A DNA stretch of 64,000 nt, taken from the IMG/VR virus record IMGVR_UViG_3300042473_001540, positions 62,001 through 126,000 of that record; one strand, 5' to 3'. Numbering within the stretch: position 1 is the stretch's first letter; every line of letters starts with the position of its first letter. This document shows, piece after piece, positions 1 to 64,000 of the stretch. This stretch comes from a virus. The notes beneath the pieces are model-generated. The model had not been told where the DNA came from and did not search any database. It was given only the letters and a program-made list of their open reading frames with translations. The position numbers and the translations under genes were made by a program.

Positions 1-638
<638 letters not shown>

Positions 639-639
<1 letters not shown>

Positions 640-1064
640 TGGCAGTAATCAGCAGAGTAAATCCCAATTTTCCAGTTCCTGGTATTGATCAAAGCTCAAA
701 AGGCTTTCGAGACAATTTCTCCACTATCAAAACAGAGATTGAAAATCTTCAAGGCAAAACAATCTTGATTACTGGCGATGTAGTATCTGGACCAGTGCTT
801 ATTGATTCAGGCACAAGTCCAGTAATTATCTCCACAGTGGGTTTGGTGTTTCGTCAAAGTTTTGTAGCTGCGGACTTAGTGGGAGGTGTGCTCCCAGTAG
901 CTCATAACCTGGGACAGAAAATAGTTTTGGTGCAGGTAAGCAACAATTTGAGCCAAGTAATAACACCTGATAGCATTACGCTCACAAGTACCAGCGCATG
1001 TTCAATTGATTTAACAAGTTTTCTGCCACTTGTGGGTAATTGGAACTTGATAGTGAGGGCTTAG
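639..1064 (+). CDS. Small virion/fibre-associated protein with phage adaptor peptide
   Basis: 141 residues; ATG overlaps the upstream stop by one base (TAATG). Residues ~8-37 contain N-P-N-F-P-V-P-G, then G-F-R-D-N-F and a short helix ending in NLQ. The same peptide opens the ~2500-residue fibre at 11705-19198 and is, as I recall, common at the N-terminus of cyanophage-type fibre proteins. The last ~70 residues (pattern V-x-H-x-L-x-Q, VQV, final W-x-L-I-V) match the C-terminus of the protein at 35220-35927. The protein is thus an adaptor joined to a small beta domain, probably a virion component. Exact role unknown. Confidence 0.75.
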
Positions 1065-1070
1065 CCCTCA
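1054..1070. terminator. Bidirectional hairpin between convergent genes
   Basis: TGAGGGC (1054-1060) and GCCCTCA (1064-1070) form a perfect 7-bp stem around TTA exactly where the + gene ending at 1064 and the - gene ending at 1061 meet. There is no long U tract on either side, so termination is inferred from position and stem strength. Confidence 0.5.
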
Positions 1071-2002
1071 TTTGCCACACTGCTGAGTTCAATCAAACAT
1101 GCTGAAAAATTGATCTCAGGATCAGCACACATGGCATGGTCTCTCAGCCGGTTAGCAATGATAACAATCGCTGCATTCTGTTGTTTATCACTTGGACCCC
1201 ACCAGTTGAGATTTTGATACAAAAGTCGATAAGCTTCTTCAAATTCAGCACCTTGCAGCTTGGGTGCCAACAGCTTTCTGGCTTCTTGAATCTTGCCTTC
1301 GCGGAACAGTCCAACAGCTTGCACGATGTAGTCGCTTGTGGCGCTAGCAGTGCCTTCACCTGGTCGTTGTAGTGTTTTGTTGATGCAGTTTTGTTGCAGC
1401 ATGTTGATACACTTGCGTAGATCAGGATAGCATGCTGATACGTAATCATCCAGAATCTCAAAATTATGTTCAGTGAGATCAATGCCTTCGCTCATAAGAA
1501 CTGTAGCAATGCGCTCTACAAACTGATCGCGTTCAAGGCTTTGGATTTCAAATGTTTGGCACCTGCTCTTGAGTGCTGGAATGATTTTGTGACCATAATT
1601 AGCAGTGAGAATGAAACGTGCCCCATCACTGTAGGTCTCAACCATGTTGCGCAATCCTGATTGCGCTGCGACAGTTAGACCGTCAGCTTCGTCGATAATC
1701 ACATAACGAAACTCGCCCATGGGCATAGTAGACACAAAGTTTTCAAGATCACGTACAAAGTCGATACCATTTGTTGTAGATCCATTTACAAACTTGATAT
1801 CTGAATTATCTACATCCAGCTCTCTCATCAGCATCATAGCTAGTGCAGTCTTACCAATTCCTGGATGCCCAATTAGCAATAGATTAGGCAGATGGCGCTC
1901 AGCTACCCAAGTTTCCACTTGGGCTTTCTGAGCACTGTTACTCCAAACATACTCACTAAGTTGGCTTGGTCGATATTGTTGTACCCAAAGCTTTTTGCTC
2001 AT
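1061..2002 (-). CDS. 44: Sliding-clamp loader AAA+ ATPase (T4 gp44 / RFC small subunit-like)
   Basis: 313 residues from the ATG at 2002. In T4-like phages this ATPase, with gp62, opens the gp45 clamp and loads it at primer-template junctions. Visible motifs: the N-terminal Q-Y-R-P-S signature of clamp loaders, Walker A GHPGIGKT (~45-52), Walker B IIDEAD (~102-107) and the SRC arginine-finger motif (~146-148), followed by helical lid and collar regions. Longer starts exist (GTG 2029, ATG 2023), but only the 2002 ATG has a good Shine-Dalgarno (GAGGG, 4 nt upstream). No gp62 or gp45 gene is in the window. It is followed toward the left end by a convergent virion gene. Confidence 0.93.
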   Translation of the reverse strand: MSKKLWVQQYRPSQLSEYVWSNSAQKAQVETWVAERHLPNLLLIGHPGIGKTALAMMLMRELDVDNSDIKFVNGSTTNGIDFVRDLENFVSTMPMGEFRYVIIDEADGLTVAAQSGLRNMVETYSDGARFILTANYGHKIIPALKSRCQTFEIQSLERDQFVERIATVLMSEGIDLTEHNFEILDDYVSACYPDLRKCINMLQQNCINKTLQRPGEGTASATSDYIVQAVGLFREGKIQEARKLLAPKLQGAEFEEAYRLLYQNLNWWGPSDKQQNAAIVIIANRLRDHAMCADPEINFSACLIELSSVANEG

Positions 2003-2057
2003 CTTGCCCTCATGCAATTTCATATACACATGAGTTTGTAGTGTAGAGAAAACTGTG

Positions 2058-2390
2058 TCAACAGTCCTCTACAAGGAGAATGCTTTCTGGCTCTACCATT
2101 CTCACAACTGTGATTTCGCCATCAGGAGCAGCCACAGACACTCCACGGCTCCAGCGACCGTGAGAGATCAGCACACGATCTCCCTTTTTGACATCATCTA
2201 CGTCCTTGCCTACTGAATAAACTGTAGCCCAGCGTGGACGTACGCCACGCTCTTTCCCATCGTCGTCACCAATTATGAGACCACTTTTGGTTCGACGCTC
2301 ACCATGTTCCATGTTATGCACTAGGACTCGATTAGGCAATGGGCGAATCTCACCCTCTGTGTGCCAATCAAAAGGTTCAAAATTAGTCAT
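2058..2390 (-). CDS. GroES/Cpn10-like co-chaperonin (functional analogue of T4 gp31)
   Basis: 110 residues from ATG 2390 (overlaps the upstream stop within ATGACTAA); a start at 2402 is also possible. The order of elements is that of Cpn10: R-P-L-P-N-R-V-L-V strand, charged mobile loop with T-K-S-G-L-I-I, A-T-V-Y-S-V-G, V-K-K-G-D-R-V-L-I, and C-terminal E-S-I-L-L-V. Cpn10 caps GroEL; T4 gp31 replaces host GroES so that the major capsid protein folds. The stretch after the mobile loop has an insertion (KERGVRPRW). No GroEL gene is seen here, so a host GroEL partner is inferred. Confidence 0.85.
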   Translation of the reverse strand: MTNFEPFDWHTEGEIRPLPNRVLVHNMEHGERRTKSGLIIGDDDGKERGVRPRWATVYSVGKDVDDVKKGDRVLISHGRWSRGVSVAAPDGEITVVRMVEPESILLVEDC

Positions 2391-2766
2391 CTTTTTCTGC
2401 AATTTTCCGTTTTGGTGTTGGTGTAATAACTCCAGATCCCACTAGTTCTTGAATTGTGGGAAACTCAACATCAGGCAAAGTAGCTGCTCTTGGGGTAGGC
2501 ATAGGAGGAGGTGCTGCTTGTGAGAGAGGTTGTTCGCTTTTGATATCAGCAGTAAAAGTTTGTGACATGGCTCTAGCCGCAGCCCATTCAGCTTCAACCT
2601 GTTCTTGTGTTTTCAAAATGATACCCCCCTCGCCAAGAATGTCACCCTTTGCATTCATGCGTGCATTTCCTAATGCAACTTGTTGCTGATTTTGTAAGCT
2701 CAAGGCTGAAAAATCTATAATTTCTCCCCGCATACTTCTGTGTTGACGTCTAAAATGTCCGGCCAT
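2383..2766 (-). CDS. Conserved phage protein of unknown function
   Basis: 127 residues. The basic N-terminus contains RGEIIDFSAL followed by G-N-A-R-M-N-A-K-G-D and a G-G-I-I-L-K-T turn, a pattern I associate with small conserved proteins of T4-like marine phages but cannot assign a role. The middle is Ala/Gln/Pro-rich and probably disordered; the end is charged. Translationally coupled to the GroES-like gene by overlap. A late-promoter-like sequence lies ~27 nt upstream, so it is probably expressed late. Confidence 0.65.
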   Translation of the reverse strand: MAGHFRRQHRSMRGEIIDFSALSLQNQQQVALGNARMNAKGDILGEGGIILKTQEQVEAEWAAARAMSQTFTADIKSEQPLSQAAPPPMPTPRAATLPDVEFPTIQELVGSGVITPTPKRKIAEKDD

Positions 2767-2790
2767 TATGGTTCCTTGCTCACTGTAAAA

Positions 2791-3297
2791 TTAGTATTTA
2801 ATTTTGAAAAATTCCTGGTAGTCAAGATCATAGTCTAAGGGATTGATTTTGTTAACGCCAATAAGATATAGCACAAAACAGCTTACGCTACTCCCTCTGC
2901 CTACTCCCCACACTAACCCGTGACTCCTCCAAGTATCTACAAGATAGATCAAATGATGGAAGATGGGTTCAGCATTTAGTGAAGATATGAGTCCCAGTTC
3001 CAGAAGTGCTCGTTGCGTTTGTTCTTTGTTAACACATCTTGTTAGACAATACTGTTTCAAATCAATGCATGTGTATTCCTCAGGCGTAAACCAGTCACGC
3101 TTTTTTGGATCAGATGCATGACTGGGGATAGGCCAATAATCTAGTTTTTCACATTGCTGCAAGAATGCACTTTTTGCTGGTGAATCTTGCCACTCAAAAA
3201 TATTATCCAGCTTGTTTTGATACGCCAATTCAATAATTCCTTGACCACTCACAAAAGGAGTTCCTTCATTGTCAAAAACTACAAGGTCGTTATTCAT
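2791..3297 (-). CDS. Stand-alone fragment of a C-family DNA polymerase (Pol III alpha-like), no catalytic Asp motif
   Basis: 168 residues. Residues ~129-165 (VWGVGRGSS, then hydrophobic F-V-L-Y-L-I-G-V, then I-N-P-L-D-Y-D-L and EFF) match the GxGRGS...LGIxxIDPL...FERFL block found in DnaE/PolC just before the palm PDFDxDF motif. The preceding ~100 residues (W-F-T-P-E-E-Y, L-G-L) resemble the short helical stretch before that block. The protein ends before the catalytic aspartates and has no PHP domain, so it cannot be a polymerase by itself. ATG at 3297 follows the previous stop directly. Either a reduced protein kept for another job or a remnant; absence of frame damage favours function. Confidence 0.65.
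   Translation of the reverse strand: MNNDLVVFDNEGTPFVSGQGIIELAYQNKLDNIFEWQDSPAKSAFLQQCEKLDYWPIPSHASDPKKRDWFTPEEYTCIDLKQYCLTRCVNKEQTQRALLELGLISSLNAEPIFHHLIYLVDTWRSHGLVWGVGRGSSVSCFVLYLIGVNKINPLDYDLDYQEFFKIKY
2793..2802 (-). promoter_or_regulatory. T4-type late promoter core
   Basis: ATTAAATACT on the minus strand ~27 nt before the ATG at 2766. It overlaps the last codons and stop of the upstream gene. Confidence 0.5.
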
Positions 3298-3299
3298 AA

Positions 3300-3602
3300 T
3301 TATAGTATAGTATACTGTTTTGGACCACGCTTTTGTTTGGAAAGGTCTTCTAACTCTTCTTCCAAGGGGTCAGTATTTACAATAACATTTTTGGAAGGAT
3401 TTTTTGCAGTGTCCTGAGCTGACAGTCTTTGTTCCATCTCTAAATCCAAACTGCCTAGGATACTTTGAAACTGGTCCCATATTTCACTACTGCCTTGCCC
3501 CCAGATTCTTAGCCTTTGCATCCTGCTTAAAATATCATTTTTTCTTTTTTCCAACTCTTCAAAAGAGACAGCAGTCAAATCATTTATTAGGGGGTGTGTC
3601 AT
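3300..3602 (-). CDS. Hypothetical phage protein, helical
   Basis: 100 residues, rich in Glu, Lys, Leu and Gln with predicted helices at ~12-30 and ~42-62, and a basic tail (KQKRGPKQ). Start ATG lies in a 4-nt ATGA overlap with the zinc-ribbon gene upstream, so the two are co-translated. I do not recognise a family. Confidence 0.6.
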   Translation of the reverse strand: MTHPLINDLTAVSFEELEKRKNDILSRMQRLRIWGQGSSEIWDQFQSILGSLDLEMEQRLSAQDTAKNPSKNVIVNTDPLEEELEDLSKQKRGPKQYTIL

Positions 3603-3862
3603 GGTGGTTTGTTTTCTTTTTCAATTAAACCAGCGAATAGTTTGTTTGTTACCTTCCATCCTGCACCACATTTACTGCAATAAAATTGCAGAGTACGAAA
3701 AATGATATTATTAAATGAAAAGCTTGTTTGAGTTTGGCAGGAAGGACATGTAAAGTCAATTTTTTTGACTGGTATATAGCCAGTGGGCTCAACTTGTTCC
3801 ACAGAAAAATGGTTATTGACTTTTGCAGCACGCTTATTTGGGAATGGAATAATCTCACACAT
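3599..3862 (-). CDS. Small zinc-ribbon protein
   Basis: 87 residues with two CxxC pairs, CPSC (~39-42) and CSKC (~62-65), about 20 residues apart: the layout of a single zinc ribbon (rubredoxin-like knuckles). The N-terminal ~35 residues lack any known motif. Such small ribbons often bind nucleic acid or protein partners, but nothing here identifies the target. Overlaps the next gene by ATGA. Confidence 0.6.
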   Translation of the reverse strand: MCEIIPFPNKRAAKVNNHFSVEQVEPTGYIPVKKIDFTCPSCQTQTSFSFNNIIFRTLQFYCSKCGAGWKVTNKLFAGLIEKENKPP

Positions 3863-3905
3863 TAGACAGCATCTGTAGGTTTACCAATATGTGCTGTGTT
3901 GTATT

Positions 3906-4238
3906 TTAAGGGCTAAATTCAATTCCGGTGGCAGTAAAGCTTAAGTTGCCTATTGCACTCTTGACAAATATACTATCACCTGAATCCAAACCAATGCCTG
4001 TCACAGCAAATACTCCGTTGCCTATCAAGGGTGTATCAAATGCAATATACCGGGCAGTAGTCAAGCTTTGTCCGTCTGGTACTAATGCTATTCGGAAAAA
4101 CTCGCTGGTATTTCCTTGATTTGCCACAAACAGTGTTATTTGGGCTTGTCTTTGCAAGGGCACGCTATACAACTGACTGGGAACAGCAGTATTCAAAGGG
4201 CGCAGCTGGTTAAATATTTTAGGAGTAGTGTTAGCCAT
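3906..4238 (-). CDS. Small beta-sandwich virion protein
   Basis: 110 residues, mostly beta by pattern. It has the order LYSVP - ITLFVANQGN - R-I-A-L-V-P - Y-I-A-F-D-T - G-I-x-L-x-x-G-D - S-F-T-A-T-G-I-E-F. I recall this organisation from small virion-associated proteins of marine T4-like phages, and it is related in layout to the proteins at 11289-11642 and 38313-38672. ATG at 4238 is 33 nt after a late-promoter-like sequence, consistent with a structural gene. Precise position in the virion unknown. Confidence 0.65.
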   Translation of the reverse strand: MANTTPKIFNQLRPLNTAVPSQLYSVPLQRQAQITLFVANQGNTSEFFRIALVPDGQSLTTARYIAFDTPLIGNGVFAVTGIGLDSGDSIFVKSAIGNLSFTATGIEFSP

Positions 4239-4270
4239 TGAGTGATATTCCTAGTATGAACCGTCTGCAA

Positions 4271-4278
4271 TATTTATC
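4271..4278 (-). promoter_or_regulatory. T4-type late promoter core
   Basis: GATAAATA on the minus strand, 33 nt before the ATG at 4238 of the small virion protein. Confidence 0.55.
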
Positions 4279-4741
4279 CCATGTTCTCGAAGCCACCCAT
4301 CCCTTGAGACTTTTGAACACTTTCCAATACTGTTTTTGGGTCTACCCAGCAATCATTGCGATAGGGGATCATTTCCCACATCAAAAATTGATTACTTGTT
4401 AAAAAACTACGGTTCAGGAGTAGATTCTCATTTTCGGCATGACCATAGATGTTGGGATCACTTTGTCCCCACACTACTACACCTTTTTTGCCTAAACTCC
4501 ATGCATAGTGTTGAAAAAATGTGTCCACAGAGATCCATGTATTGCATGCCAGAATCAGTTGAGCCAAATCTTTCAGATTTAAATTTTTGCGGAAATCTTC
4601 AACCAATTGAAGTTCGCCATCCACCCCCACTTGCACCACTGGTGGTGGTAATAATTTCACTAGGTCACCCCAGTAGGGATAGTTTTTGGGATTGGTTTGG
4701 CCATTACGTAATGGTTTACTCCAGGGCGCGATCAGAATCAA
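4274..4741 (-). CDS. C-terminal half of a GT9-like (heptosyltransferase-type) domain, separate ORF
   Basis: 155 residues starting at TTG 4741 inside TTGA, which holds the stop of the upstream gene. The pattern I-A-P-W-S-K, K-D-L-A-Q-L-I, C-N-T-W-I-S-V-D, H-x-A-W and W-G-Q-S-D-P resembles the second Rossmann domain of ADP-heptose-type glycosyltransferases (GT-B). The matching first half (GMGDHVVFQK...) is the last ~80 residues of the upstream gene, so one GT9-like domain is split over two reading frames. There is an in-frame TGA two codons before the TTG, so it must start near here. Could be re-initiation, or a decayed fusion gene. Confidence 0.6.
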   Translation of the reverse strand: MILIAPWSKPLRNGQTNPKNYPYWGDLVKLLPPPVVQVGVDGELQLVEDFRKNLNLKDLAQLILACNTWISVDTFFQHYAWSLGKKGVVVWGQSDPNIYGHAENENLLLNRSFLTSNQFLMWEMIPYRNDCWVDPKTVLESVQKSQGMGGFENMG

Positions 4742-5709
4742 TTGTCAACTCCATACAGTTTGCGATAGGCCTTTTCCAAGCTTTCAGTCCAATTCCACTG
4801 TTCCATTTTTTGGTATACGTTTAAGTAACTTATGTCACCAAACAAATGCACTGCCTCACCAATACTGCGTCCTGCTACGATTTCTGGATAACAGGAAAAC
4901 ACAACTGGATTTTTTAACAAAGGAAGAACTTTCTGGAACACAACATGATCACCCATACCGCAGTCAAGCACTACCATAGTATGGTCTCTATAATGTAAAT
5001 GATTGCGGAAAATAGCATCATCTTTGGAATACATCAATTCATCTTGTTGTCTTATTCCACCAACAGGATTTTTCAAATGCCATGTTATTACACCAGGTAC
5101 AATGAAGATATCAAAGCCCTTTTGTTTCAAACCCCATGTGAACAGGGTTTCTTCTCGGAACCCCACTGGACTTAAGCCCAAATTGTAGTCATGTATGCCT
5201 GCTCGATACACGAAACTACAATGCAAATGATCAACAGCTTTTTTCTCAGCAATGTAATCCCATTGAATGCTTTGTTCTTCAACTTTATCAATGGAACCAG
5301 TGGCGTTGGTATTTTTCAAAAATGGTGGTGTGAGTATACTACCTCCTACCGCACCAGTGTTGGCATTTAGATGACTTTTAAAGATTTTCAATGCATTGGG
5401 TTCAGCCACAGCGTCGTCATCTAGACGCCACACCCATTCAAACCCCATACGATTGGCAATCTGATGGTTATGATGCGGACCCTGTTTCCGCCCAAAAATT
5501 ACTTCCCAAGACAGTTTTTTCTCTTCCAAGATGCACAGAACATGGCGTAGAGTAGGTATCTCTCTAATATCCTCAGTAGGGTCATTGTCATCAAATATGA
5601 CCAAGTGGTCAGGTAGTTCTGTTTGAGTTGCCACACTCATGATGCTCATGGCCAGTGTGCTGTGGTATCTGCCTCGAGTAGTAATGCTGCACAAGACTCC
5701 TTTTTTCAT
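4738..5709 (-). CDS. GT2 glycosyltransferase with N-terminal half of a GT9-like domain
   Basis: 323 residues. Residues 1-~240 form a GT-A fold: N-terminal Rossmann strand, I-F-D-D-N-D (~38-43) and the metal-binding R-L-D-D-D motif (~95-99), then W-x-L-K acceptor region. From ~245 a second domain begins (V-L-D-C-G-M-G-D-H-V-V-F-Q-K) that looks like the first half of a heptosyltransferase GT-B fold; the protein stops at GVDN and the fold seems to continue in the next ORF. Coupled by ATGA to the GT2-FkbM gene upstream. Probably transfers a sugar to a phage or host glycan; substrate unknown. Confidence 0.8.
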   Translation of the reverse strand: MKKGVLCSITTRGRYHSTLAMSIMSVATQTELPDHLVIFDDNDPTEDIREIPTLRHVLCILEEKKLSWEVIFGRKQGPHHNHQIANRMGFEWVWRLDDDAVAEPNALKIFKSHLNANTGAVGGSILTPPFLKNTNATGSIDKVEEQSIQWDYIAEKKAVDHLHCSFVYRAGIHDYNLGLSPVGFREETLFTWGLKQKGFDIFIVPGVITWHLKNPVGGIRQQDELMYSKDDAIFRNHLHYRDHTMVVLDCGMGDHVVFQKVLPLLKNPVVFSCYPEIVAGRSIGEAVHLFGDISYLNVYQKMEQWNWTESLEKAYRKLYGVDN

Positions 5710-7172
5710 ATTTTCACTCTTTCGTACTTCTCATTCCATACACCAGTTTGCGTTACTGTGCCATCTATGCCAAACCACAACAAGGGTATTTCAAATGTTT
5801 TCTTGAAACCATTGTTTTCAAGATGTTCTGCAATTCTTTTGATATCCCTGAAATTGGAGTTGGGATTCATGTCATTGTGAACTTCCACAAAAATGGTTTT
5901 GAAGCGGCTCAAAACTTCAATTGGTGTATTCAGTAATACATTGAATTCATGCCCTTCAATATCCAGTTTCAAAACCAATTCAGTTCCCTCAATATTGTGT
6001 TTTTTTAACAGAGAAAGTAAGGTTATGGTTTTCACAGACAGATTTTTTGGATCATAGGGTTGGAGCTGGCTGTTGACATCATCATCTTTGATTGATACCA
6101 ATATGTCTTCTTGATCTGTAACAGCAAGATTATCTATCTGTATTTGAGGCAAAGAGCTTACTACATCTGCTAAATGTGTGGAGTAGACTTTGGGGTTAGC
6201 CTCTATAGCCAAGACTTTTGTGGCACCATGAATGAGACTGAATATGCTAAATGTGCCAATATGAGCACCAATATCTACAACAATATTGCCTTCAAACTCA
6301 TTTGGCAGAACATGATAACAATTTATTTTGAATATTTCATCAAATAACACATTATTCAACTTTTTGAGCAGGCTAATTGGTTTATGAAATTTAGGCAATG
6401 TTTCTTGAAGCAGTTGCCAAGAGAATTGGGCAGCGTTGGCTTCCACCCAAGCGGGATTATATTTTTGCGCAACCTTGATCATGTTCCCAGTGAAAATATT
6501 ATCCCAATCCGGCACAAGTGATGGATCATGAACTGTGCCTTCACCTTTGTGGTATAAAGGAAAATCACTTAACCACATTTTTAAATTATAGTCCATGGTG
6601 TTTTGCGCCACTTCAATTACTTCAAATCCTGCGTTTTCAGCCTCAATGGAAAATTCAATATCTTCTCCGCTACCAACACCATAGTCTTCATTCAACAAGC
6701 CTATTTTTTCAAAAACTTTTTTGTGAATCATCACACAAAAGAAAATAGCAAAATCACGGCCTGCATGTTCACTATACATTTTGTTTGTGCACGAAATACC
6801 GCATCGCACATTTGTTTCAAAGGGCAAGACCAGCCTAGACAACCAAGTGCCTTTTTCTTGACCCAGCAAAGTTACATCATTACTTAGTAATACAACTAGA
6901 TCACAAGAGGCTTCTCTTATGCCTACATTAGTGGCTTTGGAAAATCCCAATGGGGCGTCATTCCAAACAATTTTGAAATGATCCTCCATTCCCAGCACTT
7001 GAAATTGTTTTTGTAAGTTGGTTAGATAGGTTTTAGTATTATCAACACAGCCATTGGCTGAAATGATCAATTCTATATCTCGCATGTGCGAATATCTAAA
7101 AATTGACTCTAAACAGGGCTTGAGTAGGTCTTCACAGTGATTATAAGTGGGTATAACAATACTATATCTCAT
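5706..7172 (-). CDS. Fusion of GT2 glycosyltransferase and FkbM-type methyltransferase
   Basis: 488 residues. N-terminal GT-A domain (1-~230) opens S-I-V-I-P-T-Y-N-H, has S-A-N-G-C-V-D-N and L-L-S-N-D-V as the DxD-equivalent, and G-S-G-E-D-I-E-F at the catalytic base region. The C-terminal domain (~290-470) has the SAM-binding V-V-D-I-G-A-H-I-G motif, I-E-A-N-P and L-K-L-D-I-E-G-H-E, hallmarks of FkbM methyltransferases that O-methylate sugars. A single protein would add and methylate a sugar. A broken copy of the GT2 part lies at 41507-41902. Start ATG lies in a small palindrome (TCTCATATAATGAGA). Confidence 0.85.
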   Translation of the reverse strand: MRYSIVIPTYNHCEDLLKPCLESIFRYSHMRDIELIISANGCVDNTKTYLTNLQKQFQVLGMEDHFKIVWNDAPLGFSKATNVGIREASCDLVVLLSNDVTLLGQEKGTWLSRLVLPFETNVRCGISCTNKMYSEHAGRDFAIFFCVMIHKKVFEKIGLLNEDYGVGSGEDIEFSIEAENAGFEVIEVAQNTMDYNLKMWLSDFPLYHKGEGTVHDPSLVPDWDNIFTGNMIKVAQKYNPAWVEANAAQFSWQLLQETLPKFHKPISLLKKLNNVLFDEIFKINCYHVLPNEFEGNIVVDIGAHIGTFSIFSLIHGATKVLAIEANPKVYSTHLADVVSSLPQIQIDNLAVTDQEDILVSIKDDDVNSQLQPYDPKNLSVKTITLLSLLKKHNIEGTELVLKLDIEGHEFNVLLNTPIEVLSRFKTIFVEVHNDMNPNSNFRDIKRIAEHLENNGFKKTFEIPLLWFGIDGTVTQTGVWNEKYERVKI

Positions 7173-7209
7173 ATAATGAGATAGTTGTTTTCATTCAGAA
7201 GGTCAATAT

Positions 7210-11204
<3,995 letters not shown>

Positions 11205-11232
11205 TTATCTCTACAACCGTGCCAATAGTGGG

Positions 11233-11240
11233 ATATTTAG
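11233..11240 (-). promoter_or_regulatory. T4-type late promoter core
   Basis: CTAAATAT on the minus strand, 31 nt before the start of the collagen fibre gene. Confidence 0.55.
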
Positions 11241-11288
11241 GTGCAAGATGGTATTTTGACTTTTGGTATCTAGTCCTGGAAAAATTCA

Positions 11289-11642
11289 TTATGTGTTGGC
11301 GCTTTCCACAATACTTAGGACTACATCTAAATTATTGGCCCCAGCAGCATCTGTGAAAACTCTCACTCTGTGTCCTTCTTCAAGCACGAGGCGGCCAGTC
11401 AAAACACTCAAAGCGTCCTCAATGGGAATTTTGGCATTACGGACCAAGAAAGTAACTGTAATATCTTTCACATGAGCAAAACTTACTTTTGCAGTAACAT
11501 TACCCACATTGGAAATTTGGGCCAAAAGAACAATTGCTGTTACACCTACAGGACATGTATAGATTTCCTCAAAAGAAGCAGGACCTACGGCTGTGATTCT
11601 TCTTGTAATAGTTCTAAAAGTATTCAGCGGCAAAACAGCCAT
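11289..11642 (-). CDS. Small beta-rich virion protein
   Basis: 117 residues from ATG 11642, chosen over GTG 11654 because GGAGG lies 5 nt upstream of it. The chain is beta-rich: R-R-I-T-A-V-G-P, E-I-Y-T-C-P-V-G, A-I-V-L-L-A-Q-I-S-N-V, V-L-E-E-G-H-R-V-R-V. This is the layout (strand, CP/VP turn, long hydrophobic strand, L-x-x-G-D/H) seen in the proteins at 3906 and 38313. It sits between two huge fibre genes, so it may be a fibre accessory or connector. Perfect late promoter 34 nt upstream. Confidence 0.65.
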   Translation of the reverse strand: MAVLPLNTFRTITRRITAVGPASFEEIYTCPVGVTAIVLLAQISNVGNVTAKVSFAHVKDITVTFLVRNAKIPIEDALSVLTGRLVLEEGHRVRVFTDAAGANNLDVVLSIVESANT

Positions 11643-11676
11643 AGGAACCTCCACAAAATAACGCTATACGACTGGG

Positions 11677-11684
11677 TATTTATA
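11677..11684 (-). promoter_or_regulatory. T4-type late promoter, perfect TATAAATA
   Basis: TATAAATA on the minus strand, preceded by C and followed by CC, 34 nt before ATG 11642. Confidence 0.65.
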
Positions 11685-11704
11685 GGTATGTCAACTACCT
11701 TGTC

Positions 11705-14700
11705 TTAACCACTAGACTCAATACTCAAAATAAATGGTGTTACAAGGCCAAACAAGCTTTTGGCAAACACACGTCCACTAAGTGTGCCAGTATTCTGATT
11801 GATAACTAATCCTTCGCCAATACGGAAGTCACCTTTGTGATCGGTGCTAGTGTAGTAAATTCTCCCACCGCGTCTCATTACAACTTCGTTTTCCTGTATA
11901 GGTACACCACCTAACTGAGGCAAGCAGGTGTTGATATCTGTTCCTGCGCCCACATATTCAAAAGTGTGACTGGATGCAGATGCAACACTTACTTGATAAA
12001 AGTTTACAGTTTCATCATCCAAAGGTGCATAGTCTGTAACTTCTTCAAGTGTGACAGTTGTTTCGTTTTCCACAGTATCGCTGAGCAGTGACCCACCGGC
12101 TCCTACTAAATCAGCTGCTACTGCATCCACAATAAATCCAGTGTCACGTGTACACAAGCTCAGTTGATCAGCTGTTAAGAACCCTGGACCAAAAGTATTC
12201 AACACATATTGCGTTACTTCTGCTTGAATAAATTGCTTGTTCAATCGTAACAATTGACTGGAATTATTCCAGCGTAGATTTTTGGGACCATAGAGGGGGT
12301 TTATTGTGCTGATCAATACATCAAAAGAGGCTTCCAAGTTTTGTGAGCTATAACTGCCATAATTTAATGCTGGGTTGACTACTTGTGGCACAACCCCCTG
12401 GATAGGTATAATTGCACTATTGGTGATAACGTCCATAACCAACGTGCGTAGTTGGGTCAAAGCAGCGATGGTTTGACTTTCTTGCCCACCAATCAAGCTG
12501 GTTACACCGTTCCAGTAATTTCTACCACTACGCAAGGCCTCAATTACTCCACCTTTTGTTGCATCAAGTGTCATGCCATCTACAATCAATCCCACATCTC
12601 GTTCACACAGTGTCAGTTGTGCGGGTGATAAAAATCCAGGATAGGTAATACTTACCCATGCACCAATTTCAGCTTGGAGGAATGCTCTGTTGGCCTGTAG
12701 GAGCAGTCCTGCATGGGTATATCTTATATTGGCTACACTTAAGCCATCGTTAATAAATGTGGTTATATGGTCGAAAAATGCTGTTACGCCATTCAAAGTA
12801 GCTGCTCCACCACTCAAACTTCCATTTGTAACTTGTGCTACAGAAACTTGCAGCGGAACAACAGCAGTGTTTTGAACTATGTTTTGACTTAGACTCTTGG
12901 CGAAATTTATGGCCTGAATAGTTTGTGTTGATTGACCAGGTATCAAACTGGTTACACCATCCCAATAGCGTTGGCCACTTCTGAAACTAAGGCTTGCTGC
13001 CAATGGTGCTGGTATTACAGGGCCCCCATTTATTACCAACGGCGTGGCACTACTTATAGTGTAGTATTTTGGATACAATTTAGCCTCAGCAATAGCAGGA
13101 GTACCCCCAGCCCCAATGATATCACCACTGACGCTGTCAATAACTTGGCCAATGAGTTTGGCAAAATTAGCTTTCTCATCTGTAGTCATAGACACCAAAG
13201 TATTTGCATATGCTGTTACTTCAGCTTGTAAGAATGCATAATTGGCTTTCAAAAGAGCACTTGCACTATTATATCCTGTAAATGGCAGGCCGTTGGAGAT
13301 CAAGTTGGTGATAACATTCACTGCTGCTGTTAAGTTAGAGGCAGCATACACTCCATTTGTAAGCACTGGATTGACACTTGCGGTCACTGCTGTTTGGAAA
13401 GGTGCACCTGGGTACGCACCTGGTGGAGTTGATATATTGTTGATAAGATTCAACCCCCATGCCAAGATATAATTGATCGCATCAATAGTTTCCGCAGCTT
13501 GTCCTGGAAGCTTACTGACTATCCCATTCCAGTAAGATTGTCCTGCTCGTATACTTCTTACAAAGCCGCCAGTTGAACAGTCAATTGAGAGAGCATCAAC
13601 AATGTATCCAACATCTCTGCTGCATAGTGCTTGTAGTCTAGCTGCCTCTGTGGGATTACCACCAGCTAATGCGTTGAAGAATCCTGGATACTGCCAATTC
13701 ACATAAGCCAATACCTCTGCTTGTAAGAAGGCTTTGTTCAGGAGCAGCAAGCTACTGGCATTGTCGTAAGGACTCAGGCTTGTCCCGTAATTTATTATTT
13801 GACTTGTATTTGTAAAGAACGCAGTCACCCCAGTTGTGGCATCCAATCCGTTGGGCAAAGCTGGATCAACAACAGGCAGCTCAGTAGCTTGATAAGGACT
13901 GCCAACATATCCGGCAGGTGGGGTTGGGTTGTTATCAATCAGATTATATGCCCAGTCTCTAGCATATGTGATAGCTAGCAATGTATTTGCTGTGTCAATA
14001 GGACTGACTGCTGCCTTAGCAGTCAAAAAGCTGAAGCTTTCAGCATCACCACCTTGGAATCTTACTCGAGGACCAGCACTGTAACTGTTACCGCCGCTTG
14101 CTAGATCAATAGCTGCAAGGCCCATACTGAGATCAAGTAAGCATCCTGTGCCACTTCCACTGAGAACATACTGAGTTTCAACGCCATTTAGTGTAGGCAT
14201 CTTTGAATATTTGCCAGCTGTGTCAATAACAACTCTTGTTACAATACCAGACGTAAATCCATTTGATGCGACAGCAACTACTCGGACACGAGTTCTCGCC
14301 GTGCCTTCTCCTCCAACCACCTCGAGCAGGTCATTTATTTGATAGCCTTGCCCACCATTGAAATAGGTGTTGTTTGAGGTTGTAAAGACACTGTTTACGC
14401 TAGCACCAACAGCTTGATACCAAATTTGGCCAGCTTTGGCACCAGCGCCCCCGCCTCCTGAGAAGCGCACAGTGGGGTCAATTACAAAGTTTGATCCTGG
14501 ATTTGTAATCCGTATATTTGTGACAACACCAGCTGTTACCTCAGTAATAGCTGTTGCACCAGTGTCGCCATTACCTGATCCTCCACCACCCTCAATAGTG
14601 ACAATGGGTTGAGCTATATAACCACCGCCCTGACTTATGAGTGTGACTTCACGAATTGTGCCAGTTGTGTTGTCATACTCTGCACGACCTTTGGCTGTGA

Positions 14701-17700
14701 TGCCACCGCCACCACTTATAGTAACAGTGGGGCTTGTGTAACCTGTGCCACTGCTGGCGAGATTTATACTGTTTACGCCAAAATTGATACTGCAACTGAA
14801 TCCAGTTCCTATGCCGCTGCTAGTGGTAGCCGCACCAGAAACTATAGGGAGGTCTGTGTATTCGCCTTCATCAATCACAAAAACTGATGTTACTGCACCT
14901 CCCAAACCTACAGCAGCTACTTGAAGCAACACTGGCGTATTCACTTGCAGATTTGGGAAAGTTCCTCCACTAATTGTTATGGTGTCGTTAAGTGCATAAC
15001 CGCGACCACCATTCAAAATAGCCACTCCGCTAGCTATATCGCTTCTGCAACTGTAAATCACCGCACCAATAATTGCTCCAGTACCACTGGGATCGTAAAT
15101 TGTTGCGTATGCGCCGCCTGTATAACCAGATCCTTTTTCTATATTATTCAACGCGGTAATAGCTCCACTTGTTACTACTGCTTGAAATTCAGCACGCTGT
15201 CTTGCGTAACCAATTGGTGGATCCAACAGCACTAGGGGTGTACTAGTATATCCCTGTCCTTGATCAATTACTTGTATTTCGCTCACATAGCTGAACTCAG
15301 GACCAACAGTAGCCACAAGGCCCACAAATGGACGTTGGATAATATTCTTGATGTCAATAGTATCAACACGGAATCGTCCCGTGCCAGCTTTGATTCTGCC
15401 GCCATAGAGATAGGGACTTATGCCATCAGCCAAAATACCAATATCTCCGAAGCTGGTATTGCTGTTGCTTATGCTGCATGTTGCACCATTTTCTACCCAT
15501 GTGCCAATTGTAGTACAGATAGTGAAGATTGACACCAACTGTGCGTAACCTTGGTTTGTAATGTAGATGCCAGGACCGCCTTGGTTATATTGAGTGAAGC
15601 CATCCAAAACCATACTCTTCAAACCTTTGGCAAGGTTTCCATCCACTTTCATCCCACCGCCAGTTTCGTTAAAACATGTGCAGTTTTGAACATAAGGACT
15701 TGTGCTGATTACTCCTGCTCCCCCAGGCACACCAGGAGGAAGATCGGGATCGCCTGCCAAAGGAGGATAGGTGATAGCAAATCCTGGCGCCTTACCACCT
15801 CTGAAACTCACGCCTGCAATGTAACAGGCATTGTTGACCCAAAAGAAGTCTTTTGTAGGATTATTGTAAAAGAGATTTACTCTACGCAAGTTATCGCCAA
15901 TAACTGACACTCGCTCAGGCAAATAGATGGGGTTGTTTTCGTAATAGTTGCCGCTTCGGACAAAAATTGTTGTAAATGGTTTTGCGATTGCAGCAGCAGC
16001 TTTGACGGTTCTTTTTGCCCGGTCTTCAGCCAAACCATCATTGTTGTCATCACCATCTTTTGTTACCCAAATTACGTTAGTAACAGCAGGTGCAGTACCT
16101 TTGCTAACGCCAGTTACTACCAAATCACCAACACTTACTCTGGCGCCTGTCATTACAGGTGTTACACGAGCCGTATTACCAGACGGGCTTGGTTGCACAA
16201 TTGCTTTGGGTGTATTTGTGTATCCACTACCACTGCTGTTGACTATGGCAGCAATCAGACCGTAGCTGAGATTTACCCTAGCGCCAGTTCCTGTTCCACC
16301 AACTACAGGGTTGTTCAGCAATGTGGGTAGGAAACTATAGTATCCAGGATCAGTAATAATAAGAGTGTTGATCTCACTCACCATATTGAATTGAACGCCG
16401 TAACCGCTGCCGCCAGTGGCTTTGTTATTGGTCAAAGGTGGCAGGGTGTAGTAAGGTCCTTGATTTTGGAGTTGGCAAGTGCTCTCAGTAACACTGTATT
16501 TGGCTGCTGTTTGATATTCAGTAAGTAGGCCACGGCCACTGCCACCAACAGCGGGGTTAGCCACAATATTGGGCAGTTCTCTATAAGACCCTGAGTTGTT
16601 GATTGTTATGTCTGTTACACGTCCGCCCAAAATAACAGAAATAACTGAGCCATTACTAGGAGGGTTCACAAAGGTAAGCCTGGTCACACTAGCGGGCTGA
16701 CTTACTGTGTAGTTTGTACCCAGTGTTTGTTTCACGTTGTCAAGAGTCACATACAAATCAAAATAGTCAGCTGGTATAATTGCACGGCTGAGATCAAAGT
16801 TTGTTTCAACCCCGTCACCTGAGAAACTATTGTAAAATACACCAATTACATCGCCAGCTTGCAGAGAAAAGGCTGGCAAGAATGTGATATCTGTTTGCAG
16901 GCCGTTGGGCGCAAAGCTGTATACAGCCCCTAGGATAATCGTGCCATTTAACGTAACAGTAACGCCACTATAATCCAATGGATCAATAGTGAATGGAACT
17001 GTATAGGTTTTGATTGCTGGATTTGTAACAAAATTGTTTGTATCATATTTCCCCGATATTTGAATGGGGTCAGCTGAGATAATAGATGTGGCAGGTGTGC
17101 CTGAACCACCAAAAACAGTGATTTCCTCACCTGTGATGTATCCCACACCTTGTGCAATTATTTGTGGTTCAATCAATTTGACTCTAGTGATAATAATAGT
17201 AGCTGATGCTGGTCCATCACCACCACTGACAGTGAGAATATCATTGGGCTTATACCCACGTCCTTCATTGTTGGCATCAACAAGTATGCTCTTGATTCTA
17301 GCTGTTTCCACTTGTAACAAAGTGGGTGCAGAGAATACTCCGCCTTGAACTGTCAAGGCGTCGCCTGGCGTATATCCAGCGCCACGATCCCAGGGCACAA
17401 CGATAGGTACAGCGCCCATAACAGCTTCTGCAACAGCTTGCACGCCACCAGGTGGTGGTGGATCAATTGTAATAGCTGGAACAAGTGTGTATCCGCTTCC
17501 AGGATTGTTGATATTCAAGCTAGTAACTTGCCCTTTGGCATTCAAATTCAAAATACCTGTAGCCAAGCTGTTGGTGATTACATCATTATCAATTAAAACT
17601 TGGTCTACAGCCAGCTTACTGGCGTTGAGTTTAGATCCGTCCCATTTGAGATCTGCTGATCCAGCAAATGTTCCCCCATTATTGAATTGAACAGCTTGTG

Positions 17701-19198
17701 TGGGTCCACCAGGTGTGCCCCCTGGTCCGGCTGGGCCGGTGGGACCTCCTAAGGGGCCGGTTGGGCCGGTTGCACCAACAGGACCAGCAGGGCCGCCTGA
17801 CGGTGCAGGAATGGGTTGTGGACCTGTCTCCAAAATGTTGATGATAAGATCAATACGTGCAACAATGTCATTTGTCCAAAGTCCACCATCAGTGTAGGCG
17901 ATGTCAAATACTTGGGGCACCAAACTGTAAACAGGTGCAACTGAGGTGTTTGTAACCACATCGTTCATCAGGGTTTTTAGATGGTTCAAGGCCGCAACAG
18001 TAACCTCTACCTGTCCAGGTATTACTGTTTTCCCAGACTCATAATATTTGTTGCCAGCTAGGTAGCTATTGAGATTGATGCCACTCAAAACATCGCTCAT
18101 AACACACGCGGCAATCAGTTGCACATCACGAGCACATTTGTTTTGATCGTAAAAGTAAGGGGCTGGAAATTGGTTGTTGATCCAGCCAACTACTTCTTGA
18201 CTCAAGAATTCAAGGTTCAAATATACCAGTGTTTGTGCGCTGAAATTTCCCAACGAGGTGGGAACAAAGTTGGCATATTCAGTGCTGGGTCCAGTTAGGA
18301 TAATATTATTGATAATCGCAATATTGCTGGCAATAGGAGCATAGGCTACTACGCCGCCACTGAAGCTGGGTATAATTACTTGACTGGGTGGTACAACAGC
18401 TGGATAATCTGGTACAATAGCGATATTAGCAACGATTTTTTGAACCAAACTCAATGCATAAGTTAACGCATCAACAGTCAATTGTTTCTGCGCAGGTGTA
18501 TTATAAATTAAAACACTTGTAACACCGTTCCAGTAAGCGTTGCCAGCTGCAACACTGTTATAAGTAGAGCCCAGCAATGTGTCATTCATTACAGCAAACA
18601 GGATAGTAGTCAAGTCTCTGCTGCATTTTTCCAGTTGAGAGGGGGTTAAAGAATAACCCAGGGGATAATTGCCTTGTACCCAAGAATTAACTTGCGCCCG
18701 AATAAATGGCAAATTGTAGATAACCAAGGCAACTGCGTTCAATAAACCTTGATTTTGTGTAATTTGACCAGGGCTACCATCTGACAAGAGGTACCAAGCT
18801 GTGCCGTTGTAATATTCCAACTTGTTATAATCAGTATTGAATCTGATCATACCTGTAGAGGGAGCAAGTGGGTTACTTGCTGGCCGTTGCGCCGTCAAGC
18901 CCACTGGAACCCTGATAGCTCCAGTCCCAGGGAATTGGATGCTGTTTTCTAAATCGCTGTTTTGGAATCTTGTTACAACCAAGGTGCCGTTGGGATCGCT
19001 TGTTAAAACAACCTTGTTGCTTTGAACAGGTCCAGATAACCTCACTGTGGTATTTTGTAGGTTGGAGATTTCAGCAGCCGCAACAGCAAGTTGAACTCTC
19101 ATTGCCTCAAAATTGTCTCTGAAACCCTGACTTTCATTGTCAGAACCGGCCACAGGATAGTTGGTGTTGATACTGTCTGGTCTAATGTTGCTGGTCAT
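11705..19198 (-). CDS. Giant (~2497 aa) tail-fibre/virion protein with beta-helix
   Basis: Starts at ATG 19198 (MTSNIRPDS), which places the adaptor peptide N-T-N-Y-P-V-A-G...G-F-R-D-N-F at the N-terminus; the GTG at 19243 would add 15 unlikely residues. Order: adaptor; V-P-V-G...R-P...G-x-I-R-F-N-T-D beta block; helical-hairpin repeats with C-[SAE]-R-D-x-x-x-I-V-D; short collagen stretch (~469-497); many G-S-G-Y/G-G-G beta repeats; a pectin-lyase-like parallel beta-helix (~1045-1270, opening W-V-T-K-D-G-D-D-N-N-D-G); more beta repeats; four further R-D-V-G-x-I-V-D helical repeats; and a C-terminal D-H-K-G-D-F-R-I-G...L-F-G domain. Such a chain could bind and possibly degrade a polysaccharide. 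One of the longest virion proteins I would expect. Confidence 0.88.
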   Translation of the reverse strand: MTSNIRPDSINTNYPVAGSDNESQGFRDNFEAMRVQLAVAAAEISNLQNTTVRLSGPVQSNKVVLTSDPNGTLVVTRFQNSDLENSIQFPGTGAIRVPVGLTAQRPASNPLAPSTGMIRFNTDYNKLEYYNGTAWYLLSDGSPGQITQNQGLLNAVALVIYNLPFIRAQVNSWVQGNYPLGYSLTPSQLEKCSRDLTTILFAVMNDTLLGSTYNSVAAGNAYWNGVTSVLIYNTPAQKQLTVDALTYALSLVQKIVANIAIVPDYPAVVPPSQVIIPSFSGGVVAYAPIASNIAIINNIILTGPSTEYANFVPTSLGNFSAQTLVYLNLEFLSQEVVGWINNQFPAPYFYDQNKCARDVQLIAACVMSDVLSGINLNSYLAGNKYYESGKTVIPGQVEVTVAALNHLKTLMNDVVTNTSVAPVYSLVPQVFDIAYTDGGLWTNDIVARIDLIINILETGPQPIPAPSGGPAGPVGATGPTGPLGGPTGPAGPGGTPGGPTQAVQFNNGGTFAGSADLKWDGSKLNASKLAVDQVLIDNDVITNSLATGILNLNAKGQVTSLNINNPGSGYTLVPAITIDPPPPGGVQAVAEAVMGAVPIVVPWDRGAGYTPGDALTVQGGVFSAPTLLQVETARIKSILVDANNEGRGYKPNDILTVSGGDGPASATIIITRVKLIEPQIIAQGVGYITGEEITVFGGSGTPATSIISADPIQISGKYDTNNFVTNPAIKTYTVPFTIDPLDYSGVTVTLNGTIILGAVYSFAPNGLQTDITFLPAFSLQAGDVIGVFYNSFSGDGVETNFDLSRAIIPADYFDLYVTLDNVKQTLGTNYTVSQPASVTRLTFVNPPSNGSVISVILGGRVTDITINNSGSYRELPNIVANPAVGGSGRGLLTEYQTAAKYSVTESTCQLQNQGPYYTLPPLTNNKATGGSGYGVQFNMVSEINTLIITDPGYYSFLPTLLNNPVVGGTGTGARVNLSYGLIAAIVNSSGSGYTNTPKAIVQPSPSGNTARVTPVMTGARVSVGDLVVTGVSKGTAPAVTNVIWVTKDGDDNNDGLAEDRAKRTVKAAAAIAKPFTTIFVRSGNYYENNPIYLPERVSVIGDNLRRVNLFYNNPTKDFFWVNNACYIAGVSFRGGKAPGFAITYPPLAGDPDLPPGVPGGAGVISTSPYVQNCTCFNETGGGMKVDGNLAKGLKSMVLDGFTQYNQGGPGIYITNQGYAQLVSIFTICTTIGTWVENGATCSISNSNTSFGDIGILADGISPYLYGGRIKAGTGRFRVDTIDIKNIIQRPFVGLVATVGPEFSYVSEIQVIDQGQGYTSTPLVLLDPPIGYARQRAEFQAVVTSGAITALNNIEKGSGYTGGAYATIYDPSGTGAIIGAVIYSCRSDIASGVAILNGGRGYALNDTITISGGTFPNLQVNTPVLLQVAAVGLGGAVTSVFVIDEGEYTDLPIVSGAATTSSGIGTGFSCSINFGVNSINLASSGTGYTSPTVTISGGGGITAKGRAEYDNTTGTIREVTLISQGGGYIAQPIVTIEGGGGSGNGDTGATAITEVTAGVVTNIRITNPGSNFVIDPTVRFSGGGGAGAKAGQIWYQAVGASVNSVFTTSNNTYFNGGQGYQINDLLEVVGGEGTARTRVRVVAVASNGFTSGIVTRVVIDTAGKYSKMPTLNGVETQYVLSGSGTGCLLDLSMGLAAIDLASGGNSYSAGPRVRFQGGDAESFSFLTAKAAVSPIDTANTLLAITYARDWAYNLIDNNPTPPAGYVGSPYQATELPVVDPALPNGLDATTGVTAFFTNTSQIINYGTSLSPYDNASSLLLLNKAFLQAEVLAYVNWQYPGFFNALAGGNPTEAARLQALCSRDVGYIVDALSIDCSTGGFVRSIRAGQSYWNGIVSKLPGQAAETIDAINYILAWGLNLINNISTPPGAYPGAPFQTAVTASVNPVLTNGVYAASNLTAAVNVITNLISNGLPFTGYNSASALLKANYAFLQAEVTAYANTLVSMTTDEKANFAKLIGQVIDSVSGDIIGAGGTPAIAEAKLYPKYYTISSATPLVINGGPVIPAPLAASLSFRSGQRYWDGVTSLIPGQSTQTIQAINFAKSLSQNIVQNTAVVPLQVSVAQVTNGSLSGGAATLNGVTAFFDHITTFINDGLSVANIRYTHAGLLLQANRAFLQAEIGAWVSITYPGFLSPAQLTLCERDVGLIVDGMTLDATKGGVIEALRSGRNYWNGVTSLIGGQESQTIAALTQLRTLVMDVITNSAIIPIQGVVPQVVNPALNYGSYSSQNLEASFDVLISTINPLYGPKNLRWNNSSQLLRLNKQFIQAEVTQYVLNTFGPGFLTADQLSLCTRDTGFIVDAVAADLVGAGGSLLSDTVENETTVTLEEVTDYAPLDDETVNFYQVSVASASSHTFEYVGAGTDINTCLPQLGGVPIQENEVVMRRGGRIYYTSTDHKGDFRIGEGLVINQNTGTLSGRVFAKSLFGLVTPFILSIESSG

Positions 19199-19226
19199 GG
19201 ATATCCACACTAATCGCGTTTTTTCA

Positions 19227-19234
19227 TATTTATG
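19227..19234 (-). promoter_or_regulatory. T4-type late promoter core for the giant fibre gene
   Basis: CATAAATA on the minus strand, 28 nt before ATG 19198. An 8-bp inverted repeat (19195-19202, containing the start codon, with 19258-19265) encloses it, so RNA started upstream could mask the start codon. Confidence 0.55.
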
Positions 19235-19289
19235 GGTTGGCACAATTTGTGTTTTTGATCCATGATTTAACAGTCATCAAGCGTCACGC

Positions 19290-19296
19290 TTAAATA
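19290..19296 (+). promoter_or_regulatory. Late-promoter-like sequence before phoH
   Basis: TTAAATA followed by C, just 3 nt before the ATG at 19300. If used, RNA would start at about that ATG, which would favour the downstream TTG (19333) preceded by GGAGG. Confidence 0.4.
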
Positions 19297-19299
19297 CTC

Positions 19300-20088
19300 A
19301 TGGTGCCCAACTCTCTACTGGAGGAACGCCACTTGCAAAGAAGATTGAAACGCTCTAACAGAGCCAATCCTCGAGAAGATCGCAACATTTTTGACAACAA
19401 AAATGTTCGAAACAACATCATCGAACTTGAGCAATTTACTAAACATCTCAAACAAAAAGTTGAGTTGATTCCCAAAAACCTCAGTCAAGAAACTTATATT
19501 GAAAAGCTGGAAGACCCAAACATAAACATTGTGTTTGCCATTGGTCCAGCAGGTACTGGTAAATCATATCTTGGCACACTATATGCCATCCAATGCTTGA
19601 AAAATGGCAGTGTTAGCAAGATTGTGATTACCCGACCAAATATCAGTTTAGATGACAAAGACATTGGCTTTTTGCCTGGTGACATTTTTGCCAAAATGGC
19701 TCCTTGGACTAGGCCAATCTTGGAGATTTTTGAAGAGTTTTATTCAACCAAACAAATTGCTACAATGCTGGAAAACAATGTGATAGAGCTGCTTCCTATG
19801 GCTTTCATAAGAGGCAGAACATTGAAAAACAGCATTATTCTCCTCGATGAGGCACAGAACACTACAAAACTCAGTATGGTTTCTGCGCTGACCCGAATTG
19901 GTGAGAACAGCAAGATGATTGTGACTGGAGATACGAAACAAAGTGATAGGGGAACATCAAATGGTCTCACAGATTTCTTACAACGATACAAACCAAACAA
20001 ACGAGTGGCTGTTGTTGAATTTCAACAACAAGATGTTGAACGCCACCCAGTAATCAATACCATACTGGACTGGTACGGAGAAAACTAA
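19300..20088 (+). CDS. phoH: PhoH-like P-loop ATPase
   Basis: 262 residues from ATG 19300. Walker A GPAGTGKS (~82-89), the PhoH R-P-N-I-S...G-F-L-P-G-D segment (~112-128), Walker B L-L-D-E-A-Q-N (~181-187) and sensor V-T-G-D-T-K-Q (~208-214) are all present; this is the superfamily-1-like PhoH core, common in marine phages, with an undefined role in RNA or phosphate metabolism. The N-terminal ~60 residues are basic and variable. There is no ribosome site before ATG 19300; a TTG at 19333 with GGAGG 8 nt upstream may be the true start. Divergent from the giant fibre gene. Confidence 0.93.
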   Translation: MVPNSLLEERHLQRRLKRSNRANPREDRNIFDNKNVRNNIIELEQFTKHLKQKVELIPKNLSQETYIEKLEDPNINIVFAIGPAGTGKSYLGTLYAIQCLKNGSVSKIVITRPNISLDDKDIGFLPGDIFAKMAPWTRPILEIFEEFYSTKQIATMLENNVIELLPMAFIRGRTLKNSIILLDEAQNTTKLSMVSALTRIGENSKMIVTGDTKQSDRGTSNGLTDFLQRYKPNKRVAVVEFQQQDVERHPVINTILDWYGEN

Positions 20089-20094
20089 ACAACC

Positions 20095-20151
20095 TTTTGT
20101 GAACCATAAATACTGGAAAATTGGGCACTTCTAGTATTATGGTTCACAAAA
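20095..20151 (+). promoter_or_regulatory. Inverted repeat spanning a late promoter and a start codon
   Basis: Arm 20095-20114 (holding CATAAATA at 20105-20112) pairs with 20133-20151 (holding ATG 20139) over 19 bp with one bulge and an 18-nt loop. Read-through RNA from phoH would bury the start codon; RNA begun at the late promoter lacks the left arm and leaves it free. Confidence 0.65.
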
Positions 20152-20666
20152 TTCTCGAAAATTTTTCAGATCAAGCTGAAGAAGTAATCAAAAAGCTTAC
20201 AGCCAAACAAGACTTATTGGATGTTATGCTGGATATTGAGGATTACTTTGATAACAACAATCTCTATGTATTTGACAATTGGTTCAAAGGTGAGCTTGTA
20301 AATGGCCCATTGGTAAAAAAATACTGGATTGAAGTGACCTTCAAATACCCATACCATCACATGCCTGATCCTGAAGGTGGGTTGAGACTTACTCAACATG
20401 GCACCAAAATACAATATGAAAAAACTTTTCAAACGGTGCCTGTGCCTATCCATAGTCCTGATGACTATGAACCTGGTACCAAGAAGCCGCGAATGAAAAA
20501 AGAAAAGGTTTGGCTTATTCACATGAAAATACCACGCCGCTTTGTTGAAACTCTTGATCCTGAAATGCTAGACATTTACGATGAAGAGGTAGAGGACACC
20601 GACATGGACAATGCTGAAGACCAGATGGCGCAAGGTCAGGCACCTGGGTTGGAGATGAATACATGA
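20139..20666 (+). CDS. Conserved phage protein of unknown function (pair partner 1)
   Basis: 175 residues from ATG 20139; a TTG at 20121 is in frame but upstream of the probable late transcription start. Acidic C-terminus; features Y-W-I-E-V-T-F-K-Y-P-Y-H-H-M-P-D-P and K-P-R-M-K-K-E-K-V-W-L-I-H-M-K-I-P-R-R. I recall a conserved two-gene unit of this kind in T4-like vibriophages and cyanophages but not a function. Coupled to the next gene by ATGA. Translation is probably controlled by the hairpin over its start. Confidence 0.7.
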   Translation: MVHKILENFSDQAEEVIKKLTAKQDLLDVMLDIEDYFDNNNLYVFDNWFKGELVNGPLVKKYWIEVTFKYPYHHMPDPEGGLRLTQHGTKIQYEKTFQTVPVPIHSPDDYEPGTKKPRMKKEKVWLIHMKIPRRFVETLDPEMLDIYDEEVEDTDMDNAEDQMAQGQAPGLEMNT

Positions 20667-21376
20667 ACCTGAAGGAAGGACTGCGCAAAGGTGACTTGGA
20701 CGGGTTGATACTTCCGCTTGTTACTGTGGATGAATATGAGTCCAAAATTGGCGATGATGAAGCTGTTGTTGTGGGATTTTATGCATTGGAAGCGGATGCT
20801 GCGCACGATTTAAGTAATTTTATTGAGAGAGCGCCTTACATGGTGTTGGATACTGATGTAAGTCCAGCCCCAACAAAGGACGGTTACTACGTATGCTTTG
20901 CTGAACTCAATCGCACACTGGACTTTCCTAACGCTTTGATTTCCTTGTTAAATGATATAACAAAACTATGTAATATTGATGATTGGCAATTTACTACTGT
21001 GAACTTACCCAAGGACAAAATTGTGCCCTTGACTGAGAAAAATTTGAAAAAAACTGTAAACTGCAATGTACGTGAAACCAAAAACACTGACGAACAAAAT
21101 GTCAAAAGGTTCTTCAAACATAGCAGCTTGAAAGAAGTATCGTGGGCAGATGGGCAACTAACTCTCTCTGAACGTGCATACAGAAAAACGTTTCAGGTAG
21201 ACACCTTGACAAATGTTGTGCCCCAAGGCCCGGTGGATTTGAGTGAATCAGGCAGTAGCGAATGCAGAGTTCTAGAAAAAGCATTAGCGGGGCCCTACAG
21301 CGTCCACAAGCTGGGAGAGCAGTTGGTTGTGGAAAATTGGAACCTCCAAAAATTTTTAGTGTTAACACCCCTCTAA
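20663..21376 (+). CDS. Conserved phage protein of unknown function (pair partner 2)
   Basis: 237 residues. The N-terminal ~130 residues (L-R-K-G-D-L-D-G-L-I-L-P, V-D-E-Y-E-S-K-I, V-V-G-F-Y, D-L-S-N-F-I-E, L-D-T-D-V-S-P-A-P, Y-V-C-F-A-E) look like a conserved alpha/beta domain that follows the previous gene in T4-like phages. The C-terminal ~100 residues are less ordered. Start ATG lies in an ATGA overlap. No motif gives a function. Followed by a long gene-free stretch. Confidence 0.7.
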   Translation: MNLKEGLRKGDLDGLILPLVTVDEYESKIGDDEAVVVGFYALEADAAHDLSNFIERAPYMVLDTDVSPAPTKDGYYVCFAELNRTLDFPNALISLLNDITKLCNIDDWQFTTVNLPKDKIVPLTEKNLKKTVNCNVRETKNTDEQNVKRFFKHSSLKEVSWADGQLTLSERAYRKTFQVDTLTNVVPQGPVDLSESGSSECRVLEKALAGPYSVHKLGEQLVVENWNLQKFLVLTPL

Positions 21377-21379
21377 GTG

Positions 21380-21407
21380 TTGTTACTAGCGTCACCTCCC
21401 CTATAAT
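21380..21407 (+). promoter_or_regulatory. Sigma-70-like promoter ahead of the structured RNA
   Basis: TTGTTA (21380-21385), 16-nt spacer, perfect TATAAT (21402-21407). The start would be near 21414, giving an RNA that begins in the gene-free stretch. Confidence 0.45.
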
Positions 21408-21413
21408 CTACGA

Positions 21414-21880
21414 ACTATTATAGGTTTTGATATCGTGGTAATGTGTCCACGGGCGGAAGGGATGGTGACCCATCAGGAACGCAAACAACTCGGCGCCCCT
21501 ATACGCCGGACCGGGAAGCACCGCTGTTTGTCTTGACACATGCTCTCCAGTGCGAACCCGGAATACACAACCAAGTGACAAAGTAGGTTGAAAAATTATC
21601 TTTGCGATGTGATGCATCGCATAAAAAGGATCGCTCTGAGGTGGTCATTCTCATCGATCAGGACGCAATTCAAGGTAGCTGATGCCCTTGGTTGTGTTTG
21701 CCGCTGCTGAACCCTGTGTTCGAGGTAGTGAATGCATACTGGTACCGAGCAACCGCCAGTTTTTGGTTTTCCCAAACATTCATCCAAATCATGCTCTCTA
21801 TACGGCGCCATACCAGGCACTTGAGACAATTTACCTCCCCAATTAGCCGTTGGGGAGAGTATGATCTCTTCCAACACCAC
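21414..21880 (+). ncRNA. Candidate large structured noncoding RNA
   Basis: The stretch 21377-21966 has no convincing gene but many nested complementary segments. Stems seen: 21441-21447/21535-21541 (7 bp) enclosing 21461-21465/21470-21474 and 21482-21487/21525-21530, the latter enclosing 21491-21495/21504-21508; 21565-21575/21687-21697 (11 bp perfect) enclosing 21604-21609/21615-21620 and 21629-21633/21655-21659 with 21637-21640/21650-21653; 21788-21798/21855-21865 (11 bp with one G-U) enclosing 21837-21842/21850-21855. Pairs 21511-21515/21557-21561 and 21739-21744/21811-21816 could be pseudoknots. Size and phage setting recall ROOL and GOLLD RNAs. Ends are uncertain, and I see no U-rich terminator. 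Confidence 0.5.
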
Positions 21881-21946
21881 CCAGAACATGAATATATGAA
21901 AATCTTCTATTGCATCATAAAATATCAGATGCTATGTTGATCTCAG

Positions 21947-21959
21947 ATAAAAAGGATCG
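21947..21959 (+). repeat. 13-nt direct repeat (second copy; first at 21621-21633)
   Basis: ATAAAAAGGATCG occurs twice 326 bp apart. The second copy supplies the AAGGA ribosome site for the ATG at 21967; the first lies within the structured RNA and precedes no start codon. Confidence 0.7.
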
Positions 21960-21966
21960 GCAAAAA

Positions 21967-22122
21967 ATGTGGTTTATTCTGCTTATGGCTGTGATAGCCG
22001 CAGTGTATGGCCTAGGAATGGTAGCTAATATCATAGGCTACTTTTTCCTATTCATTGGGCTTGGAATTGCCGCTCTAGTGGCACTGATCGTTATCGGTGC
22101 CGTTCTCGCAGATGGGAACTGA
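21967..22122 (+). CDS. Small two-segment membrane protein
   Basis: 51 residues from ATG 21967, chosen because AAGGA lies 11 nt upstream; an in-frame ATG at 21910 would add 19 residues with no ribosome site. Almost wholly hydrophobic: two likely membrane helices (~2-20 and ~22-48), the short end DGN. Could be a holin-like or superinfection-type protein by size, but nothing specific shows that. First gene of a + strand block continuing to 23597. Confidence 0.55.
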   Translation: MWFILLMAVIAAVYGLGMVANIIGYFFLFIGLGIAALVALIVIGAVLADGN

Positions 22123-22124
22123 AG

Positions 22125-22484
22125 ATGACAGTGTGGGACAAAATTGCCGCTAGGGCTTATGATAATCAGGACCCGTGTCCTGTTCACCCGCTACGCCCTA
22201 CTCTGGGTCCCAATCCCAGTGCAGGAGAGGCTCAGGCATATGCTGATGCGCTCACGCATTATGAGAAGGTAGCTCTACCCGAACACGAGGTGGCTTATAA
22301 GCTATACATAGCTCAATGTGCCGAGTTGGCTGCACCTTTCCAAGATGATCTCGAAGAGTATTATGGCATGAAGGGTCATCCCAAAGCAGAGCTGCTCTAC
22401 TGGAAGAGCTATGAGCGTGGTCACTACGCGGGCTTCAGTCAGATTGCCAGCGCCTACAGTGACCTTGTGGAACTTGTGAAGTGA
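22125..22484 (+). CDS. Conserved hypothetical phage protein, helical
   Basis: 119 residues; ATG two bases after the upstream stop. Mainly helical with P-C-P-V-H-P near the N-terminus, a central D-D-L-E-E-Y-Y-G-M...P-K-A-E-L-L-Y-W-K-S and C-terminal G-H-Y-A-G-F-S-Q-I...D-L-V-E-L-V. I recall similar ~120-residue proteins in T4-like and vibriophage genomes, all unassigned. Third position of codons looks richer in G/C than in the fibre genes (by eye). Confidence 0.65.
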   Translation: MTVWDKIAARAYDNQDPCPVHPLRPTLGPNPSAGEAQAYADALTHYEKVALPEHEVAYKLYIAQCAELAAPFQDDLEEYYGMKGHPKAELLYWKSYERGHYAGFSQIASAYSDLVELVK

Positions 22485-22497
22485 GAGAAAGCTGCTG

Positions 22498-22671
22498 TTG
22501 CCCCAGCCTGTCACTGTGCAGAGTAACCGACAACAGTTGGATGCTCAAATAGAGTGGTGCCAGCAGAATCTGCCACGCTATACCTGGCGATGTTATGTCA
22601 CTCATTTTTGGTTTGACAGTCAAGAAACTGCTACCCATTTTGCCTTGATATGGAGCACAAACGATGGTTGA
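22498..22671 (+). CDS. Small conserved-looking protein, start uncertain
   Basis: 57 residues if TTG 22498 is used (GTG 22516 is the alternative). Pattern Q-L-D-A-Q-I-E-W-C-Q-Q-N-L-P-R-Y-T-W-R, then F-W-F-D-S-Q-E-T-A-T-H-F-A-L-I-W-S. The W-x-F and F-A-L-x-W-S spacing resembles small phage proteins with one beta-hairpin and a helix, function unknown. It fills the gap between two genes in the same strand and its TGA overlaps the start of the methylase gene (ATGGTTGA), which supports it being real. Confidence 0.5.
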   Translation: MPQPVTVQSNRQQLDAQIEWCQQNLPRYTWRCYVTHFWFDSQETATHFALIWSTNDG

Positions 22672-23293
22672 CGTTCGACTGCTGCGTGATGCTGCTATTG
22701 CAGAGAGCAACAACGGCTTCAACGTGCATGATGAGCTAAAAACTCTCACAGTTGAAGAGCTCAAGAATGTAACCCAAGCTAGCCTCAAAAATTTTGAAGT
22801 TCTGTGCCTCAACGTGCTGGGCGACTTGAACATTAGCACCATTATCAGAAGCAGTCACCTTTTTGGGGCTCGTAAGGTGCATGTGTTTGGTCGCCGACGC
22901 ACTGACAACAGAGGCCTAGTGGGAGCTCAAAATTACACCCAAGTGGACCGGGTACAAGGACTCCTAGAGGATGGGGTTACTATCGATCCTGATGCCTTTT
23001 GGCGTTATGTGGACCAGGAGAGGCTCTATCCTGTTTTTGTTGAGCAGGGAGGCACCAATGTTTATGAGTTTGATTGGAATGAGAGCCTACTAGATGCCAA
23101 CAGCCTTGGTCGAACCATGTGCTTGATCATGGGCACTGAGAACAGCGGCATTCCACAAAGCATTCTCAAGGATGTTGACATGGTAGACCAAGCTGTGAGC
23201 ATTCCTCAAACCGGCGTCATCCGAAGCCATAATGTAAGCATGGCTTTTGCTGTTGTGTGCGGTCAGATGGTTAGCGCACTTAAATGGTATTGA
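22664..23293 (+). CDS. SPOUT (SpoU/TrmH-type) RNA 2'-O-methyltransferase
   Basis: 209 residues. The three SpoU motifs are in order: N-I-S-T-I-I-R-S-S-H-L-F-G (56-68), I-M-G-T-E-N-S-G-I-P (155-164) and I-P-Q-T-G-V-I-R-S-H-N-V-S-M-A (180-194), forming the trefoil-knot SAM site. Family members methylate the 2'-OH of a tRNA or rRNA ribose. The ~40 N-terminal residues are unique, with no L30e-type RNA-binding domain. Target unknown; it sits 3' of the structured-RNA candidate and 5' of the IF-1 homologue, which suggests work on translation or on that RNA (inference). Confidence 0.85.
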   Translation: MVDVRLLRDAAIAESNNGFNVHDELKTLTVEELKNVTQASLKNFEVLCLNVLGDLNISTIIRSSHLFGARKVHVFGRRRTDNRGLVGAQNYTQVDRVQGLLEDGVTIDPDAFWRYVDQERLYPVFVEQGGTNVYEFDWNESLLDANSLGRTMCLIMGTENSGIPQSILKDVDMVDQAVSIPQTGVIRSHNVSMAFAVVCGQMVSALKWY

Positions 23294-23294
23294 C

Positions 23295-23365
23295 GTAGCG
23301 AAGATATTTCGCTATAAATGAATTGAGCGTTGTGCTCGATCTTGTGAAAGTGGTTTTCACAAGTT
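23295..23365 (+). other. Three consecutive hairpins between genes
   Basis: TAGCGAA/TTCGCTA (~23295-23313), GAGC/GCTC (~23325-23337) and CTTGTGAAA/TTTCACAAG (23341-23363) follow each other before the ribosome site of the next gene. None has a U tract. Could be a processed or stabilising leader. Confidence 0.5.
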
Positions 23366-23402
23366 AACTCCAAAAAATGCTGCGGCATAGGAGAAGACTA
23401 AA

Positions 23403-23597
23403 ATGGCTCGTAATTTTGATATCGCTCAGCGTGCTTTTGATAACCGTTTTGTTGTCTGGGCAGAAATTGATCACCCCGAAGCAGACCGTGATTGGTACCT
23501 GAAGAACGGACTTGCAGTACCCCAGCAGTGGGTGGCTGTAGCTGTTACTCATACCAAGGAGGCTGCTATCCGCGCCACCAAACAGGTTAAGATTTAA
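23403..23597 (+). CDS. Hypothetical small protein
   Basis: 64 residues; ATG at 23403 with AGGAG 9 nt upstream. W-A-E-I-D-H-P-E-A-D-R-D-W-Y and W-V-A-V-A-V-T-H-T-K-E-A-A suggest a small alpha/beta protein. I do not recognise a family. It is the last gene before a strong intrinsic terminator. Confidence 0.6.
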   Translation: MARNFDIAQRAFDNRFVVWAEIDHPEADRDWYLKNGLAVPQQWVAVAVTHTKEAAIRATKQVKI

Positions 23598-23628
23598 CCT
23601 CAAAAACAAAAAACTTGGATACTACCTG

Positions 23629-23661
23629 AGCTGGGAATTATTTTCCCAGCTCTTTTTTTCT
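23629..23661 (+). terminator. Rho-independent terminator
   Basis: GAGCTGGGAA pairs with TTCCCAGCTC around a 5-nt loop, followed by seven T. It ends the + block begun upstream and overlaps the 3' end of the opposing gene. Confidence 0.88.
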
Positions 23662-24024
23662 GATGGCTTGATCAAACAGCTCTAGTATCTGTTGTTTTGT
23701 TTGAGGTTCAATTTGCTGGCAACGGGTGATTTCCGCATCAGGAAAATACTGCAAGATTTCAGTCACAGCTTGATTTTCTGACTCGGCAACAATAAACGAA
23801 GCCAACTCCACATCTTGAATATAATTTTGGTTGATTTCATCTAGCAGTGATTGGTTCTTGGTTTGAAACGCATCAGCTACCAATTCCTCAGTTACAGTCA
23901 ATGAGCTCTTGCAGGATGTTCTTTTTTTATACATGTGGCCCTGTTGTAAGGGATACCAGACCCAAGGAGTAGTAACTTCCTCTTCTTGCCATGTTCGCCA
24001 ACTTATGTAGTGGATGCTGTTCAT
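23638..24024 (-). CDS. Hypothetical protein
   Basis: 128 residues from ATG 24024; a TTG at 24087 is in frame but lacks a ribosome site. N-terminal W-R-T-W-Q-E-E-E...W-V-W-Y-P-L is aromatic, and the C-terminal half is acidic and helical with a lysine-rich end. The only minus-strand gene in a plus-strand block; the fragment overlaps the terminator of its neighbour. No family recognised. Confidence 0.5.
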   Translation of the reverse strand: MNSIHYISWRTWQEEEVTTPWVWYPLQQGHMYKKRTSCKSSLTVTEELVADAFQTKNQSLLDEINQNYIQDVELASFIVAESENQAVTEILQYFPDAEITRCQQIEPQTKQQILELFDQAIRKKELGK

Positions 24025-24165
24025 AATAGGTTGAAGCCTTAAATCATCTTCTGAGATGAGTCTACTGGACTCCCTGGAGCTATGCAAAAATAACTGTCAA
24101 TGCTTTCATATTACACTTAATGGTGTTGAGGAAAAAGGCTATCAGGATGGTACATAACGACTTGC

Positions 24166-24172
24166 CTAAATA
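24166..24172 (+). promoter_or_regulatory. Late-promoter-like sequence before the IF-1 gene
   Basis: CTAAATA followed by CC, ending 6 nt before ATG 24179. If used, the mRNA would be leaderless or nearly so. Confidence 0.45.
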
Positions 24173-24178
24173 CCTTAT

Positions 24179-24427
24179 ATGAGCAAAGAAGATTACATCA
24201 CAGTCAACGGCACAGTTATTGAAGTTTGTCCCAACAGTCTGTTCAGAGTACAATTGGAAAACGGACTTACAATACTAGCTCACTTGGCTGGCAAATTGAG
24301 AATCAACAACATCAATGTCCATCATCTTGATCATGTGACCGTAGAGCTAAGCGCATATGATTTGACGAAAGGACGCATTGTCTACCGACAAAAGCGCCCT
24401 CCTCGGAATTCCAACGCTACTCATTGA
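24179..24427 (+). CDS. infA: Translation initiation factor IF-1 homologue
   Basis: 82 residues; bacterial IF-1 is ~72. Family landmarks along the S1-like OB fold: M-S-K-E-D-Y-I at the start, [33 protein letters not shown], and [13 protein letters not shown]-1 binds the ribosomal A site of the 30S subunit during initiation. A ~10-residue basic tail ([10 protein letters not shown]) is extra. There is no Shine-Dalgarno; a late-type promoter abuts the start. The 3' end overlaps the convergent GT2 gene by 11 bp. Phage-encoded IF-1 is unusual; host-derived origin is likely (inference). Confidence 0.92.
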
Positions 24428-25595
24428 CCTCAGTTGAGTCCAGTGTAGCCTCATTATCGTTCAGGACTACTGCCACATCATTGTCTGTATTTTGAAGGTT
24501 GGGCACTAAGACAACAGTTTCTGTTGATTTTTCCACATTGCTGTCAAACCAATCTTGGATAATCTTAAGGTTGTTTTTTAGTCTGCCATCATTTGAATTG
24601 TGTTCAACCGCCTTGGAAGCGTAATCTAAGCTTTCTGTTCTTAACCCCAAATTCCAAGCACTTATGCTGGCAAGATCATGTGGTAACCAACTCCATGAGT
24701 CTTCGTTACAAGTGTAGTCCATTGGATGTTGAGTGATCTCTAGGGCTTTTACAGCATGTTTGTAGCATTCACCCCAATTGGCTTTTGTATAATAATATCG
24801 AGCTAGCTCAACCAATGGCTCTCTATGATTTGGAGTTTCCATAGTAGCCATCTTCAACCAGAACTCTTTGTTTTCATCATCCACTGATGCCAAGTTTTGC
24901 ATTGCAAATCCTCGCTCTACATTCCAGCAAGGCATTGTCAAGAACTCTTTGTAAGTTTTGATGCAATCTTCCTTCATACCTCGATACATATATTCTCTGC
25001 CCAGATAAGCTCGCATGCGTGCATCGTGAGGATATTCTCTCACTGCTTCCTGAAGCAATGGTAGATCGCCGTTTTTGTTTTTGAATTCAGGGTAGTGGAG
25101 GATACGCAGCTCGGGGCAACTGGTTTGAACTTCAGGCACACGGCTGCATAACCCTTCGTGAGTCGCACCTACCCATCGAAAACCTCGTCGCGCATGGATG
25201 CGATCTCCATTCCAGATGCGGCCAGGCACACCAGGTGACAACCAATTCCAAATATATGTATATCTAAGTCTAGTGGTTTCTGGTGTCCATGACTTTTCCA
25301 ACAGTTCTCGCCAGCCGTTATCAAGACGTTCATCCATATGAAGACAAATGCATACATCACAATCAGCTGGTAACAAACTCATTGCGATATTATATGCATC
25401 ATCAAAACGCCAAGGACTGATCAATGTATCATATACAGAAACTTTATTCTCTTGTAAAATTTGTTTTGTATCATCTGTGCTGCCTGTATCTATTACTACT
25501 CGGTAATCAGCATCTGCACATGACAGGGCCCAAGCAGCAGCATTTTTGTTCTCGTTCAATGCCGGAGCATAGACGCCTATTTTCAATTTTGTCAT
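24417..25595 (-). CDS. GT2 glycosyltransferase with TPR-like tail
   Basis: 392 residues. GT-A domain: [13 protein letters not shown] (36-43), and H-M-D-E-R (86-90) as the DxD-type metal site, then the D-R-I-H-A-R-x-G-F-R-W region typical of this subfamily. Residues ~180-350 are TPR-like helical pairs ([10 protein letters not shown]-x-x-A). The last ~40 residues are acidic and low-complexity. Coupled by ATGA to its paralogue upstream. Likely adds a sugar to a phage or cell-surface glycan. Confidence 0.88.
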
Positions 25596-26656
25596 CCTTT
25601 GTTCTCCAGGACAGATTTCACAAACTCATAATTGGATTTGATGCGGCCATCTTCTGGCTCAAGACGTGCAGCTTCTTCAAACATTCTGAGGCTTTCGTCC
25701 TTTAGGCCGAGGTTCCAAGCACCTAATCCGCATAGATCATACATTCTTCCTCCCCAAGCGTGCGAATAATCAAGATAGCTGTTGCTCTTGTGAGCACATT
25801 TCAAACCTTCTTTAGCAGCCGCATAGAGATTGGGCCAATCAGCATTGTTGTAGTAATATTCGGCTAGATTTAACCAAACTTCTCGTCGTGTGGGACTTTC
25901 AACAGAACTTAGTCTCAGCCACTTCAATTCTTCATGGGGTAGACATTTGGCTAACCACTTCATAGCCTCGCTCCGTTCATCAGCCCAACCACTTTCAGGC
26001 ATGGCAAGATACTTTTGGAAATGTTCAGCAGCATTTTCAGGCTGATTATACCAAGCATACTCTCTTGCCAACCAATAGCACAATTGACTGTCACGTGGCA
26101 TCTCTTTGTAGCTTGTTTCCAGCAAGGGTAGATATTGGCCACGACTTTTGCTAGGATCTTGTTTGTGCCACATAACAACACTGGGGGCTACGACGGTTTT
26201 TTCATCACCAATGGGAAAAATAGTTTCATGCACTGCACGCTTCCATCGATAACCAAATCTACTATGCAGCTTGTCTGCAAGGAATTGACTAAGTGGTTGG
26301 TCATTGGCATCAAAGTTGTGAACATAATGATAGCGCAGTCTTGTTGTGCCAGGTAACCAATGTTTTTCCAGCTCTTCTCGCCAACCGGGGGCCATCATCT
26401 CATCCATGTCCATAGAGATACAGACATCAACATCTTCTGGAACCAATGCTAGTGCCATGTTGCGTGCATCATCAAACCTCCAAGGTTTGATTTTAATAAC
26501 ACTTACTTGTACACCACGTTCTCGCAATGCCTCCACAGTGCCATCTGTGCTGCCAGTGTCAGCTACGACTAGATAGTCAGCTTCTTTGACACTGTCACAC
26601 CAACGCTCTACAAAATGTCTTTCGTTAAGGGAGATAGTATATACAGCTAGTTTCAT
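25592..26656 (-). CDS. GT2 glycosyltransferase with TPR-like tail (paralogue)
   Basis: 354 residues with the same architecture as the next gene: S-L-N-E-R, D-T-G-S-T-D-G-T (33-40), S-M-D-M-D-E (81-86), K-L-H-S-R-F-G-Y-R-W and TPR-like helices from ~190. The two are a tandem duplication that has diverged. Its start lies within an ATGA overlap with the upstream gene, so the five genes from 29238 down form one transcript. Confidence 0.88.
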   Translation of the reverse strand: MKLAVYTISLNERHFVERWCDSVKEADYLVVADTGSTDGTVEALRERGVQVSVIKIKPWRFDDARNMALALVPEDVDVCISMDMDEMMAPGWREELEKHWLPGTTRLRYHYVHNFDANDQPLSQFLADKLHSRFGYRWKRAVHETIFPIGDEKTVVAPSVVMWHKQDPSKSRGQYLPLLETSYKEMPRDSQLCYWLAREYAWYNQPENAAEHFQKYLAMPESGWADERSEAMKWLAKCLPHEELKWLRLSSVESPTRREVWLNLAEYYYNNADWPNLYAAAKEGLKCAHKSNSYLDYSHAWGGRMYDLCGLGAWNLGLKDESLRMFEEAARLEPEDGRIKSNYEFVKSVLENKG

Positions 26657-27396
26657 GTAATCACCTTTGGCAAAGAATCAGGATCAGAAATATATGGAGT
26701 ATACCACCATCCTGTATATCTACGTTGTACCACATTTAACGGCAAATCTGCAAAACAGACTTCAATATTATGGTGTTTTAAATGGGTATCAAACGCTTTG
26801 TGAGGATGAAAGTCTTTGTCTGAGAAGCAGGAAAATCTTTTGCCTGCTTGATTTGCTGTGCTGCTGTTGCCTATAAACCAAAAATCGCAAGGACTGCCAC
26901 ACCCAAATTTACGTTGAACCAGAAGTTGGTTGTAATCAAAACACCACTGAGGCAAGGAGTTTTGATAGATGACATCAGCTCGGCTTACAATGACAAAATC
27001 GTATTTTTGAGAAAAACAGCTTGCCATCTCAACAACTCTTTCTTGTGCCCATAAATTGGCCCACATTGCTAGAGGATAATCTTCAACAGAGCCAATATTT
27101 GATTTCAACTGTGCAAGTGAGTTTGAAAAACACTGGGAATCCAAGCTAAATGTCTCAGATTGTAAAGGACATAAGCTTGATAACATTGAAAAATCCTGGT
27201 GTGTTGGAAAACCACCAGGATTTTTATGTGTGTATCGTGGATGGTTTGAATCTGCAGGATACATTCCCAAGGACGATGCATCGTAAACACAGGCAAACAG
27301 GTCTATGTTCAAACAGCTAAACAAATGAGTTCGCAAGCTAGCTGCAACATTGTTGAAATGTCGATAAGGGCCATACAGGCACAGTGCTAGTTTCAT
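26653..27396 (-). CDS. Glycosyltransferase-like protein, phage/bacterial surface-glycan type
   Basis: 247 residues from ATG 27396 (TAATG overlap with the upstream stop). N-terminal L-A-L-C-L-Y-G-P-Y-R-H-F strand and a V-I-V-S-R-A-D-V-I-Y motif (~135-144) resemble GT-A-like proteins with an R-x-D metal site. Related in layout to the protein at 28570-29238 (start x-A-L-C-x-x-G, D-V-I-I-R-A-R-F-D). Acceptor and donor unknown. Confidence 0.65.
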   Translation of the reverse strand: MKLALCLYGPYRHFNNVAASLRTHLFSCLNIDLFACVYDASSLGMYPADSNHPRYTHKNPGGFPTHQDFSMLSSLCPLQSETFSLDSQCFSNSLAQLKSNIGSVEDYPLAMWANLWAQERVVEMASCFSQKYDFVIVSRADVIYQNSLPQWCFDYNQLLVQRKFGCGSPCDFWFIGNSSTANQAGKRFSCFSDKDFHPHKAFDTHLKHHNIEVCFADLPLNVVQRRYTGWWYTPYISDPDSLPKVIT

Positions 27397-28103
27397 TATA
27401 CTACCTTGATCCAAGGAGTGTATTTTTGAATATCATGTTGCTCATAAGTGAACTGACTGTTTCGAGTAGTGTGATAGTAGATTTTTTTATGAGTTAGCAG
27501 TTCGCCAACGCTGTGAATGAAGTTGAAAACACTGCTATCAATGAGGTGTATCTCTTGTGCATTTTCAATTACACGTATCCAGGAAAGAAGATTTGATGTA
27601 ACATTATGTGAGACTTTTACAATACGTACATCGTGAGCACTTTCATCTACCCATTTCAAAGGCACCCTTCCACCAATGCTGGGCTCGTCATGGACTAATC
27701 TATACGGGGTAGAGTCTCCCACAACCATATCATACACTGCGTCAACATCAGGAATACATTGTGGTAATTTGAATTGGGAGAATCGGTATTCATAAGGTAA
27801 GCCAAATTGCTCATAGTACCACCTGTACCACCGTGCACTTGTGGGTCGATGCATATACACATCAGCTTCGATTATAGGTATGCCAAAACAATCTAAGCTG
27901 TTTTCAACAGTCTCACTAATACCGTCTATTTTTAGTAGTTTTACTTTGGGATTGTCTTGATATAAACAGGAAACTGTGGGCCAGTTGTGAGGTTTCACAG
28001 GCACAAATACCTGATCGTATATTTCTGAGAAATAGTTGACTAAGCCATTACAAATGAAATAATCACCCAATCCCAGTTGGTGTGCTACTATTACTTCTTT
28101 CAT
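27396..28103 (-). CDS. GT-B-like (heptosyltransferase-like) protein
   Basis: 235 residues. The N-terminus V-A-H-Q-L-G-L-G-D-Y-F-I-C-N-G-L-V and V-F-V-P-V-K-P match the glycine loop and second strand of GT9-type folds; the C-terminal half has H-L-I-D-S-S-V-F-N-F-I-H, like the conserved S/D-x-x-x-x-H segment that binds the nucleotide-sugar. Shorter than typical GT9 enzymes (~300+). Function in the same glycan pathway is inferred from its neighbours. Confidence 0.6.
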   Translation of the reverse strand: MKEVIVAHQLGLGDYFICNGLVNYFSEIYDQVFVPVKPHNWPTVSCLYQDNPKVKLLKIDGISETVENSLDCFGIPIIEADVYMHRPTSARWYRWYYEQFGLPYEYRFSQFKLPQCIPDVDAVYDMVVGDSTPYRLVHDEPSIGGRVPLKWVDESAHDVRIVKVSHNVTSNLLSWIRVIENAQEIHLIDSSVFNFIHSVGELLTHKKIYYHTTRNSQFTYEQHDIQKYTPWIKVV

Positions 28104-28573
28104 TGTGCACCTACAGGATGCAACAGGCTTATCCAGTCAGAGCATATTCCAAACGCATCCCAGCTCAAGCATTCAGCTAATTTATCAAGTGGGGTGTGCC
28201 ATTCAGGCATTACTGCTATACTATTTGAGAACAATGGTTTGTTTGGTGATGTCCACCAGTAATTTTGGCTTGTTAATACACGCTCATCATTTTCATGCCA
28301 AAAATAGTTCAACATTGGGTGCAAGTGGTGTAACTGGCTCAACTCTTGGCAAGCTTTTGCATTCTTAGCGTGAATCCATAAGTTTTGCTGTGTTAGGAAA
28401 TCAGTTGTTACTCTAATTGATGGAGCATCATGCCCCAACATCCAGCCGTCTGTGTACCAAACATCAATTTCCACGTCAATTCCCAACTCCAAACAAGTGT
28501 GGATTGATTGGGGAGTGTTTTCAGCTTTGGGATCAGGACCATACAAAAGTCCTCGATGTGCAATCAATCTCAT
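28100..28573 (-). CDS. Short glycerophosphodiester phosphodiesterase-like protein
   Basis: 157 residues. Opens with the GDPD signature I-A-H-R-G (4-8), A-E-N-T (17-20), E-I-D-V (35-38) and L-G-H-D (46-49), which supply the metal ligands and catalytic histidines. The usual family length is ~240, so the second half of the TIM barrel is reduced. In this sugar cluster it might remove or modify a glycerophosphate or act on a phosphodiester-linked decoration. ATGA-coupled on both sides. Confidence 0.75.
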   Translation of the reverse strand: MRLIAHRGLLYGPDPKAENTPQSIHTCLELGIDVEIDVWYTDGWMLGHDAPSIRVTTDFLTQQNLWIHAKNAKACQELSQLHHLHPMLNYFWHENDERVLTSQNYWWTSPNKPLFSNSIAVMPEWHTPLDKLAECLSWDAFGICSDWISLLHPVGAQ

Positions 28574-29238
28574 GGTATAATTCCTGTTGGTCTTACTATT
28601 CCGTTATGCCAGTTGTGTTCTTTGACTGGTATGTTGTGTAACAAAAGATGGCTTTTCAAAAACAACTCGCCACAAAAATCCACCTTGTAGTCTTGATAGA
28701 GTGTAGGAAGCCAATCCACTAGTTGTGCGTAAGTTTTCATAGTTGTACTGCTGCCATATGCAAATTGGTCACTTATGCCCAGATACTCTTGGTCCAAGAA
28801 CTGGAATCGATGCCCAGATAATCCCGGTGTATGGGCTACATTTACTGCGTTGTTCAATTCCAGCTCCACAGTTTGAAGGAACCAATCAAATCTTGCACGG
28901 ATAATCACGTCATACTCAAACCCAAAATTAGTTTGATAGTCAAGCGCCAAGCCAATGGCTTTTTGAATTCCAGTATATTGTGCAAGTTGATTTTGTGGTA
29001 TAGTACGGTATGCCCAAATGCGGTCTGTGTACAGGCTTACATCATATTTTTTAGGTTGTTCCCAGGACAGGATTTTGGGTTGATATAAGCTCCAAAAATT
29101 ATTGGGGTCAAAATCTAGATTTTGCCAAGTGTGAATGAATACGTCAGGTTGATATACGTCTAATAGACATCGTTTCCAGTAACGATGCGTTTCCCTTACA
29201 AATCTTGGTAAACCTGAAAAACAAAGTGCCACACGCAC
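28570..29238 (-). CDS. Glycosyltransferase-like protein
   Basis: 222 residues. R-V-A-L-C-F-S-G-L-P-R at the start, V-F-I-H-T-W (~33-38), then Y-D-V-I-I-R-A-R-F-D (~108-117) and F-C-G-E near the C-terminus. These are features of a family of surface-glycan proteins (GT-A-like with R-x-R-x-D). Similar layout to the gene at 26653-27396. Substrates unknown. Confidence 0.65.
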   Translation of the reverse strand: MRVALCFSGLPRFVRETHRYWKRCLLDVYQPDVFIHTWQNLDFDPNNFWSLYQPKILSWEQPKKYDVSLYTDRIWAYRTIPQNQLAQYTGIQKAIGLALDYQTNFGFEYDVIIRARFDWFLQTVELELNNAVNVAHTPGLSGHRFQFLDQEYLGISDQFAYGSSTTMKTYAQLVDWLPTLYQDYKVDFCGELFLKSHLLLHNIPVKEHNWHNGIVRPTGIIP

Positions 29239-29568
29239 CTAGTCACCCAAGGTCAAGAGTTGTTTGTCATTCATACTGGGAACCTTGACACAAATAATAC
29301 TTGTGTCCTCAAGAAACTCAGGATTGGTGATTTCCCAAGGATACAGAATAAAAATATCTCCAGAGCTGAGCTCAGTGTCTTGAATTCTCATTCTCCCGCT
29401 GGTAATGAGATTGATCTCAGTAACTTTTGTGTGAAAGTGCGGATCAGGAGGATCACTGGATTTGTGTGTGCGAAAACCAACTTCAAAGTCTTTTGTGGGC
29501 CAAGCAGTGGGCTCAAAATCGCCCACAAACCATCCTCGTAGCATATTGTTGTGTTTCAACAACTTCAT
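29239..29568 (-). CDS. Small cupin protein
   Basis: 109 residues with the cupin metal-binding set H-F-H (44, 46), E51 and the second-motif strand G-D-I-F-I-L-Y-P-W. A single jelly-roll domain. Cupins near nucleotidyltransferases are often sugar isomerases or epimerases, but size and sequence fit a generic small cupin. Placed between the nucleotidyltransferase-HAD and a glycosyltransferase. Confidence 0.75.
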   Translation of the reverse strand: MKLLKHNNMLRGWFVGDFEPTAWPTKDFEVGFRTHKSSDPPDPHFHTKVTEINLITSGRMRIQDTELSSGDIFILYPWEITNPEFLEDTSIICVKVPSMNDKQLLTLGD

Positions 29569-30665
29569 AGACCAAATGACTCCCAGTTCACAATTCCAAA
29601 CCCTTGATCAGTTAATACATTTACAGCCAGTGCTCTATTACTGTCAGCTTCACTAAGCTTGTCATTTACAATTACTCTTGTACCACTTGTAACACCCATC
29701 AACAGTTGATCATACGCTATACCAATACTCTCAAGCTGTGCAACTGTGGCAGCTCTAGTACTTTCTTTTCTGGCTGTAACAAGTATAATAGTGTGCCCTT
29801 GGCTATCCCATTGGTTGAACTTTTCTCGTACACCGTGTAGTATTTTTGGCTCAACTCGCAATGCCTCACTTATGGAATGCTGATGTTGAATAAGGGTGCC
29901 GTCAATGTCGCAAAAAATTGTTTTGGGCTTGCTGCTGTAAAACTCCTTCACCTTACCCAAATACCGTGCCACATCTTCTGGAGTGCCCAACGGAATATAA
30001 ATGTTTGGAGCAACAAAATATGGGAAAATGCTTGAGCCTTGTTGAATGAGATAGTTGTAAGTTTCGCTTATGTAACACTCAGGCCGGCCGTGAAATGTAA
30101 ATTCTGACAGGAGTTTTTCTGCACTTTCTACAAAATCACAGCCGCGTTTCCAATAGTGAAAACCAATTAGTGCATCATCTGAGATGGGATTTTTCTCCAC
30201 AACCTGTACTACTCGACTGTTTTTGATCTCAGCAAAGCTGTTCTTGGGATCCCTTTCTTTGTGAAGCACAACTGCCCCATCAACTCCGGTATCGCTTGTA
30301 AATTTTAAAAACTCTCGAGGATCCCAATTGATGATTTGATCGCAATTATAAATCACTAGCGGCTCATTGTTGTTGATAAACTCTCGAGCACACAATGCTG
30401 TTTGGCTGGCACCATTTGTGACACGATCTATTTCAATTATCTCACATTCAGGGCGTAGTTGCTTCAATAGACTGTTCAGCTGGTGTGAATATGCTGGGTT
30501 CTCATATTTGCGTGTTACAAAAATAAATTTTCCATCAACATCAAAGCTTTTGATGCTATGCTCAATCAGTGTGCGAGAGTTAACCTCAATAAGCGGTTTA
30601 GGCTCTTGTATCCCAATGTTGGAAAATCTAGAGCCCAACCCTGCCATTGGTATGAGAATATTCAT
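29565..30665 (-). CDS. Bifunctional sugar nucleotidyltransferase - HAD phosphatase
   Basis: 366 residues. N-terminal nucleotidyltransferase (1-~235): M-A-G-L-G-S-R-F (7-14), K-P-L-I-E-V (23-28), N-C-D-Q (107-110), E-K-N-P. C-terminal HAD domain (~248-366): C-D-I-D-G-T-L (252-258) with nucleophile D253 and general acid D255, V-T-A-R-K (296-300), N-D-K (334-336). Would activate a sugar phosphate with NTP and dephosphorylate a related intermediate. The fusion of both activities recalls pathways for nucleotide-activated heptose or pseudaminic-like sugars. Ribosome site AAGGA 6 nt before ATG; a small palindrome (CTACAA/TTGTAG) lies just upstream. Confidence 0.85.
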   Translation of the reverse strand: MNILIPMAGLGSRFSNIGIQEPKPLIEVNSRTLIEHSIKSFDVDGKFIFVTRKYENPAYSHQLNSLLKQLRPECEIIEIDRVTNGASQTALCAREFINNNEPLVIYNCDQIINWDPREFLKFTSDTGVDGAVVLHKERDPKNSFAEIKNSRVVQVVEKNPISDDALIGFHYWKRGCDFVESAEKLLSEFTFHGRPECYISETYNYLIQQGSSIFPYFVAPNIYIPLGTPEDVARYLGKVKEFYSSKPKTIFCDIDGTLIQHQHSISEALRVEPKILHGVREKFNQWDSQGHTIILVTARKESTRAATVAQLESIGIAYDQLLMGVTSGTRVIVNDKLSEADSNRALAVNVLTDQGFGIVNWESFGL

Positions 30666-30706
30666 GACTGATCCTTATCTACAAAATAAATTGTAGTGGA
30701 TGTCAG

Positions 30707-31378
30707 CTATCTATCAAATATTCGGCCCAGTTGATCTGCCGTTTGTTTCACAATGTCTTCGTTATTACGTACTTGAGCAGCAGGAGTGGGCTCTGTATAG
30801 TCAACACCAACAAAGCCCAAAAGGTCACCATTATTTGAGAAAAATGCACAACGGGTTATGTGCAATGCTGCTCTGGATTCATAATACCAATAGAGTGCAC
30901 TATCTGGTCGAGCATTGATATTGGTCAAACTCACGCATTTTCTCTTGAGAAATTCAGTACTCATGTTGGTGATCAAACTGCTGGGCAGCCTTTGCCCAAA
31001 GTTCATGATCCTATTGGTACCAGGTTTAATTACTTCGTGAGTATTTGTGTGGAAAATAAATGGCACATTATTGGGGCTAGGAATACCATTGTGAAATCGG
31101 AAAATATATGCACGGTTGGAATTGGTAGTTGTAAGTATTTGATTTAGTGATTGATTGGCTGCTGTATCCACTGCAACGCTGACTTGTAATTCTCTTGCAA
31201 AGTTGTTCATGCTGTTACTGCGTTGCCAAAGATCAATCACAGGTTGAAAATGAAAAGCAACAATGTAGCTGGTGCTTATCATGCACAGCAGGCAGAAAAT
31301 CACAAACAAATGCCACAGCATCTTCAAGGGATGAACCGTTCGAAAATATGATATTAGGACGCGAGCAATATCAGACAT
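30707..31378 (-). CDS. Membrane-anchored protein with GAF/PAS-like outer domain
   Basis: 223 residues. One membrane helix (~19-42) with a short basic N-terminus, then a ~180-residue domain with F-R-F-H-N-G, I-x-P-G-T-N and G-D-L-L-G-F-V-G-V-D-Y, a strand pattern like GAF or PAS sensor folds. Type II topology would put the domain outside the inner membrane. In some T4-like genomes similar proteins are unassigned; a lysis-timing or exclusion role is possible but not shown. First gene of the minus-strand sugar block, divergent from dnaJ. Confidence 0.55.
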   Translation of the reverse strand: MSDIARVLISYFRTVHPLKMLWHLFVIFCLLCMISTSYIVAFHFQPVIDLWQRSNSMNNFARELQVSVAVDTAANQSLNQILTTTNSNRAYIFRFHNGIPSPNNVPFIFHTNTHEVIKPGTNRIMNFGQRLPSSLITNMSTEFLKRKCVSLTNINARPDSALYWYYESRAALHITRCAFFSNNGDLLGFVGVDYTEPTPAAQVRNNEDIVKQTADQLGRIFDR

Positions 31379-31443
31379 GTAATTTTCCCATCAACATATT
31401 TACAAAGTTTTGTGTGTTCAATAAGTTGCTAGTTTTTCCTGCA

Positions 31444-31472
31444 TTGACAAGGCAGCAATATAAAAATATAAT
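31444..31472 (+). promoter_or_regulatory. Consensus sigma-70 promoter for the dnaJ-clpA unit
   Basis: TTGACA (31444-31449), exactly 17 nt, TATAAT (31467-31472): perfect on both boxes and spacing. The expected start is about 31479, the A of the ATG, so the message would be leaderless. Indicates early transcription by unmodified host RNA polymerase. Confidence 0.85.
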
Positions 31473-31478
31473 ATACAT

Positions 31479-32336
31479 ATGAAAGATTATTATAGTATCC
31501 TTGCCGTGCAAGAAAATGCAACTCAAGATGAGTTGAAAAAGGCTTATCGCACACTTGCAATGCAGTATCATCCAGACCGTAACAAAAGCAGTGAATCTGA
31601 GAGTAAATTCAAAGAGATCAATGAGGCTTATGATACTCTAGGTAACGAAGACAAGCGTCAAGCTTACGATCAGCAACGCAAGTTTGGTGGAAGTCAGCCA
31701 GGTGGATTCCATTTTGAATTCCGTGGAGGAGGATCACCCTTTGGTGATATTTTTGAACAAATCTTCCGAGGTCAAGGATTTGACCACTTTAGCCAACGAC
31801 CAAGTCGTAATCCTGACACGCAAGTTCAGTTGAATATAACCTTGGAAGAAGCGTTCACAGGAAAAAGTGTACCAATTCAATTTACTGATAGTGCTGGCCA
31901 AAACATCAATTTAGTTGTGAACATACCTGCAGGTATTGATAGTGGGTATAGGTTACGATATGCTGGCAACGGTAGCCGAACACATGCCAATTTAGCACCT
32001 GGAGATTTGTATATTACTGTGTTTGTTACGCCGCACTCTGTGTTCGAGAGGAGTGGGCCTCATTTGTTGACTACACTGAAGGCCAACATTTGGGAAACAT
32101 TAGTGGGGGTTGACAAGCTTGTTAGTGTGATTGAAGGCGGTGCAGTTTCCATGAAAGTCCCGCCTTTGTCCAAAGATCAAACTCTACTTAACGTCAAAGG
32201 CAAGGGCATGCCGCTCAGTAGTAATAGTTCTTCACGTGGTGACCTCATGGTCAGACTCCATGTAGAGCTGCCACAAAAGCTGGATCAAGATCAGCTTGAT
32301 GCCATTTCAAAATGGGCACACCCCCAAACATCTTAA
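31479..32336 (+). CDS. dnaJ: DnaJ/CbpA-type co-chaperone
   Basis: 285 residues. J domain 1-~65 with the H-P-D tripeptide (31-33) that triggers DnaK ATP hydrolysis, a Gly/Phe-rich linker (~67-115), then the beta-sandwich C-terminal substrate-binding domains (D-T-Q-V-Q-L-N-I-T-L-E-E-A-F-T-G, G-D-L-Y-I-T-V). No zinc-finger CxxCxGxG repeats, so it is CbpA/class II like. No dnaK in the window; host DnaK is the presumed partner. First gene of the operon with clpA. Confidence 0.9.
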   Translation: MKDYYSILAVQENATQDELKKAYRTLAMQYHPDRNKSSESESKFKEINEAYDTLGNEDKRQAYDQQRKFGGSQPGGFHFEFRGGGSPFGDIFEQIFRGQGFDHFSQRPSRNPDTQVQLNITLEEAFTGKSVPIQFTDSAGQNINLVVNIPAGIDSGYRLRYAGNGSRTHANLAPGDLYITVFVTPHSVFERSGPHLLTTLKANIWETLVGVDKLVSVIEGGAVSMKVPPLSKDQTLLNVKGKGMPLSSNSSSRGDLMVRLHVELPQKLDQDQLDAISKWAHPQTS

Positions 32337-32358
32337 ATCTTTCACCAGGACAGCACAT

Positions 32359-34665
32359 ATGAAAGAGCCCTTTAATTCAAAAAATGATTTTGAGCAAGTA
32401 ATAAATCGAAGTTACTCTATTGCAATAAAACATCATCACGAATATGTGGTGGTAGAGCATGTGCTGATAGCACTATTGGAATTTCAAGACATTGACACCA
32501 TGTTAACAGCCTTGGGTTGTTCTCCAAAAAAGCTCAAAGCTGATGTAGTCAGTTATCTCAAAGATTCCAAATATCATAGTATTGTGCCTGACGGAGTGTA
32601 TCAACCCAAATACACCTCCACACTGATGAGTGTAATCAAGCAAGCCAAAGCGCAAAGCTTGTTCATGGGCAAAACTGTTATGAACAGTGTGGACATGTTG
32701 CTGGCACTTTACAATGCAGAACAAAGTTGGGCTGTGTATTTTTTACAAAAACACAACATCAACAAAAGCAATATCACCTCGTATCTTACACAAAATAGTC
32801 AAGAAACGGATGAGATGGGCATGAGTGAAGACGATGCAAGAATGGTGTTGTTTCAATTTGCCACCAATTTAAATCAACGTGCCAAACAGGGCAAGATCAC
32901 TGCACTTATTGGTAGAGACACTGATGTTGATCAACTAGTTGAAACGCTGGCCCGAAAACTCAAGAACAATGTTATACTTGTGGGCCATCCAGGGGTAGGC
33001 AAAACACAACTTGTGGAAGGACTTGCCAAGAGAATAGTGGAACAAACCGTGCCAAAAGTTCTTTTGAATCAAGAAATCTGGAGCTTGGATATCAATAGCA
33101 TTGTTGCTGGGACCAAATATCGTGGCGACTTTGAAGACAGAATGAAAAACATTATTACGGCGTTAAAAAGTTTGCCCAATGTTATTATTTTCATTGATGA
33201 AATTCATATGATTATGGGTGCTGGCGGCAACAGCAGCAATGCAATGGATGCAGCCAATATTCTCAAGCCAGCGTTGGGTCGGGGAGAAATTCGCACTATT
33301 GGTTCCACAACATATGACGAATATCGGAAGTATTTTGAAAAGGATCGAGCACTACTTCGGCGTTTTGAGAAACAAGATGTAGTTGAGCCCAGTGTAAGTG
33401 ATGCTAAAAAAGTAATTCAAGGATTGATCAAAACTTTTGAAAAGTTTCACAATGTAACTTATGCACCAGGATGTGCAGAGGCAGCAGTTGATCTCAGTGT
33501 AAAATATATTTTCAACAAGTATCTGCCAGATAAGGCAATTGATTTGATTGATGCAGCTGGTGCAACAGTGAAAATCAAAGGAAAAACCAAAAAGGTTGTT
33601 CAAGTAGAGAATATTGAACAACAAGTTTGTAGGATTGCCAAAGTCAGCCTTGAAAACTTGGAAACATCTGAGAGTAATAAATTATCTACTCTAGATAATG
33701 ATCTCAAAAAAGTAATTTACGGCCAAGACACAGCAGTAGACACTCTTGTTGATGCAGTGTATTTGGCTTATAGTGGACTACGAGAACAAAACAAAACACT
33801 GGGAAGCTTCTTGTTCACAGGGCCAAGTGGTGTGGGCAAGACTGAACTGGCCAAGATGTTAGCAGACAAACTGGGTTATAGTTTTGTTCGCTTTGACATG
33901 AGCGAGTTTCAAGAAAAACATTCTGTTGCTAGATTTATTGGCAGTCCCCCTGGATATGTGGGTTACAGCGACGGCAGTGCTGGCAGTGGTGCTCTTATCA
34001 ACGCACTAGAGCAAACACCCAGTTGTGTGCTGCTGTGTGACGAAGTGGAAAAAGCTCATCCTGATGTATTGAATGTTTTTCTGCAAGCGATGGATCAAGG
34101 CAGCATCACAAGCCAAAATCAAAAAACAGTGAGTTTGAAAAATGCAATCTTGATTTTTACCAGTAATCTTGGTGCTGTGGAAATGGAAAAGCATAGTATT
34201 GGCTTTGGTGCTACCAAAAACAGTGATGCAGACAAAGAAGCTGTAAAACAATTTTTCCGTCCAGAGTTCAGGAATCGATTGGATGCAGTAGTGCCATTTG
34301 GTGCGTTGAACAAAGAAACCATGCAGAAAGTTGTTATCAAATTCATTCAACAACTGAATCAAGCTTCACAAAGCAAAAATGTGTGTGTAGTAGTTGATCC
34401 TGATGCGCAAGAATGGTTGGTGAAGAATGGTTTTGACCCTTCGATGGGAGCTAGGCCTTTGAGTCGGGTAATTGACAACCATATCAAAAAGCCCATGAGC
34501 CGCCAGATGTTATTTGGAAAGTTGAAGTCAGGAGGAAGAGTGTTAGTTACACTTGATGCAGCAGCACATAAGCTGAAATTGGAATTTTTAGGCACAGTAT
34601 GTAGTCTCCCCACAGGCCCAAATGAGGCCTTTAATGAAAACAACTCAGAGGTGTCTGCGCAATGA
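32359..34665 (+). CDS. clpA: ClpA-type AAA+ unfoldase with ClpP-docking IGF loop
   Basis: 768 residues from ATG 32359 (AGGA upstream), which aligns the Clp N-domain (H-E-Y-V-V-V-E-H-V-L-I-A-L-L). Two AAA+ modules: Walker A1 G-H-P-G-V-G-K-T (209-216), Walker B I-F-I-D-E-I-H; Walker A2 G-P-S-G-V-G-K-T (488-495), L-L-C-D-E-V-E-K. No ClpB middle coiled coil is visible between them. At 614-616, I-G-F stands where E. coli ClpA has I-G-L at 617-619, the tripeptide that docks into ClpP. No clpP gene here, so it could recruit host ClpP and redirect proteolysis (inference). Stop overlaps the next gene by ATGA. Confidence 0.92.
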   Translation: MKEPFNSKNDFEQVINRSYSIAIKHHHEYVVVEHVLIALLEFQDIDTMLTALGCSPKKLKADVVSYLKDSKYHSIVPDGVYQPKYTSTLMSVIKQAKAQSLFMGKTVMNSVDMLLALYNAEQSWAVYFLQKHNINKSNITSYLTQNSQETDEMGMSEDDARMVLFQFATNLNQRAKQGKITALIGRDTDVDQLVETLARKLKNNVILVGHPGVGKTQLVEGLAKRIVEQTVPKVLLNQEIWSLDINSIVAGTKYRGDFEDRMKNIITALKSLPNVIIFIDEIHMIMGAGGNSSNAMDAANILKPALGRGEIRTIGSTTYDEYRKYFEKDRALLRRFEKQDVVEPSVSDAKKVIQGLIKTFEKFHNVTYAPGCAEAAVDLSVKYIFNKYLPDKAIDLIDAAGATVKIKGKTKKVVQVENIEQQVCRIAKVSLENLETSESNKLSTLDNDLKKVIYGQDTAVDTLVDAVYLAYSGLREQNKTLGSFLFTGPSGVGKTELAKMLADKLGYSFVRFDMSEFQEKHSVARFIGSPPGYVGYSDGSAGSGALINALEQTPSCVLLCDEVEKAHPDVLNVFLQAMDQGSITSQNQKTVSLKNAILIFTSNLGAVEMEKHSIGFGATKNSDADKEAVKQFFRPEFRNRLDAVVPFGALNKETMQKVVIKFIQQLNQASQSKNVCVVVDPDAQEWLVKNGFDPSMGARPLSRVIDNHIKKPMSRQMLFGKLKSGGRVLVTLDAAAHKLKLEFLGTVCSLPTGPNEAFNENNSEVSAQ

Positions 34666-34979
34666 ACAAAACATCAGCTATTCAAAGCTTGTGCCAAAAA
34701 GGATTGATAAGCAAAGGCACAGTCATAGGGGTTGCTGAGTCAGCATCCTCTAGAGTCTATCATAGATTTGTAGTTGCACATGCTATACTTGCGCCCTGTG
34801 TAAAAATTACAGGAGTGCATACACAAAACAACAGCAGTCTTGACTTGGATATCAACAAGATTGTGGAAGTGGATGGCATGGGGCTAGATCGCTATCTGCA
34901 ACATGCAGATCTTGACGCCAATGGCCTACAAATCAATCGTGGAAAAAAGCGTGGCAGAAGGCCAAAAAACAGAGGATAA
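34662..34979 (+). CDS. Small basic phage protein with AT-hook-like tail
   Basis: 105 residues, ATG in the ATGA overlap with clpA. The first ~80 residues are a small beta-rich domain with V-E-V-D-G-M; the end K-K-R-G-R-R-P-K-N-R resembles an AT-hook (R-G-R-P core). I recall similar proteins in T4-like phages with no assigned role. DNA minor-groove binding is a reasonable guess. Confidence 0.6.
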   Translation: MNKTSAIQSLCQKGLISKGTVIGVAESASSRVYHRFVVAHAILAPCVKITGVHTQNNSSLDLDINKIVEVDGMGLDRYLQHADLDANGLQINRGKKRGRRPKNRG

Positions 34980-34982
34980 ATA
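34975..34982 (+). promoter_or_regulatory. T4-type late promoter core
   Basis: GATAAATA followed by C, 21 nt before ATG 35004. It overlaps the stop codon of the upstream gene. Confidence 0.5.
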
Positions 34983-35003
34983 CTCTAATCAAGGACCTTA
35001 TAA

Positions 35004-35180
35004 ATGGCACAAATAGCCTGTCAAACTATTTCAATTTCCATCAGCAAACTTATCAAGGATGATGAACAACTGGCTAGTGTGCTCTCTTCTGAGCAGCTTT
35101 TGGCATTGTTTGAAAGCTTGCCCAGTGTTGTAGAGCAGCTACTTGAAGACAGTAAACTGGTTATTGAAGTCTCTATTTGA
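35004..35180 (+). CDS. Small acidic helical protein
   Basis: 58 residues, ATG at 35004 behind a late promoter. Sequence begins M-A-Q-I-A-C-Q-T-I and is then mostly helical: K-D-D-E-Q-L-A-S-V-L, E-Q-L-L-A-L-F-E-S-L, V-V-E-Q-L-L-E-D. No family recognised. It ends just before the inverted repeat and late promoter of the next gene. Confidence 0.55.
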   Translation: MAQIACQTISISISKLIKDDEQLASVLSSEQLLALFESLPSVVEQLLEDSKLVIEVSI

Positions 35181-35181
35181 C

Positions 35182-35227
35182 CTTTCCATAAATATCGACA
35201 AATCAATTGTTGAGAAATTATGGAAAG
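35182..35227 (+). promoter_or_regulatory. Inverted repeat spanning a late promoter and a start codon
   Basis: CTTTCCATAA (35182-35191) and TTATGGAAAG (35218-35227) are perfect inverse complements; the left arm runs into the late promoter CATAAATA (35187-35194) and the right arm contains ATG 35220. Same layout as at 20095-20151. Confidence 0.65.
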
Positions 35228-35927
35228 TCTTGTCTTATTACCAACTACTAGCGGTAAGGTCAATGTAACTGGCGAAAAGCAAAAAGGCGCAGGCTACACC
35301 AATTTTCTTGGCGGTAGTCATACAGTAGCCCTAACGTTAACAAATTTTACAGGCCGGATTTTAATTCAAGCCTCGTTGGCAGATAATCCAGTTGAACAAG
35401 ACTGGTTTCCTGTTTATCTACAGTCAGACCTGCCTTATGTACAATTCCCTAGAGATTTGTTCAATCCCAGTGGCCTATTTGGTGGGGACACCGGCAGCTT
35501 TGCATATACATTTGTAGGCAATTATGTTTGGGTAAGAGCTGTTGTAAGCAGAGATTATTTGACTCCAGCACCTATTGACGACAGCACGGTTGGCAGTGTT
35601 TCTGAAATACTTTTGAACTTTGGTGCCCTGAGTCCTGGATTTATCCCCAAAGGCCCCATACAAGGTCCCACCGGTCCTGCTGGCCCTCCTGGGTCTGCCC
35701 CAGTCACCAGCTTCCAAATGCCGTTTTCATCTCAAAATATTGTGACCGATGTGTTGACCGTTGTTCATGGCCTTGCACAGAGACTTGTGTTTGTTCAAGT
35801 ATATGACACCAACTACCAACTGGTAAATCCCACAACAATAACCTTAATTGATGAGATGACTTGCCAATTGAATTTATCTGGGCAAGTGCCTATTTCTGGA
35901 GTTTGGTATGTTTTGGTGTCTAAATGA
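35220..35927 (+). CDS. Virion protein with short collagen stretch and shared C-terminal domain
   Basis: 235 residues. N-terminal ~130 residues resemble a beta-sandwich (T-V-A-L-T-L-T-N-F-T-G-R-I-L-I-Q-A-S-L, W-F-P-V-Y-L). A short collagen segment G-P-T-G-P-A-G-P-P-G (~147-158) links to a ~70-residue C-terminal domain similar to that of the protein at 639-1064 (V-V-H-G-L-A-Q, V-F-V-Q-V, final W-Y-V-L-V). Probably a small fibre or decoration protein made late. Confidence 0.7.
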   Translation: MESLVLLPTTSGKVNVTGEKQKGAGYTNFLGGSHTVALTLTNFTGRILIQASLADNPVEQDWFPVYLQSDLPYVQFPRDLFNPSGLFGGDTGSFAYTFVGNYVWVRAVVSRDYLTPAPIDDSTVGSVSEILLNFGALSPGFIPKGPIQGPTGPAGPPGSAPVTSFQMPFSSQNIVTDVLTVVHGLAQRLVFVQVYDTNYQLVNPTTITLIDEMTCQLNLSGQVPISGVWYVLVSK

Positions 35928-35948
35928 CAAACATATGTGGTGTAAAAT

Positions 35949-36278
35949 ATGAGAGCTAAAGAATTTATTCGAGAATTTACTGTAAATGTGCCTGTTACAA
36001 TCAACATCCCCTTGGGCGATGTGTTGAAAGCGCAAGCTGACAGTGATGTGATAAATCCTGGAGTGCGTTATGGTGAAGAGGGCGATGCCAAGTGGAGTCC
36101 ACCACTCCAACAACACCTTGACACTGTAAAAGACAGCGTGGGGCCCACAACTGAAGATCCCACTGTGATAAACCCAGAGGATGATTTTCATACACCTCAA
36201 CAGTCCAATATCTCAAAAATTACAGCAAAAAAAGATTTCATACCAACTGTAAGTATCAAACCCTCTATTTTGGGTTGA
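35949..36278 (+). CDS. Hypothetical protein beginning MRAKEFI
   Basis: 109 residues. The opening M-R-A-K-E-F-I-R-E-F is a peptide I have seen at the N-terminus of several unrelated T4-like marine phage virion proteins, perhaps an assembly or processing tag. The rest is polar, Pro/Asp-rich and probably disordered. No domain recognised. Confidence 0.5.
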   Translation: MRAKEFIREFTVNVPVTINIPLGDVLKAQADSDVINPGVRYGEEGDAKWSPPLQQHLDTVKDSVGPTTEDPTVINPEDDFHTPQQSNISKITAKKDFIPTVSIKPSILG

Positions 36279-36285
36279 AGCTCTT

Positions 36286-38298
36286 GTGACTCAAATTCGT
36301 AAAATTTGGACCAGCAAGTTCACAAATGATATAAATGAGTATGTTGGTCGCGATGGGGAGATATTCTACGCAAGCGGGGAAGTTGAGTTACGTTTTTCTG
36401 ACGGCGTAACTCCTGGTGGGTTACCATTTACCCCTGGCGGTGGAGGGGGTACTGGCACAACTGGCGCACAAGGACCCACTGGGCCAACAGGGGCAAGAGG
36501 CATTAGTGGTTATTCTGGGGTAAGCACCCTTGGCTCAACTGGACCAACTGGGCCCAACAGTGCTAGTGGTTATTCTGGGATATCAGGTTACTCAGGCGAG
36601 TCTGGAACAAGCGGCTACTCTGGCAGCGGAGTATCAGGCTACTCTGGTCAAGGTGGTTATTCAGGAACTTCAGGAAAATCTGGAGAATCTGGGTATTCTG
36701 GTGCCAGTGGGTATTCTGGTGCCAGTGGGTATTCTGGTGCCAGTGGGTATTCAAGTGAGTCTGGCCGGTCAGGTTACTCTGGTGAAAGTGGTTATTCTGG
36801 CAGTGGAGTATCAGGCTACTCTGGAGAGAGTGGGTACTCTGGAGAGAGTGGGTACTCTGGAGAGAGTGGGTACTCTGGAGAGAGTGGTTATTCAGGTTAT
36901 TCAGGTTACTCTGGTTATTCAGGTTACTCTGGTTATTCAGGTTATTCTGGAGAGAGTGGTTATTCAGGTTATTCTGGAGAGAGTGGTTATTCTGGGATAT
37001 CAGGTGAGTCAGGCTATTCTGGAGAGTCAGGTGTCTCTGGATATTCTGCCTATTCAGGATACTCTGGAGAGAGTGGTTATTCAGGGGCATCAGGTGAGTC
37101 TGGCTATTCAGGAGAGAGCGGATATTCTGGAGGCAGCGGAACTAGTGGAACTAGTGGTGTAAGTGGATGGAGCGGCACAAGTGGAACTAGTGGATGGAGC
37201 GGCACAAGTGGAACTAGTGGATGGAGCGGCACAAGTGGAACCAGTGGATGGAGCGGCACAAGTGGAACTAGTGGAACAAGTGGCACAAGCGGCTGGAGTG
37301 GCACAAGTGGAACTAGTGGATGGAGCGGAACAAGCGGCTTTAGTGGTGTCAGCGGAACTAGTGGGTTCAGCGGAACTAGCGGAGCAAGCGGCTTTAGTGG
37401 TGTCAGCGGAGCAAGCGGCTTTAGTGGTGTCAGCGGATTCAGTGGAGCAACTGGCTTAATAGGACCTACTGGTAGTGGCGCAACTGGTGCAACTGGCACC
37501 CCAGGTGTAACAGGTGTAACAGGACCAACAGGTCCTGTTGGTCCTGCGTCTACATTAGCAGCTAGTTCTTACATTTTAACTGCTATCTTAACAAGTGATC
37601 AAACAGTTGCTAGCGCAAGTACGTTAGTTTTACCCTTAGCTGATTATTATGATCCACAAAACTGGTGGAACGCCAGCACATATACATTCAAACCAACTGT
37701 TGCAGGTTATTATAATTTAAGTTTCGGTGTTTGGGTCAGTGCAGCGTCTGTGGCAACTAATCAATATAACGGCCAGATACTTAAAAACTCTGGAACTATA
37801 TTAATTGCCCAAGTTCAAACTGTAACGTCTACGGGAATTTCACTTGGTGGCAGCAAAGTTGTTTACTTCAATGGATCTACTGACTCTGCTCAAGTTACTG
37901 CCTTTAACGGTACCGGAAGTAATGTTACAGTGCAATATGGCACTGCTGACGGTCCAGGAACTTGGCTTTCAGCACATTTAATTGCATATGGCGCTGATGG
38001 AGTAACAGGACCTACAGGCGCTAGCGGAACTAGTGGCGTAAGTGGATGGAGTGGCACAAGTGGCTGGAGTGGCACCTCTGGGTTCAGTGGATTCAGTGGC
38101 ACAAGTGGATTCAGTGGCACAAGTGGATTCAGTGGAACAAGCGGCTTTAGTGGTGTCAGCGGAACTAGTGGCACAAGCGGCTTCAGCGGAGCAAGCGGCT
38201 GTAGTGGTGTCAGCGGCTTTAGCGGAACTAGTGGATTCAGTGGCGGAGCAGGTGTTACTACAGGCAAAGCTATTGCGATGGCAATTGTTTTTGGATAA
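36286..38298 (+). CDS. Gly-X-Ser collagen-like fibre with C1q-like insert
   Basis: 670 residues, GTG start. Residues 1-~50 form a fibre attachment domain (R-K-I-W-x-S-K-F, G-E-I-F-Y-A, L-R-F-S-D-G-V-T-P-G-G). Then ~360 residues of triplets in which the third position is nearly always Ser: G-Y-S/G-E-S first, then G-T-S/G-W-S/G-F-S. Residues ~421-570 look like a C1q/TNF-type jelly roll (F-K-P-T-V-A-G-Y-Y-N-L-S, Q-N-W-W). A second Gly-X-Ser run follows to the end. Gly-X-Ser without proline is unlikely to make a stable collagen helix, so another fold is possible. Confidence 0.8.
   Translation: MTQIRKIWTSKFTNDINEYVGRDGEIFYASGEVELRFSDGVTPGGLPFTPGGGGGTGTTGAQGPTGPTGARGISGYSGVSTLGSTGPTGPNSASGYSGISGYSGESGTSGYSGSGVSGYSGQGGYSGTSGKSGESGYSGASGYSGASGYSGASGYSSESGRSGYSGESGYSGSGVSGYSGESGYSGESGYSGESGYSGESGYSGYSGYSGYSGYSGYSGYSGESGYSGYSGESGYSGISGESGYSGESGVSGYSAYSGYSGESGYSGASGESGYSGESGYSGGSGTSGTSGVSGWSGTSGTSGWSGTSGTSGWSGTSGTSGWSGTSGTSGTSGTSGWSGTSGTSGWSGTSGFSGVSGTSGFSGTSGASGFSGVSGASGFSGVSGFSGATGLIGPTGSGATGATGTPGVTGVTGPTGPVGPASTLAASSYILTAILTSDQTVASASTLVLPLADYYDPQNWWNASTYTFKPTVAGYYNLSFGVWVSAASVATNQYNGQILKNSGTILIAQVQTVTSTGISLGGSKVVYFNGSTDSAQVTAFNGTGSNVTVQYGTADGPGTWLSAHLIAYGADGVTGPTGASGTSGVSGWSGTSGWSGTSGFSGFSGTSGFSGTSGFSGTSGFSGVSGTSGTSGFSGASGCSGVSGFSGTSGFSGGAGVTTGKAIAMAIVFG
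36580..37450 (+). repeat. Gly-X-Ser coding repeat
   Basis: Runs of 18-bp units (GGTTATTCTGGAGAGAGT type), then units coding G-W-S-G-T-S and G-F-S-G-V-S. Several units are identical at DNA level (36826-36880), which implies recent tandem duplication. A shorter run is at 38020-38250. Confidence 0.85.
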
Positions 38299-38312
38299 GG
38301 ATTTAAAAAGTT

Positions 38313-38672
38313 ATGTCAGCCCCTAATATAGTAAATGTCACAACAATTATTGGTAAAACTGCGGTACAAGCAGTTGGTACAAGTGCTACAGCAATAGTTA
38401 CCAATTCAGCAGCAAGTAACAAAGTCTTTAAAATCAACAGTCTAGTAATTTCAAATGTTGACGGGACCAACAATGCAGACATTACTGTGGATTTGTTCAG
38501 AAGTTCTGTAGCGTATAGACTAGCGAATACCATTTCCGTACCAGCAGACGCATCGCTAGTTGTTATCAGCAAAGATACTTCAATTTATCTTGAAGAAGGC
38601 GACAGCATACGTTTGACTGCTAGTGCTGTAAGTGATCTGGAAGCTGTGTGTAGCTATGAGGAAATCAGTTAG
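38313..38672 (+). CDS. Small conserved virion protein
   Basis: 119 residues. Strong match in my memory to small cyanophage virion-associated proteins: M-S-A-P-N-I-V-N-V-T-T-I-I-G-K-T-A, N-S-L-V-I-S-N-V-D-G-T-N-N-A-D-I-T-V-D, S-V-P-A-D-A-S-L-V-V-I-S-K-D-T, Y-L-E-E-G-D-S-I-R-L. All-beta. Its place in the virion is not known to me. Its stop shares a base with the GTG start of the next gene (TAGTG). Confidence 0.75.
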   Translation: MSAPNIVNVTTIIGKTAVQAVGTSATAIVTNSAASNKVFKINSLVISNVDGTNNADITVDLFRSSVAYRLANTISVPADASLVVISKDTSIYLEEGDSIRLTASAVSDLEAVCSYEEIS

Positions 38673-39703
38673 TGAATACTAACTTTGATAACGGCGGTGT
38701 TATTGGGATTGAAAATAATCCTACATCAACTACGGCCAAAGGAGTCTGGAGCTCAGAAGCACAAGCTGATGCAAAATACGGGAATACCTGGCCTGGGCAA
38801 GCACTCTACGGATTTACGTCAGCTACATTTACACCTGGCACTGCTAGCGGCAGTTCAGGACCAACACTGGCACAGGCACAGGGTGGGATGACCGGCACGC
38901 CTACACCGTCAGGATGGAACACCAACACAGCATATTTCAGCGTAACATCCGGGATACAGCTATGGACGGTTCCTTTGACAGCGTCATACCGGATAACAGC
39001 AATAGGTGCTAGGGGAGGCAGCGGTGCTACCGGTGTTGGTGCCGGTGCACGCATGATAGGCACCTTCTCCCTTACCCAGGGCGAAAAACTCAAGATATTG
39101 GTAGGACAACAGGGTGTCACCGGTAATAATGCGTGCGGTGGTAGCAAGGGCGGCGGCGGCGGCAGCAGCTTCGTGACTAAACAGGACAACACCATACTGA
39201 TCATAGCTGGCGGAGGCGGCGGAGGTTCGGCAGGCACATGGGCCAACAAGGATGCCAGCATACTCACCTCTGGCAATGCCGGGGGAGATACCGGAGGAGG
39301 TGGAGGCACACTTGGTTCTGGCGGTGGTGCCACCAATGGATGTGTTTCAGTTGGTGGTGGCGGTGGTGGCTATAGCGGCAACGGCGCAGCTGGCGGCGGC
39401 GGTGAAGGCGCTTCAAGCGGCGGTAACAGTTTTCTCAATGGCGGCACGGGGGGGACCGGAGGTGTGCAATACGGTGGCACGGCGGCTAACGGCGGGTTTG
39501 GCGGTGGAGGCGGTGCCAGCAGCTACCTAGGTGGTGGTGGTGGTGGCTACAGTGGCGGCGGTGCTGGCGGTGTGGGGGCGTGTACCTGTCCTGCCTTGGG
39601 ACCAGGAGGTGGCGGTGGCAGCATCAACAACGGCAGCAACCAATCCAACACAGCCGGGGTAAACACCACCGGAAATGGCAGCGTACTCATTGAAAAACTC
39701 TAG
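38672..39703 (+). CDS. Glycine-rich tail fibre/adhesin (polyglycine type)
   Basis: 343 residues, GTG start in TAGTG. N-terminal peptide V-I-G...N-N-P...A-K-G-V-W-S (~10-28) is the short attachment motif shared with the next gene. A beta block (W-T-V-P-L-T-A-S-Y-R-I-T-A-I-G-A-R-G-G) opens a ~220-residue Gly-rich domain with G5-G6 runs, like the Gly-rich domains of phage adhesins and ALK-type proteins that form packed polyglycine-II helices with loops as receptor contacts. Base composition is GC-rich compared with neighbours because of Gly codons. Confidence 0.82.
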   Translation: MNTNFDNGGVIGIENNPTSTTAKGVWSSEAQADAKYGNTWPGQALYGFTSATFTPGTASGSSGPTLAQAQGGMTGTPTPSGWNTNTAYFSVTSGIQLWTVPLTASYRITAIGARGGSGATGVGAGARMIGTFSLTQGEKLKILVGQQGVTGNNACGGSKGGGGGSSFVTKQDNTILIIAGGGGGGSAGTWANKDASILTSGNAGGDTGGGGGTLGSGGGATNGCVSVGGGGGGYSGNGAAGGGGEGASSGGNSFLNGGTGGTGGVQYGGTAANGGFGGGGGASSYLGGGGGGYSGGGAGGVGACTCPALGPGGGGGSINNGSNQSNTAGVNTTGNGSVLIEKL

Positions 39704-39722
39704 CAGATAAAAGACCGTATAA

Positions 39723-40598
39723 ATGGGCAAAGGCAATATCATAGGCAAACCAAATGATCCAACTACTTCAGTAGCTTCAGGAGTATGGTCTTTGAGAGAA
39801 AATTTTTTGGCAGTAAAGCATAATCGTTGGCCACCCGTAATTCTTTCCCTTGGACAACAGGCATATACCACTCCCGGTACATACACATGGACATGCCCTG
39901 CGGGAGTAAATAGCGTGAGTGTAGTATGCGTTGGGGGAGGGGGCGGAAAAGGTGCCACAGCGACCACATATCTAGGTGGCGGTGGCGGTGGTTTGGGTTA
40001 TAAAAATAACATCAGTGTTACGCCAGGCACATTATATACTGTGGTTGTTGGTGCAGGTGGCGGTGCTGGTGCAAATGGTGCTGCTAGCTATTTCATATCC
40101 GCTTTAACCGTACAAGGTGGAGGTGGAACTTATGCAGGTGCAGGTGGAACTTATGTTGGAGACGGCGGAGGTAATGGTGGTGCTTCAAATACTGGCGCGT
40201 ATTCTGGTGGTGGTGGCGCAGGTGGCTACACAGGTAATGGTGGTGCTGCGGGCGTTACAAGTGGCGCATCAGGACCTGGCAACGCTGGTTCCGGCGGTGG
40301 CGGCGGTGGAGGTAGCTCTTATTATGCAACAGCTGGGGGCGGCGTAGGAATACTGGGACAAGGAGCAAATGGAACAGCAGGGGGTAATGGGGGAGCGAGT
40401 AGCAGTGCAGGCGGCGGCGGCGGCAGTGGTGGCGAAAATGGCAAGGGTTACACAGGTACAGGTGTGGGTGCATTGTATGGCGGCGGTGGGCTTCAGAGTG
40501 ACGGCGGCGGTAGCGTTAGTGGCGGGAATGGGGCCGTTCGCATAATATGGCCAGGAACCACTAGACTGTTCCCGACAACCCAGACTGGGAATCTATAA
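39723..40598 (+). CDS. Glycine-rich tail fibre/adhesin (paralogue)
   Basis: 291 residues. N-terminal I-I-G-K-P-N-D-P...A-S-G-V-W-S-L-R-E attachment peptide, then Y-T-T-P-G-T-Y-T-W-T-C-P-A-G-V and a Gly-rich domain to ~280 ending in G-A-V-R-I-I-W-P. Same architecture as the gene before but with only low similarity in the glycine loops. Together they offer two alternative tips. ATG partly overlaps TATAAATG, which itself resembles a late promoter. Confidence 0.82.
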   Translation: MGKGNIIGKPNDPTTSVASGVWSLRENFLAVKHNRWPPVILSLGQQAYTTPGTYTWTCPAGVNSVSVVCVGGGGGKGATATTYLGGGGGGLGYKNNISVTPGTLYTVVVGAGGGAGANGAASYFISALTVQGGGGTYAGAGGTYVGDGGGNGGASNTGAYSGGGGAGGYTGNGGAAGVTSGASGPGNAGSGGGGGGGSSYYATAGGGVGILGQGANGTAGGNGGASSSAGGGGGSGGENGKGYTGTGVGALYGGGGLQSDGGGSVSGGNGAVRIIWPGTTRLFPTTQTGNL

Positions 40599-40599
40599 G

Positions 40600-40773
40600 A
40601 TGTTGTTGACAAACCTCAAGCTGCTGGATGACCCTTCAAAATACCATGAACGGAAGGATTCATGCCAATCATGTTCGAGATTTACTATAATGAAGACTTG
40701 CCAGGAATGCGGATGCATCATGCTAGCGAAATGGAAGTTCCATTTCGCCAAATGCCCATTGGGCAAGTGGTAG
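40600..40773 (+). CDS. Small cysteine-rich zinc-binding-type protein
   Basis: 57 residues; ATG one base after the upstream stop. Cys arrangement C-Q-S-C (22-25), C-Q-E-C-G-C (34-39) and a final C-P-L-G-K-W. The C-x-x-C...C-x-x-C-G-C...C-P-x-G-K-W pattern is one I know from small phage proteins with no known function, often near tail genes. Probably binds one or two zinc ions. Confidence 0.7.
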   Translation: MLLTNLKLLDDPSKYHERKDSCQSCSRFTIMKTCQECGCIMLAKWKFHFAKCPLGKW

Positions 40774-40953
40774 ATTACAAGATGATATTTGTCAAGACAA
40801 TCACTACTGTCGCAGTCAATTACTATTGCAATCATTCACTATTGCAAAATAGTGCTTATAGTATCTCACTTGATAACAACAACAAAAACTCTATCTCGGA
40901 GGTCTCATCAATACTACTATGCCAAGATTCTCAGGAACTTAAGGAGACATAAT
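40774..40953 (+). other. Intergenic spacer with short direct repeats
   Basis: 180 bp without a gene. It holds partial repeats of CAATCACTA/CAATTACTATTGCA/CACTATTGCA near 40800-40850 and ends with AAGGAG 7 nt before the next ATG. I see no promoter of either class. Confidence 0.5.
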
Positions 40954-41457
40954 ATGCTGTATTCCTATAAAAACCAATGGCCTCAGTCGTTGCCATTCAG
41001 GATAAGACTATTAGATGGTAGAACACGAACTGATCCTAGCACTTTCACTCCAGAAGAAATTGATGATGCTGGATATGTGCCTGTAAGTGATCCTCCTCAA
41101 CTACAGGACAATGAGAAATTGTTGTGGAATGATATCACAGGTGCGTGGATAGTGACCGAATATACCCTGGAAGAACTTGAAATGCTGAAGCAGACAAAAT
41201 GGAAAGATGTGCGACAACAGAGAGATATACTTATTCAGTCGGTTGCATGGAGAGTTGAACGCTGTAATCGATACTTAAGATTGGGTCTCACTCCAATTGA
41301 TGATATCCTCACTCTCGAACGCTATATTCAAGAACTAGCTGATATACCTCAAACACAACAAGATCCTTTCAATATTATTTGGCCTAGTTTACACATTGTT
41401 CCTGTGGAATCAGTGAATCCTTATCCTCCGGGATTCCTTCCGGAGATGAACGTGTAG
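40954..41457 (+). CDS. Tail fibre assembly chaperone-like protein
   Basis: 167 residues from ATG 40954 with AAGGAG upstream. The C-terminal ~70 residues (W-K-D-V-R-Q-Q-R-D, A-W-R-V-E-R, L-T-L-E-R-Y-I-Q-E-L-A-D-I-P-Q-T-Q-Q-D-P-F-N-I-I-W-P) match phage tail assembly chaperones of the Phage_tail_APC type; the N-terminal part has L-D-G-R-T-R-T-D-P-S-x-F. Such proteins help fold fibres encoded next to them, here probably the Gly-rich ones. Confidence 0.75.
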   Translation: MLYSYKNQWPQSLPFRIRLLDGRTRTDPSTFTPEEIDDAGYVPVSDPPQLQDNEKLLWNDITGAWIVTEYTLEELEMLKQTKWKDVRQQRDILIQSVAWRVERCNRYLRLGLTPIDDILTLERYIQELADIPQTQQDPFNIIWPSLHIVPVESVNPYPPGFLPEMNV

Positions 41458-41506
41458 TTTCAATCTCTAAATTGTAGTGCTATCAAAAAGTTTGTATAAT
41501 TTTGTT

Positions 41507-41902
41507 GTGACTCTACAATTCAAATACTCTATTATCATACCAACCTACAACCACTGCAATGACTTGTTAGAACCTTGCACTACAAGCCTTTGCTCTCATA
41601 ACAAAATGACTGACGTTGAATTGATAGTCAGCGCCAATGGTTGCACAGACAACAAATGTGACTATCTACAAGATCTACAACAGCAATTTGTCAGTGTTGG
41701 CATGGCTGATCACTGTCAAATTGTATGGAGTGATCAACCCTTGGGATAAAGTGGTGCCAACAATCTAGCTATCAAGCTAGCCAAAGGTCAACGCATAATT
41801 TTGCTCAACAATGATGTTGTGTTTCTGCCTCAAGAGAGAAATTTTTGAATTTGAGCTCTCAATCAACCATTTGAAATCAACCCCCGAGCAGGAATAAGCT
41901 GT
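41507..41902 (+). pseudogene. Broken copy of the GT2 domain of the gene at 5706-7172
   Basis: From GTG 41507 the frame reads Y-S-I-I-I-P-T-Y-N-H, V-S-A-N-G-C-T-D-N and I-V-W-S-D-Q-P-L-G, close to the GT2 domain of 5706-7172. A TAA at 41747-41749 replaces the Phe of that G-F-S motif; translation in the same frame continues as GT2 (N-N-D-V-V-F-L) to two more stops at 41846-41848 and 41852-41854, then to G-I-S-C, where homology ends abruptly and fibre sequence begins. Not functional as it stands. Confidence 0.85.
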
Positions 41903-42451
41903 GTATTCAAAAGCTGGAGCGGAACAAGTGGATGGAGCGGATTTAGCGGTGCGGGCACAAGTGGATTTTCTGGCACTAGTGGATGGAGCGGAACAGCCGG
42001 CAGCTCAACCTCAATTACTGCTACAAATACCACAACAAATTCAACATTTTATCCGGTTTTTGTGGACACTGCTGGCTCTAGCACTACTCCTAGGATACGC
42101 AGCACTGCAACAGCATTCACCTATAATCCTGGCACTGGTGAAGTGGCTGCTGTTGACTTCAACAGCATCAGTGATGCTGCGTTCAAAACAAACATCTCAA
42201 CAATTACCGACAGTTGGGCTATTCTCAAGGAACTCAATCCCGTTAGTTTTGACTGGAAGCATGCCAGCAAACACAGTTTTGGTTTATTGGCTCAAGAAGT
42301 AGAGCAAGTTATACCATCTCTTGTGAGTACAACCGCGTCAGGGAAAACTGTGGCATATATTCAGTTGATACCGCTGTTGTTGAAGGCATTGCAAGAGCAG
42401 GCCGAAAGTATTGAAGTATTGAAAAAACACTTGGGACTAAATCAAAGTTAA
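41903..42451 (+). pseudogene. Headless fibre C-terminus with S74 chaperone (silent cassette candidate)
   Basis: Same frame as the GT2 remnant, open from 41855 to 42451 but without a start (only an internal GTG at 42062). It encodes a few G-W-S/G-T-S triplets, then [11 protein letters not shown] and an S74 domain like the end of the fibre at 7224-11201 (S-D-A-A-F-K-T-N-I keeps the Ser and Lys; A-Q-E-V-E-Q). The S74 portion shows no frame damage. Could be a donor for recombination into fibre genes. Confidence 0.75.
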
Positions 42452-42469
42452 GTAATGTTCTCACGTCTC

Positions 42470-42477
42470 TATAAATA
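42470..42477 (+). promoter_or_regulatory. T4-type late promoter, perfect TATAAATA
   Basis: TATAAATA 33 nt before ATG 42511, with AAGGAG in the leader. It heads the RCC1 gene array. Confidence 0.7.
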
Positions 42478-42510
42478 AGTGCAACCGAGTACTCTAAAAG
42501 GAGCGCGAAG

Positions 42511-42768
42511 ATGGCCATAAAAATATCAGGCGTTACAGTCATCGCCGATAACCAAAATTTGACTATTACTGGGTATGCCAATTTCAGCGGCACATCTGCA
42601 CTAAAATTGCCTGTGGGCACAGATGGTGAAAGACCAACAGCAGCAACAGGACAAATCCGTTACAATACTACGCAAGCCAGTTTTGAAGGCTACGACGGCA
42701 CAGTTTGGGGCAGTTTTGGTGGCCAAGACAACACTGCTCGAACACTAGCTTTGTTGGCACTGACTTAA
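42511..42768 (+). CDS. Small fibre-associated beta protein
   Basis: 85 residues. A-L-K-L-P-V-G-T-D-G-E-R-P-T-A-A-T-G-Q-I-R-Y-N-T (~31-54) then F-E-G-Y-D-G-T-V-W-G-S is a beta element common in phage fibres; a related version sits near the N-terminus of the giant fibre at 11705 (V-P-V-G...R-P...G-x-I-R-F-N-T). Strong ribosome site (AAGGAG). First gene of the RCC1 array, so it may be a shared base for the propellers (inference). Confidence 0.75.
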   Translation: MAIKISGVTVIADNQNLTITGYANFSGTSALKLPVGTDGERPTAATGQIRYNTTQASFEGYDGTVWGSFGGQDNTARTLALLALT

Positions 42769-42772
42769 TCAC

Positions 42773-44122
42773 ATGTCTGTGGCTGCTGGCAAACTCATCA
42801 CACAAGCCAACGCATGCATTGTCTTGGCCAATCAAGATGTTCTGCAAACTGCTCAGTTGGCAGGTATTCAAGCGGCTTTGAATGGGATCTATTGTGTAGC
42901 AAATTGTGCAGCATTGCCAACAGCATGTGACAATACAGGCAGGTTTATTTGGATAACGGACATTGGCGACTATCGCTACAGTGATGGCACCCAATGGACC
43001 AATGACTTCAATACAAATTGGACAGGCGCATGTGTGTTTGGGTGGGGTTGGAACCTCTGTGGAGGTTTGGGCAATAATACAACAACTTCCCAGAGTTCAC
43101 CTGTTCGAGAAATAAGCTCAAGCTGCAATTGGGTTACTGTCACTAGCAATACAACATCAGCAGGAATAAAATCAGACCTTTCACTATGGACTTGGGGTTA
43201 CAACAATTGTGGTGCACTGGGCAATAATGCAACAGCTAACCAAAGTAGTCCAGTTCGTGAAATAAGTAGTTCTTCAACCTGGACAAGTGTAGGGTCATTT
43301 GCGTTCCATCTTTTGGCTTTAAAATGTGATAGCACACTGTGGGCATGGGGCGACAACTTTTGCGGTAATTTGGGCGATGGCACCAAAACAACCCGCAGTT
43401 CTCCAATCCGCGAGGTATCATCAAGTACAAATTGGTGTTCAATCAGCAGTGGAGGGCTGCGACACTCTGCTGCTGTCAAGTCTGATGGCAGTCTGTGGAC
43501 CTGGGGAGTCAACACATGTGGAGTACTGGGAACCAACAACACAACTAACTTCAGTTCACCAGTGCGAGAAATAACAAGCGGAACCTCCTGGTGCAGAATA
43601 CAAAACGGTTACAACCTAGCAGTTGCGTTGAAAAAAGACAATACACTTTGGAGCTGGGGCTCAGGTGGATATGGCGTTCTCGGTAACAACTCTACCTCAA
43701 ATGCCAGCAGCCCAGTTCGAGAAGTTTCCAGCTCTACAAATTGGTGCACATTTGGGCCTGGCAAGTATCATTCAAATGCTATAAAAACCGATGGCACTCT
43801 GTGGGCATGGGGTTTAAATACATGTGGAGAGCTGGGAAATAATACTGCAACCAGCCGGAGCAGTCCTATACAAGAAATTTCATCATCAACAACTTGGTGT
43901 CAAGTATCTGGTGGATGCGCGCATACCGCGGCGTTAAAAACAGATGGCACATTGTGGACCTGGGGAAATGCATCATGTGGCGCGTTGGGGAACAACACAG
44001 TTACATCAGTTTCCAGTCCTGTGAGAGAGATAACATCAGCCACGTCGTGGAGTTGTGTAACTAGCAGTACAAGGCAAACAATGGCCATTCAAGGTAAAAT
44101 TTCAGGATTTGTAGCACTATGA
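42773..44122 (+). CDS. RCC1-repeat seven-bladed propeller, type A
   Basis: 449 residues. ~85-residue N-terminal adaptor (helix, then A-A-L-P-T-A, Y-R-Y-S-D-G-T-Q-W-T-N-D-F), then seven ~50-residue RCC1 repeats, each with W-G-x-N-x-x-G-x-L-G, S-S-P-[VI]-[RQ]-E, W-C and a hydrophobic strand before the next LW. Seven repeats equal one closed propeller. The copies in this protein have diverged more than in the later ones. Likely a receptor-binding tip on a fibre. Adaptor matches that of the gene at 47493. Confidence 0.88.
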   Translation: MSVAAGKLITQANACIVLANQDVLQTAQLAGIQAALNGIYCVANCAALPTACDNTGRFIWITDIGDYRYSDGTQWTNDFNTNWTGACVFGWGWNLCGGLGNNTTTSQSSPVREISSSCNWVTVTSNTTSAGIKSDLSLWTWGYNNCGALGNNATANQSSPVREISSSSTWTSVGSFAFHLLALKCDSTLWAWGDNFCGNLGDGTKTTRSSPIREVSSSTNWCSISSGGLRHSAAVKSDGSLWTWGVNTCGVLGTNNTTNFSSPVREITSGTSWCRIQNGYNLAVALKKDNTLWSWGSGGYGVLGNNSTSNASSPVREVSSSTNWCTFGPGKYHSNAIKTDGTLWAWGLNTCGELGNNTATSRSSPIQEISSSTTWCQVSGGCAHTAALKTDGTLWTWGNASCGALGNNTVTSVSSPVREITSATSWSCVTSSTRQTMAIQGKISGFVAL

Positions 44123-45438
44123 ACTTAAATCAAATTGAATTTGCCCTTAGCCAAAAAATCGCAGCAGGCAACGACAATCTAGATTTGCTCACATATACAC
44201 GGGCTATTCAACAACTGAGAACAGGCGCTATGTTTGTTGTAGCCTGTTCTCAATTATTACCTACTGCATCAGCCAGCAATGGTAAATTGTATTTGGTTGA
44301 AGACGCTCAAAGAGTAGTTTTCAGTAATTCTGTATTTTGGATTCCTATTGTATCACAGTCTAACACAGGTTGGGCGTGGGGGTCAAACAGTTGTGGACAA
44401 TTGGGCACAAGTAATACAACCAATCAATCAAGTCCTGTCAGAGAGATTACAAGCTCCTGCAACTGGCTGCAACTCAGAGCTGGTTCGGTAAATTCAATGG
44501 GGTTAAAACAGGATAGTTCCTTATGGCTTTGGGGCAATAACGTATGTGGTCAGTTGGGAGACAACACTGTTACCAGTAAGTCAAGTCCTGTAAGAGAAAT
44601 CACCAGCAGCACAACTTGGTGTCAAATAGGTACGTCTTTTTACACAATGTCTGGTGTTAAAAGTGATGGCAGTTTGTGGGCATGGGGAAAGAACACATAT
44701 GGCCAAGTGGGTGATAACACTATAGTTAACAAATCTAGCCCAGTGCGTGAAATCAGCAGCAGTGCCACTTGGTGCCAAACCTCACCTGGATATTCGCATA
44801 CTGCTGCACTAAAAACAGATGGAACCCTTTGGGGTTGGGGAAATAATGGGACTGGGCAACTGGGCACATGCAATCTGTCTAATAGGTCTAGTCCTGTGCG
44901 AGAAATTTCCAGTTCAACCAATTGGTGTCAAGTTTCTGCCGGCCTCTACGGTACCCTAGCACTCAAAACAAGTGGTACTTTATGGGGATGGGGGTCAAAC
45001 GAGTGTGGCAAATTTGGCAATAATAGCACTAGCAATGTATCAAGTCCCGTTCAAGAGATAAGTAGCTCCACCACTTGGTGTCAAACTTCCGCTGGGTTTG
45101 CTCACTCTATTGCCTTAAAAACAACTAACACACTATGGGCATGGGGTTGCAACGCTTGTGGTGCTTTAGGAGACAACTCTACTGTATCCAGGAGCTCACC
45201 AATTCAGGAAGCAACAAGTGCAACCAATTGGTGCCAAGTCACTGCCGGCTTTGGCAGAAGTGGCGCTTTAACAACCGCAAGCACTTTATGGATGTGGGGT
45301 AATAACAATTGTGGCCAACTTGGTAACAACTCTACAATCAGAAGTTTATTGCCTATACGTGAAATATCCAGTTCAAGCTCCTGGAGTGAAGTTAGCATAG
45401 GACAGGGCCTGTTTACTGTAGCCCGGCAAACAATTTAA
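44119..45438 (+). CDS. RCC1-repeat seven-bladed propeller, type B
   Basis: 439 residues, ATGA overlap with the previous gene. N-terminal adaptor of type B: S-Q-K-I-A-A, L-L-T-Y-T-R-A-I-Q-Q-L-R-T-G, L-L-P-T-A-S-A-S-N-G-K-L-Y-L-V, matching the gene at 48854. Then seven RCC1 blades (AWGSNSCGQLG to MWGNNNCGQLG). Diverged copies, as in the preceding gene. Confidence 0.87.
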   Translation: MNLNQIEFALSQKIAAGNDNLDLLTYTRAIQQLRTGAMFVVACSQLLPTASASNGKLYLVEDAQRVVFSNSVFWIPIVSQSNTGWAWGSNSCGQLGTSNTTNQSSPVREITSSCNWLQLRAGSVNSMGLKQDSSLWLWGNNVCGQLGDNTVTSKSSPVREITSSTTWCQIGTSFYTMSGVKSDGSLWAWGKNTYGQVGDNTIVNKSSPVREISSSATWCQTSPGYSHTAALKTDGTLWGWGNNGTGQLGTCNLSNRSSPVREISSSTNWCQVSAGLYGTLALKTSGTLWGWGSNECGKFGNNSTSNVSSPVQEISSSTTWCQTSAGFAHSIALKTTNTLWAWGCNACGALGDNSTVSRSSPIQEATSATNWCQVTAGFGRSGALTTASTLWMWGNNNCGQLGNNSTIRSLLPIREISSSSSWSEVSIGQGLFTVARQTI

Positions 45439-45455
45439 GATAAAAGGAATAAAAT

Positions 45456-46106
45456 ATGTATGTGTTAGTACATAACGAAAGAGTGTTGGTAGGTCCAATG
45501 AGTTGGAATAGGCCAATGTTTGAAGGCGGTCTGGACCGCCTTAAGATTTCAGCATTGCTGCCGCGCAATGACCCTGAAACCGTTCCTATTGTGATAGACG
45601 ATGCCACCTATTTGACCACAGCACAGCTGGTGATACCCGATCATAACTCTCGAACACAAACCTATTATGGTCCGTTCTGGGATTTCACTAATCCTGCAAT
45701 TGCCGTTGGTACATTTGAGATCAAATACAAGCAAATTTGGGAGATACAAGCTCAGTTGCGAGACGAGGCACAAGCCAATCGCTACACTGCTGAAGTGGGT
45801 GGCACACACACTGTGATACAAGGTAAAAAAGTTACTATTGACACTAGCAGAGAAGGTAGGAACATTTTTGTGCAAAAATACTCTCTTATGGCAACTGATG
45901 AAACAGTGAATTGGAAGTTTCCGGAAACTTGGCTCACTCTCACAAAAGATGAATTAGGCCAATGCGTCGCTGCTGGTGCAGCGCATATTCAAGCCACATT
46001 TGACTGGGAAAAACTCAAAGATGATGAAATCACTGCCTCAACCACTATAGAGGAGTTGGAAGTGTTAGTGGTAGGCAACGTGCCCAATCTAGTGAGTGGT
46101 GGTTAA
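45456..46106 (+). CDS. DUF4376-like tail/fibre accessory protein
   Basis: 216 residues with AAAAGGA before the ATG. N-terminal half: I-S-A-L-L-P-R-N-D-P, Q-T-Y-Y-G-P-F-W-D-F. C-terminal ~110 residues (R-D-E-A-Q-A-N-R-Y, F-P-E-T-W-L-T-L-T-K-D-E-L, A-A-H-I-Q-A-T-F-D-W-E) fit the DUF4376 domain of phage fibre-assembly proteins. It is the only non-RCC1 gene in the array, and may be the chaperone for the propellers. Confidence 0.75.
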   Translation: MYVLVHNERVLVGPMSWNRPMFEGGLDRLKISALLPRNDPETVPIVIDDATYLTTAQLVIPDHNSRTQTYYGPFWDFTNPAIAVGTFEIKYKQIWEIQAQLRDEAQANRYTAEVGGTHTVIQGKKVTIDTSREGRNIFVQKYSLMATDETVNWKFPETWLTLTKDELGQCVAAGAAHIQATFDWEKLKDDEITASTTIEELEVLVVGNVPNLVSGG

Positions 46107-46117
46107 GGAAGCGCAAG

Positions 46118-47491
46118 ATGGCCAATAACCTCTGCTGTGCAACACTTCTCAACTCTGTGGTGAGCGAAATATGCTCAAGTGGCACACTCACATGCAGTAT
46201 GGATGTGGTGTTAGCAGCAGCATCACAAGACGCTGTTGACAGTAATCGGAGTAGTTTCATCAGCATAGATACCTTATTTGGTTGCAGTTGTTCAACTGGG
46301 TTACCAAATGGGCATGTTGTTTTTTTGTGCGATGCACTTGTGCCCGTAGTGAGCCTCAATGGCTGTTGGATTGGTTTTGATGGCAGGAATTTCACTCCTA
46401 CAGTGGGAGGAGCTCTTTGGAGTTGGGGCGGCAACAACAACGGTCGATTGGGAGACAACACTATTACCAATCGCTCAAGCCCAGTAAGAGAAATCACCAG
46501 CAGCACCACTTGGTGTCAAACTTCAGCTGGCTTTTATCATACCAGTGCATTAAAAACAGATGGCACACTTTGGAGTTGGGGCAGAGGCAACTACGGTCGA
46601 TTGGGAGACAACACTGCTACAAGTAAGTCAAGTCCTGTAAGAGAAATCACCAGCAGCACCACTTGGTGTCAAACTACGTCTGATAACAGAAGTACACATG
46701 CAATAAAAACAGATGGTTCACTTTGGAGTTGGGGCAGCAATGCCTCTGGTCAGTTGGGAGACAACACTATTACCAATCGCTCAAGCCCAGTAAGAGAAAT
46801 CACCAGCAGCACCACTTGGTGTCAAACAGCATCCAGTAATTATACTGCCAGTGCAGTAAAAACAGATGGCACACTTTGGAGTTGGGGCTCCGGCGGCTAT
46901 GGTCGATTGGGAGACAACACTGCTACAAGTAAGTCAAGTCCTGTAAGAGAAATCACCAGCAGCACCACTTGGTGTCAAACTTCAGCTGGTGGTATAAGCA
47001 CTAGTGCTATAAAAAAAGACGGCACACTTTGGAGTTGGGGAGGAGGTTTGCAGTTGGGAGACAACACAACAACAAACCGGTCAAGTCCAGTGAGAGAAGC
47101 CAGCAGCAGCACTACTTGGTGTCAAACATCAGTTGGATATCGGCACGCGTCTGCAATAAAAACAGATGGCGCTCTTTGGAGTTGGGGCTCTAACGGGTGT
47201 GGTCAGTTGGGAGACAACACAACAACTGGTCGCTCAAGTCCAGTGAGAGAAATCACCAGCAGCACCACTTGGTGTCAAACTTCGGCTGGTTGTGTCAATA
47301 ACAGTGCATTAAAAACAGATGGTACACTTTGGACTTGGGGAGGCAATTTGTGTGGTCAGTTGGGAGACAACACTATTACCAATCGATCAAGTCCAGTGAG
47401 AGAAATCACCAGCAGCACCACTTGGTGTCAAACTTCGGCTGGTAAAGTGGATACTAGTGCTATTAAAACTATATTAGTTGTTCCGCAATAA
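46118..47491 (+). CDS. RCC1-repeat seven-bladed propeller, type C
   Basis: 457 residues. Cys-rich N-terminal adaptor (A-T-L-L-N-S-V-V-S-E-I-C, W-I-G-F-D-G-R), paired with that of the gene at 50208. Seven blades; blade 5 is two residues short (S-W-G-G-G-L-Q-L-G). Repeats here are nearly identical at DNA level (I-T-S-S-T-T-W-C-Q-T), as in the next three genes. Confidence 0.88.
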   Translation: MANNLCCATLLNSVVSEICSSGTLTCSMDVVLAAASQDAVDSNRSSFISIDTLFGCSCSTGLPNGHVVFLCDALVPVVSLNGCWIGFDGRNFTPTVGGALWSWGGNNNGRLGDNTITNRSSPVREITSSTTWCQTSAGFYHTSALKTDGTLWSWGRGNYGRLGDNTATSKSSPVREITSSTTWCQTTSDNRSTHAIKTDGSLWSWGSNASGQLGDNTITNRSSPVREITSSTTWCQTASSNYTASAVKTDGTLWSWGSGGYGRLGDNTATSKSSPVREITSSTTWCQTSAGGISTSAIKKDGTLWSWGGGLQLGDNTTTNRSSPVREASSSTTWCQTSVGYRHASAIKTDGALWSWGSNGCGQLGDNTTTGRSSPVREITSSTTWCQTSAGCVNNSALKTDGTLWTWGGNLCGQLGDNTITNRSSPVREITSSTTWCQTSAGKVDTSAIKTILVVPQ

Positions 47492-47492
47492 C

Positions 47493-48854
47493 ATGACCAC
47501 ATCAGCAAAAACACTACAAACACAAATTACTTCACGTTTGGCAGCAGGTGGGCTTACTCCATTAAGCTGTTGTCAGTTGCAGGGTGCACAATGTATTCTC
47601 GACACTCAAGCAGTGGTTTCTTTTTCCAATCTCGCTGCTTTGCCCACTGCGACCTTGAATCAAGGAAGGATGGTGTATCTACAAGACACTTGCCAGTATC
47701 GCGTCAGTGATGGCATTTGTTGGACAACAGACTTTCGAAGCATCGTGCAGCGTGTTGAACCCAGCGTTTTTTCTTGGGGAGCCAATGGGTTTGGTCAGTT
47801 GGGAGACAACACTGTTACTTGTCGGTCAAGTCCGGTGAGAGAAATCAGCAACAGCGGCAATTGGTGTCAAACTTCGGCTGGTGGTGGTCACACCAGTGCA
47901 ATAAAAACAGATGGCTCGCTTTGGAGTTGGGGCTATAACACGGGTGGTTCGTTAGGAGACAACACAACAACAAGTCGCTCAAGTCCCGTAAGAGAAATCA
48001 GCAGCAGCAGTAATTGGTGCCAAACTGCGGCTGGTAGTAATAGTCCCACTAGTGCAATAAAAACTGATGGCACACTTTGGGTGTGGGGACTCAATCTCTG
48101 TGGGCAGTTGGGCGATAACACAACAACAAGTCGCTCAAGTCCGGTAAGAGAAATCAGCAGCAGCAGCAATTGGTGCCAAATTGCCTTTGGTGCGAGCATA
48201 GCTAGTGCAGTTAAAACAGATGGTTCACTATGGACTTGGGGATGTGGTATTTGGGGTCAGTTAGGAGACAACTCCACCAATACGCGGTCAAGTCCAGTGA
48301 GAGAAATCACCAGTTCCACCAATTGGTGCCAAACTTCCCCTGGAAGTCAAGTATCCAGTGCAGTGAAAACAGACTCCACATTGTGGGTTTGGGGACGCAA
48401 TTTCTGCGGTACATTGGGAGACGGAACCTCAACCAATAGATCAAGTCCAGTGAGAGAAGCCCTCTCTAGTACTTCTTGGTGTCAAACTGCCTCAGGTTCC
48501 AATGCCGGCACCGCAGTAAAAACAGATGGCACACTTTGGACCTGGGGGTACGGCAGTTGTGGTGTGTTGGGAAACAACACCACCGCATGTACTGGAGTAC
48601 CAGGGCGAGAAATCACCAGCAGCAATAATTGGTGTCGAACCTCAACTTCCAGAAATCAGACAGTCAGTGCATTGAAAACCGATGGTTCACTTTGGAATTG
48701 GGGCCGGAACCAGTATGGTCAGTTGGGAGACAACACAACAACTGGTCGCTCAAGTCCAGTAAGAGAAATCAGCAGTTTTACTACTTGGTTTCAAACTTCG
48801 GCATCTGCCCATATTAGTGCCTTAAAAATCCTAACCTGCAAAGGATTCCTTTGA
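47493..48854 (+). CDS. RCC1-repeat seven-bladed propeller, type A'
   Basis: 453 residues from ATG 47493, just after the upstream TAA (a TTG at 47478 is less likely). Type A adaptor (L-A-A-L-P-T-A, Y-R-V-S-D-G-I-C-W-T-T-D-F) and seven blades, S-W-G-A-N-G-F-G-Q-L-G to N-W-G-R-N-Q-Y-G-Q-L-G. The blade positions W-G-x-x-x-x-G-x vary from blade to blade while the rest is nearly constant. Confidence 0.87.
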   Translation: MTTSAKTLQTQITSRLAAGGLTPLSCCQLQGAQCILDTQAVVSFSNLAALPTATLNQGRMVYLQDTCQYRVSDGICWTTDFRSIVQRVEPSVFSWGANGFGQLGDNTVTCRSSPVREISNSGNWCQTSAGGGHTSAIKTDGSLWSWGYNTGGSLGDNTTTSRSSPVREISSSSNWCQTAAGSNSPTSAIKTDGTLWVWGLNLCGQLGDNTTTSRSSPVREISSSSNWCQIAFGASIASAVKTDGSLWTWGCGIWGQLGDNSTNTRSSPVREITSSTNWCQTSPGSQVSSAVKTDSTLWVWGRNFCGTLGDGTSTNRSSPVREALSSTSWCQTASGSNAGTAVKTDGTLWTWGYGSCGVLGNNTTACTGVPGREITSSNNWCRTSTSRNQTVSALKTDGSLWNWGRNQYGQLGDNTTTGRSSPVREISSFTTWFQTSASAHISALKILTCKGFL

Positions 48855-50194
48855 TGTCTACCATCAATGTAGCTAATCTAGTGTTCACAATGCAGCAAAA
48901 AATATCCAGCACTACTAATGAGCAGGATTTGTTTTACTACAGCAAGGTATTGCAGCAGTTGAGAAGCGGCAAGGTGTATGTGGTGAACGCAGTGACTGAT
49001 TTACCAACAGCCGCCGCAAATGTGGGTGAATTGTATTATGTTGTGTTGAATACCTCACTGTATGTGGCCACAGTTACGGGATGGGGTGTTATAGGTACTA
49101 CTCCCCTAAACCAAATTTGGAGTTGGGGCTTTAACGGGTGTGGTCGGTTAGGAGACAACACTGTCACTAGTCGCTCAAGTCCAGTGAGAGAAATCACCAG
49201 TTCCACCACTTGGTGTCAAACTTCAGCCGCCGCTGCCAACGGTGGTAGGACTAGTGCAATAAAAACAGATAGCACACTGTGGACTTGGGGCTACAATGTC
49301 TCTGGTCAGTTGGGAGATAACACTGTTACAAGTCGCTCAAGTCCTGTAAGGGAAATCACAAGCTCAACCACTTGGTGTCAAACTTCAGCTGGTAATGCCC
49401 ACACAAGCGCATTGAAAACAGATAGCACACTTTGGAGTTGGGGAAATGCATCCTGTGGTACGCTGGGAAACAACACTGTCACTAGTCGCTCAAGCCCAGT
49501 GAGAGAAATCACCAGCTCAACTACTTGGTGTCAAACTTCGTCAGGCGGGTTTAACAGCGGCAGCCATACCAGTGCATTAAAAACAGATGGCACACTTTGG
49601 ACTTGGGGCTGGAACGGTTGGGGTCAGTTGGGAGACAACACTGTTACGGCTAAGTCAAGTCCAGTGAGAGAAAGTAGCAGTTCAACCACTTGGTGTCAAA
49701 CTTCAGCAGGCCCTACGAATACTGCTGCAATAAAAACAAATGGCACACTTTGGACTTGGGGAGAAAACGGGTCGGGCCAGCTGGGAAACAACACCATCAC
49801 TAATAGTTCAAATCCAAACATAGAAATTACCAACAGCACCAATTGGTGTCGAACTTCAGCTGGTATCCATACCGCTGCAATAAAAACAGATGGCTCCCTG
49901 TGGACTTGGGGATACAATGGCTCTGGTCAGTTGGGAGACACCACTGTTACCAATCGCTCAAGTCCTGTAAGGGAAATCACCAGTTCCACCACTTGGTGTC
50001 AAACTTCTGTCGGGTGGATACATACCAGTGCATTAAAAATATATGGCACACTTTGGACTTGGGGCGGCAATGGCTCTGGTCAGTTGGGAGACACCACTGT
50101 TACCAATCGCTCAAGTCCTGTAAGGGAAATCACCAGTTCCACCACTTGGCGTCAAACATCAGCTGGTGGTTTTCACACCAGTGCCTTGAAGTAA
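48854..50194 (+). CDS. RCC1-repeat seven-bladed propeller, type B'
   Basis: 446 residues from ATG 48854 (TGATG overlap). Type B adaptor (Q-Q-K-I-S-S, L-F-Y-Y-S-K-V-L-Q-Q-L-R-S-G-K-V-Y-V-V, D-L-P-T-A-A-A-N-V-G-E-L-Y), then seven near-identical blades. The last two blades are almost the same DNA sequence, which suggests a very recent blade copy. Confidence 0.87.
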   Translation: MSTINVANLVFTMQQKISSTTNEQDLFYYSKVLQQLRSGKVYVVNAVTDLPTAAANVGELYYVVLNTSLYVATVTGWGVIGTTPLNQIWSWGFNGCGRLGDNTVTSRSSPVREITSSTTWCQTSAAAANGGRTSAIKTDSTLWTWGYNVSGQLGDNTVTSRSSPVREITSSTTWCQTSAGNAHTSALKTDSTLWSWGNASCGTLGNNTVTSRSSPVREITSSTTWCQTSSGGFNSGSHTSALKTDGTLWTWGWNGWGQLGDNTVTAKSSPVRESSSSTTWCQTSAGPTNTAAIKTNGTLWTWGENGSGQLGNNTITNSSNPNIEITNSTNWCRTSAGIHTAAIKTDGSLWTWGYNGSGQLGDTTVTNRSSPVREITSSTTWCQTSVGWIHTSALKIYGTLWTWGGNGSGQLGDTTVTNRSSPVREITSSTTWRQTSAGGFHTSALK

Positions 50195-50207
50195 ATGGAG
50201 ACAGAAC

Positions 50208-51557
50208 ATGCCAACACCCTCTGAAATCCAAACTAGTATTGACTCATTAATAACTGCTTGCGACAGTGTTTGTTTTCCTTTGTTAGCAGCCCAAACCAGT
50301 GCTGCTGGAGTTGGCATTAGTTTTGTTGTTAACACAGTATCAGACTTACCTGACCTAGCTACAAAGTGCATAGGTTTTGGTCAAACAGTTTTTGTCAAAA
50401 GTATTTGTGTACCTGTAATATCCACTTGTACTTCATGGGTGGGATTGGATGGTAGGGTTTTACGTCGAGATTGGCCTCTTAGACAGATGTGGACTTGGGG
50501 TCGTAATATATGCGGTCCGTTAGGAGACAACACTGTTACAAGTCGCTCAAGTCCAGTGAGAGAAATCACCAGTTCTGTCACTTGGTGTCAAACTTCGGCA
50601 GGCAGCGCCTTCACTAGTGCAATAAAAACAGATAGCACACTGTGGACTTGGGGATACAATGTCCAGGGTCAGTTGGGAGTCAACACTGTTACAAGTCGCT
50701 CAAGTCCTGTAAGGGAAATCACCAGTTCAACTACTTGGTGTCAAACTTCAGCTGGTAATTCTCACAACAGTGCATTAAAAACAGATGGTACACTTTGGAC
50801 TTGGGGATATAACGGGTGTGGCAGATTGGGAGATAACACTGTTACAAGTCGCTCAAGTCCAGTGAGAGAAATCACCAGTTCAACCACTTGGTGTCAAACA
50901 TCAAGTGGTAGTTTTCACACCAGTGCATTAAAAACAGATGGTACACTTTGGAGTTGGGGAAATAACTATTGCGGTATGTTAGGAGACACCACTGTTACCA
51001 ATCGCTCAAGTCCTGTAAGGGAAATCACCAGTTCCACCACTTGGCGTCAAACATCAGCTGGTAAAGGTATTACCATCAGTGCAGTAAAGACAGATGGCAC
51101 ACTTTGGAGTTGGGGGTGTAATAGGTGTGGGCAGTTGGGAGATAACACTGTTACCAATCGCTCAAGTCCGGTGAGAGAAATAAGCAGCAGCACCACTTGG
51201 TGTCAAACTTCGGCAAGCGCCTGGACTAGTGCAATAAAAACAGATGGCACACTTTGGAGTTGGGGATTTAACCAGTGTGGGCAGTTAGGAATCAACAACA
51301 CAGGTCTACTATCAAGTCCAGGGAGAGAAATCACCAATTCCACCACTTGGTGTCAAACTTCAGCTGGTAGTAATCACAACACTGCAATAAAGACAGATGG
51401 CACACTTTGGACTTGGGGATTTAACGATTGCGGTGTGTTAGGAGATAACACTGTTACCAATCGCTCAAGTCCGGTGAGAGAAATAAGCAGCAGCACCGCG
51501 TGGTGTCAAACTTCGGCCGGTTCCATGACGGCTGCAATTCTCCAGTGCTATAACTAG
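50208..51557 (+). CDS. RCC1-repeat seven-bladed propeller, type C'
   Basis: 449 residues. Type C adaptor (I-D-S-L-I-T-A-C-D-S-V-C, D-L-P-D-L-A, W-V-G-L-D-G-R) and seven blades, T-W-G-R-N-I-C-G-P-L-G to T-W-G-F-N-D-C-G-V-L-G. Last gene of the array. Confidence 0.87.
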   Translation: MPTPSEIQTSIDSLITACDSVCFPLLAAQTSAAGVGISFVVNTVSDLPDLATKCIGFGQTVFVKSICVPVISTCTSWVGLDGRVLRRDWPLRQMWTWGRNICGPLGDNTVTSRSSPVREITSSVTWCQTSAGSAFTSAIKTDSTLWTWGYNVQGQLGVNTVTSRSSPVREITSSTTWCQTSAGNSHNSALKTDGTLWTWGYNGCGRLGDNTVTSRSSPVREITSSTTWCQTSSGSFHTSALKTDGTLWSWGNNYCGMLGDTTVTNRSSPVREITSSTTWRQTSAGKGITISAVKTDGTLWSWGCNRCGQLGDNTVTNRSSPVREISSSTTWCQTSASAWTSAIKTDGTLWSWGFNQCGQLGINNTGLLSSPGREITNSTTWCQTSAGSNHNTAIKTDGTLWTWGFNDCGVLGDNTVTNRSSPVREISSSTAWCQTSAGSMTAAILQCYN

Positions 51558-51589
51558 CACACAGTCAAATCGCCAACTAAGCTTACTGG

Positions 51590-52420
51590 ATGACCCTTAC
51601 TCTATTCACCATCACAAACATCCAGCACGAACTCACTAGTTTCTCACTTCAAAAAACCCTTGCCTCTACACCGATCACCACCACAATTGTGGTGTCAGAT
51701 CAACCATTAACTCTTGCACAACCCCATACACAATATCCAATTCCAGAAAACTTTGGCATGCTGGAATACTGTGATTTCTGCCTCAAGAGCATGCACAGCT
51801 ACATCAACACTGATTTTGTGTTGATAGCACACTATGATGGCATAGCCACAAACCCCAAAGCCTGGACTGATGAATATTTTGAATATGATTACGTGGGCAG
51901 CCTCTCGCATCCTGAATTTCCGCCAATGAAAGGCAGCCTGCAAGCCAGTGGCCACTACCAAGAATTTAAAAACGCAGATTGGTTCACCTGTGGCGGAGGA
52001 TTAAGCTTGCGAAGCCGTCGCCTCCTCAAAATCCTAGCTGAAGATCCCCAGATCAAAACCCGGAACTACACCCCCAATCACAACACGCCCTTCATCAGTG
52101 AGGATGCTGTGATTACACTGCTCAACCAGAATTACCTTGAAACTGCCTACAACATTCGATTCGCTCCAGCACATATCAGCTTAAAATTCTGTGCAGAAGT
52201 GCTCACTGGTTACACCTCAGCATTGGGATTTCATGGTTGGTACAACGCACCTTTGTATCTCAGCGAACAAGAATGCCTCTTCTACTTTGAACATTTGGAA
52301 AAAATTGACTACAACAAAAACACCATGCAAGGGCAATTATTGAAATTTCACACCATGATGAAGGGATATTTACATTTACGTGATTATTTGATTTCTCAGG
52401 ACAAATGGCTATTATACTAA
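51590..52420 (+). CDS. DUF5672-type glycosyltransferase-like protein
   Basis: 276 residues. Central V-L-I-A-H-Y-D-G-I (~77-85), Y-D-Y-V-G-S, C-G-G-G-L-S-L-R-S-R-R-L-L (~126-138), S-E-D-A-V-I, I-R-F-A-P and G-F-H-G-W are the ordered motifs of DUF5672, a GT-A-like family found in polysaccharide clusters. First gene of the second large sugar cluster, 32 nt after the RCC1 array, and probably co-transcribed with it. Confidence 0.82.
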   Translation: MTLTLFTITNIQHELTSFSLQKTLASTPITTTIVVSDQPLTLAQPHTQYPIPENFGMLEYCDFCLKSMHSYINTDFVLIAHYDGIATNPKAWTDEYFEYDYVGSLSHPEFPPMKGSLQASGHYQEFKNADWFTCGGGLSLRSRRLLKILAEDPQIKTRNYTPNHNTPFISEDAVITLLNQNYLETAYNIRFAPAHISLKFCAEVLTGYTSALGFHGWYNAPLYLSEQECLFYFEHLEKIDYNKNTMQGQLLKFHTMMKGYLHLRDYLISQDKWLLY

Positions 52421-52423
52421 GTT

Positions 52424-54028
52424 ATGAACATATTGGGAATGAATTTTTCTCACGACGGTGCTGTGGCAGTTGTGAAAAATGGCAGATTAACAGCAGCTTT
52501 GGGAACAGAACGTGTTACTAGAGAAAAAAAGGCTTTTGGTGTAACCAACAAAACAATTGAGGCTATACTTCAGGAAGCTTCACTTAAACCTGAGGACATC
52601 AGTTGCATAGCATTGGCTGACTACAAGGCCAACCACAGCAACGGTGTCTTGGCACTATATGACAGTGATGGCAACACTGTGGAGAGAACTGCCTACTCAC
52701 TCTACAACAACGACGTGCGAACGCTTACAGGTGTTTTCCTCGGCAGCCACAAAATACCAGTGTATGTGCTGCCACATCATTTGGCGCATGCCAGCAGTGC
52801 CTACTACACTAGCAATTTTGATAAGGCCATTTGTTTCAGCTTAGACAGCAGTTTTGGCGAACTTGGCGACAACAACATGGTGTTTTTTGGTGAAGGCACT
52901 AAGCTTCAAGCTCAAATGTGCCCAACACTCATCTCAGGTATTGGGTATGCCATCTTCACCGAGCTGTTGGGTTTCTCCCCAGCCTACAGCAAGGCAGGCA
53001 CCACCATGGGACTCAGCAGTTATGGTAAATCACTCACTGGCCCTATTTTTGATGAGATTTTGAAAAAACAATGGTTCAGTGTTCAAGAACACGCTGAGTT
53101 GGAATACAGGAAGTTCTGGAGCAATGTGTGGGAAAAACTCATTGCCAAGCACCCACATGAGCTCACACACAAGGAAAGCAGTGATTTGGCTGCTACTATT
53201 CAAGAGCTACTGGAGAAGAGTGTTCTGGAAACACTAGCTACACTGCACCAAATTTATCCGCAACGACAGTTATGCCTCAGTGGTGGCAGCATGCTGAACT
53301 GCATCTTGAACAGCCGGATAGCTGAAAGCAAGCTTTGGGAGGGCATTCATCACTTTCCTGCATGTGGCGATGACGGCAATGCGGTGGGCGCCGCTCTTTG
53401 GGTAGCGCACCATTTGTTTGACTTACCAAGGCAAAATTATCAACCGCAGAATTTATGTTATTTGGGACCTTCTCAAAACACTACCTCCATTGTGGACTAC
53501 ACTAGAGTTTGTGAGCTACTGGCTCAAGGAGCTATAGTGGCCTGGCACTGGGGCAGAAGCGAATATGGGCCTCGAGCACTGGGCCACAGAAGTCTTTTGG
53601 CTGATGCACAAAGCTATCACATGCGTGAGAAAATAAATTTCGCAGTGAAAAACAGAGAATGGTTTCGACCTATTGCGCCTGTGGTGTTGCAGGAACACGC
53701 CCACGATTGGTTCTCCTTGCCAATACCCTCGAGCCCCTACATGCTTTACACTGCACAAGTGCTGAAGCCGCAACTGATTCCAGCAGTGTGTCATGTGGAC
53801 AACAGTGCACGCCCGCAAACTGTTACAGCTGAACAAAATCCCCAGTTGCACCAACTGCTCACTTGTTACCATCAATTGACAGGCGTTCCTGTGCTGTGCA
53901 ACACCAGCTTGAATGGCGCTGGAGAGCCCATTATGGAAACTCCTGAACAGAGTTTGAGATTTTTTGAAACCAATGACAGCGTTGCCGCACTGATGTTGAA
54001 TGGACAGCTTTTGGAGAAATCACAATGA
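52424..54028 (+). CDS. O-carbamoyltransferase (NodU/TobZ-type)
   Basis: 534 residues. N-terminal Kae1-like ATPase domain: G-M-N-F-S-H-D-G-A-V (5-14), E-R-V-T-R-E-K, H-H-L-A-H-A (118-123, metal and adenylate site), S-L-D-S-S-F-G-E, A-Y-S-K-A-G-T-T-M-G-L, L-S-G-G-S-M-L-N-C. C-terminal YrdC-like half with G-R-S-E-Y-G-P-R-A-L-G-H-R-S. The family moves a carbamoyl group from carbamoyl phosphate to a sugar hydroxyl by way of carbamoyl-AMP (as in Nod factors, tobramycin). Suggests a carbamoylated glycan. Overlaps the next gene by ATGA. Confidence 0.92.
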   Translation: MNILGMNFSHDGAVAVVKNGRLTAALGTERVTREKKAFGVTNKTIEAILQEASLKPEDISCIALADYKANHSNGVLALYDSDGNTVERTAYSLYNNDVRTLTGVFLGSHKIPVYVLPHHLAHASSAYYTSNFDKAICFSLDSSFGELGDNNMVFFGEGTKLQAQMCPTLISGIGYAIFTELLGFSPAYSKAGTTMGLSSYGKSLTGPIFDEILKKQWFSVQEHAELEYRKFWSNVWEKLIAKHPHELTHKESSDLAATIQELLEKSVLETLATLHQIYPQRQLCLSGGSMLNCILNSRIAESKLWEGIHHFPACGDDGNAVGAALWVAHHLFDLPRQNYQPQNLCYLGPSQNTTSIVDYTRVCELLAQGAIVAWHWGRSEYGPRALGHRSLLADAQSYHMREKINFAVKNREWFRPIAPVVLQEHAHDWFSLPIPSSPYMLYTAQVLKPQLIPAVCHVDNSARPQTVTAEQNPQLHQLLTCYHQLTGVPVLCNTSLNGAGEPIMETPEQSLRFFETNDSVAALMLNGQLLEKSQ

Positions 54029-54567
54029 AAATCTATATTGGCGCAGGTGAAGACAGGATTGATGGATATGTGCACTGTGACTACGATCCCAACTGCAATC
54101 CTGATTTTTGTTTTGACCTTGAAAAAGACATTTTCCCATTTCCCACCAACAGTGTAGATGTGTTGAGAGCCACTCATGTGTTAGAGCACTTGGGCGAGGG
54201 GTATTTTCACTGTCTGCAGGAAATTTATCGAGTGTGCAAACCTGGGGCAAGAGTACATATTCATGTACCTCATCACCGCAGTGATGACTTCTTCAGCGAC
54301 CCCACGCACAAACGCCCAGTCACTGTAGATGGCTTGCGCTTGTTTGGCTGCAAATACAACCAATTGGCACGCAAGCAAGGTGCACATGCCAGTAGGCTTG
54401 CCGAACGCTACAATGTGGATTTTGAGGTGGTGGACTACAGCTTGCGACCCATGGAAAAATACAAAGATCAATTTGTGGGGCAACCTAAAGAACAGGTAGA
54501 GCAGTATCTTGAACAGCACTGTAACATAATCGACGAAGTCTACATTCAGTTAGTGGTAGTAAAGTAA
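54025..54567 (+). CDS. SAM-dependent methyltransferase-like protein
   Basis: 180 residues. I-G-A-G-E-D-R-I-D-G-Y (~4-14), V-D-V-L-R-A-T-H-V-L-E-H-L (motif IV region, ~48-60), L-Q-E-I-Y-R-V-C-K-P-G-A-R (motif V-VI) fit a class I Methyltransf_11-type domain, though the glycine loop is short (G-A-G at the very start). Probably methylates the same glycan. ATGA overlap with the carbamoyltransferase gene. Confidence 0.78.
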   Translation: MKIYIGAGEDRIDGYVHCDYDPNCNPDFCFDLEKDIFPFPTNSVDVLRATHVLEHLGEGYFHCLQEIYRVCKPGARVHIHVPHHRSDDFFSDPTHKRPVTVDGLRLFGCKYNQLARKQGAHASRLAERYNVDFEVVDYSLRPMEKYKDQFVGQPKEQVEQYLEQHCNIIDEVYIQLVVVK

Positions 54568-54570
54568 CCC

Positions 54571-55926
54571 ATGAGCTCAACATTTGAGCATGTGAAAACC
54601 ACAGCACTGGAGTTGGCCAAACAGGAAAATCATCCACTGGCATTTCAACTCTTGGACCATTATTGGCCCAGAGCGCAAACACTGCTAGAGCTGGAAACTT
54701 TGGGCACAGTGAGCCTAAAGATTGGTCATACAGACTTGGCTGTCAAGTGTGCTGAAACTGTTGCAGGTATGTGCACTACACCTGAAGAATCTTATGTAGC
54801 AAGAGTGAACTTAGGCAAAGCCTATTATCGTGCAAATCAGCCAGAAAAAGCATTATTTTACAATAAGATAAATTTGGAAATGCGCCCAAATGACTTTGAC
54901 GCTATAGTGAGTTATGCTGCCAGTTTGAAGTTAAATGGTGAGCGTGGCGAGAGCGAAAGAGTAATAAATGATTTGAAGTGTCAGCCTTGGGTCACAGCTG
55001 ACCAGTGCGAGAATCTGCGCATAACTGACACTCATCCACTGCTCCGAGCTGGACAAACTGCTGAAGGAATTCGGTGGTTCCTACACACGGACAGAGATCG
55101 CACAACTGTTTTTGACATCAAAGGAATGAGAATTTGGAATGGAGTGAAGGTGCCAGGCCAAACTCTCTATGTGAATGCCTGCGGAGGAGCTGGTGACGAG
55201 CTCATCAACATCAGGTTCTTCAACCATCTCAAAAACTTGGGTATGCAACCAAAACTTTTCAGCATATTAGACCGCCCTGGATTAGCCCAAGTGTTCCGCC
55301 GACATGGATTTGAAGTGTTGGTGAATGAGGAGGAGATTGATGTTCATCAGCCCTGGACTTATCTCATGAACTTGCCTATTGATTTGGGTGTTGGCGAACA
55401 AGACCTTTGGAAAGGGCCTTATCTCACAGCGTCTGGCCAACCTCATACCAAACTGCCTGCGTCAAAAAAACTACGTGTTGGGGTAAAATGTCAAGGCAAC
55501 CCTTATTTTGAGCAGGACATTTATCGCTGTATTCCTTTGGAGCAGATGCTGAGTGTGATACCCTCGGATGTTGAAATCTACAATTTTGATCTACAGCACA
55601 CGCACGAGAGATGCCATAATCTTCGAGCCAGGATCAACTCCTGGGACGACACACTGGACTATCTCAGTCAAATGGATATTGTGCTCAGCAGTTGTACTAG
55701 TATAATACATGCAGCCGCCAGTATGGGAGTGCCTGGGATTGTGTGTGTGCCTATTTTGGAATATTATGTTTGGACCAGCACACATACTGACGAGAGCACG
55801 CCATGGTATTCAAAAAGCTTACGTGTACTGAAGCAACAGACTCCAGGGTGTTGGTCTACACCATTGCAGAGAGCAGGTGAAATTATTAAAACAACTCTAC
55901 GAGAAAAACAACAAAATGACAACTGA
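54571..55926 (+). CDS. TPR - GT-B (GT9-like) fusion
   Basis: 451 residues. Residues ~1-150 are TPR-like helix pairs (L-G-K-A-Y-Y-R-A-N-Q-P-E-K-A-L). From ~195 a GT-B-like domain: V-N-A-C-G-G-A-G-D-E-L-I-N-I-R-F glycine loop, V-G-V-K-C-Q-G-N, S-S-C-T-S-I-I-H-A-A-A-S-M-G-V-P (the conserved nucleotide-sugar-binding segment). Typical of TPR-linked O-glycosyltransferases in sugar islands; substrate unknown. Confidence 0.78.
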   Translation: MSSTFEHVKTTALELAKQENHPLAFQLLDHYWPRAQTLLELETLGTVSLKIGHTDLAVKCAETVAGMCTTPEESYVARVNLGKAYYRANQPEKALFYNKINLEMRPNDFDAIVSYAASLKLNGERGESERVINDLKCQPWVTADQCENLRITDTHPLLRAGQTAEGIRWFLHTDRDRTTVFDIKGMRIWNGVKVPGQTLYVNACGGAGDELINIRFFNHLKNLGMQPKLFSILDRPGLAQVFRRHGFEVLVNEEEIDVHQPWTYLMNLPIDLGVGEQDLWKGPYLTASGQPHTKLPASKKLRVGVKCQGNPYFEQDIYRCIPLEQMLSVIPSDVEIYNFDLQHTHERCHNLRARINSWDDTLDYLSQMDIVLSSCTSIIHAAASMGVPGIVCVPILEYYVWTSTHTDESTPWYSKSLRVLKQQTPGCWSTPLQRAGEIIKTTLREKQQNDN

Positions 55927-56695
55927 AAAACACTATCACATGATAAGCGGGCTACCACGGAGCGGAAGCACCTTGCTAAGCAGCATTTTGCGGCAGAATC
56001 CAGTGATGCATGCCAGCATTACTGATCCACTGGCCACTATGGTTCGAGGAGTGATTGAAACTAGTGTAGACAGTCCTGGTATGCGAACAGAAGTACCAGT
56101 GAGTCGCAGAAAAAATCTTGTGCGAGCATTGTTTGACGGCTACTACCAAGATGTAGACAAAAGTATTTGTTGGAACACCAACCGAGCCTGGACCCGACTC
56201 TTGCCACAAATCCAGGAGGTTTATCCCAGCTCACGAGTGTTGGTTTGTGTGCGTGACCTCAAATGGGTTTTGGACAGTTTTGAAACTGCACATCGACGAC
56301 ACCCTTTTGACAAAAACACCATTTTTGGTGGGATTGGCGACAGTGTGTATGATCGGATGAACTTGTTGATGGAGAAGAATGGCATAGTGGAATTTGCCTA
56401 TACTGGAGTGAAACAAGCTATTACTAGTGCAGAAAAACATATGTTGATGTTGATCGAATACGAACAGTTGTGTCGAAATCCCCAAGGCGTGCTCCAGGCA
56501 GTGTATAATTTCATCGGAGAACCCTACTACCCTCATGATTTTGACGCGGTAGAGGCCAGTTGGGACGAGTATGATGCAGAGATTGGTATGCAATTACATA
56601 AAATACACAGCAGAGTAGAATGGCGGCCTAGAGAAACTATTTTGCCTCCAGATATCTTAAGCCAATACTCCAATATGGAAGTTTGGAGATATTGA
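55916..56695 (+). CDS. PAPS-dependent sulfotransferase
   Basis: 259 residues from ATG 55916, overlapping the upstream stop by 11 nt. 5'-PSB loop G-L-P-R-S-G-S-T-L-L (12-21), R-D-L-K-W-V-L-D-S-F (3'-phosphate site, ~103-112), Y-E-Q-L-C-R-N-P near the C-terminus. Transfers sulfate from PAPS to a hydroxyl, here probably on a sugar. A possible PAPS supplier with an altered P-loop is encoded at 60214. Confidence 0.88.
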   Translation: MTTEKHYHMISGLPRSGSTLLSSILRQNPVMHASITDPLATMVRGVIETSVDSPGMRTEVPVSRRKNLVRALFDGYYQDVDKSICWNTNRAWTRLLPQIQEVYPSSRVLVCVRDLKWVLDSFETAHRRHPFDKNTIFGGIGDSVYDRMNLLMEKNGIVEFAYTGVKQAITSAEKHMLMLIEYEQLCRNPQGVLQAVYNFIGEPYYPHDFDAVEASWDEYDAEIGMQLHKIHSRVEWRPRETILPPDILSQYSNMEVWRY

Positions 56696-56697
56696 GC

Positions 56698-57513
56698 ATG
56701 AGTATTCAAAATACCAATCCTCTTGAGTTGCATGTGATTTTGCGCACTTGTGATCGAGCCAATGTACACAATGATTGGCGGGTGCGCTATTGTGACATGG
56801 AAAAAATTGACTTGGTAAAGGGCTGTTTCAACAGCCTTGTGGCTGCCATCCTACACTGCACTTGGTTTCACGTAAAACTCACTGTGTTGGACGACAGCAG
56901 CAGCCCGGCGTTAGTGGAATTTCTTAAGGAAAAGGGATCTCTCTTACCAAATTTTGAACTGGTTCAATTGGAAACGCAAGGCTATCAAAACTCAGGACAT
57001 GAGGTGTTTTTGCGTGCCAAAAACAGCAGTAGTGACTTAGTGTATTGTGTGGAAGATGACTACTTACATGCGCCATCCTCTCTACAAGAGATGGTGGACA
57101 GCTATTTCCTCTTCAAACAAAAATTGAACAATGATCAGATAGTATTATATCCATTCGACGCGCCTGAATGCTATGATCCACCTACCCCACCCTGTTGGCT
57201 AGTGCATGGCACAGCTCGCCACTGGAGAAGCGGCATCTACACAACTTTTGTGATGTTGACTGTGCCAAGCTTGATAGAACAAAATTGGGGTTTGTTTGAG
57301 GCCTTGAGTTTGAACTACAGCGGCATGTATTTGCGCAAGGGCAAGGAAAATGAGTTTCGCTACACAGAAGACAACACTATCTGGAATATTTGGCGGAACG
57401 GACCAGCCATTAGATTCAATCCTATTCCCAGCTTGGCTCTGCACATGCAATTTGATGCGCAAATGGATCCATTCTTAGACTGGAAACAGTGGTGGCAAAA
57501 TTATGCCCAATAG
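56698..57513 (+). CDS. GT-A-like glycosyltransferase
   Basis: 271 residues from ATG 56698. H-V-I-L-R-T-C-D-R-A near the start, V-L-D-D-S-S (~61-66), Y-C-V-E-D-D-Y (~111-117) as the metal-binding motif, then an aromatic acceptor region and T-E-D-N-T-I-W. Belongs with the cluster enzymes; donor unknown. Confidence 0.75.
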   Translation: MSIQNTNPLELHVILRTCDRANVHNDWRVRYCDMEKIDLVKGCFNSLVAAILHCTWFHVKLTVLDDSSSPALVEFLKEKGSLLPNFELVQLETQGYQNSGHEVFLRAKNSSSDLVYCVEDDYLHAPSSLQEMVDSYFLFKQKLNNDQIVLYPFDAPECYDPPTPPCWLVHGTARHWRSGIYTTFVMLTVPSLIEQNWGLFEALSLNYSGMYLRKGKENEFRYTEDNTIWNIWRNGPAIRFNPIPSLALHMQFDAQMDPFLDWKQWWQNYAQ

Positions 57514-57880
57514 AAGTTGCGGGAGTTGCACTGCCTGTTGTGAAGGCCATCTCTATGGCAATGCCTATGGAAACATTCAAACTCGCGGCACCCCCTGCAG
57601 ATTTTTGCACACCACAGGTTGCACCATTTACATCACTAAACCTGAATTCTGCACTCGGTTTCAATGCCTTTGGCTACAAGGGCTGTTGGACGACAGCATG
57701 CGTCCCAGTGAGTGCGGGCTCTTGGTCACTGTTGAAAGAATGGCAGACAAAACACAAAGGTTGCATGCGACAGAAGTTTGGCCGCAAGTGCCTCTCAGCA
57801 GCTATCAAAACTTGGCAAAATGGGCCAAAGACTTAGACACCACCTGGGAATTGCGAAAGTACCATGAGCTACAATCCTGA
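57503..57880 (+). CDS. CxxCxxCC (YkgJ-type) metal-binding protein
   Basis: 125 residues. N-terminal C-G-S-C-T-A-C-C (6-13), further Cys at ~32, 40 and 50, then R-F-Q-C-L-W. This is the Fe/Zn-chelating CxxCxxCC family, thought to bind an iron-sulfur cluster or zinc. Role unknown. An Mrp-type Fe-S carrier ATPase is encoded 1.6 kb downstream, so an Fe-S link is possible. Overlaps genes on both sides. Confidence 0.82.
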   Translation: MPNRSCGSCTACCEGHLYGNAYGNIQTRGTPCRFLHTTGCTIYITKPEFCTRFQCLWLQGLLDDSMRPSECGLLVTVERMADKTQRLHATEVWPQVPLSSYQNLAKWAKDLDTTWELRKYHELQS

Positions 57881-58529
57881 TTTTTTCAAACCCGAAAGTT
57901 TTGAACATGCACAAAGCTTGATCTTAACTCCTGAAGGTGGCACCACTGCTGGCAGATGGGAAAAAGAAACCCAATGGGCACTCAATATGTTGACCACATT
58001 CTCCCCTGTTGATGAAAACAGTAGAGTGCTGGATTGGGGGTGTGGTGTGGGTCGATTAAGCCAGGCATTGATTCAAGCGCATAGCTGTAGTGTAGTGGGT
58101 GTGGATCTGCAACCAGAGATGCTGGAATTGGCAAATGATTATGTGAATCACAAAAACTTCTCTTCTGTGGCATTGAGTGATGCGCCTGGCTTGTTGAAAT
58201 CAGGAACTTTCACTCATGTGATGTGTGTTTGGGTTTTGCAACATAGTCCTTATATAGAGCAGGAAATTCCCCTTCTGTGGCACCTTTTGCAGCCAGGGGG
58301 AACAATTTTTGTGGTGGAAAACATCACTAAAGCCATTCCCAATCAAACAAGTTTTTATGATGATGGGGTTCCCACCACTACAGTTTTGGAGAAAACAGGA
58401 TTTGAAACACAAGCACAAGGGCTCATCCCTTCCCACGTTACCACACCAAGAGTTCACAAAAACAGCTGGTGGCGATTGCTCACCAAACCCAACAAAAGGA
58501 TCCTCAATGAACACGACATTCATCATTAA
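57864..58529 (+). CDS. Class I SAM-dependent methyltransferase
   Basis: 221 residues. Motif I V-L-D-W-G-C-G-V-G-R-L-S (~53-64), acidic loop V-V-G-V-D-L-Q (~76-82), motif IV V-M-C-V-W-V-L-Q-H (~119-127), L-L-Q-P-G-G-T-I-F. Methyltransf_25/11-like small-molecule or sugar methylase. Overlaps the next gene. Confidence 0.88.
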   Translation: MSYNPDFFKPESFEHAQSLILTPEGGTTAGRWEKETQWALNMLTTFSPVDENSRVLDWGCGVGRLSQALIQAHSCSVVGVDLQPEMLELANDYVNHKNFSSVALSDAPGLLKSGTFTHVMCVWVLQHSPYIEQEIPLLWHLLQPGGTIFVVENITKAIPNQTSFYDDGVPTTTVLEKTGFETQAQGLIPSHVTTPRVHKNSWWRLLTKPNKRILNEHDIHH

Positions 58530-59436
58530 CGGTGGCGCCGGCCGTGTGATTGCAGCCATACCAGCACTGGAGAAATATGCACGATTGAACCCAACAGACG
58601 ACTTCAAGGTGCTGATACATGGCTGGGAGTTGCTGTTCTGGAGCCACCCATTACTGCAAAATCGCAGTTTTAGTATTAGCCAAAAAGGTGCGTTTGACTT
58701 GTTCATCCGAAACAATCGTGTGGTGTGTCCAGAGCCTTATTATATTCACGGCTACTACAATCAGCGTTTGAGCTTAGCTGAGGCCTTTGATGAGGAAATC
58801 AACAAAACTGATGATCACTGTGATTTGGAACATCCACATCTCTACATCAGCAATCTGGAAAGAGACACTGTGAGACGACTTATCAAGGAAAAGCTAGCCG
58901 AAACCAACAAACGTCGACTTGTTGTAATCCAACCCTACGGCAGCGGCATTGGCATGATGAATGGAAAACCCTATGACAGCAGCCATCGCAGCATGGATCC
59001 TGATGACTATCTCAGCCTGGTTCAAAAATTCAACAAAGACATTTTGGTAGTGTATTTTGGCTTGCGTGAGCTTAAGCACCCTGGAGACAAAACCAGTATT
59101 GATCTTGACACCATGAATCCAGATCTCAGAATGTATTTGAGTTTTATAGCAGAGTGTGACTATTTTGTTGGGTGCGACAGCGTAGGGCAACACATGGCGC
59201 GCTCTATGGCGAAGCCTGGTTTGGTGATGATGGGCAGTACAGATGAAATCAATGTCAGCTATCCCAACCATTTCAAAATCTACCGTAATGGGCAAAAGCC
59301 AGTATATAGCCCTATCAGACTTACTGGCACAGATTGTGAATTTGCGGACCGGATGAATGATGGCATAATGCGGTTCAGCAACAAACAAATTGACGAAATC
59401 GCACAAATTGTAAATTTTGAAGTGTTTAAAAACTGA
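58507..59436 (+). CDS. GT9-like heptosyltransferase-type protein
   Basis: 309 residues from ATG 58507 (AAAGGA 5 nt upstream). N-terminal I-N-G-G-A-G-R-V-I-A-A-I-P-A-L (loop that binds the donor phosphates in GT9), central L-V-V-I-Q-P-Y-G-S-G, C-terminal D-Y-F-V-G-C-D-S-V-G-Q-H-M-A-R-S (conserved D-x-x-x-x-H site) and M-M-G-S-T. Full-length for the fold. Donor and acceptor unknown. Confidence 0.8.
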   Translation: MNTTFIINGGAGRVIAAIPALEKYARLNPTDDFKVLIHGWELLFWSHPLLQNRSFSISQKGAFDLFIRNNRVVCPEPYYIHGYYNQRLSLAEAFDEEINKTDDHCDLEHPHLYISNLERDTVRRLIKEKLAETNKRRLVVIQPYGSGIGMMNGKPYDSSHRSMDPDDYLSLVQKFNKDILVVYFGLRELKHPGDKTSIDLDTMNPDLRMYLSFIAECDYFVGCDSVGQHMARSMAKPGLVMMGSTDEINVSYPNHFKIYRNGQKPVYSPIRLTGTDCEFADRMNDGIMRFSNKQIDEIAQIVNFEVFKN

Positions 59437-60221
59437 TGACAGGGTCAAGTGGATTGACAGGTGTGAAGCACCATTTGCTGGTCAGCAGTGGCAAAGGCGG
59501 TGTAGGCAAAAGCACTGTAGCTGCAAACTTGGCAGCCAGCTTAGCTCATCAAGGCTTGCGTATAGGACTATTGGATGCTGATATTTCTGGTCCCAGTCAA
59601 GCAGTGATGTGGGCATTACCAGAAAACACCAGTGTAAAAGTCAGCACTGACCCCCAGCTGAGCTTGCCTTTTGTTCAATATGGTGTAAAAATAACCACGT
59701 TGGCCACGAGAATAAGTGAAAGTCAAGCTGTTAGTTGGCGAGGTCCAATGATGAGTATGGGTGTAATCAATTTGTTGTGCCACACTGATTGGGGAGAACT
59801 AGACTGTTTAGTAGTGGACATGCCTCCAGGCACTGGAGATGTTCACACCAGCATTTGTGACAAATTACCCTCTGCAGGAGTAGTGACTGTGACAACCCCG
59901 CAACGGGTGGCTGTTGCTGATACAAGACGAGGCATGCAAATGTATCAAAACAGAGGATTACGGTTGTTGGGCGTCGTGGAAAACATGAGCACACATGTTT
60001 GTGAGAATTGCGGACATACTAATCATGTTTTTGGTCACTCTGGTGCAGCCACGTTGTGCCAAGAATTTGATACCAAAATTTTGTGCAGTTTGCCCTTGAA
60101 TGCTGAGTTGCGATGGCAAGGAGATGAAGGCGCTCCACTGGTGGTAGCTGACCCCTCACATATTTTGAGTGCCTTGTTCCTAGATACAGCCAGTGAGATT
60201 TGGAGACTTTTGAATGACTAG
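59436..60221 (+). CDS. mrp: Mrp/ApbC/NBP35-type Fe-S carrier ATPase without DUF59
   Basis: 261 residues. Deviant Walker A G-K-G-G-V-G-K-S (19-26), D-A-D-I-S-G-P-S-Q (switch I, ~48-56), V-D-M-P-P-G-T-G-D (Walker B/switch II), and C-E-N-C-G-H (189-194), the CxxC that bridges a shared Fe-S cluster between subunits. The N-terminal MIP18/DUF59 domain of bacterial Mrp is missing. The family delivers [4Fe-4S] clusters to target enzymes. Rare in phages. TGATG junction with the gene before. Confidence 0.9.
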   Translation: MTGSSGLTGVKHHLLVSSGKGGVGKSTVAANLAASLAHQGLRIGLLDADISGPSQAVMWALPENTSVKVSTDPQLSLPFVQYGVKITTLATRISESQAVSWRGPMMSMGVINLLCHTDWGELDCLVVDMPPGTGDVHTSICDKLPSAGVVTVTTPQRVAVADTRRGMQMYQNRGLRLLGVVENMSTHVCENCGHTNHVFGHSGAATLCQEFDTKILCSLPLNAELRWQGDEGAPLVVADPSHILSALFLDTASEIWRLLND

Positions 60222-61143
60222 CACACCAATGGTGAGAGGCATGGTGAAATTGATCCATGCTGACAATTTTTTAAATCCACAGGATGCACAACGAGCCGCA
60301 CAAGTGGTGCAGGGGCTGAGATTCACGCCCAACAGTTATGGAATGGAGTTGGAAAACTTCAACATGGTGCTGGATCGACTTGAGCCGGTAATGAGCAAGG
60401 TATTGGGCGAGCGTGTGGTTATTGATCACAAGCGCAGCGGAGTGTTTCGCCGTCCCTTGAACAACGTGATTCATTTTGAAGAGTTTGACTCACCCAATGA
60501 GTGGGCCTTTGTCTGTGCACTGGAGAGAACAACTCTCAACCTCTATCATCATATTAACTCCTCTGGCGAAGTTGATGCAGAAACAGCACTTGACGGCTAC
60601 AACTTCAACTACATGAATTTGTTTGAGTGGAATTTGCACACCAACATTTTGTTGGAACCCAGCCAAGGTGTGTTTTTCAGGCCGTGGGTATTTCACAGCC
60701 TTGATCAGGGTATGGTGCAGTATTATCGTCTGTGTACTGATCGCAAGTTTAGAGTGTTGGTGATGGGTGCACCTGGCAGCAATCGTGCAGAGATGTCTCG
60801 AAAGCTGCATGAGAAATTGCCAAGCAGTGCTTTGATGCGCAGTTGGGACGTGAGAGTGCGTGACAAAGACATTGATTTTAGCATTGATGGCAGAATGAGA
60901 CAAAGCTATCGCATGCTAACTATGGCACGTAACGATCGAAGCAGTTGTGTGATTTTAGATCATGCATGTCCTCTTGACGATCAACGGCAAGTCATCAATC
61001 CTGATGTGTTGGTGTGGATGCGCAGCGGTGATGAAGCTGAGCTTGAGCCACCACAATATTATGATTTTGAGCTGCTCACAGCGGATGACGAGTCTGTGGA
61101 CAAAATAATCAAAAAGATTGAAACCAAAAAAATCACACTCTAA
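60214..61143 (+). CDS. Fusion: jelly-roll (2OG-oxygenase-like) domain + APS-kinase-like domain with degenerate P-loop
   Basis: 309 residues. N-terminal ~175 residues: helical start, R-P-L-N-N-V-I-H-F (~67-75), W-N-L-H-T-N-I-L-L, F-R-P-W-V-F-H-S-L (~154-162), a jelly-roll with possible His ligands as in 2OG-Fe(II) enzymes. From ~180: V-M-G-A-P-G-S-N-R-A-E (the Walker A position of G-x-x-G-S-G-K-T, but Lys and Thr replaced), D-F-S-I-D-G-R-M-R-Q-S-Y-R-M and V-I-L-D-H-A-C-P-L, which follow APS kinase order. Loss of the P-loop Lys suggests it no longer phosphorylates. Confidence 0.7.
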   Translation: MTSTPMVRGMVKLIHADNFLNPQDAQRAAQVVQGLRFTPNSYGMELENFNMVLDRLEPVMSKVLGERVVIDHKRSGVFRRPLNNVIHFEEFDSPNEWAFVCALERTTLNLYHHINSSGEVDAETALDGYNFNYMNLFEWNLHTNILLEPSQGVFFRPWVFHSLDQGMVQYYRLCTDRKFRVLVMGAPGSNRAEMSRKLHEKLPSSALMRSWDVRVRDKDIDFSIDGRMRQSYRMLTMARNDRSSCVILDHACPLDDQRQVINPDVLVWMRSGDEAELEPPQYYDFELLTADDESVDKIIKKIETKKITL

Positions 61144-61146
61144 ATA
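61140..61146 (+). promoter_or_regulatory. T4-type late promoter core
   Basis: CTAAATA followed by A, 26 nt before ATG 61173; AAGGAG lies in the leader. Confidence 0.55.
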
Positions 61147-61172
61147 ACCAAAAACCTCAAGGAGTAAATTAT

Positions 61173-61496
61173 ATGGATACAACCGTCGCTCTGGAAGAAG
61201 CTCTTGAAGAACCAGTAGTGGAGCCTGTTATTTGTTGGTGCCTGCATCTTATTGATGCCACAGGTAGGCATTATGTGTTCAATATTGACCAGGAACCTAT
61301 CACAATGTTGGTGAATCAAGACCAGTTTGTATGGAATGGGGGTGACAACAATTTGCACGGTAAATTTGTAGATCTCTATAACCGACTTATGGTTGAAAAA
61401 CAAAGCATATGCGTGATGACTCTACGCAACAGTTTGATGTTGGGTAGTGACAAAATTGCAGGAGTTCAGTTGTGTATGGATGCATGCTATTTGTGA
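61173..61496 (+). CDS. Hypothetical protein
   Basis: 107 residues with a strong ribosome site. Acidic N-terminal ~20 residues, then a beta-rich part (C-W-C-L-H-L-I-D-A-T-G-R-H-Y-V-F-N-I) and hydrophobic end. No family recognised. Its own late promoter suggests a virion or late function. Confidence 0.55.
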   Translation: MDTTVALEEALEEPVVEPVICWCLHLIDATGRHYVFNIDQEPITMLVNQDQFVWNGGDNNLHGKFVDLYNRLMVEKQSICVMTLRNSLMLGSDKIAGVQLCMDACYL

Positions 61497-61511
61497 CCTC
61501 AAACCAATTTG

Positions 61512-61519
61512 AATAAATA
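61512..61519 (+). promoter_or_regulatory. Late-promoter-like sequence
   Basis: AATAAATA ending 5 nt before ATG 61525; RNA would be nearly leaderless. Confidence 0.4.
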
Positions 61520-61524
61520 GCTGC

Positions 61525-62103
61525 ATGAGTAATTATATATCGTTGATTGTGCCACAAAAACTGTCTAAATCTGTTGTATTGCAGTGGTTTACCTGTGTTG
61601 AAACACAACTACCTAGTGGTCTTATTGGAAAGACCACTTTATACAGTCACGATATCACACGAGAAAGTAATTTTTATGCCAAAAAAACCCGTTCAGGCAA
61701 ATTTTGTTATACAATTCCTTTGGTTCGCGACATAACTGATAGTGAATTGTACTTCCTGGTTCAAGAATGGAACAAAACTTTCCCCAAAGGCGACTTCCTC
61801 ATTGACAGTAGCCAAAATACTGTTACAGCCTCTCCTGGAGCTACACGCATACAAGACACTGCTATTGACGAAATCTTAAATCTTTGGGCAAAACACCAGC
61901 ACACTCGCTGGATGAAAGAAGCAGTTGACAAGGGATGGAAATTTGGTATCAAAATGAGCACAGCCCAGAAAACACACCCACTTATACAACCTTGGGAACA
62001 ATTGCCCTCTACAGCTAGAGAACAAAACATAGAGGCTGTAAAAGACTTATTGAGTATCCTAGACAATTTTGGTTACCAGATCAGTCAAAAAACTACCGCC
62101 TAA
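61525..62103 (+). CDS. RyR-domain protein
   Basis: 192 residues. Residues ~115-190 fit the RyR domain: L-W-A-K-H-Q-H-T-R-W-M, K-G-W-K-F-G, K-T-H-P-L-I-Q-P-W-E-Q-L-P, then N-x-E-A-V-K-D-L-L-S-I-L and final G-Y-Q-I. RyR domains in bacteria and phages are predicted to take part in NAD-derived nucleotide signalling and conflict systems. The N-terminal ~110 residues (V-P-Q-K-L-S-K-S-V-V-L-Q-W-F, W-N-K-T-F-P-K-G-D-F) are not recognised. A role against host signalling-based immunity is only a guess. Confidence 0.75.
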   Translation: MSNYISLIVPQKLSKSVVLQWFTCVETQLPSGLIGKTTLYSHDITRESNFYAKKTRSGKFCYTIPLVRDITDSELYFLVQEWNKTFPKGDFLIDSSQNTVTASPGATRIQDTAIDEILNLWAKHQHTRWMKEAVDKGWKFGIKMSTAQKTHPLIQPWEQLPSTAREQNIEAVKDLLSILDNFGYQISQKTTA

Positions 62104-62129
62104 AAACTTGCACCCTTAAAATTATCACC

Positions 62130-62137
62130 GTTAAATA
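62130..62137 (+). promoter_or_regulatory. T4-type late promoter core
   Basis: GTTAAATA, 74 nt before ATG 62212; the leader between holds two hairpins. Confidence 0.5.
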
Positions 62138-62193
62138 AACATGCTGGATACAGTGTTCAGCATGTTTGTATCTCCAGGCAGTTTAGACCTGGA
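62137..62193 (+). other. Two-hairpin leader of the VWA gene
   Basis: AAACATGCTG (62137-62146) / CAGCATGTTT (62158-62167), 10 bp, then TCCAGG (62173-62178) / CCTGGA (62188-62193). Both lie between promoter and ribosome site (AAGG). Confidence 0.5.
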
Positions 62194-62211
62194 CGTGAAA
62201 GAAGGCAAGTA

Positions 62212-62964
62212 ATGCAACAAAATAATAACCCAGTCTGGGCAAATCCTTTTCCTGCACAATCACTAGTGAATTGGACACCAGCCGCAGCTGGTCGCAATGG
62301 AACTCTTATTGCAGTGGTTCTTGATGAAAGTGGAAGCATGGGCCGTGTGCGCGATGCTACAATTTCTGGATTGAATGAGTTTGTTGAAGGACAAAAGACT
62401 GCCGAAGGCGCTGGTGATGCCTATCTCACTATTGTTAAATTTGACGCCCCACAAATCACTACATTGTTTGAAAATCAACATGTGAAGTCTGTTAAGGCAC
62501 TTACATCAGCTGACTATCAGCCTGGTGGTGGCACCAACCTAATGGATGCTATTGGGCACACTTTGGAAAAGATCAACAAGGTTCTTAACTCAGTGCCTCA
62601 GGCCGAACGGCCAGGTGTGCTGGTTGTGATTGTAACTGACGGCGAGGAAAACTCAAGCCGCAGCTACAACACAGCTCAAATCAAGGAAATGGTCAAGCTG
62701 AGTGAAGCCTCTGACTGGACTTTCACCTTCCTTGGTGCCAATGTAGATGCATTTGCAATGGGTCACACATTTGGTATGCAACAAAGTAACACAGTAACCT
62801 ACTCAACCAACAGCATGGCAGACACCATGGATGTGCTAAGCAAGACCACTACTCGTGTTCGCATGGCCAAAAGTGCTGGAGTATCTACCGCTGATCTCTA
62901 TGCAAGCGAGACTATGTATAGCGCAGTTGATCGCAACACGGTAATGGGCAACAAAAATGCGTAA
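62212..62964 (+). CDS. VWA-domain protein
   Basis: 250 residues. MIDAS metal site: D-E-S-G-S-M (38-43), the Thr in G-G-G-T-N-L-M (~108-112) and V-T-D-G-E-E-N-S-S (~140-148). A full single VWA domain with an N-terminal extension (N-P-F-P-A-Q-S-L-V-N-W-T-P). VWA proteins mediate metal-dependent protein contacts; in phages they occur both as virion proteins and as partners of MoxR-type ATPases, none of which is visible here. Overlaps the next gene by 8 nt. Confidence 0.88.
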   Translation: MQQNNNPVWANPFPAQSLVNWTPAAAGRNGTLIAVVLDESGSMGRVRDATISGLNEFVEGQKTAEGAGDAYLTIVKFDAPQITTLFENQHVKSVKALTSADYQPGGGTNLMDAIGHTLEKINKVLNSVPQAERPGVLVVIVTDGEENSSRSYNTAQIKEMVKLSEASDWTFTFLGANVDAFAMGHTFGMQQSNTVTYSTNSMADTMDVLSKTTTRVRMAKSAGVSTADLYASETMYSAVDRNTVMGNKNA

Positions 62965-63694
62965 CGGCTATGGGTTGGATTTTATTATTCGGCCCAAAGG
63001 TCGCTCTCCAGCTGATGAATACCCTCATCGTGGCCAAACCTGGATTGAGGGTCGAGCGGGCAGTAACTATGTTATTGAACTTCAAAACCACACCTTAAGC
63101 CCAGTGATGGCTGTAGTGTCTGTTGACGGCATCTGCGTAATTGATGGCAAGCCCGCCAGTTATGAAAGCAATGGGTTTTTGATTCCAGCACAGGGAACCA
63201 CAAGCGTTCCTGGCTGGATGTTGAATAGGGAACAGGCAGCTGAGTTTGTATTTGGCAGCAAGAAGCATAGTTATGCAGCAGAATCTGGTTCAGACACCAG
63301 CAATGTTGGGGTGATTGGTGTAGCTTGGTTTCTCCAAAAAGAGCCCAGCTACACTGGGCAACCCTTTCCATTTTATGGAGCCGTTGACATTCATCAACTT
63401 GGCAAGAGTGTGCTGCGAGCCTCTGGGTCAATAGCTGCTAGTTCAATGAGTATAGGCAGTGTTGGTACTGGATTTGGTCAAGAAACGTCCTTCAATACCA
63501 CTCATGTGAGATTTGAACGAAACAGCAATCAACCGCAGGTTGTTCAAACCATCTTTTATGACAGTGCTGACAACCTTCAAAAAATGGGTATCCGTCTCAA
63601 GGAAAGAAACAGTTATCAGACTCGAGTCGCCTTCCCAGGTAGCGAGCCTGGCTTCTGCAAGCCTCCACCCAGTTGGGTACGAAAAACTCAATGA
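62957..63694 (+). CDS. Conserved hypothetical protein, VWA partner candidate
   Basis: 245 residues, overlapping the VWA gene. Beta-rich: Y-V-I-E-L-Q-N-H-T, V-V-S-V-D-G-I-C-V-I-D-G-K-P-A-S-Y (~52-68), G-V-I-G-V-A-W-F. I recall the V-S-V-D-G-L-x-V-x-x-G-K-P-A element from other phage and bacterial unknowns. The C-terminus is Pro-rich. Probably works together with the VWA protein. Confidence 0.65.
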   Translation: MRNGYGLDFIIRPKGRSPADEYPHRGQTWIEGRAGSNYVIELQNHTLSPVMAVVSVDGICVIDGKPASYESNGFLIPAQGTTSVPGWMLNREQAAEFVFGSKKHSYAAESGSDTSNVGVIGVAWFLQKEPSYTGQPFPFYGAVDIHQLGKSVLRASGSIAASSMSIGSVGTGFGQETSFNTTHVRFERNSNQPQVVQTIFYDSADNLQKMGIRLKERNSYQTRVAFPGSEPGFCKPPPSWVRKTQ

Positions 63695-63732
63695 CAAATT
63701 GACATTGCTGTTTCTGTGCACAAATATAATGC

Positions 63733-64000
63733 ATGGAAACAGCAATTTCAGTTTTTGGGGCCACAGGATTTGTGGGCAGTGCATTTGTTCAAAAAACCCA
63801 ACACAAATGCATAGGTGTTCCTCGAAATTCCCGAACTCCTCCCACAAACAACATACTGTATCTCATCTCTACAACTGACAATTATAATGTATTCAGTGAC
63901 CTGCACAAGGACATCAATACAAATTTAAATGTATTGATGGAGACCCTACAACACTGCAATCAACCAGATGTTGTTTTCAATTTTGTGTCATCTTGGTTTG
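63733..64000 (+). CDS. NAD-dependent epimerase/dehydratase, N-terminal part (runs off window)
   Basis: 89 residues visible from ATG 63733. V-F-G-A-T-G-F-V-G-S-A-F-V is the GxxGxxG dinucleotide-binding loop of extended SDR sugar epimerases; then Y-L-I-S-T-T-D-N-Y...N-L-N-V-L-M-E-T-L and N-F-V-S-S-W (strand with catalytic region following outside the window). Probably makes a nucleotide-sugar for the glycan cluster. Confidence 0.82.
   Translation, partial: METAISVFGATGFVGSAFVQKTQHKCIGVPRNSRTPPTNNILYLISTTDNYNVFSDLHKDINTNLNVLMETLQHCNQPDVVFNFVSSWF

Follow-up and report, generated by a model that had tools for sequence, protein, structure and literature searches.

An apparently gene-free gap in the genome of a jumbo phage almost certainly encodes a new class of structured RNA, judging from the way in which its homologues vary. 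The window that we analysed is a stretch of 64,000 nucleotides, corresponding to positions 62001–126000 of a 309,756-nt phage contig. Inspection of the open reading frames (ORFs) in the window left the gap at 21377–21967 without a credible gene, between a plus-strand gene that ends at 21376 and a small ORF with a likely ATG at 21968. The RNA that we delimited within this gap is predicted to fold into at least 14 helices joined by four long-range contacts, each a pseudoknot or a kissing loop.

When the DNA of the gap was used as a query against the contig, it uncovered a second copy on the opposite strand (about 189331–189782 in contig coordinates, minus strand; 75% identity, E = 8e-33), and a covariance model placed the 5′ domain of this copy at 189643–189785. 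Pairwise alignment of the window copy with the second copy showed compensatory changes, with AUGGG/CCCAU in one and ACAGG/CCUGU in the other, and likewise CUCCCCAA/UUGGGGAG and CUCCCUGA/UCAGGGAG. Pattern scans of IMG/VR yielded 27 distinct homologues, all of them in phage contigs; the many further IMG/VR matches were identical contigs of the same phages. The mean pairwise identity among the homologues was 58%, a level suitable for covariation analysis. Contigs carried between one and three copies, with three in one 452,799-nt contig and two in each of four contigs, including that of the window, and the long contigs that carry the RNA were of jumbo size. The copies of the 452-kb contig grouped together in a tree, and the two copies of the window phage formed one weakly supported clade; this clustering suggests that the RNA has been duplicated repeatedly within lineages.

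The family was not encountered in the deposited genomes that we searched. Five members gave no blastn match among 50,697 deposited phage genomes, and one member gave none among 72,556 plasmids. Among 84,980 genomes of bacteria and archaea, a strict pattern matched three times, each time without the remainder of the RNA. Five cultured relatives of the window phage, at 35–44% protein identity, are Sinorhizobium phage Phosso, Agrobacterium phage Atu_ph07, Pseudomonas phage PA5oct, Salmonella phage Munch and Vibrio phage 2.275.O, and the 5′-domain covariance model found no match in any of them.

We produced two alignments, one of the 5′ domain (A1, 22 sequences) and one of the full length (A2, 26 sequences), both without the use of structure. 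For the 63 proposed pairs in A2, 94.4% of the cells were paired, compared with 73.2% after shuffling, and 51 of the 63 pairs had changed on both sides. The full-length covariation score was 0.592, against 0.193 ± 0.009 for shuffled alignments, and slid controls were all at or below 0.119. The corresponding values for the 5′ domain in A1 were 98.5% of cells paired versus 80.0% after shuffling, 20 out of 28 pairs doubly changed, and a covariation score of 0.563 versus 0.190 ± 0.014. An all-against-all covariation test was performed with our own R-scape-like code, which is distinct from R-scape and uses a G-test with average-product correction; for the null alignments, the inferred substitutions were placed anew on the branches of a FastTree tree. 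Only 12 of 97,461 column pairs reached E ≤ 0.05, and all 12 were pairs of the proposed helices. An earlier run with 22 sequences had given 13 significant pairs, all within the proposed helices or pseudoknot PK3. The original prediction of a large structured noncoding RNA had named covariation among homologues as the test that could refute it, and the outcome was decisively in its favour.

In a separate swap test, the pairing of a strand with its own partner was compared with its pairing to partners taken from other molecules, using 20,000 permutations. The swap test is uncorrected for phylogeny, and relatives that share both strands bias it against positives. When 6,107 pairs of sequence segments were scanned without bias, P1–P12 and P14 were recovered independently and PK4 was discovered, and swap tests on control regions gave no signal. 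The resulting features are listed in Table 1.

Table 1. Predicted features of the RNA locus, in window coordinates. Counts out of 20,000 are swap-test permutations at least as good as the native pairing; E values are from the covariation test.
Feature	Position	Strand	Evidence
Sigma-70-like promoter, TTGTTA-N16-TATAAT	21380..21407	+	Sequence; -10 box ends 26 nt before P1
Structured noncoding RNA, about 475 nt	21414..21888	+	26-sequence alignment A2
P1	21434-21438/21447-21451	+	Covariation E ≤ 0.005 at two pairs; 4/5 pairs doubly changed
P2	21453..21482	+	100% paired (26 sequences)
P3	21490-21495/21504-21509	+	Covariation E 0.005-0.03; swap-scan z -14.0
P4	21511-21514/21558-21561 and 21522-21526/21548-21552	+	99-100% paired; 7/9 pairs doubly changed
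P5	21568-21572/21586-21590	+	Swap test 0/20,000
P6, hairpin with loop UGNNG	21605-21609/21615-21619	+	Covariation E ≤ 0.05 at three pairs
P7 and P7a	21629-21633/21655-21659 and 21637-21641/21650-21653	+	96% paired; 6/9 pairs doubly changed; swap-scan z -10.3
P8	about 21663-21672/21689-21697	+	Own -14.15 vs swapped -5.01; 0/20,000
P9, hairpin	21708-21712/21718-21722	+	100% paired; 5/5 pairs doubly changed
P10, enclosing P11 and P12	21730-21734/21777-21781	+	Swap test 0/20,000
P11	21738-21742/21756-21760	+	Covariation; null values all lower
P12	21762-21766/21772-21776	+	Swap test 0/20,000
P14, hairpin CUCCCCAA/UUGGGGAG	21835..21857	+	Swap test 0/20,000
P15 (probable)	21724-21727/21832-21835	+	Scan z -6.6; narrow-window swap 632/20,000
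PK1 (UUUGUC/GACAAA)	P4 loop 21527-21532 with P5 loop 21577-21582	+	Swap test: own -5.99 vs swapped -4.28 kcal/mol; 0/20,000, n = 19
PK2, long-range	P8 loop 21677-21683 with 21788-21795 (strand 3′ of P12)	+	Swap test: own -9.2 to -9.8 vs swapped -4.9 to -6.4; 0/20,000, n = 22 and 26
PK3 (type UNY/RNA, where Y is a pyrimidine and R a purine)	UGC 21705-21707 (before P9) with GCA 21749-21751 (P11 loop)	+	Alignment: 100% paired in 26 sequences (UGC/GCA, UAC/GUA, UGU/ACA, UUC/GAA); one pair E = 0.017
PK4, kissing loop	P4 loop UGAC 21534-21537 and flank with P7a loop GUCA 21644-21647 and flank	+	Scan z -6.9; own -6.16 vs swapped -3.23; 0/20,000, n = 24
Conserved 3′ tail	3′ of P14, to near CACCCA	+	Alignment

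The aligned region measured 420–477 nt in the homologues, and conservation ran from end to end, being strongest in the 5′ 130 nt. P2 is built of an outer GCG/CGC, a symmetric purine internal loop (GAAGG/AGGAA) and an inner stem of the GAUGG/CCAUC type; one subfamily has GGG/CCC in place of the outer GCG/CGC, a compensatory change in an otherwise invariant helix. The P4 region (21511..21561) contains the conserved segments GAAGCACCGCUG and CGAACCCGGAAUA. For P15, the scan and the narrow-window swap test are no more than suggestive of a helix. Three of the 26 members (L037, L039 and L050) lack P5, and hence PK1, while the remaining fold, including PK4, is kept, which suggests a natural deletion variant.

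Two 11-bp long-range helices had been proposed from the window sequence. The complementarity of 21565–21575 with 21687–21697 is present, but it did not behave as a conserved helix (14,368 of 20,000 permutations were at least as good), and the two segments are instead parts of the conserved P5 and P8, respectively. The second complementarity, between 21788–21798 and 21855–21865, is also present but found weak support as a conserved helix (615 and 1,524 of 20,000 permutations), and this pairing would be in competition both with P14 and with one of the conserved pseudoknots. Pseudoknotting itself had been foreseen correctly, but with two possible pseudoknots rather than the four conserved pseudoknots or kissing loops that we found. 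PK1, PK2 and PK4 were established by alignment-free swap tests, and PK3 by pairing in the alignment; for PK1, the test was confined to the loops, the whole P5 hairpin being confounded by its arms. Two other candidate contacts were rejected by the swap test, one between the P1 loop and P13 (17,456/20,000) and one between the P8 loop and the 3′ tail (11,681/20,000).

Support for the fold, as read from the homologous sequences, is comparative and not energetic. Single-sequence folding was weakly better than that of shuffled sequence, with z values of −1.9 for the gap and −1.4 for the RNA alone; the average z for the folding energy of the homologues was −3.0. Among paired cells, there were 76 G·U compared with 10 A·C, indicating that the RNA is on the plus strand. 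No reading frame was conserved across the 26 homologues and stops break up every frame across the RNA region, which bears out the description of the gap as gene-free. ARAGORN detected no tmRNA or tRNA within the window. We give almost no credence to the alternatives that the structure arose by chance or that this is a gene for a protein or an antisense gene, such as the 97-aa minus-strand ORF at 21596–21889. The modestly low single-sequence folding energy would be compatible with chance structure, but the covariation, the unconserved frames and the absence of a PHROG match for the 97-aa ORF all argue the other way.

The sigma-70-like promoter of the original prediction was present in the window, and a similar signal recurred at a similar distance in the homologues. 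The best sigma-70-like site ended 18–45 nt 5′ of P1 in 16 out of 27 homologues, where a uniform distribution would give 4.4, and the mean site score was 7.37, compared with 5.02 ± 0.31 for shuffled sequence. From the position of the promoter, the 5′ end of the RNA would lie at about 21414, and from the point at which conservation stops, its 3′ end would lie at about 21880–21890. Sequence inspection revealed no T-run 3′ of P14, so this hairpin is not an intrinsic terminator. By eye, we observed terminator-like hairpins 5′ of the RNA at some loci, as well as promoter-like sequences between the RNA and a ligase gene at several loci. We infer that the RNA is transcribed during infection.

Considered as a family, the RNA is new; considered as a kind, that of large ornate phage RNAs, it has precedents. 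A search of the gap against Rfam 15, including its models for ROOL, GOLLD and introns, returned no credible match either at the gathering threshold or at E ≤ 10, with snoRNA-type chance matches only, and a search of eight other homologue loci at E ≤ 1 returned one unrelated weak sRNA match and no others. Membership in the ROOL, GOLLD and OLE classes, among group I and group II introns and among riboswitches was rejected on these results. At locus L056, a sub-threshold match to the Brucella sRNA BSnc120 (372–442; 26.8 bits against a threshold of 114) lies just 5′ of an RNA copy and is probably a chance hairpin. No published description of the RNA was found in the open-access literature, outside which most subscription papers lie.

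In being encoded by phages, having no conserved ORF and showing a covarying fold with multiple pseudoknots, the RNA resembles large structured phage noncoding RNAs in general. The packaging RNA (pRNA) of phi29 is likewise a phage-encoded structural RNA, and one that oligomerises, but it is much smaller, at about 174 nt, and no evidence ties the RNA described here to packaging. HEARO, the omega-RNA of IscB and IsrB, is a structured RNA of mobile elements (roughly 340 nt) that goes together with a neighbouring nuclease ORF (IscB, IsrB or TnpB), whereas our RNA has no constant neighbour. OLE is also a large, highly structured noncoding RNA, but it is bacterial (from extremophiles), dimeric and bound to membrane proteins. 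GOLLD, like our RNA, is phage-encoded, ornate and pseudoknotted, without a known partner protein and with an unsolved function (PMC12286853); GOLLD RNAs often exceed 800 nt and have a conserved 3′ half and a variable 5′ half, in contrast to the end-to-end conservation seen here. With ROOL, the RNA shares a phage or prophage origin, a length of several hundred nucleotides, several pseudoknots and the lack of a known partner protein or function (PMC12286853). Unlike ROOL, which is often near tRNA islands, it has no recurrent tRNA island, and it was found only in phage contigs, in up to three copies.

The original prediction had left open a divergent member of ROOL or GOLLD or a new class, and the results favour the latter. 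Its size range, phage origin and several pseudoknots are alike to those of GOLLD and ROOL (PMC12286853), but with no Rfam 15 match at the thresholds given above, and with tRNA-like genes near one RNA locus only, we regard divergent membership as highly improbable. This one locus is represented by 2 of 26 flanking regions, from two contigs. Two adjacent tRNA-like genes with a CUA (amber) anticodon, at L133 (13552–13707) and L141 (258–413), are a hint that these RNA-carrying phages suppress amber codons or recode stop codons.

Genomic context was examined in the 26 flanking regions, with some gene functions read from sequence without a family search. At least two places recurred: one 3′ of PhoH and two virion structural genes, in five contigs including that of the window, and another, in a second group of loci, 5′ of a gene resembling an ATP-dependent DNA ligase. 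PA5oct has this pair of structural genes too, with DnaJ and ClpA genes immediately after the pair, whereas in the window the RNA and other genes intervene. Other neighbours included methyltransferase-like, FAD-oxidoreductase-like and minus-strand genes, and no protein family was constant beside the RNA. Because its neighbours vary, trans action of the RNA is probable. That it serves the 3′ gene in cis, as a leader, attenuator or riboswitch, is very unlikely: a same-strand gene does follow at several loci, but the 3′ gene varies by locus and in many cases lies on the other strand, promoter-like sequence can intervene 3′ of the RNA, as before the ligase gene, and the RNA is well above the usual size of leaders.

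Homing-type endonuclease genes were found beside or inside the RNA at L143 and, by sequence inspection, at L120 and L128. At L143, a 216-aa ORF (2098–2748, plus strand) is flanked by a complete copy of the RNA and by a truncated 5′ copy that ends at CATCAGG, with a minus-strand feature at 2740–2799. The ORF resembles a GIY-YIG homing endonuclease by sequence and falls in PHROG families of unknown function; it had no Pfam match. L145 (4581–4657, minus strand) and L146 (1485–1561, plus strand) have a truncated 5′ remnant alone. The RNA locus appears to be a homing target. These endonuclease genes, together with the precedent of large pseudoknotted guide RNAs, could point to a guide or scaffold subunit of one phage enzyme encoded elsewhere, in the manner of HEARO and the IscB, IsrB or TnpB omega-RNAs. 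We consider this quite unlikely, as there is no constant neighbour protein family and the endonuclease genes are at few loci and insertion-like.

Several other genes in the window deserve mention. A SpoU-family RNA 2′-O-methyltransferase (22664–23293; Pfam 3.8e-17) is encoded just 3′ of the RNA and could modify it; in a further three position-A contigs, the SpoU methyltransferase cluster likewise occurs 3′ of the RNA. A cluster of glycosyltransferase and sugar-nucleotide genes (24417–30665) adjoins the RNA region. Six consecutive genes at 42773–51557 encode near-alike repeat proteins (WGWG...GQLGDNTxTxRSSPVREI) that resemble RCC1-like propellers and are possibly adhesins or tail fibres, and long repeat proteins with collagen-like (GPT)n and SGYSG/SGTSG repeats are encoded at 7224–11201 and 36286–38298.

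Taking these observations together, we favour, as on balance the probable explanation of the whole, a trans-acting RNA gene of jumbo phages with a structural role. The gene would be a dedicated one, its roughly 475-nt RNA being made during infection from its own sigma-70-like promoter, with one to three copies per genome providing extra RNA dosage. The RNA would adopt a compact, globular fold of several domains, fastened by the four loop-loop or loop-strand pseudoknots. A structural role is suggested by this anatomy and by the parallel with ROOL, GOLLD and OLE, whose RNAs assemble into a homo-octamer cage, a 14-mer cage and a dimer, respectively (PMC12286853); how common RNA-only assembly is among large natural RNAs is an open question (PMC12286853). 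By analogy with these RNAs, we tentatively propose, as a plausible mechanism that may well prove wrong, that the RNA acts as an RNA-only homo-oligomer or a ribonucleoprotein scaffold.

An alternative is that the RNA is a trans-acting ribozyme, in which the fold would bring the invariant internal loops, rich in purines, together with segments CGAACCCGGAAUA and UACCGAGCAACC as an active site. Its compact fold with several pseudoknots and its many invariant unpaired positions (GGAAGGG, CAGGAAC, CCGCU and GGAAUA) at 58% mean identity would fit catalysis. However, contacts with protein or RNA would likewise conserve loops, none of the known ribozymes in Rfam matched and no substrate is evident, so we judge a ribozyme unlikely. 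The structural reading remains our preference. It is possible, if somewhat doubtful, that the RNA is a new jumbo-phage RNA machine unrelated to ROOL, GOLLD and OLE, with its own RNA-only assembly or catalysis. If this were true, the phages, whose homologues of the RNA come from uncultured contigs, would keep one to three copies of the machine for a role in infection that has no described counterpart.

Very few classes of large ornate RNA are known in bacteria and their viruses, and the two best-known phage classes, GOLLD and ROOL, are cages whose purpose is unsolved. A third, unrelated class, with about 475 nt, four pseudoknots and clear covariation, would be small enough to make a convenient object for cryo-EM and probing and would bear directly on how common RNA-only assembly is among large natural RNAs, and the homologue set and consensus fold should allow others to model and annotate this RNA class.
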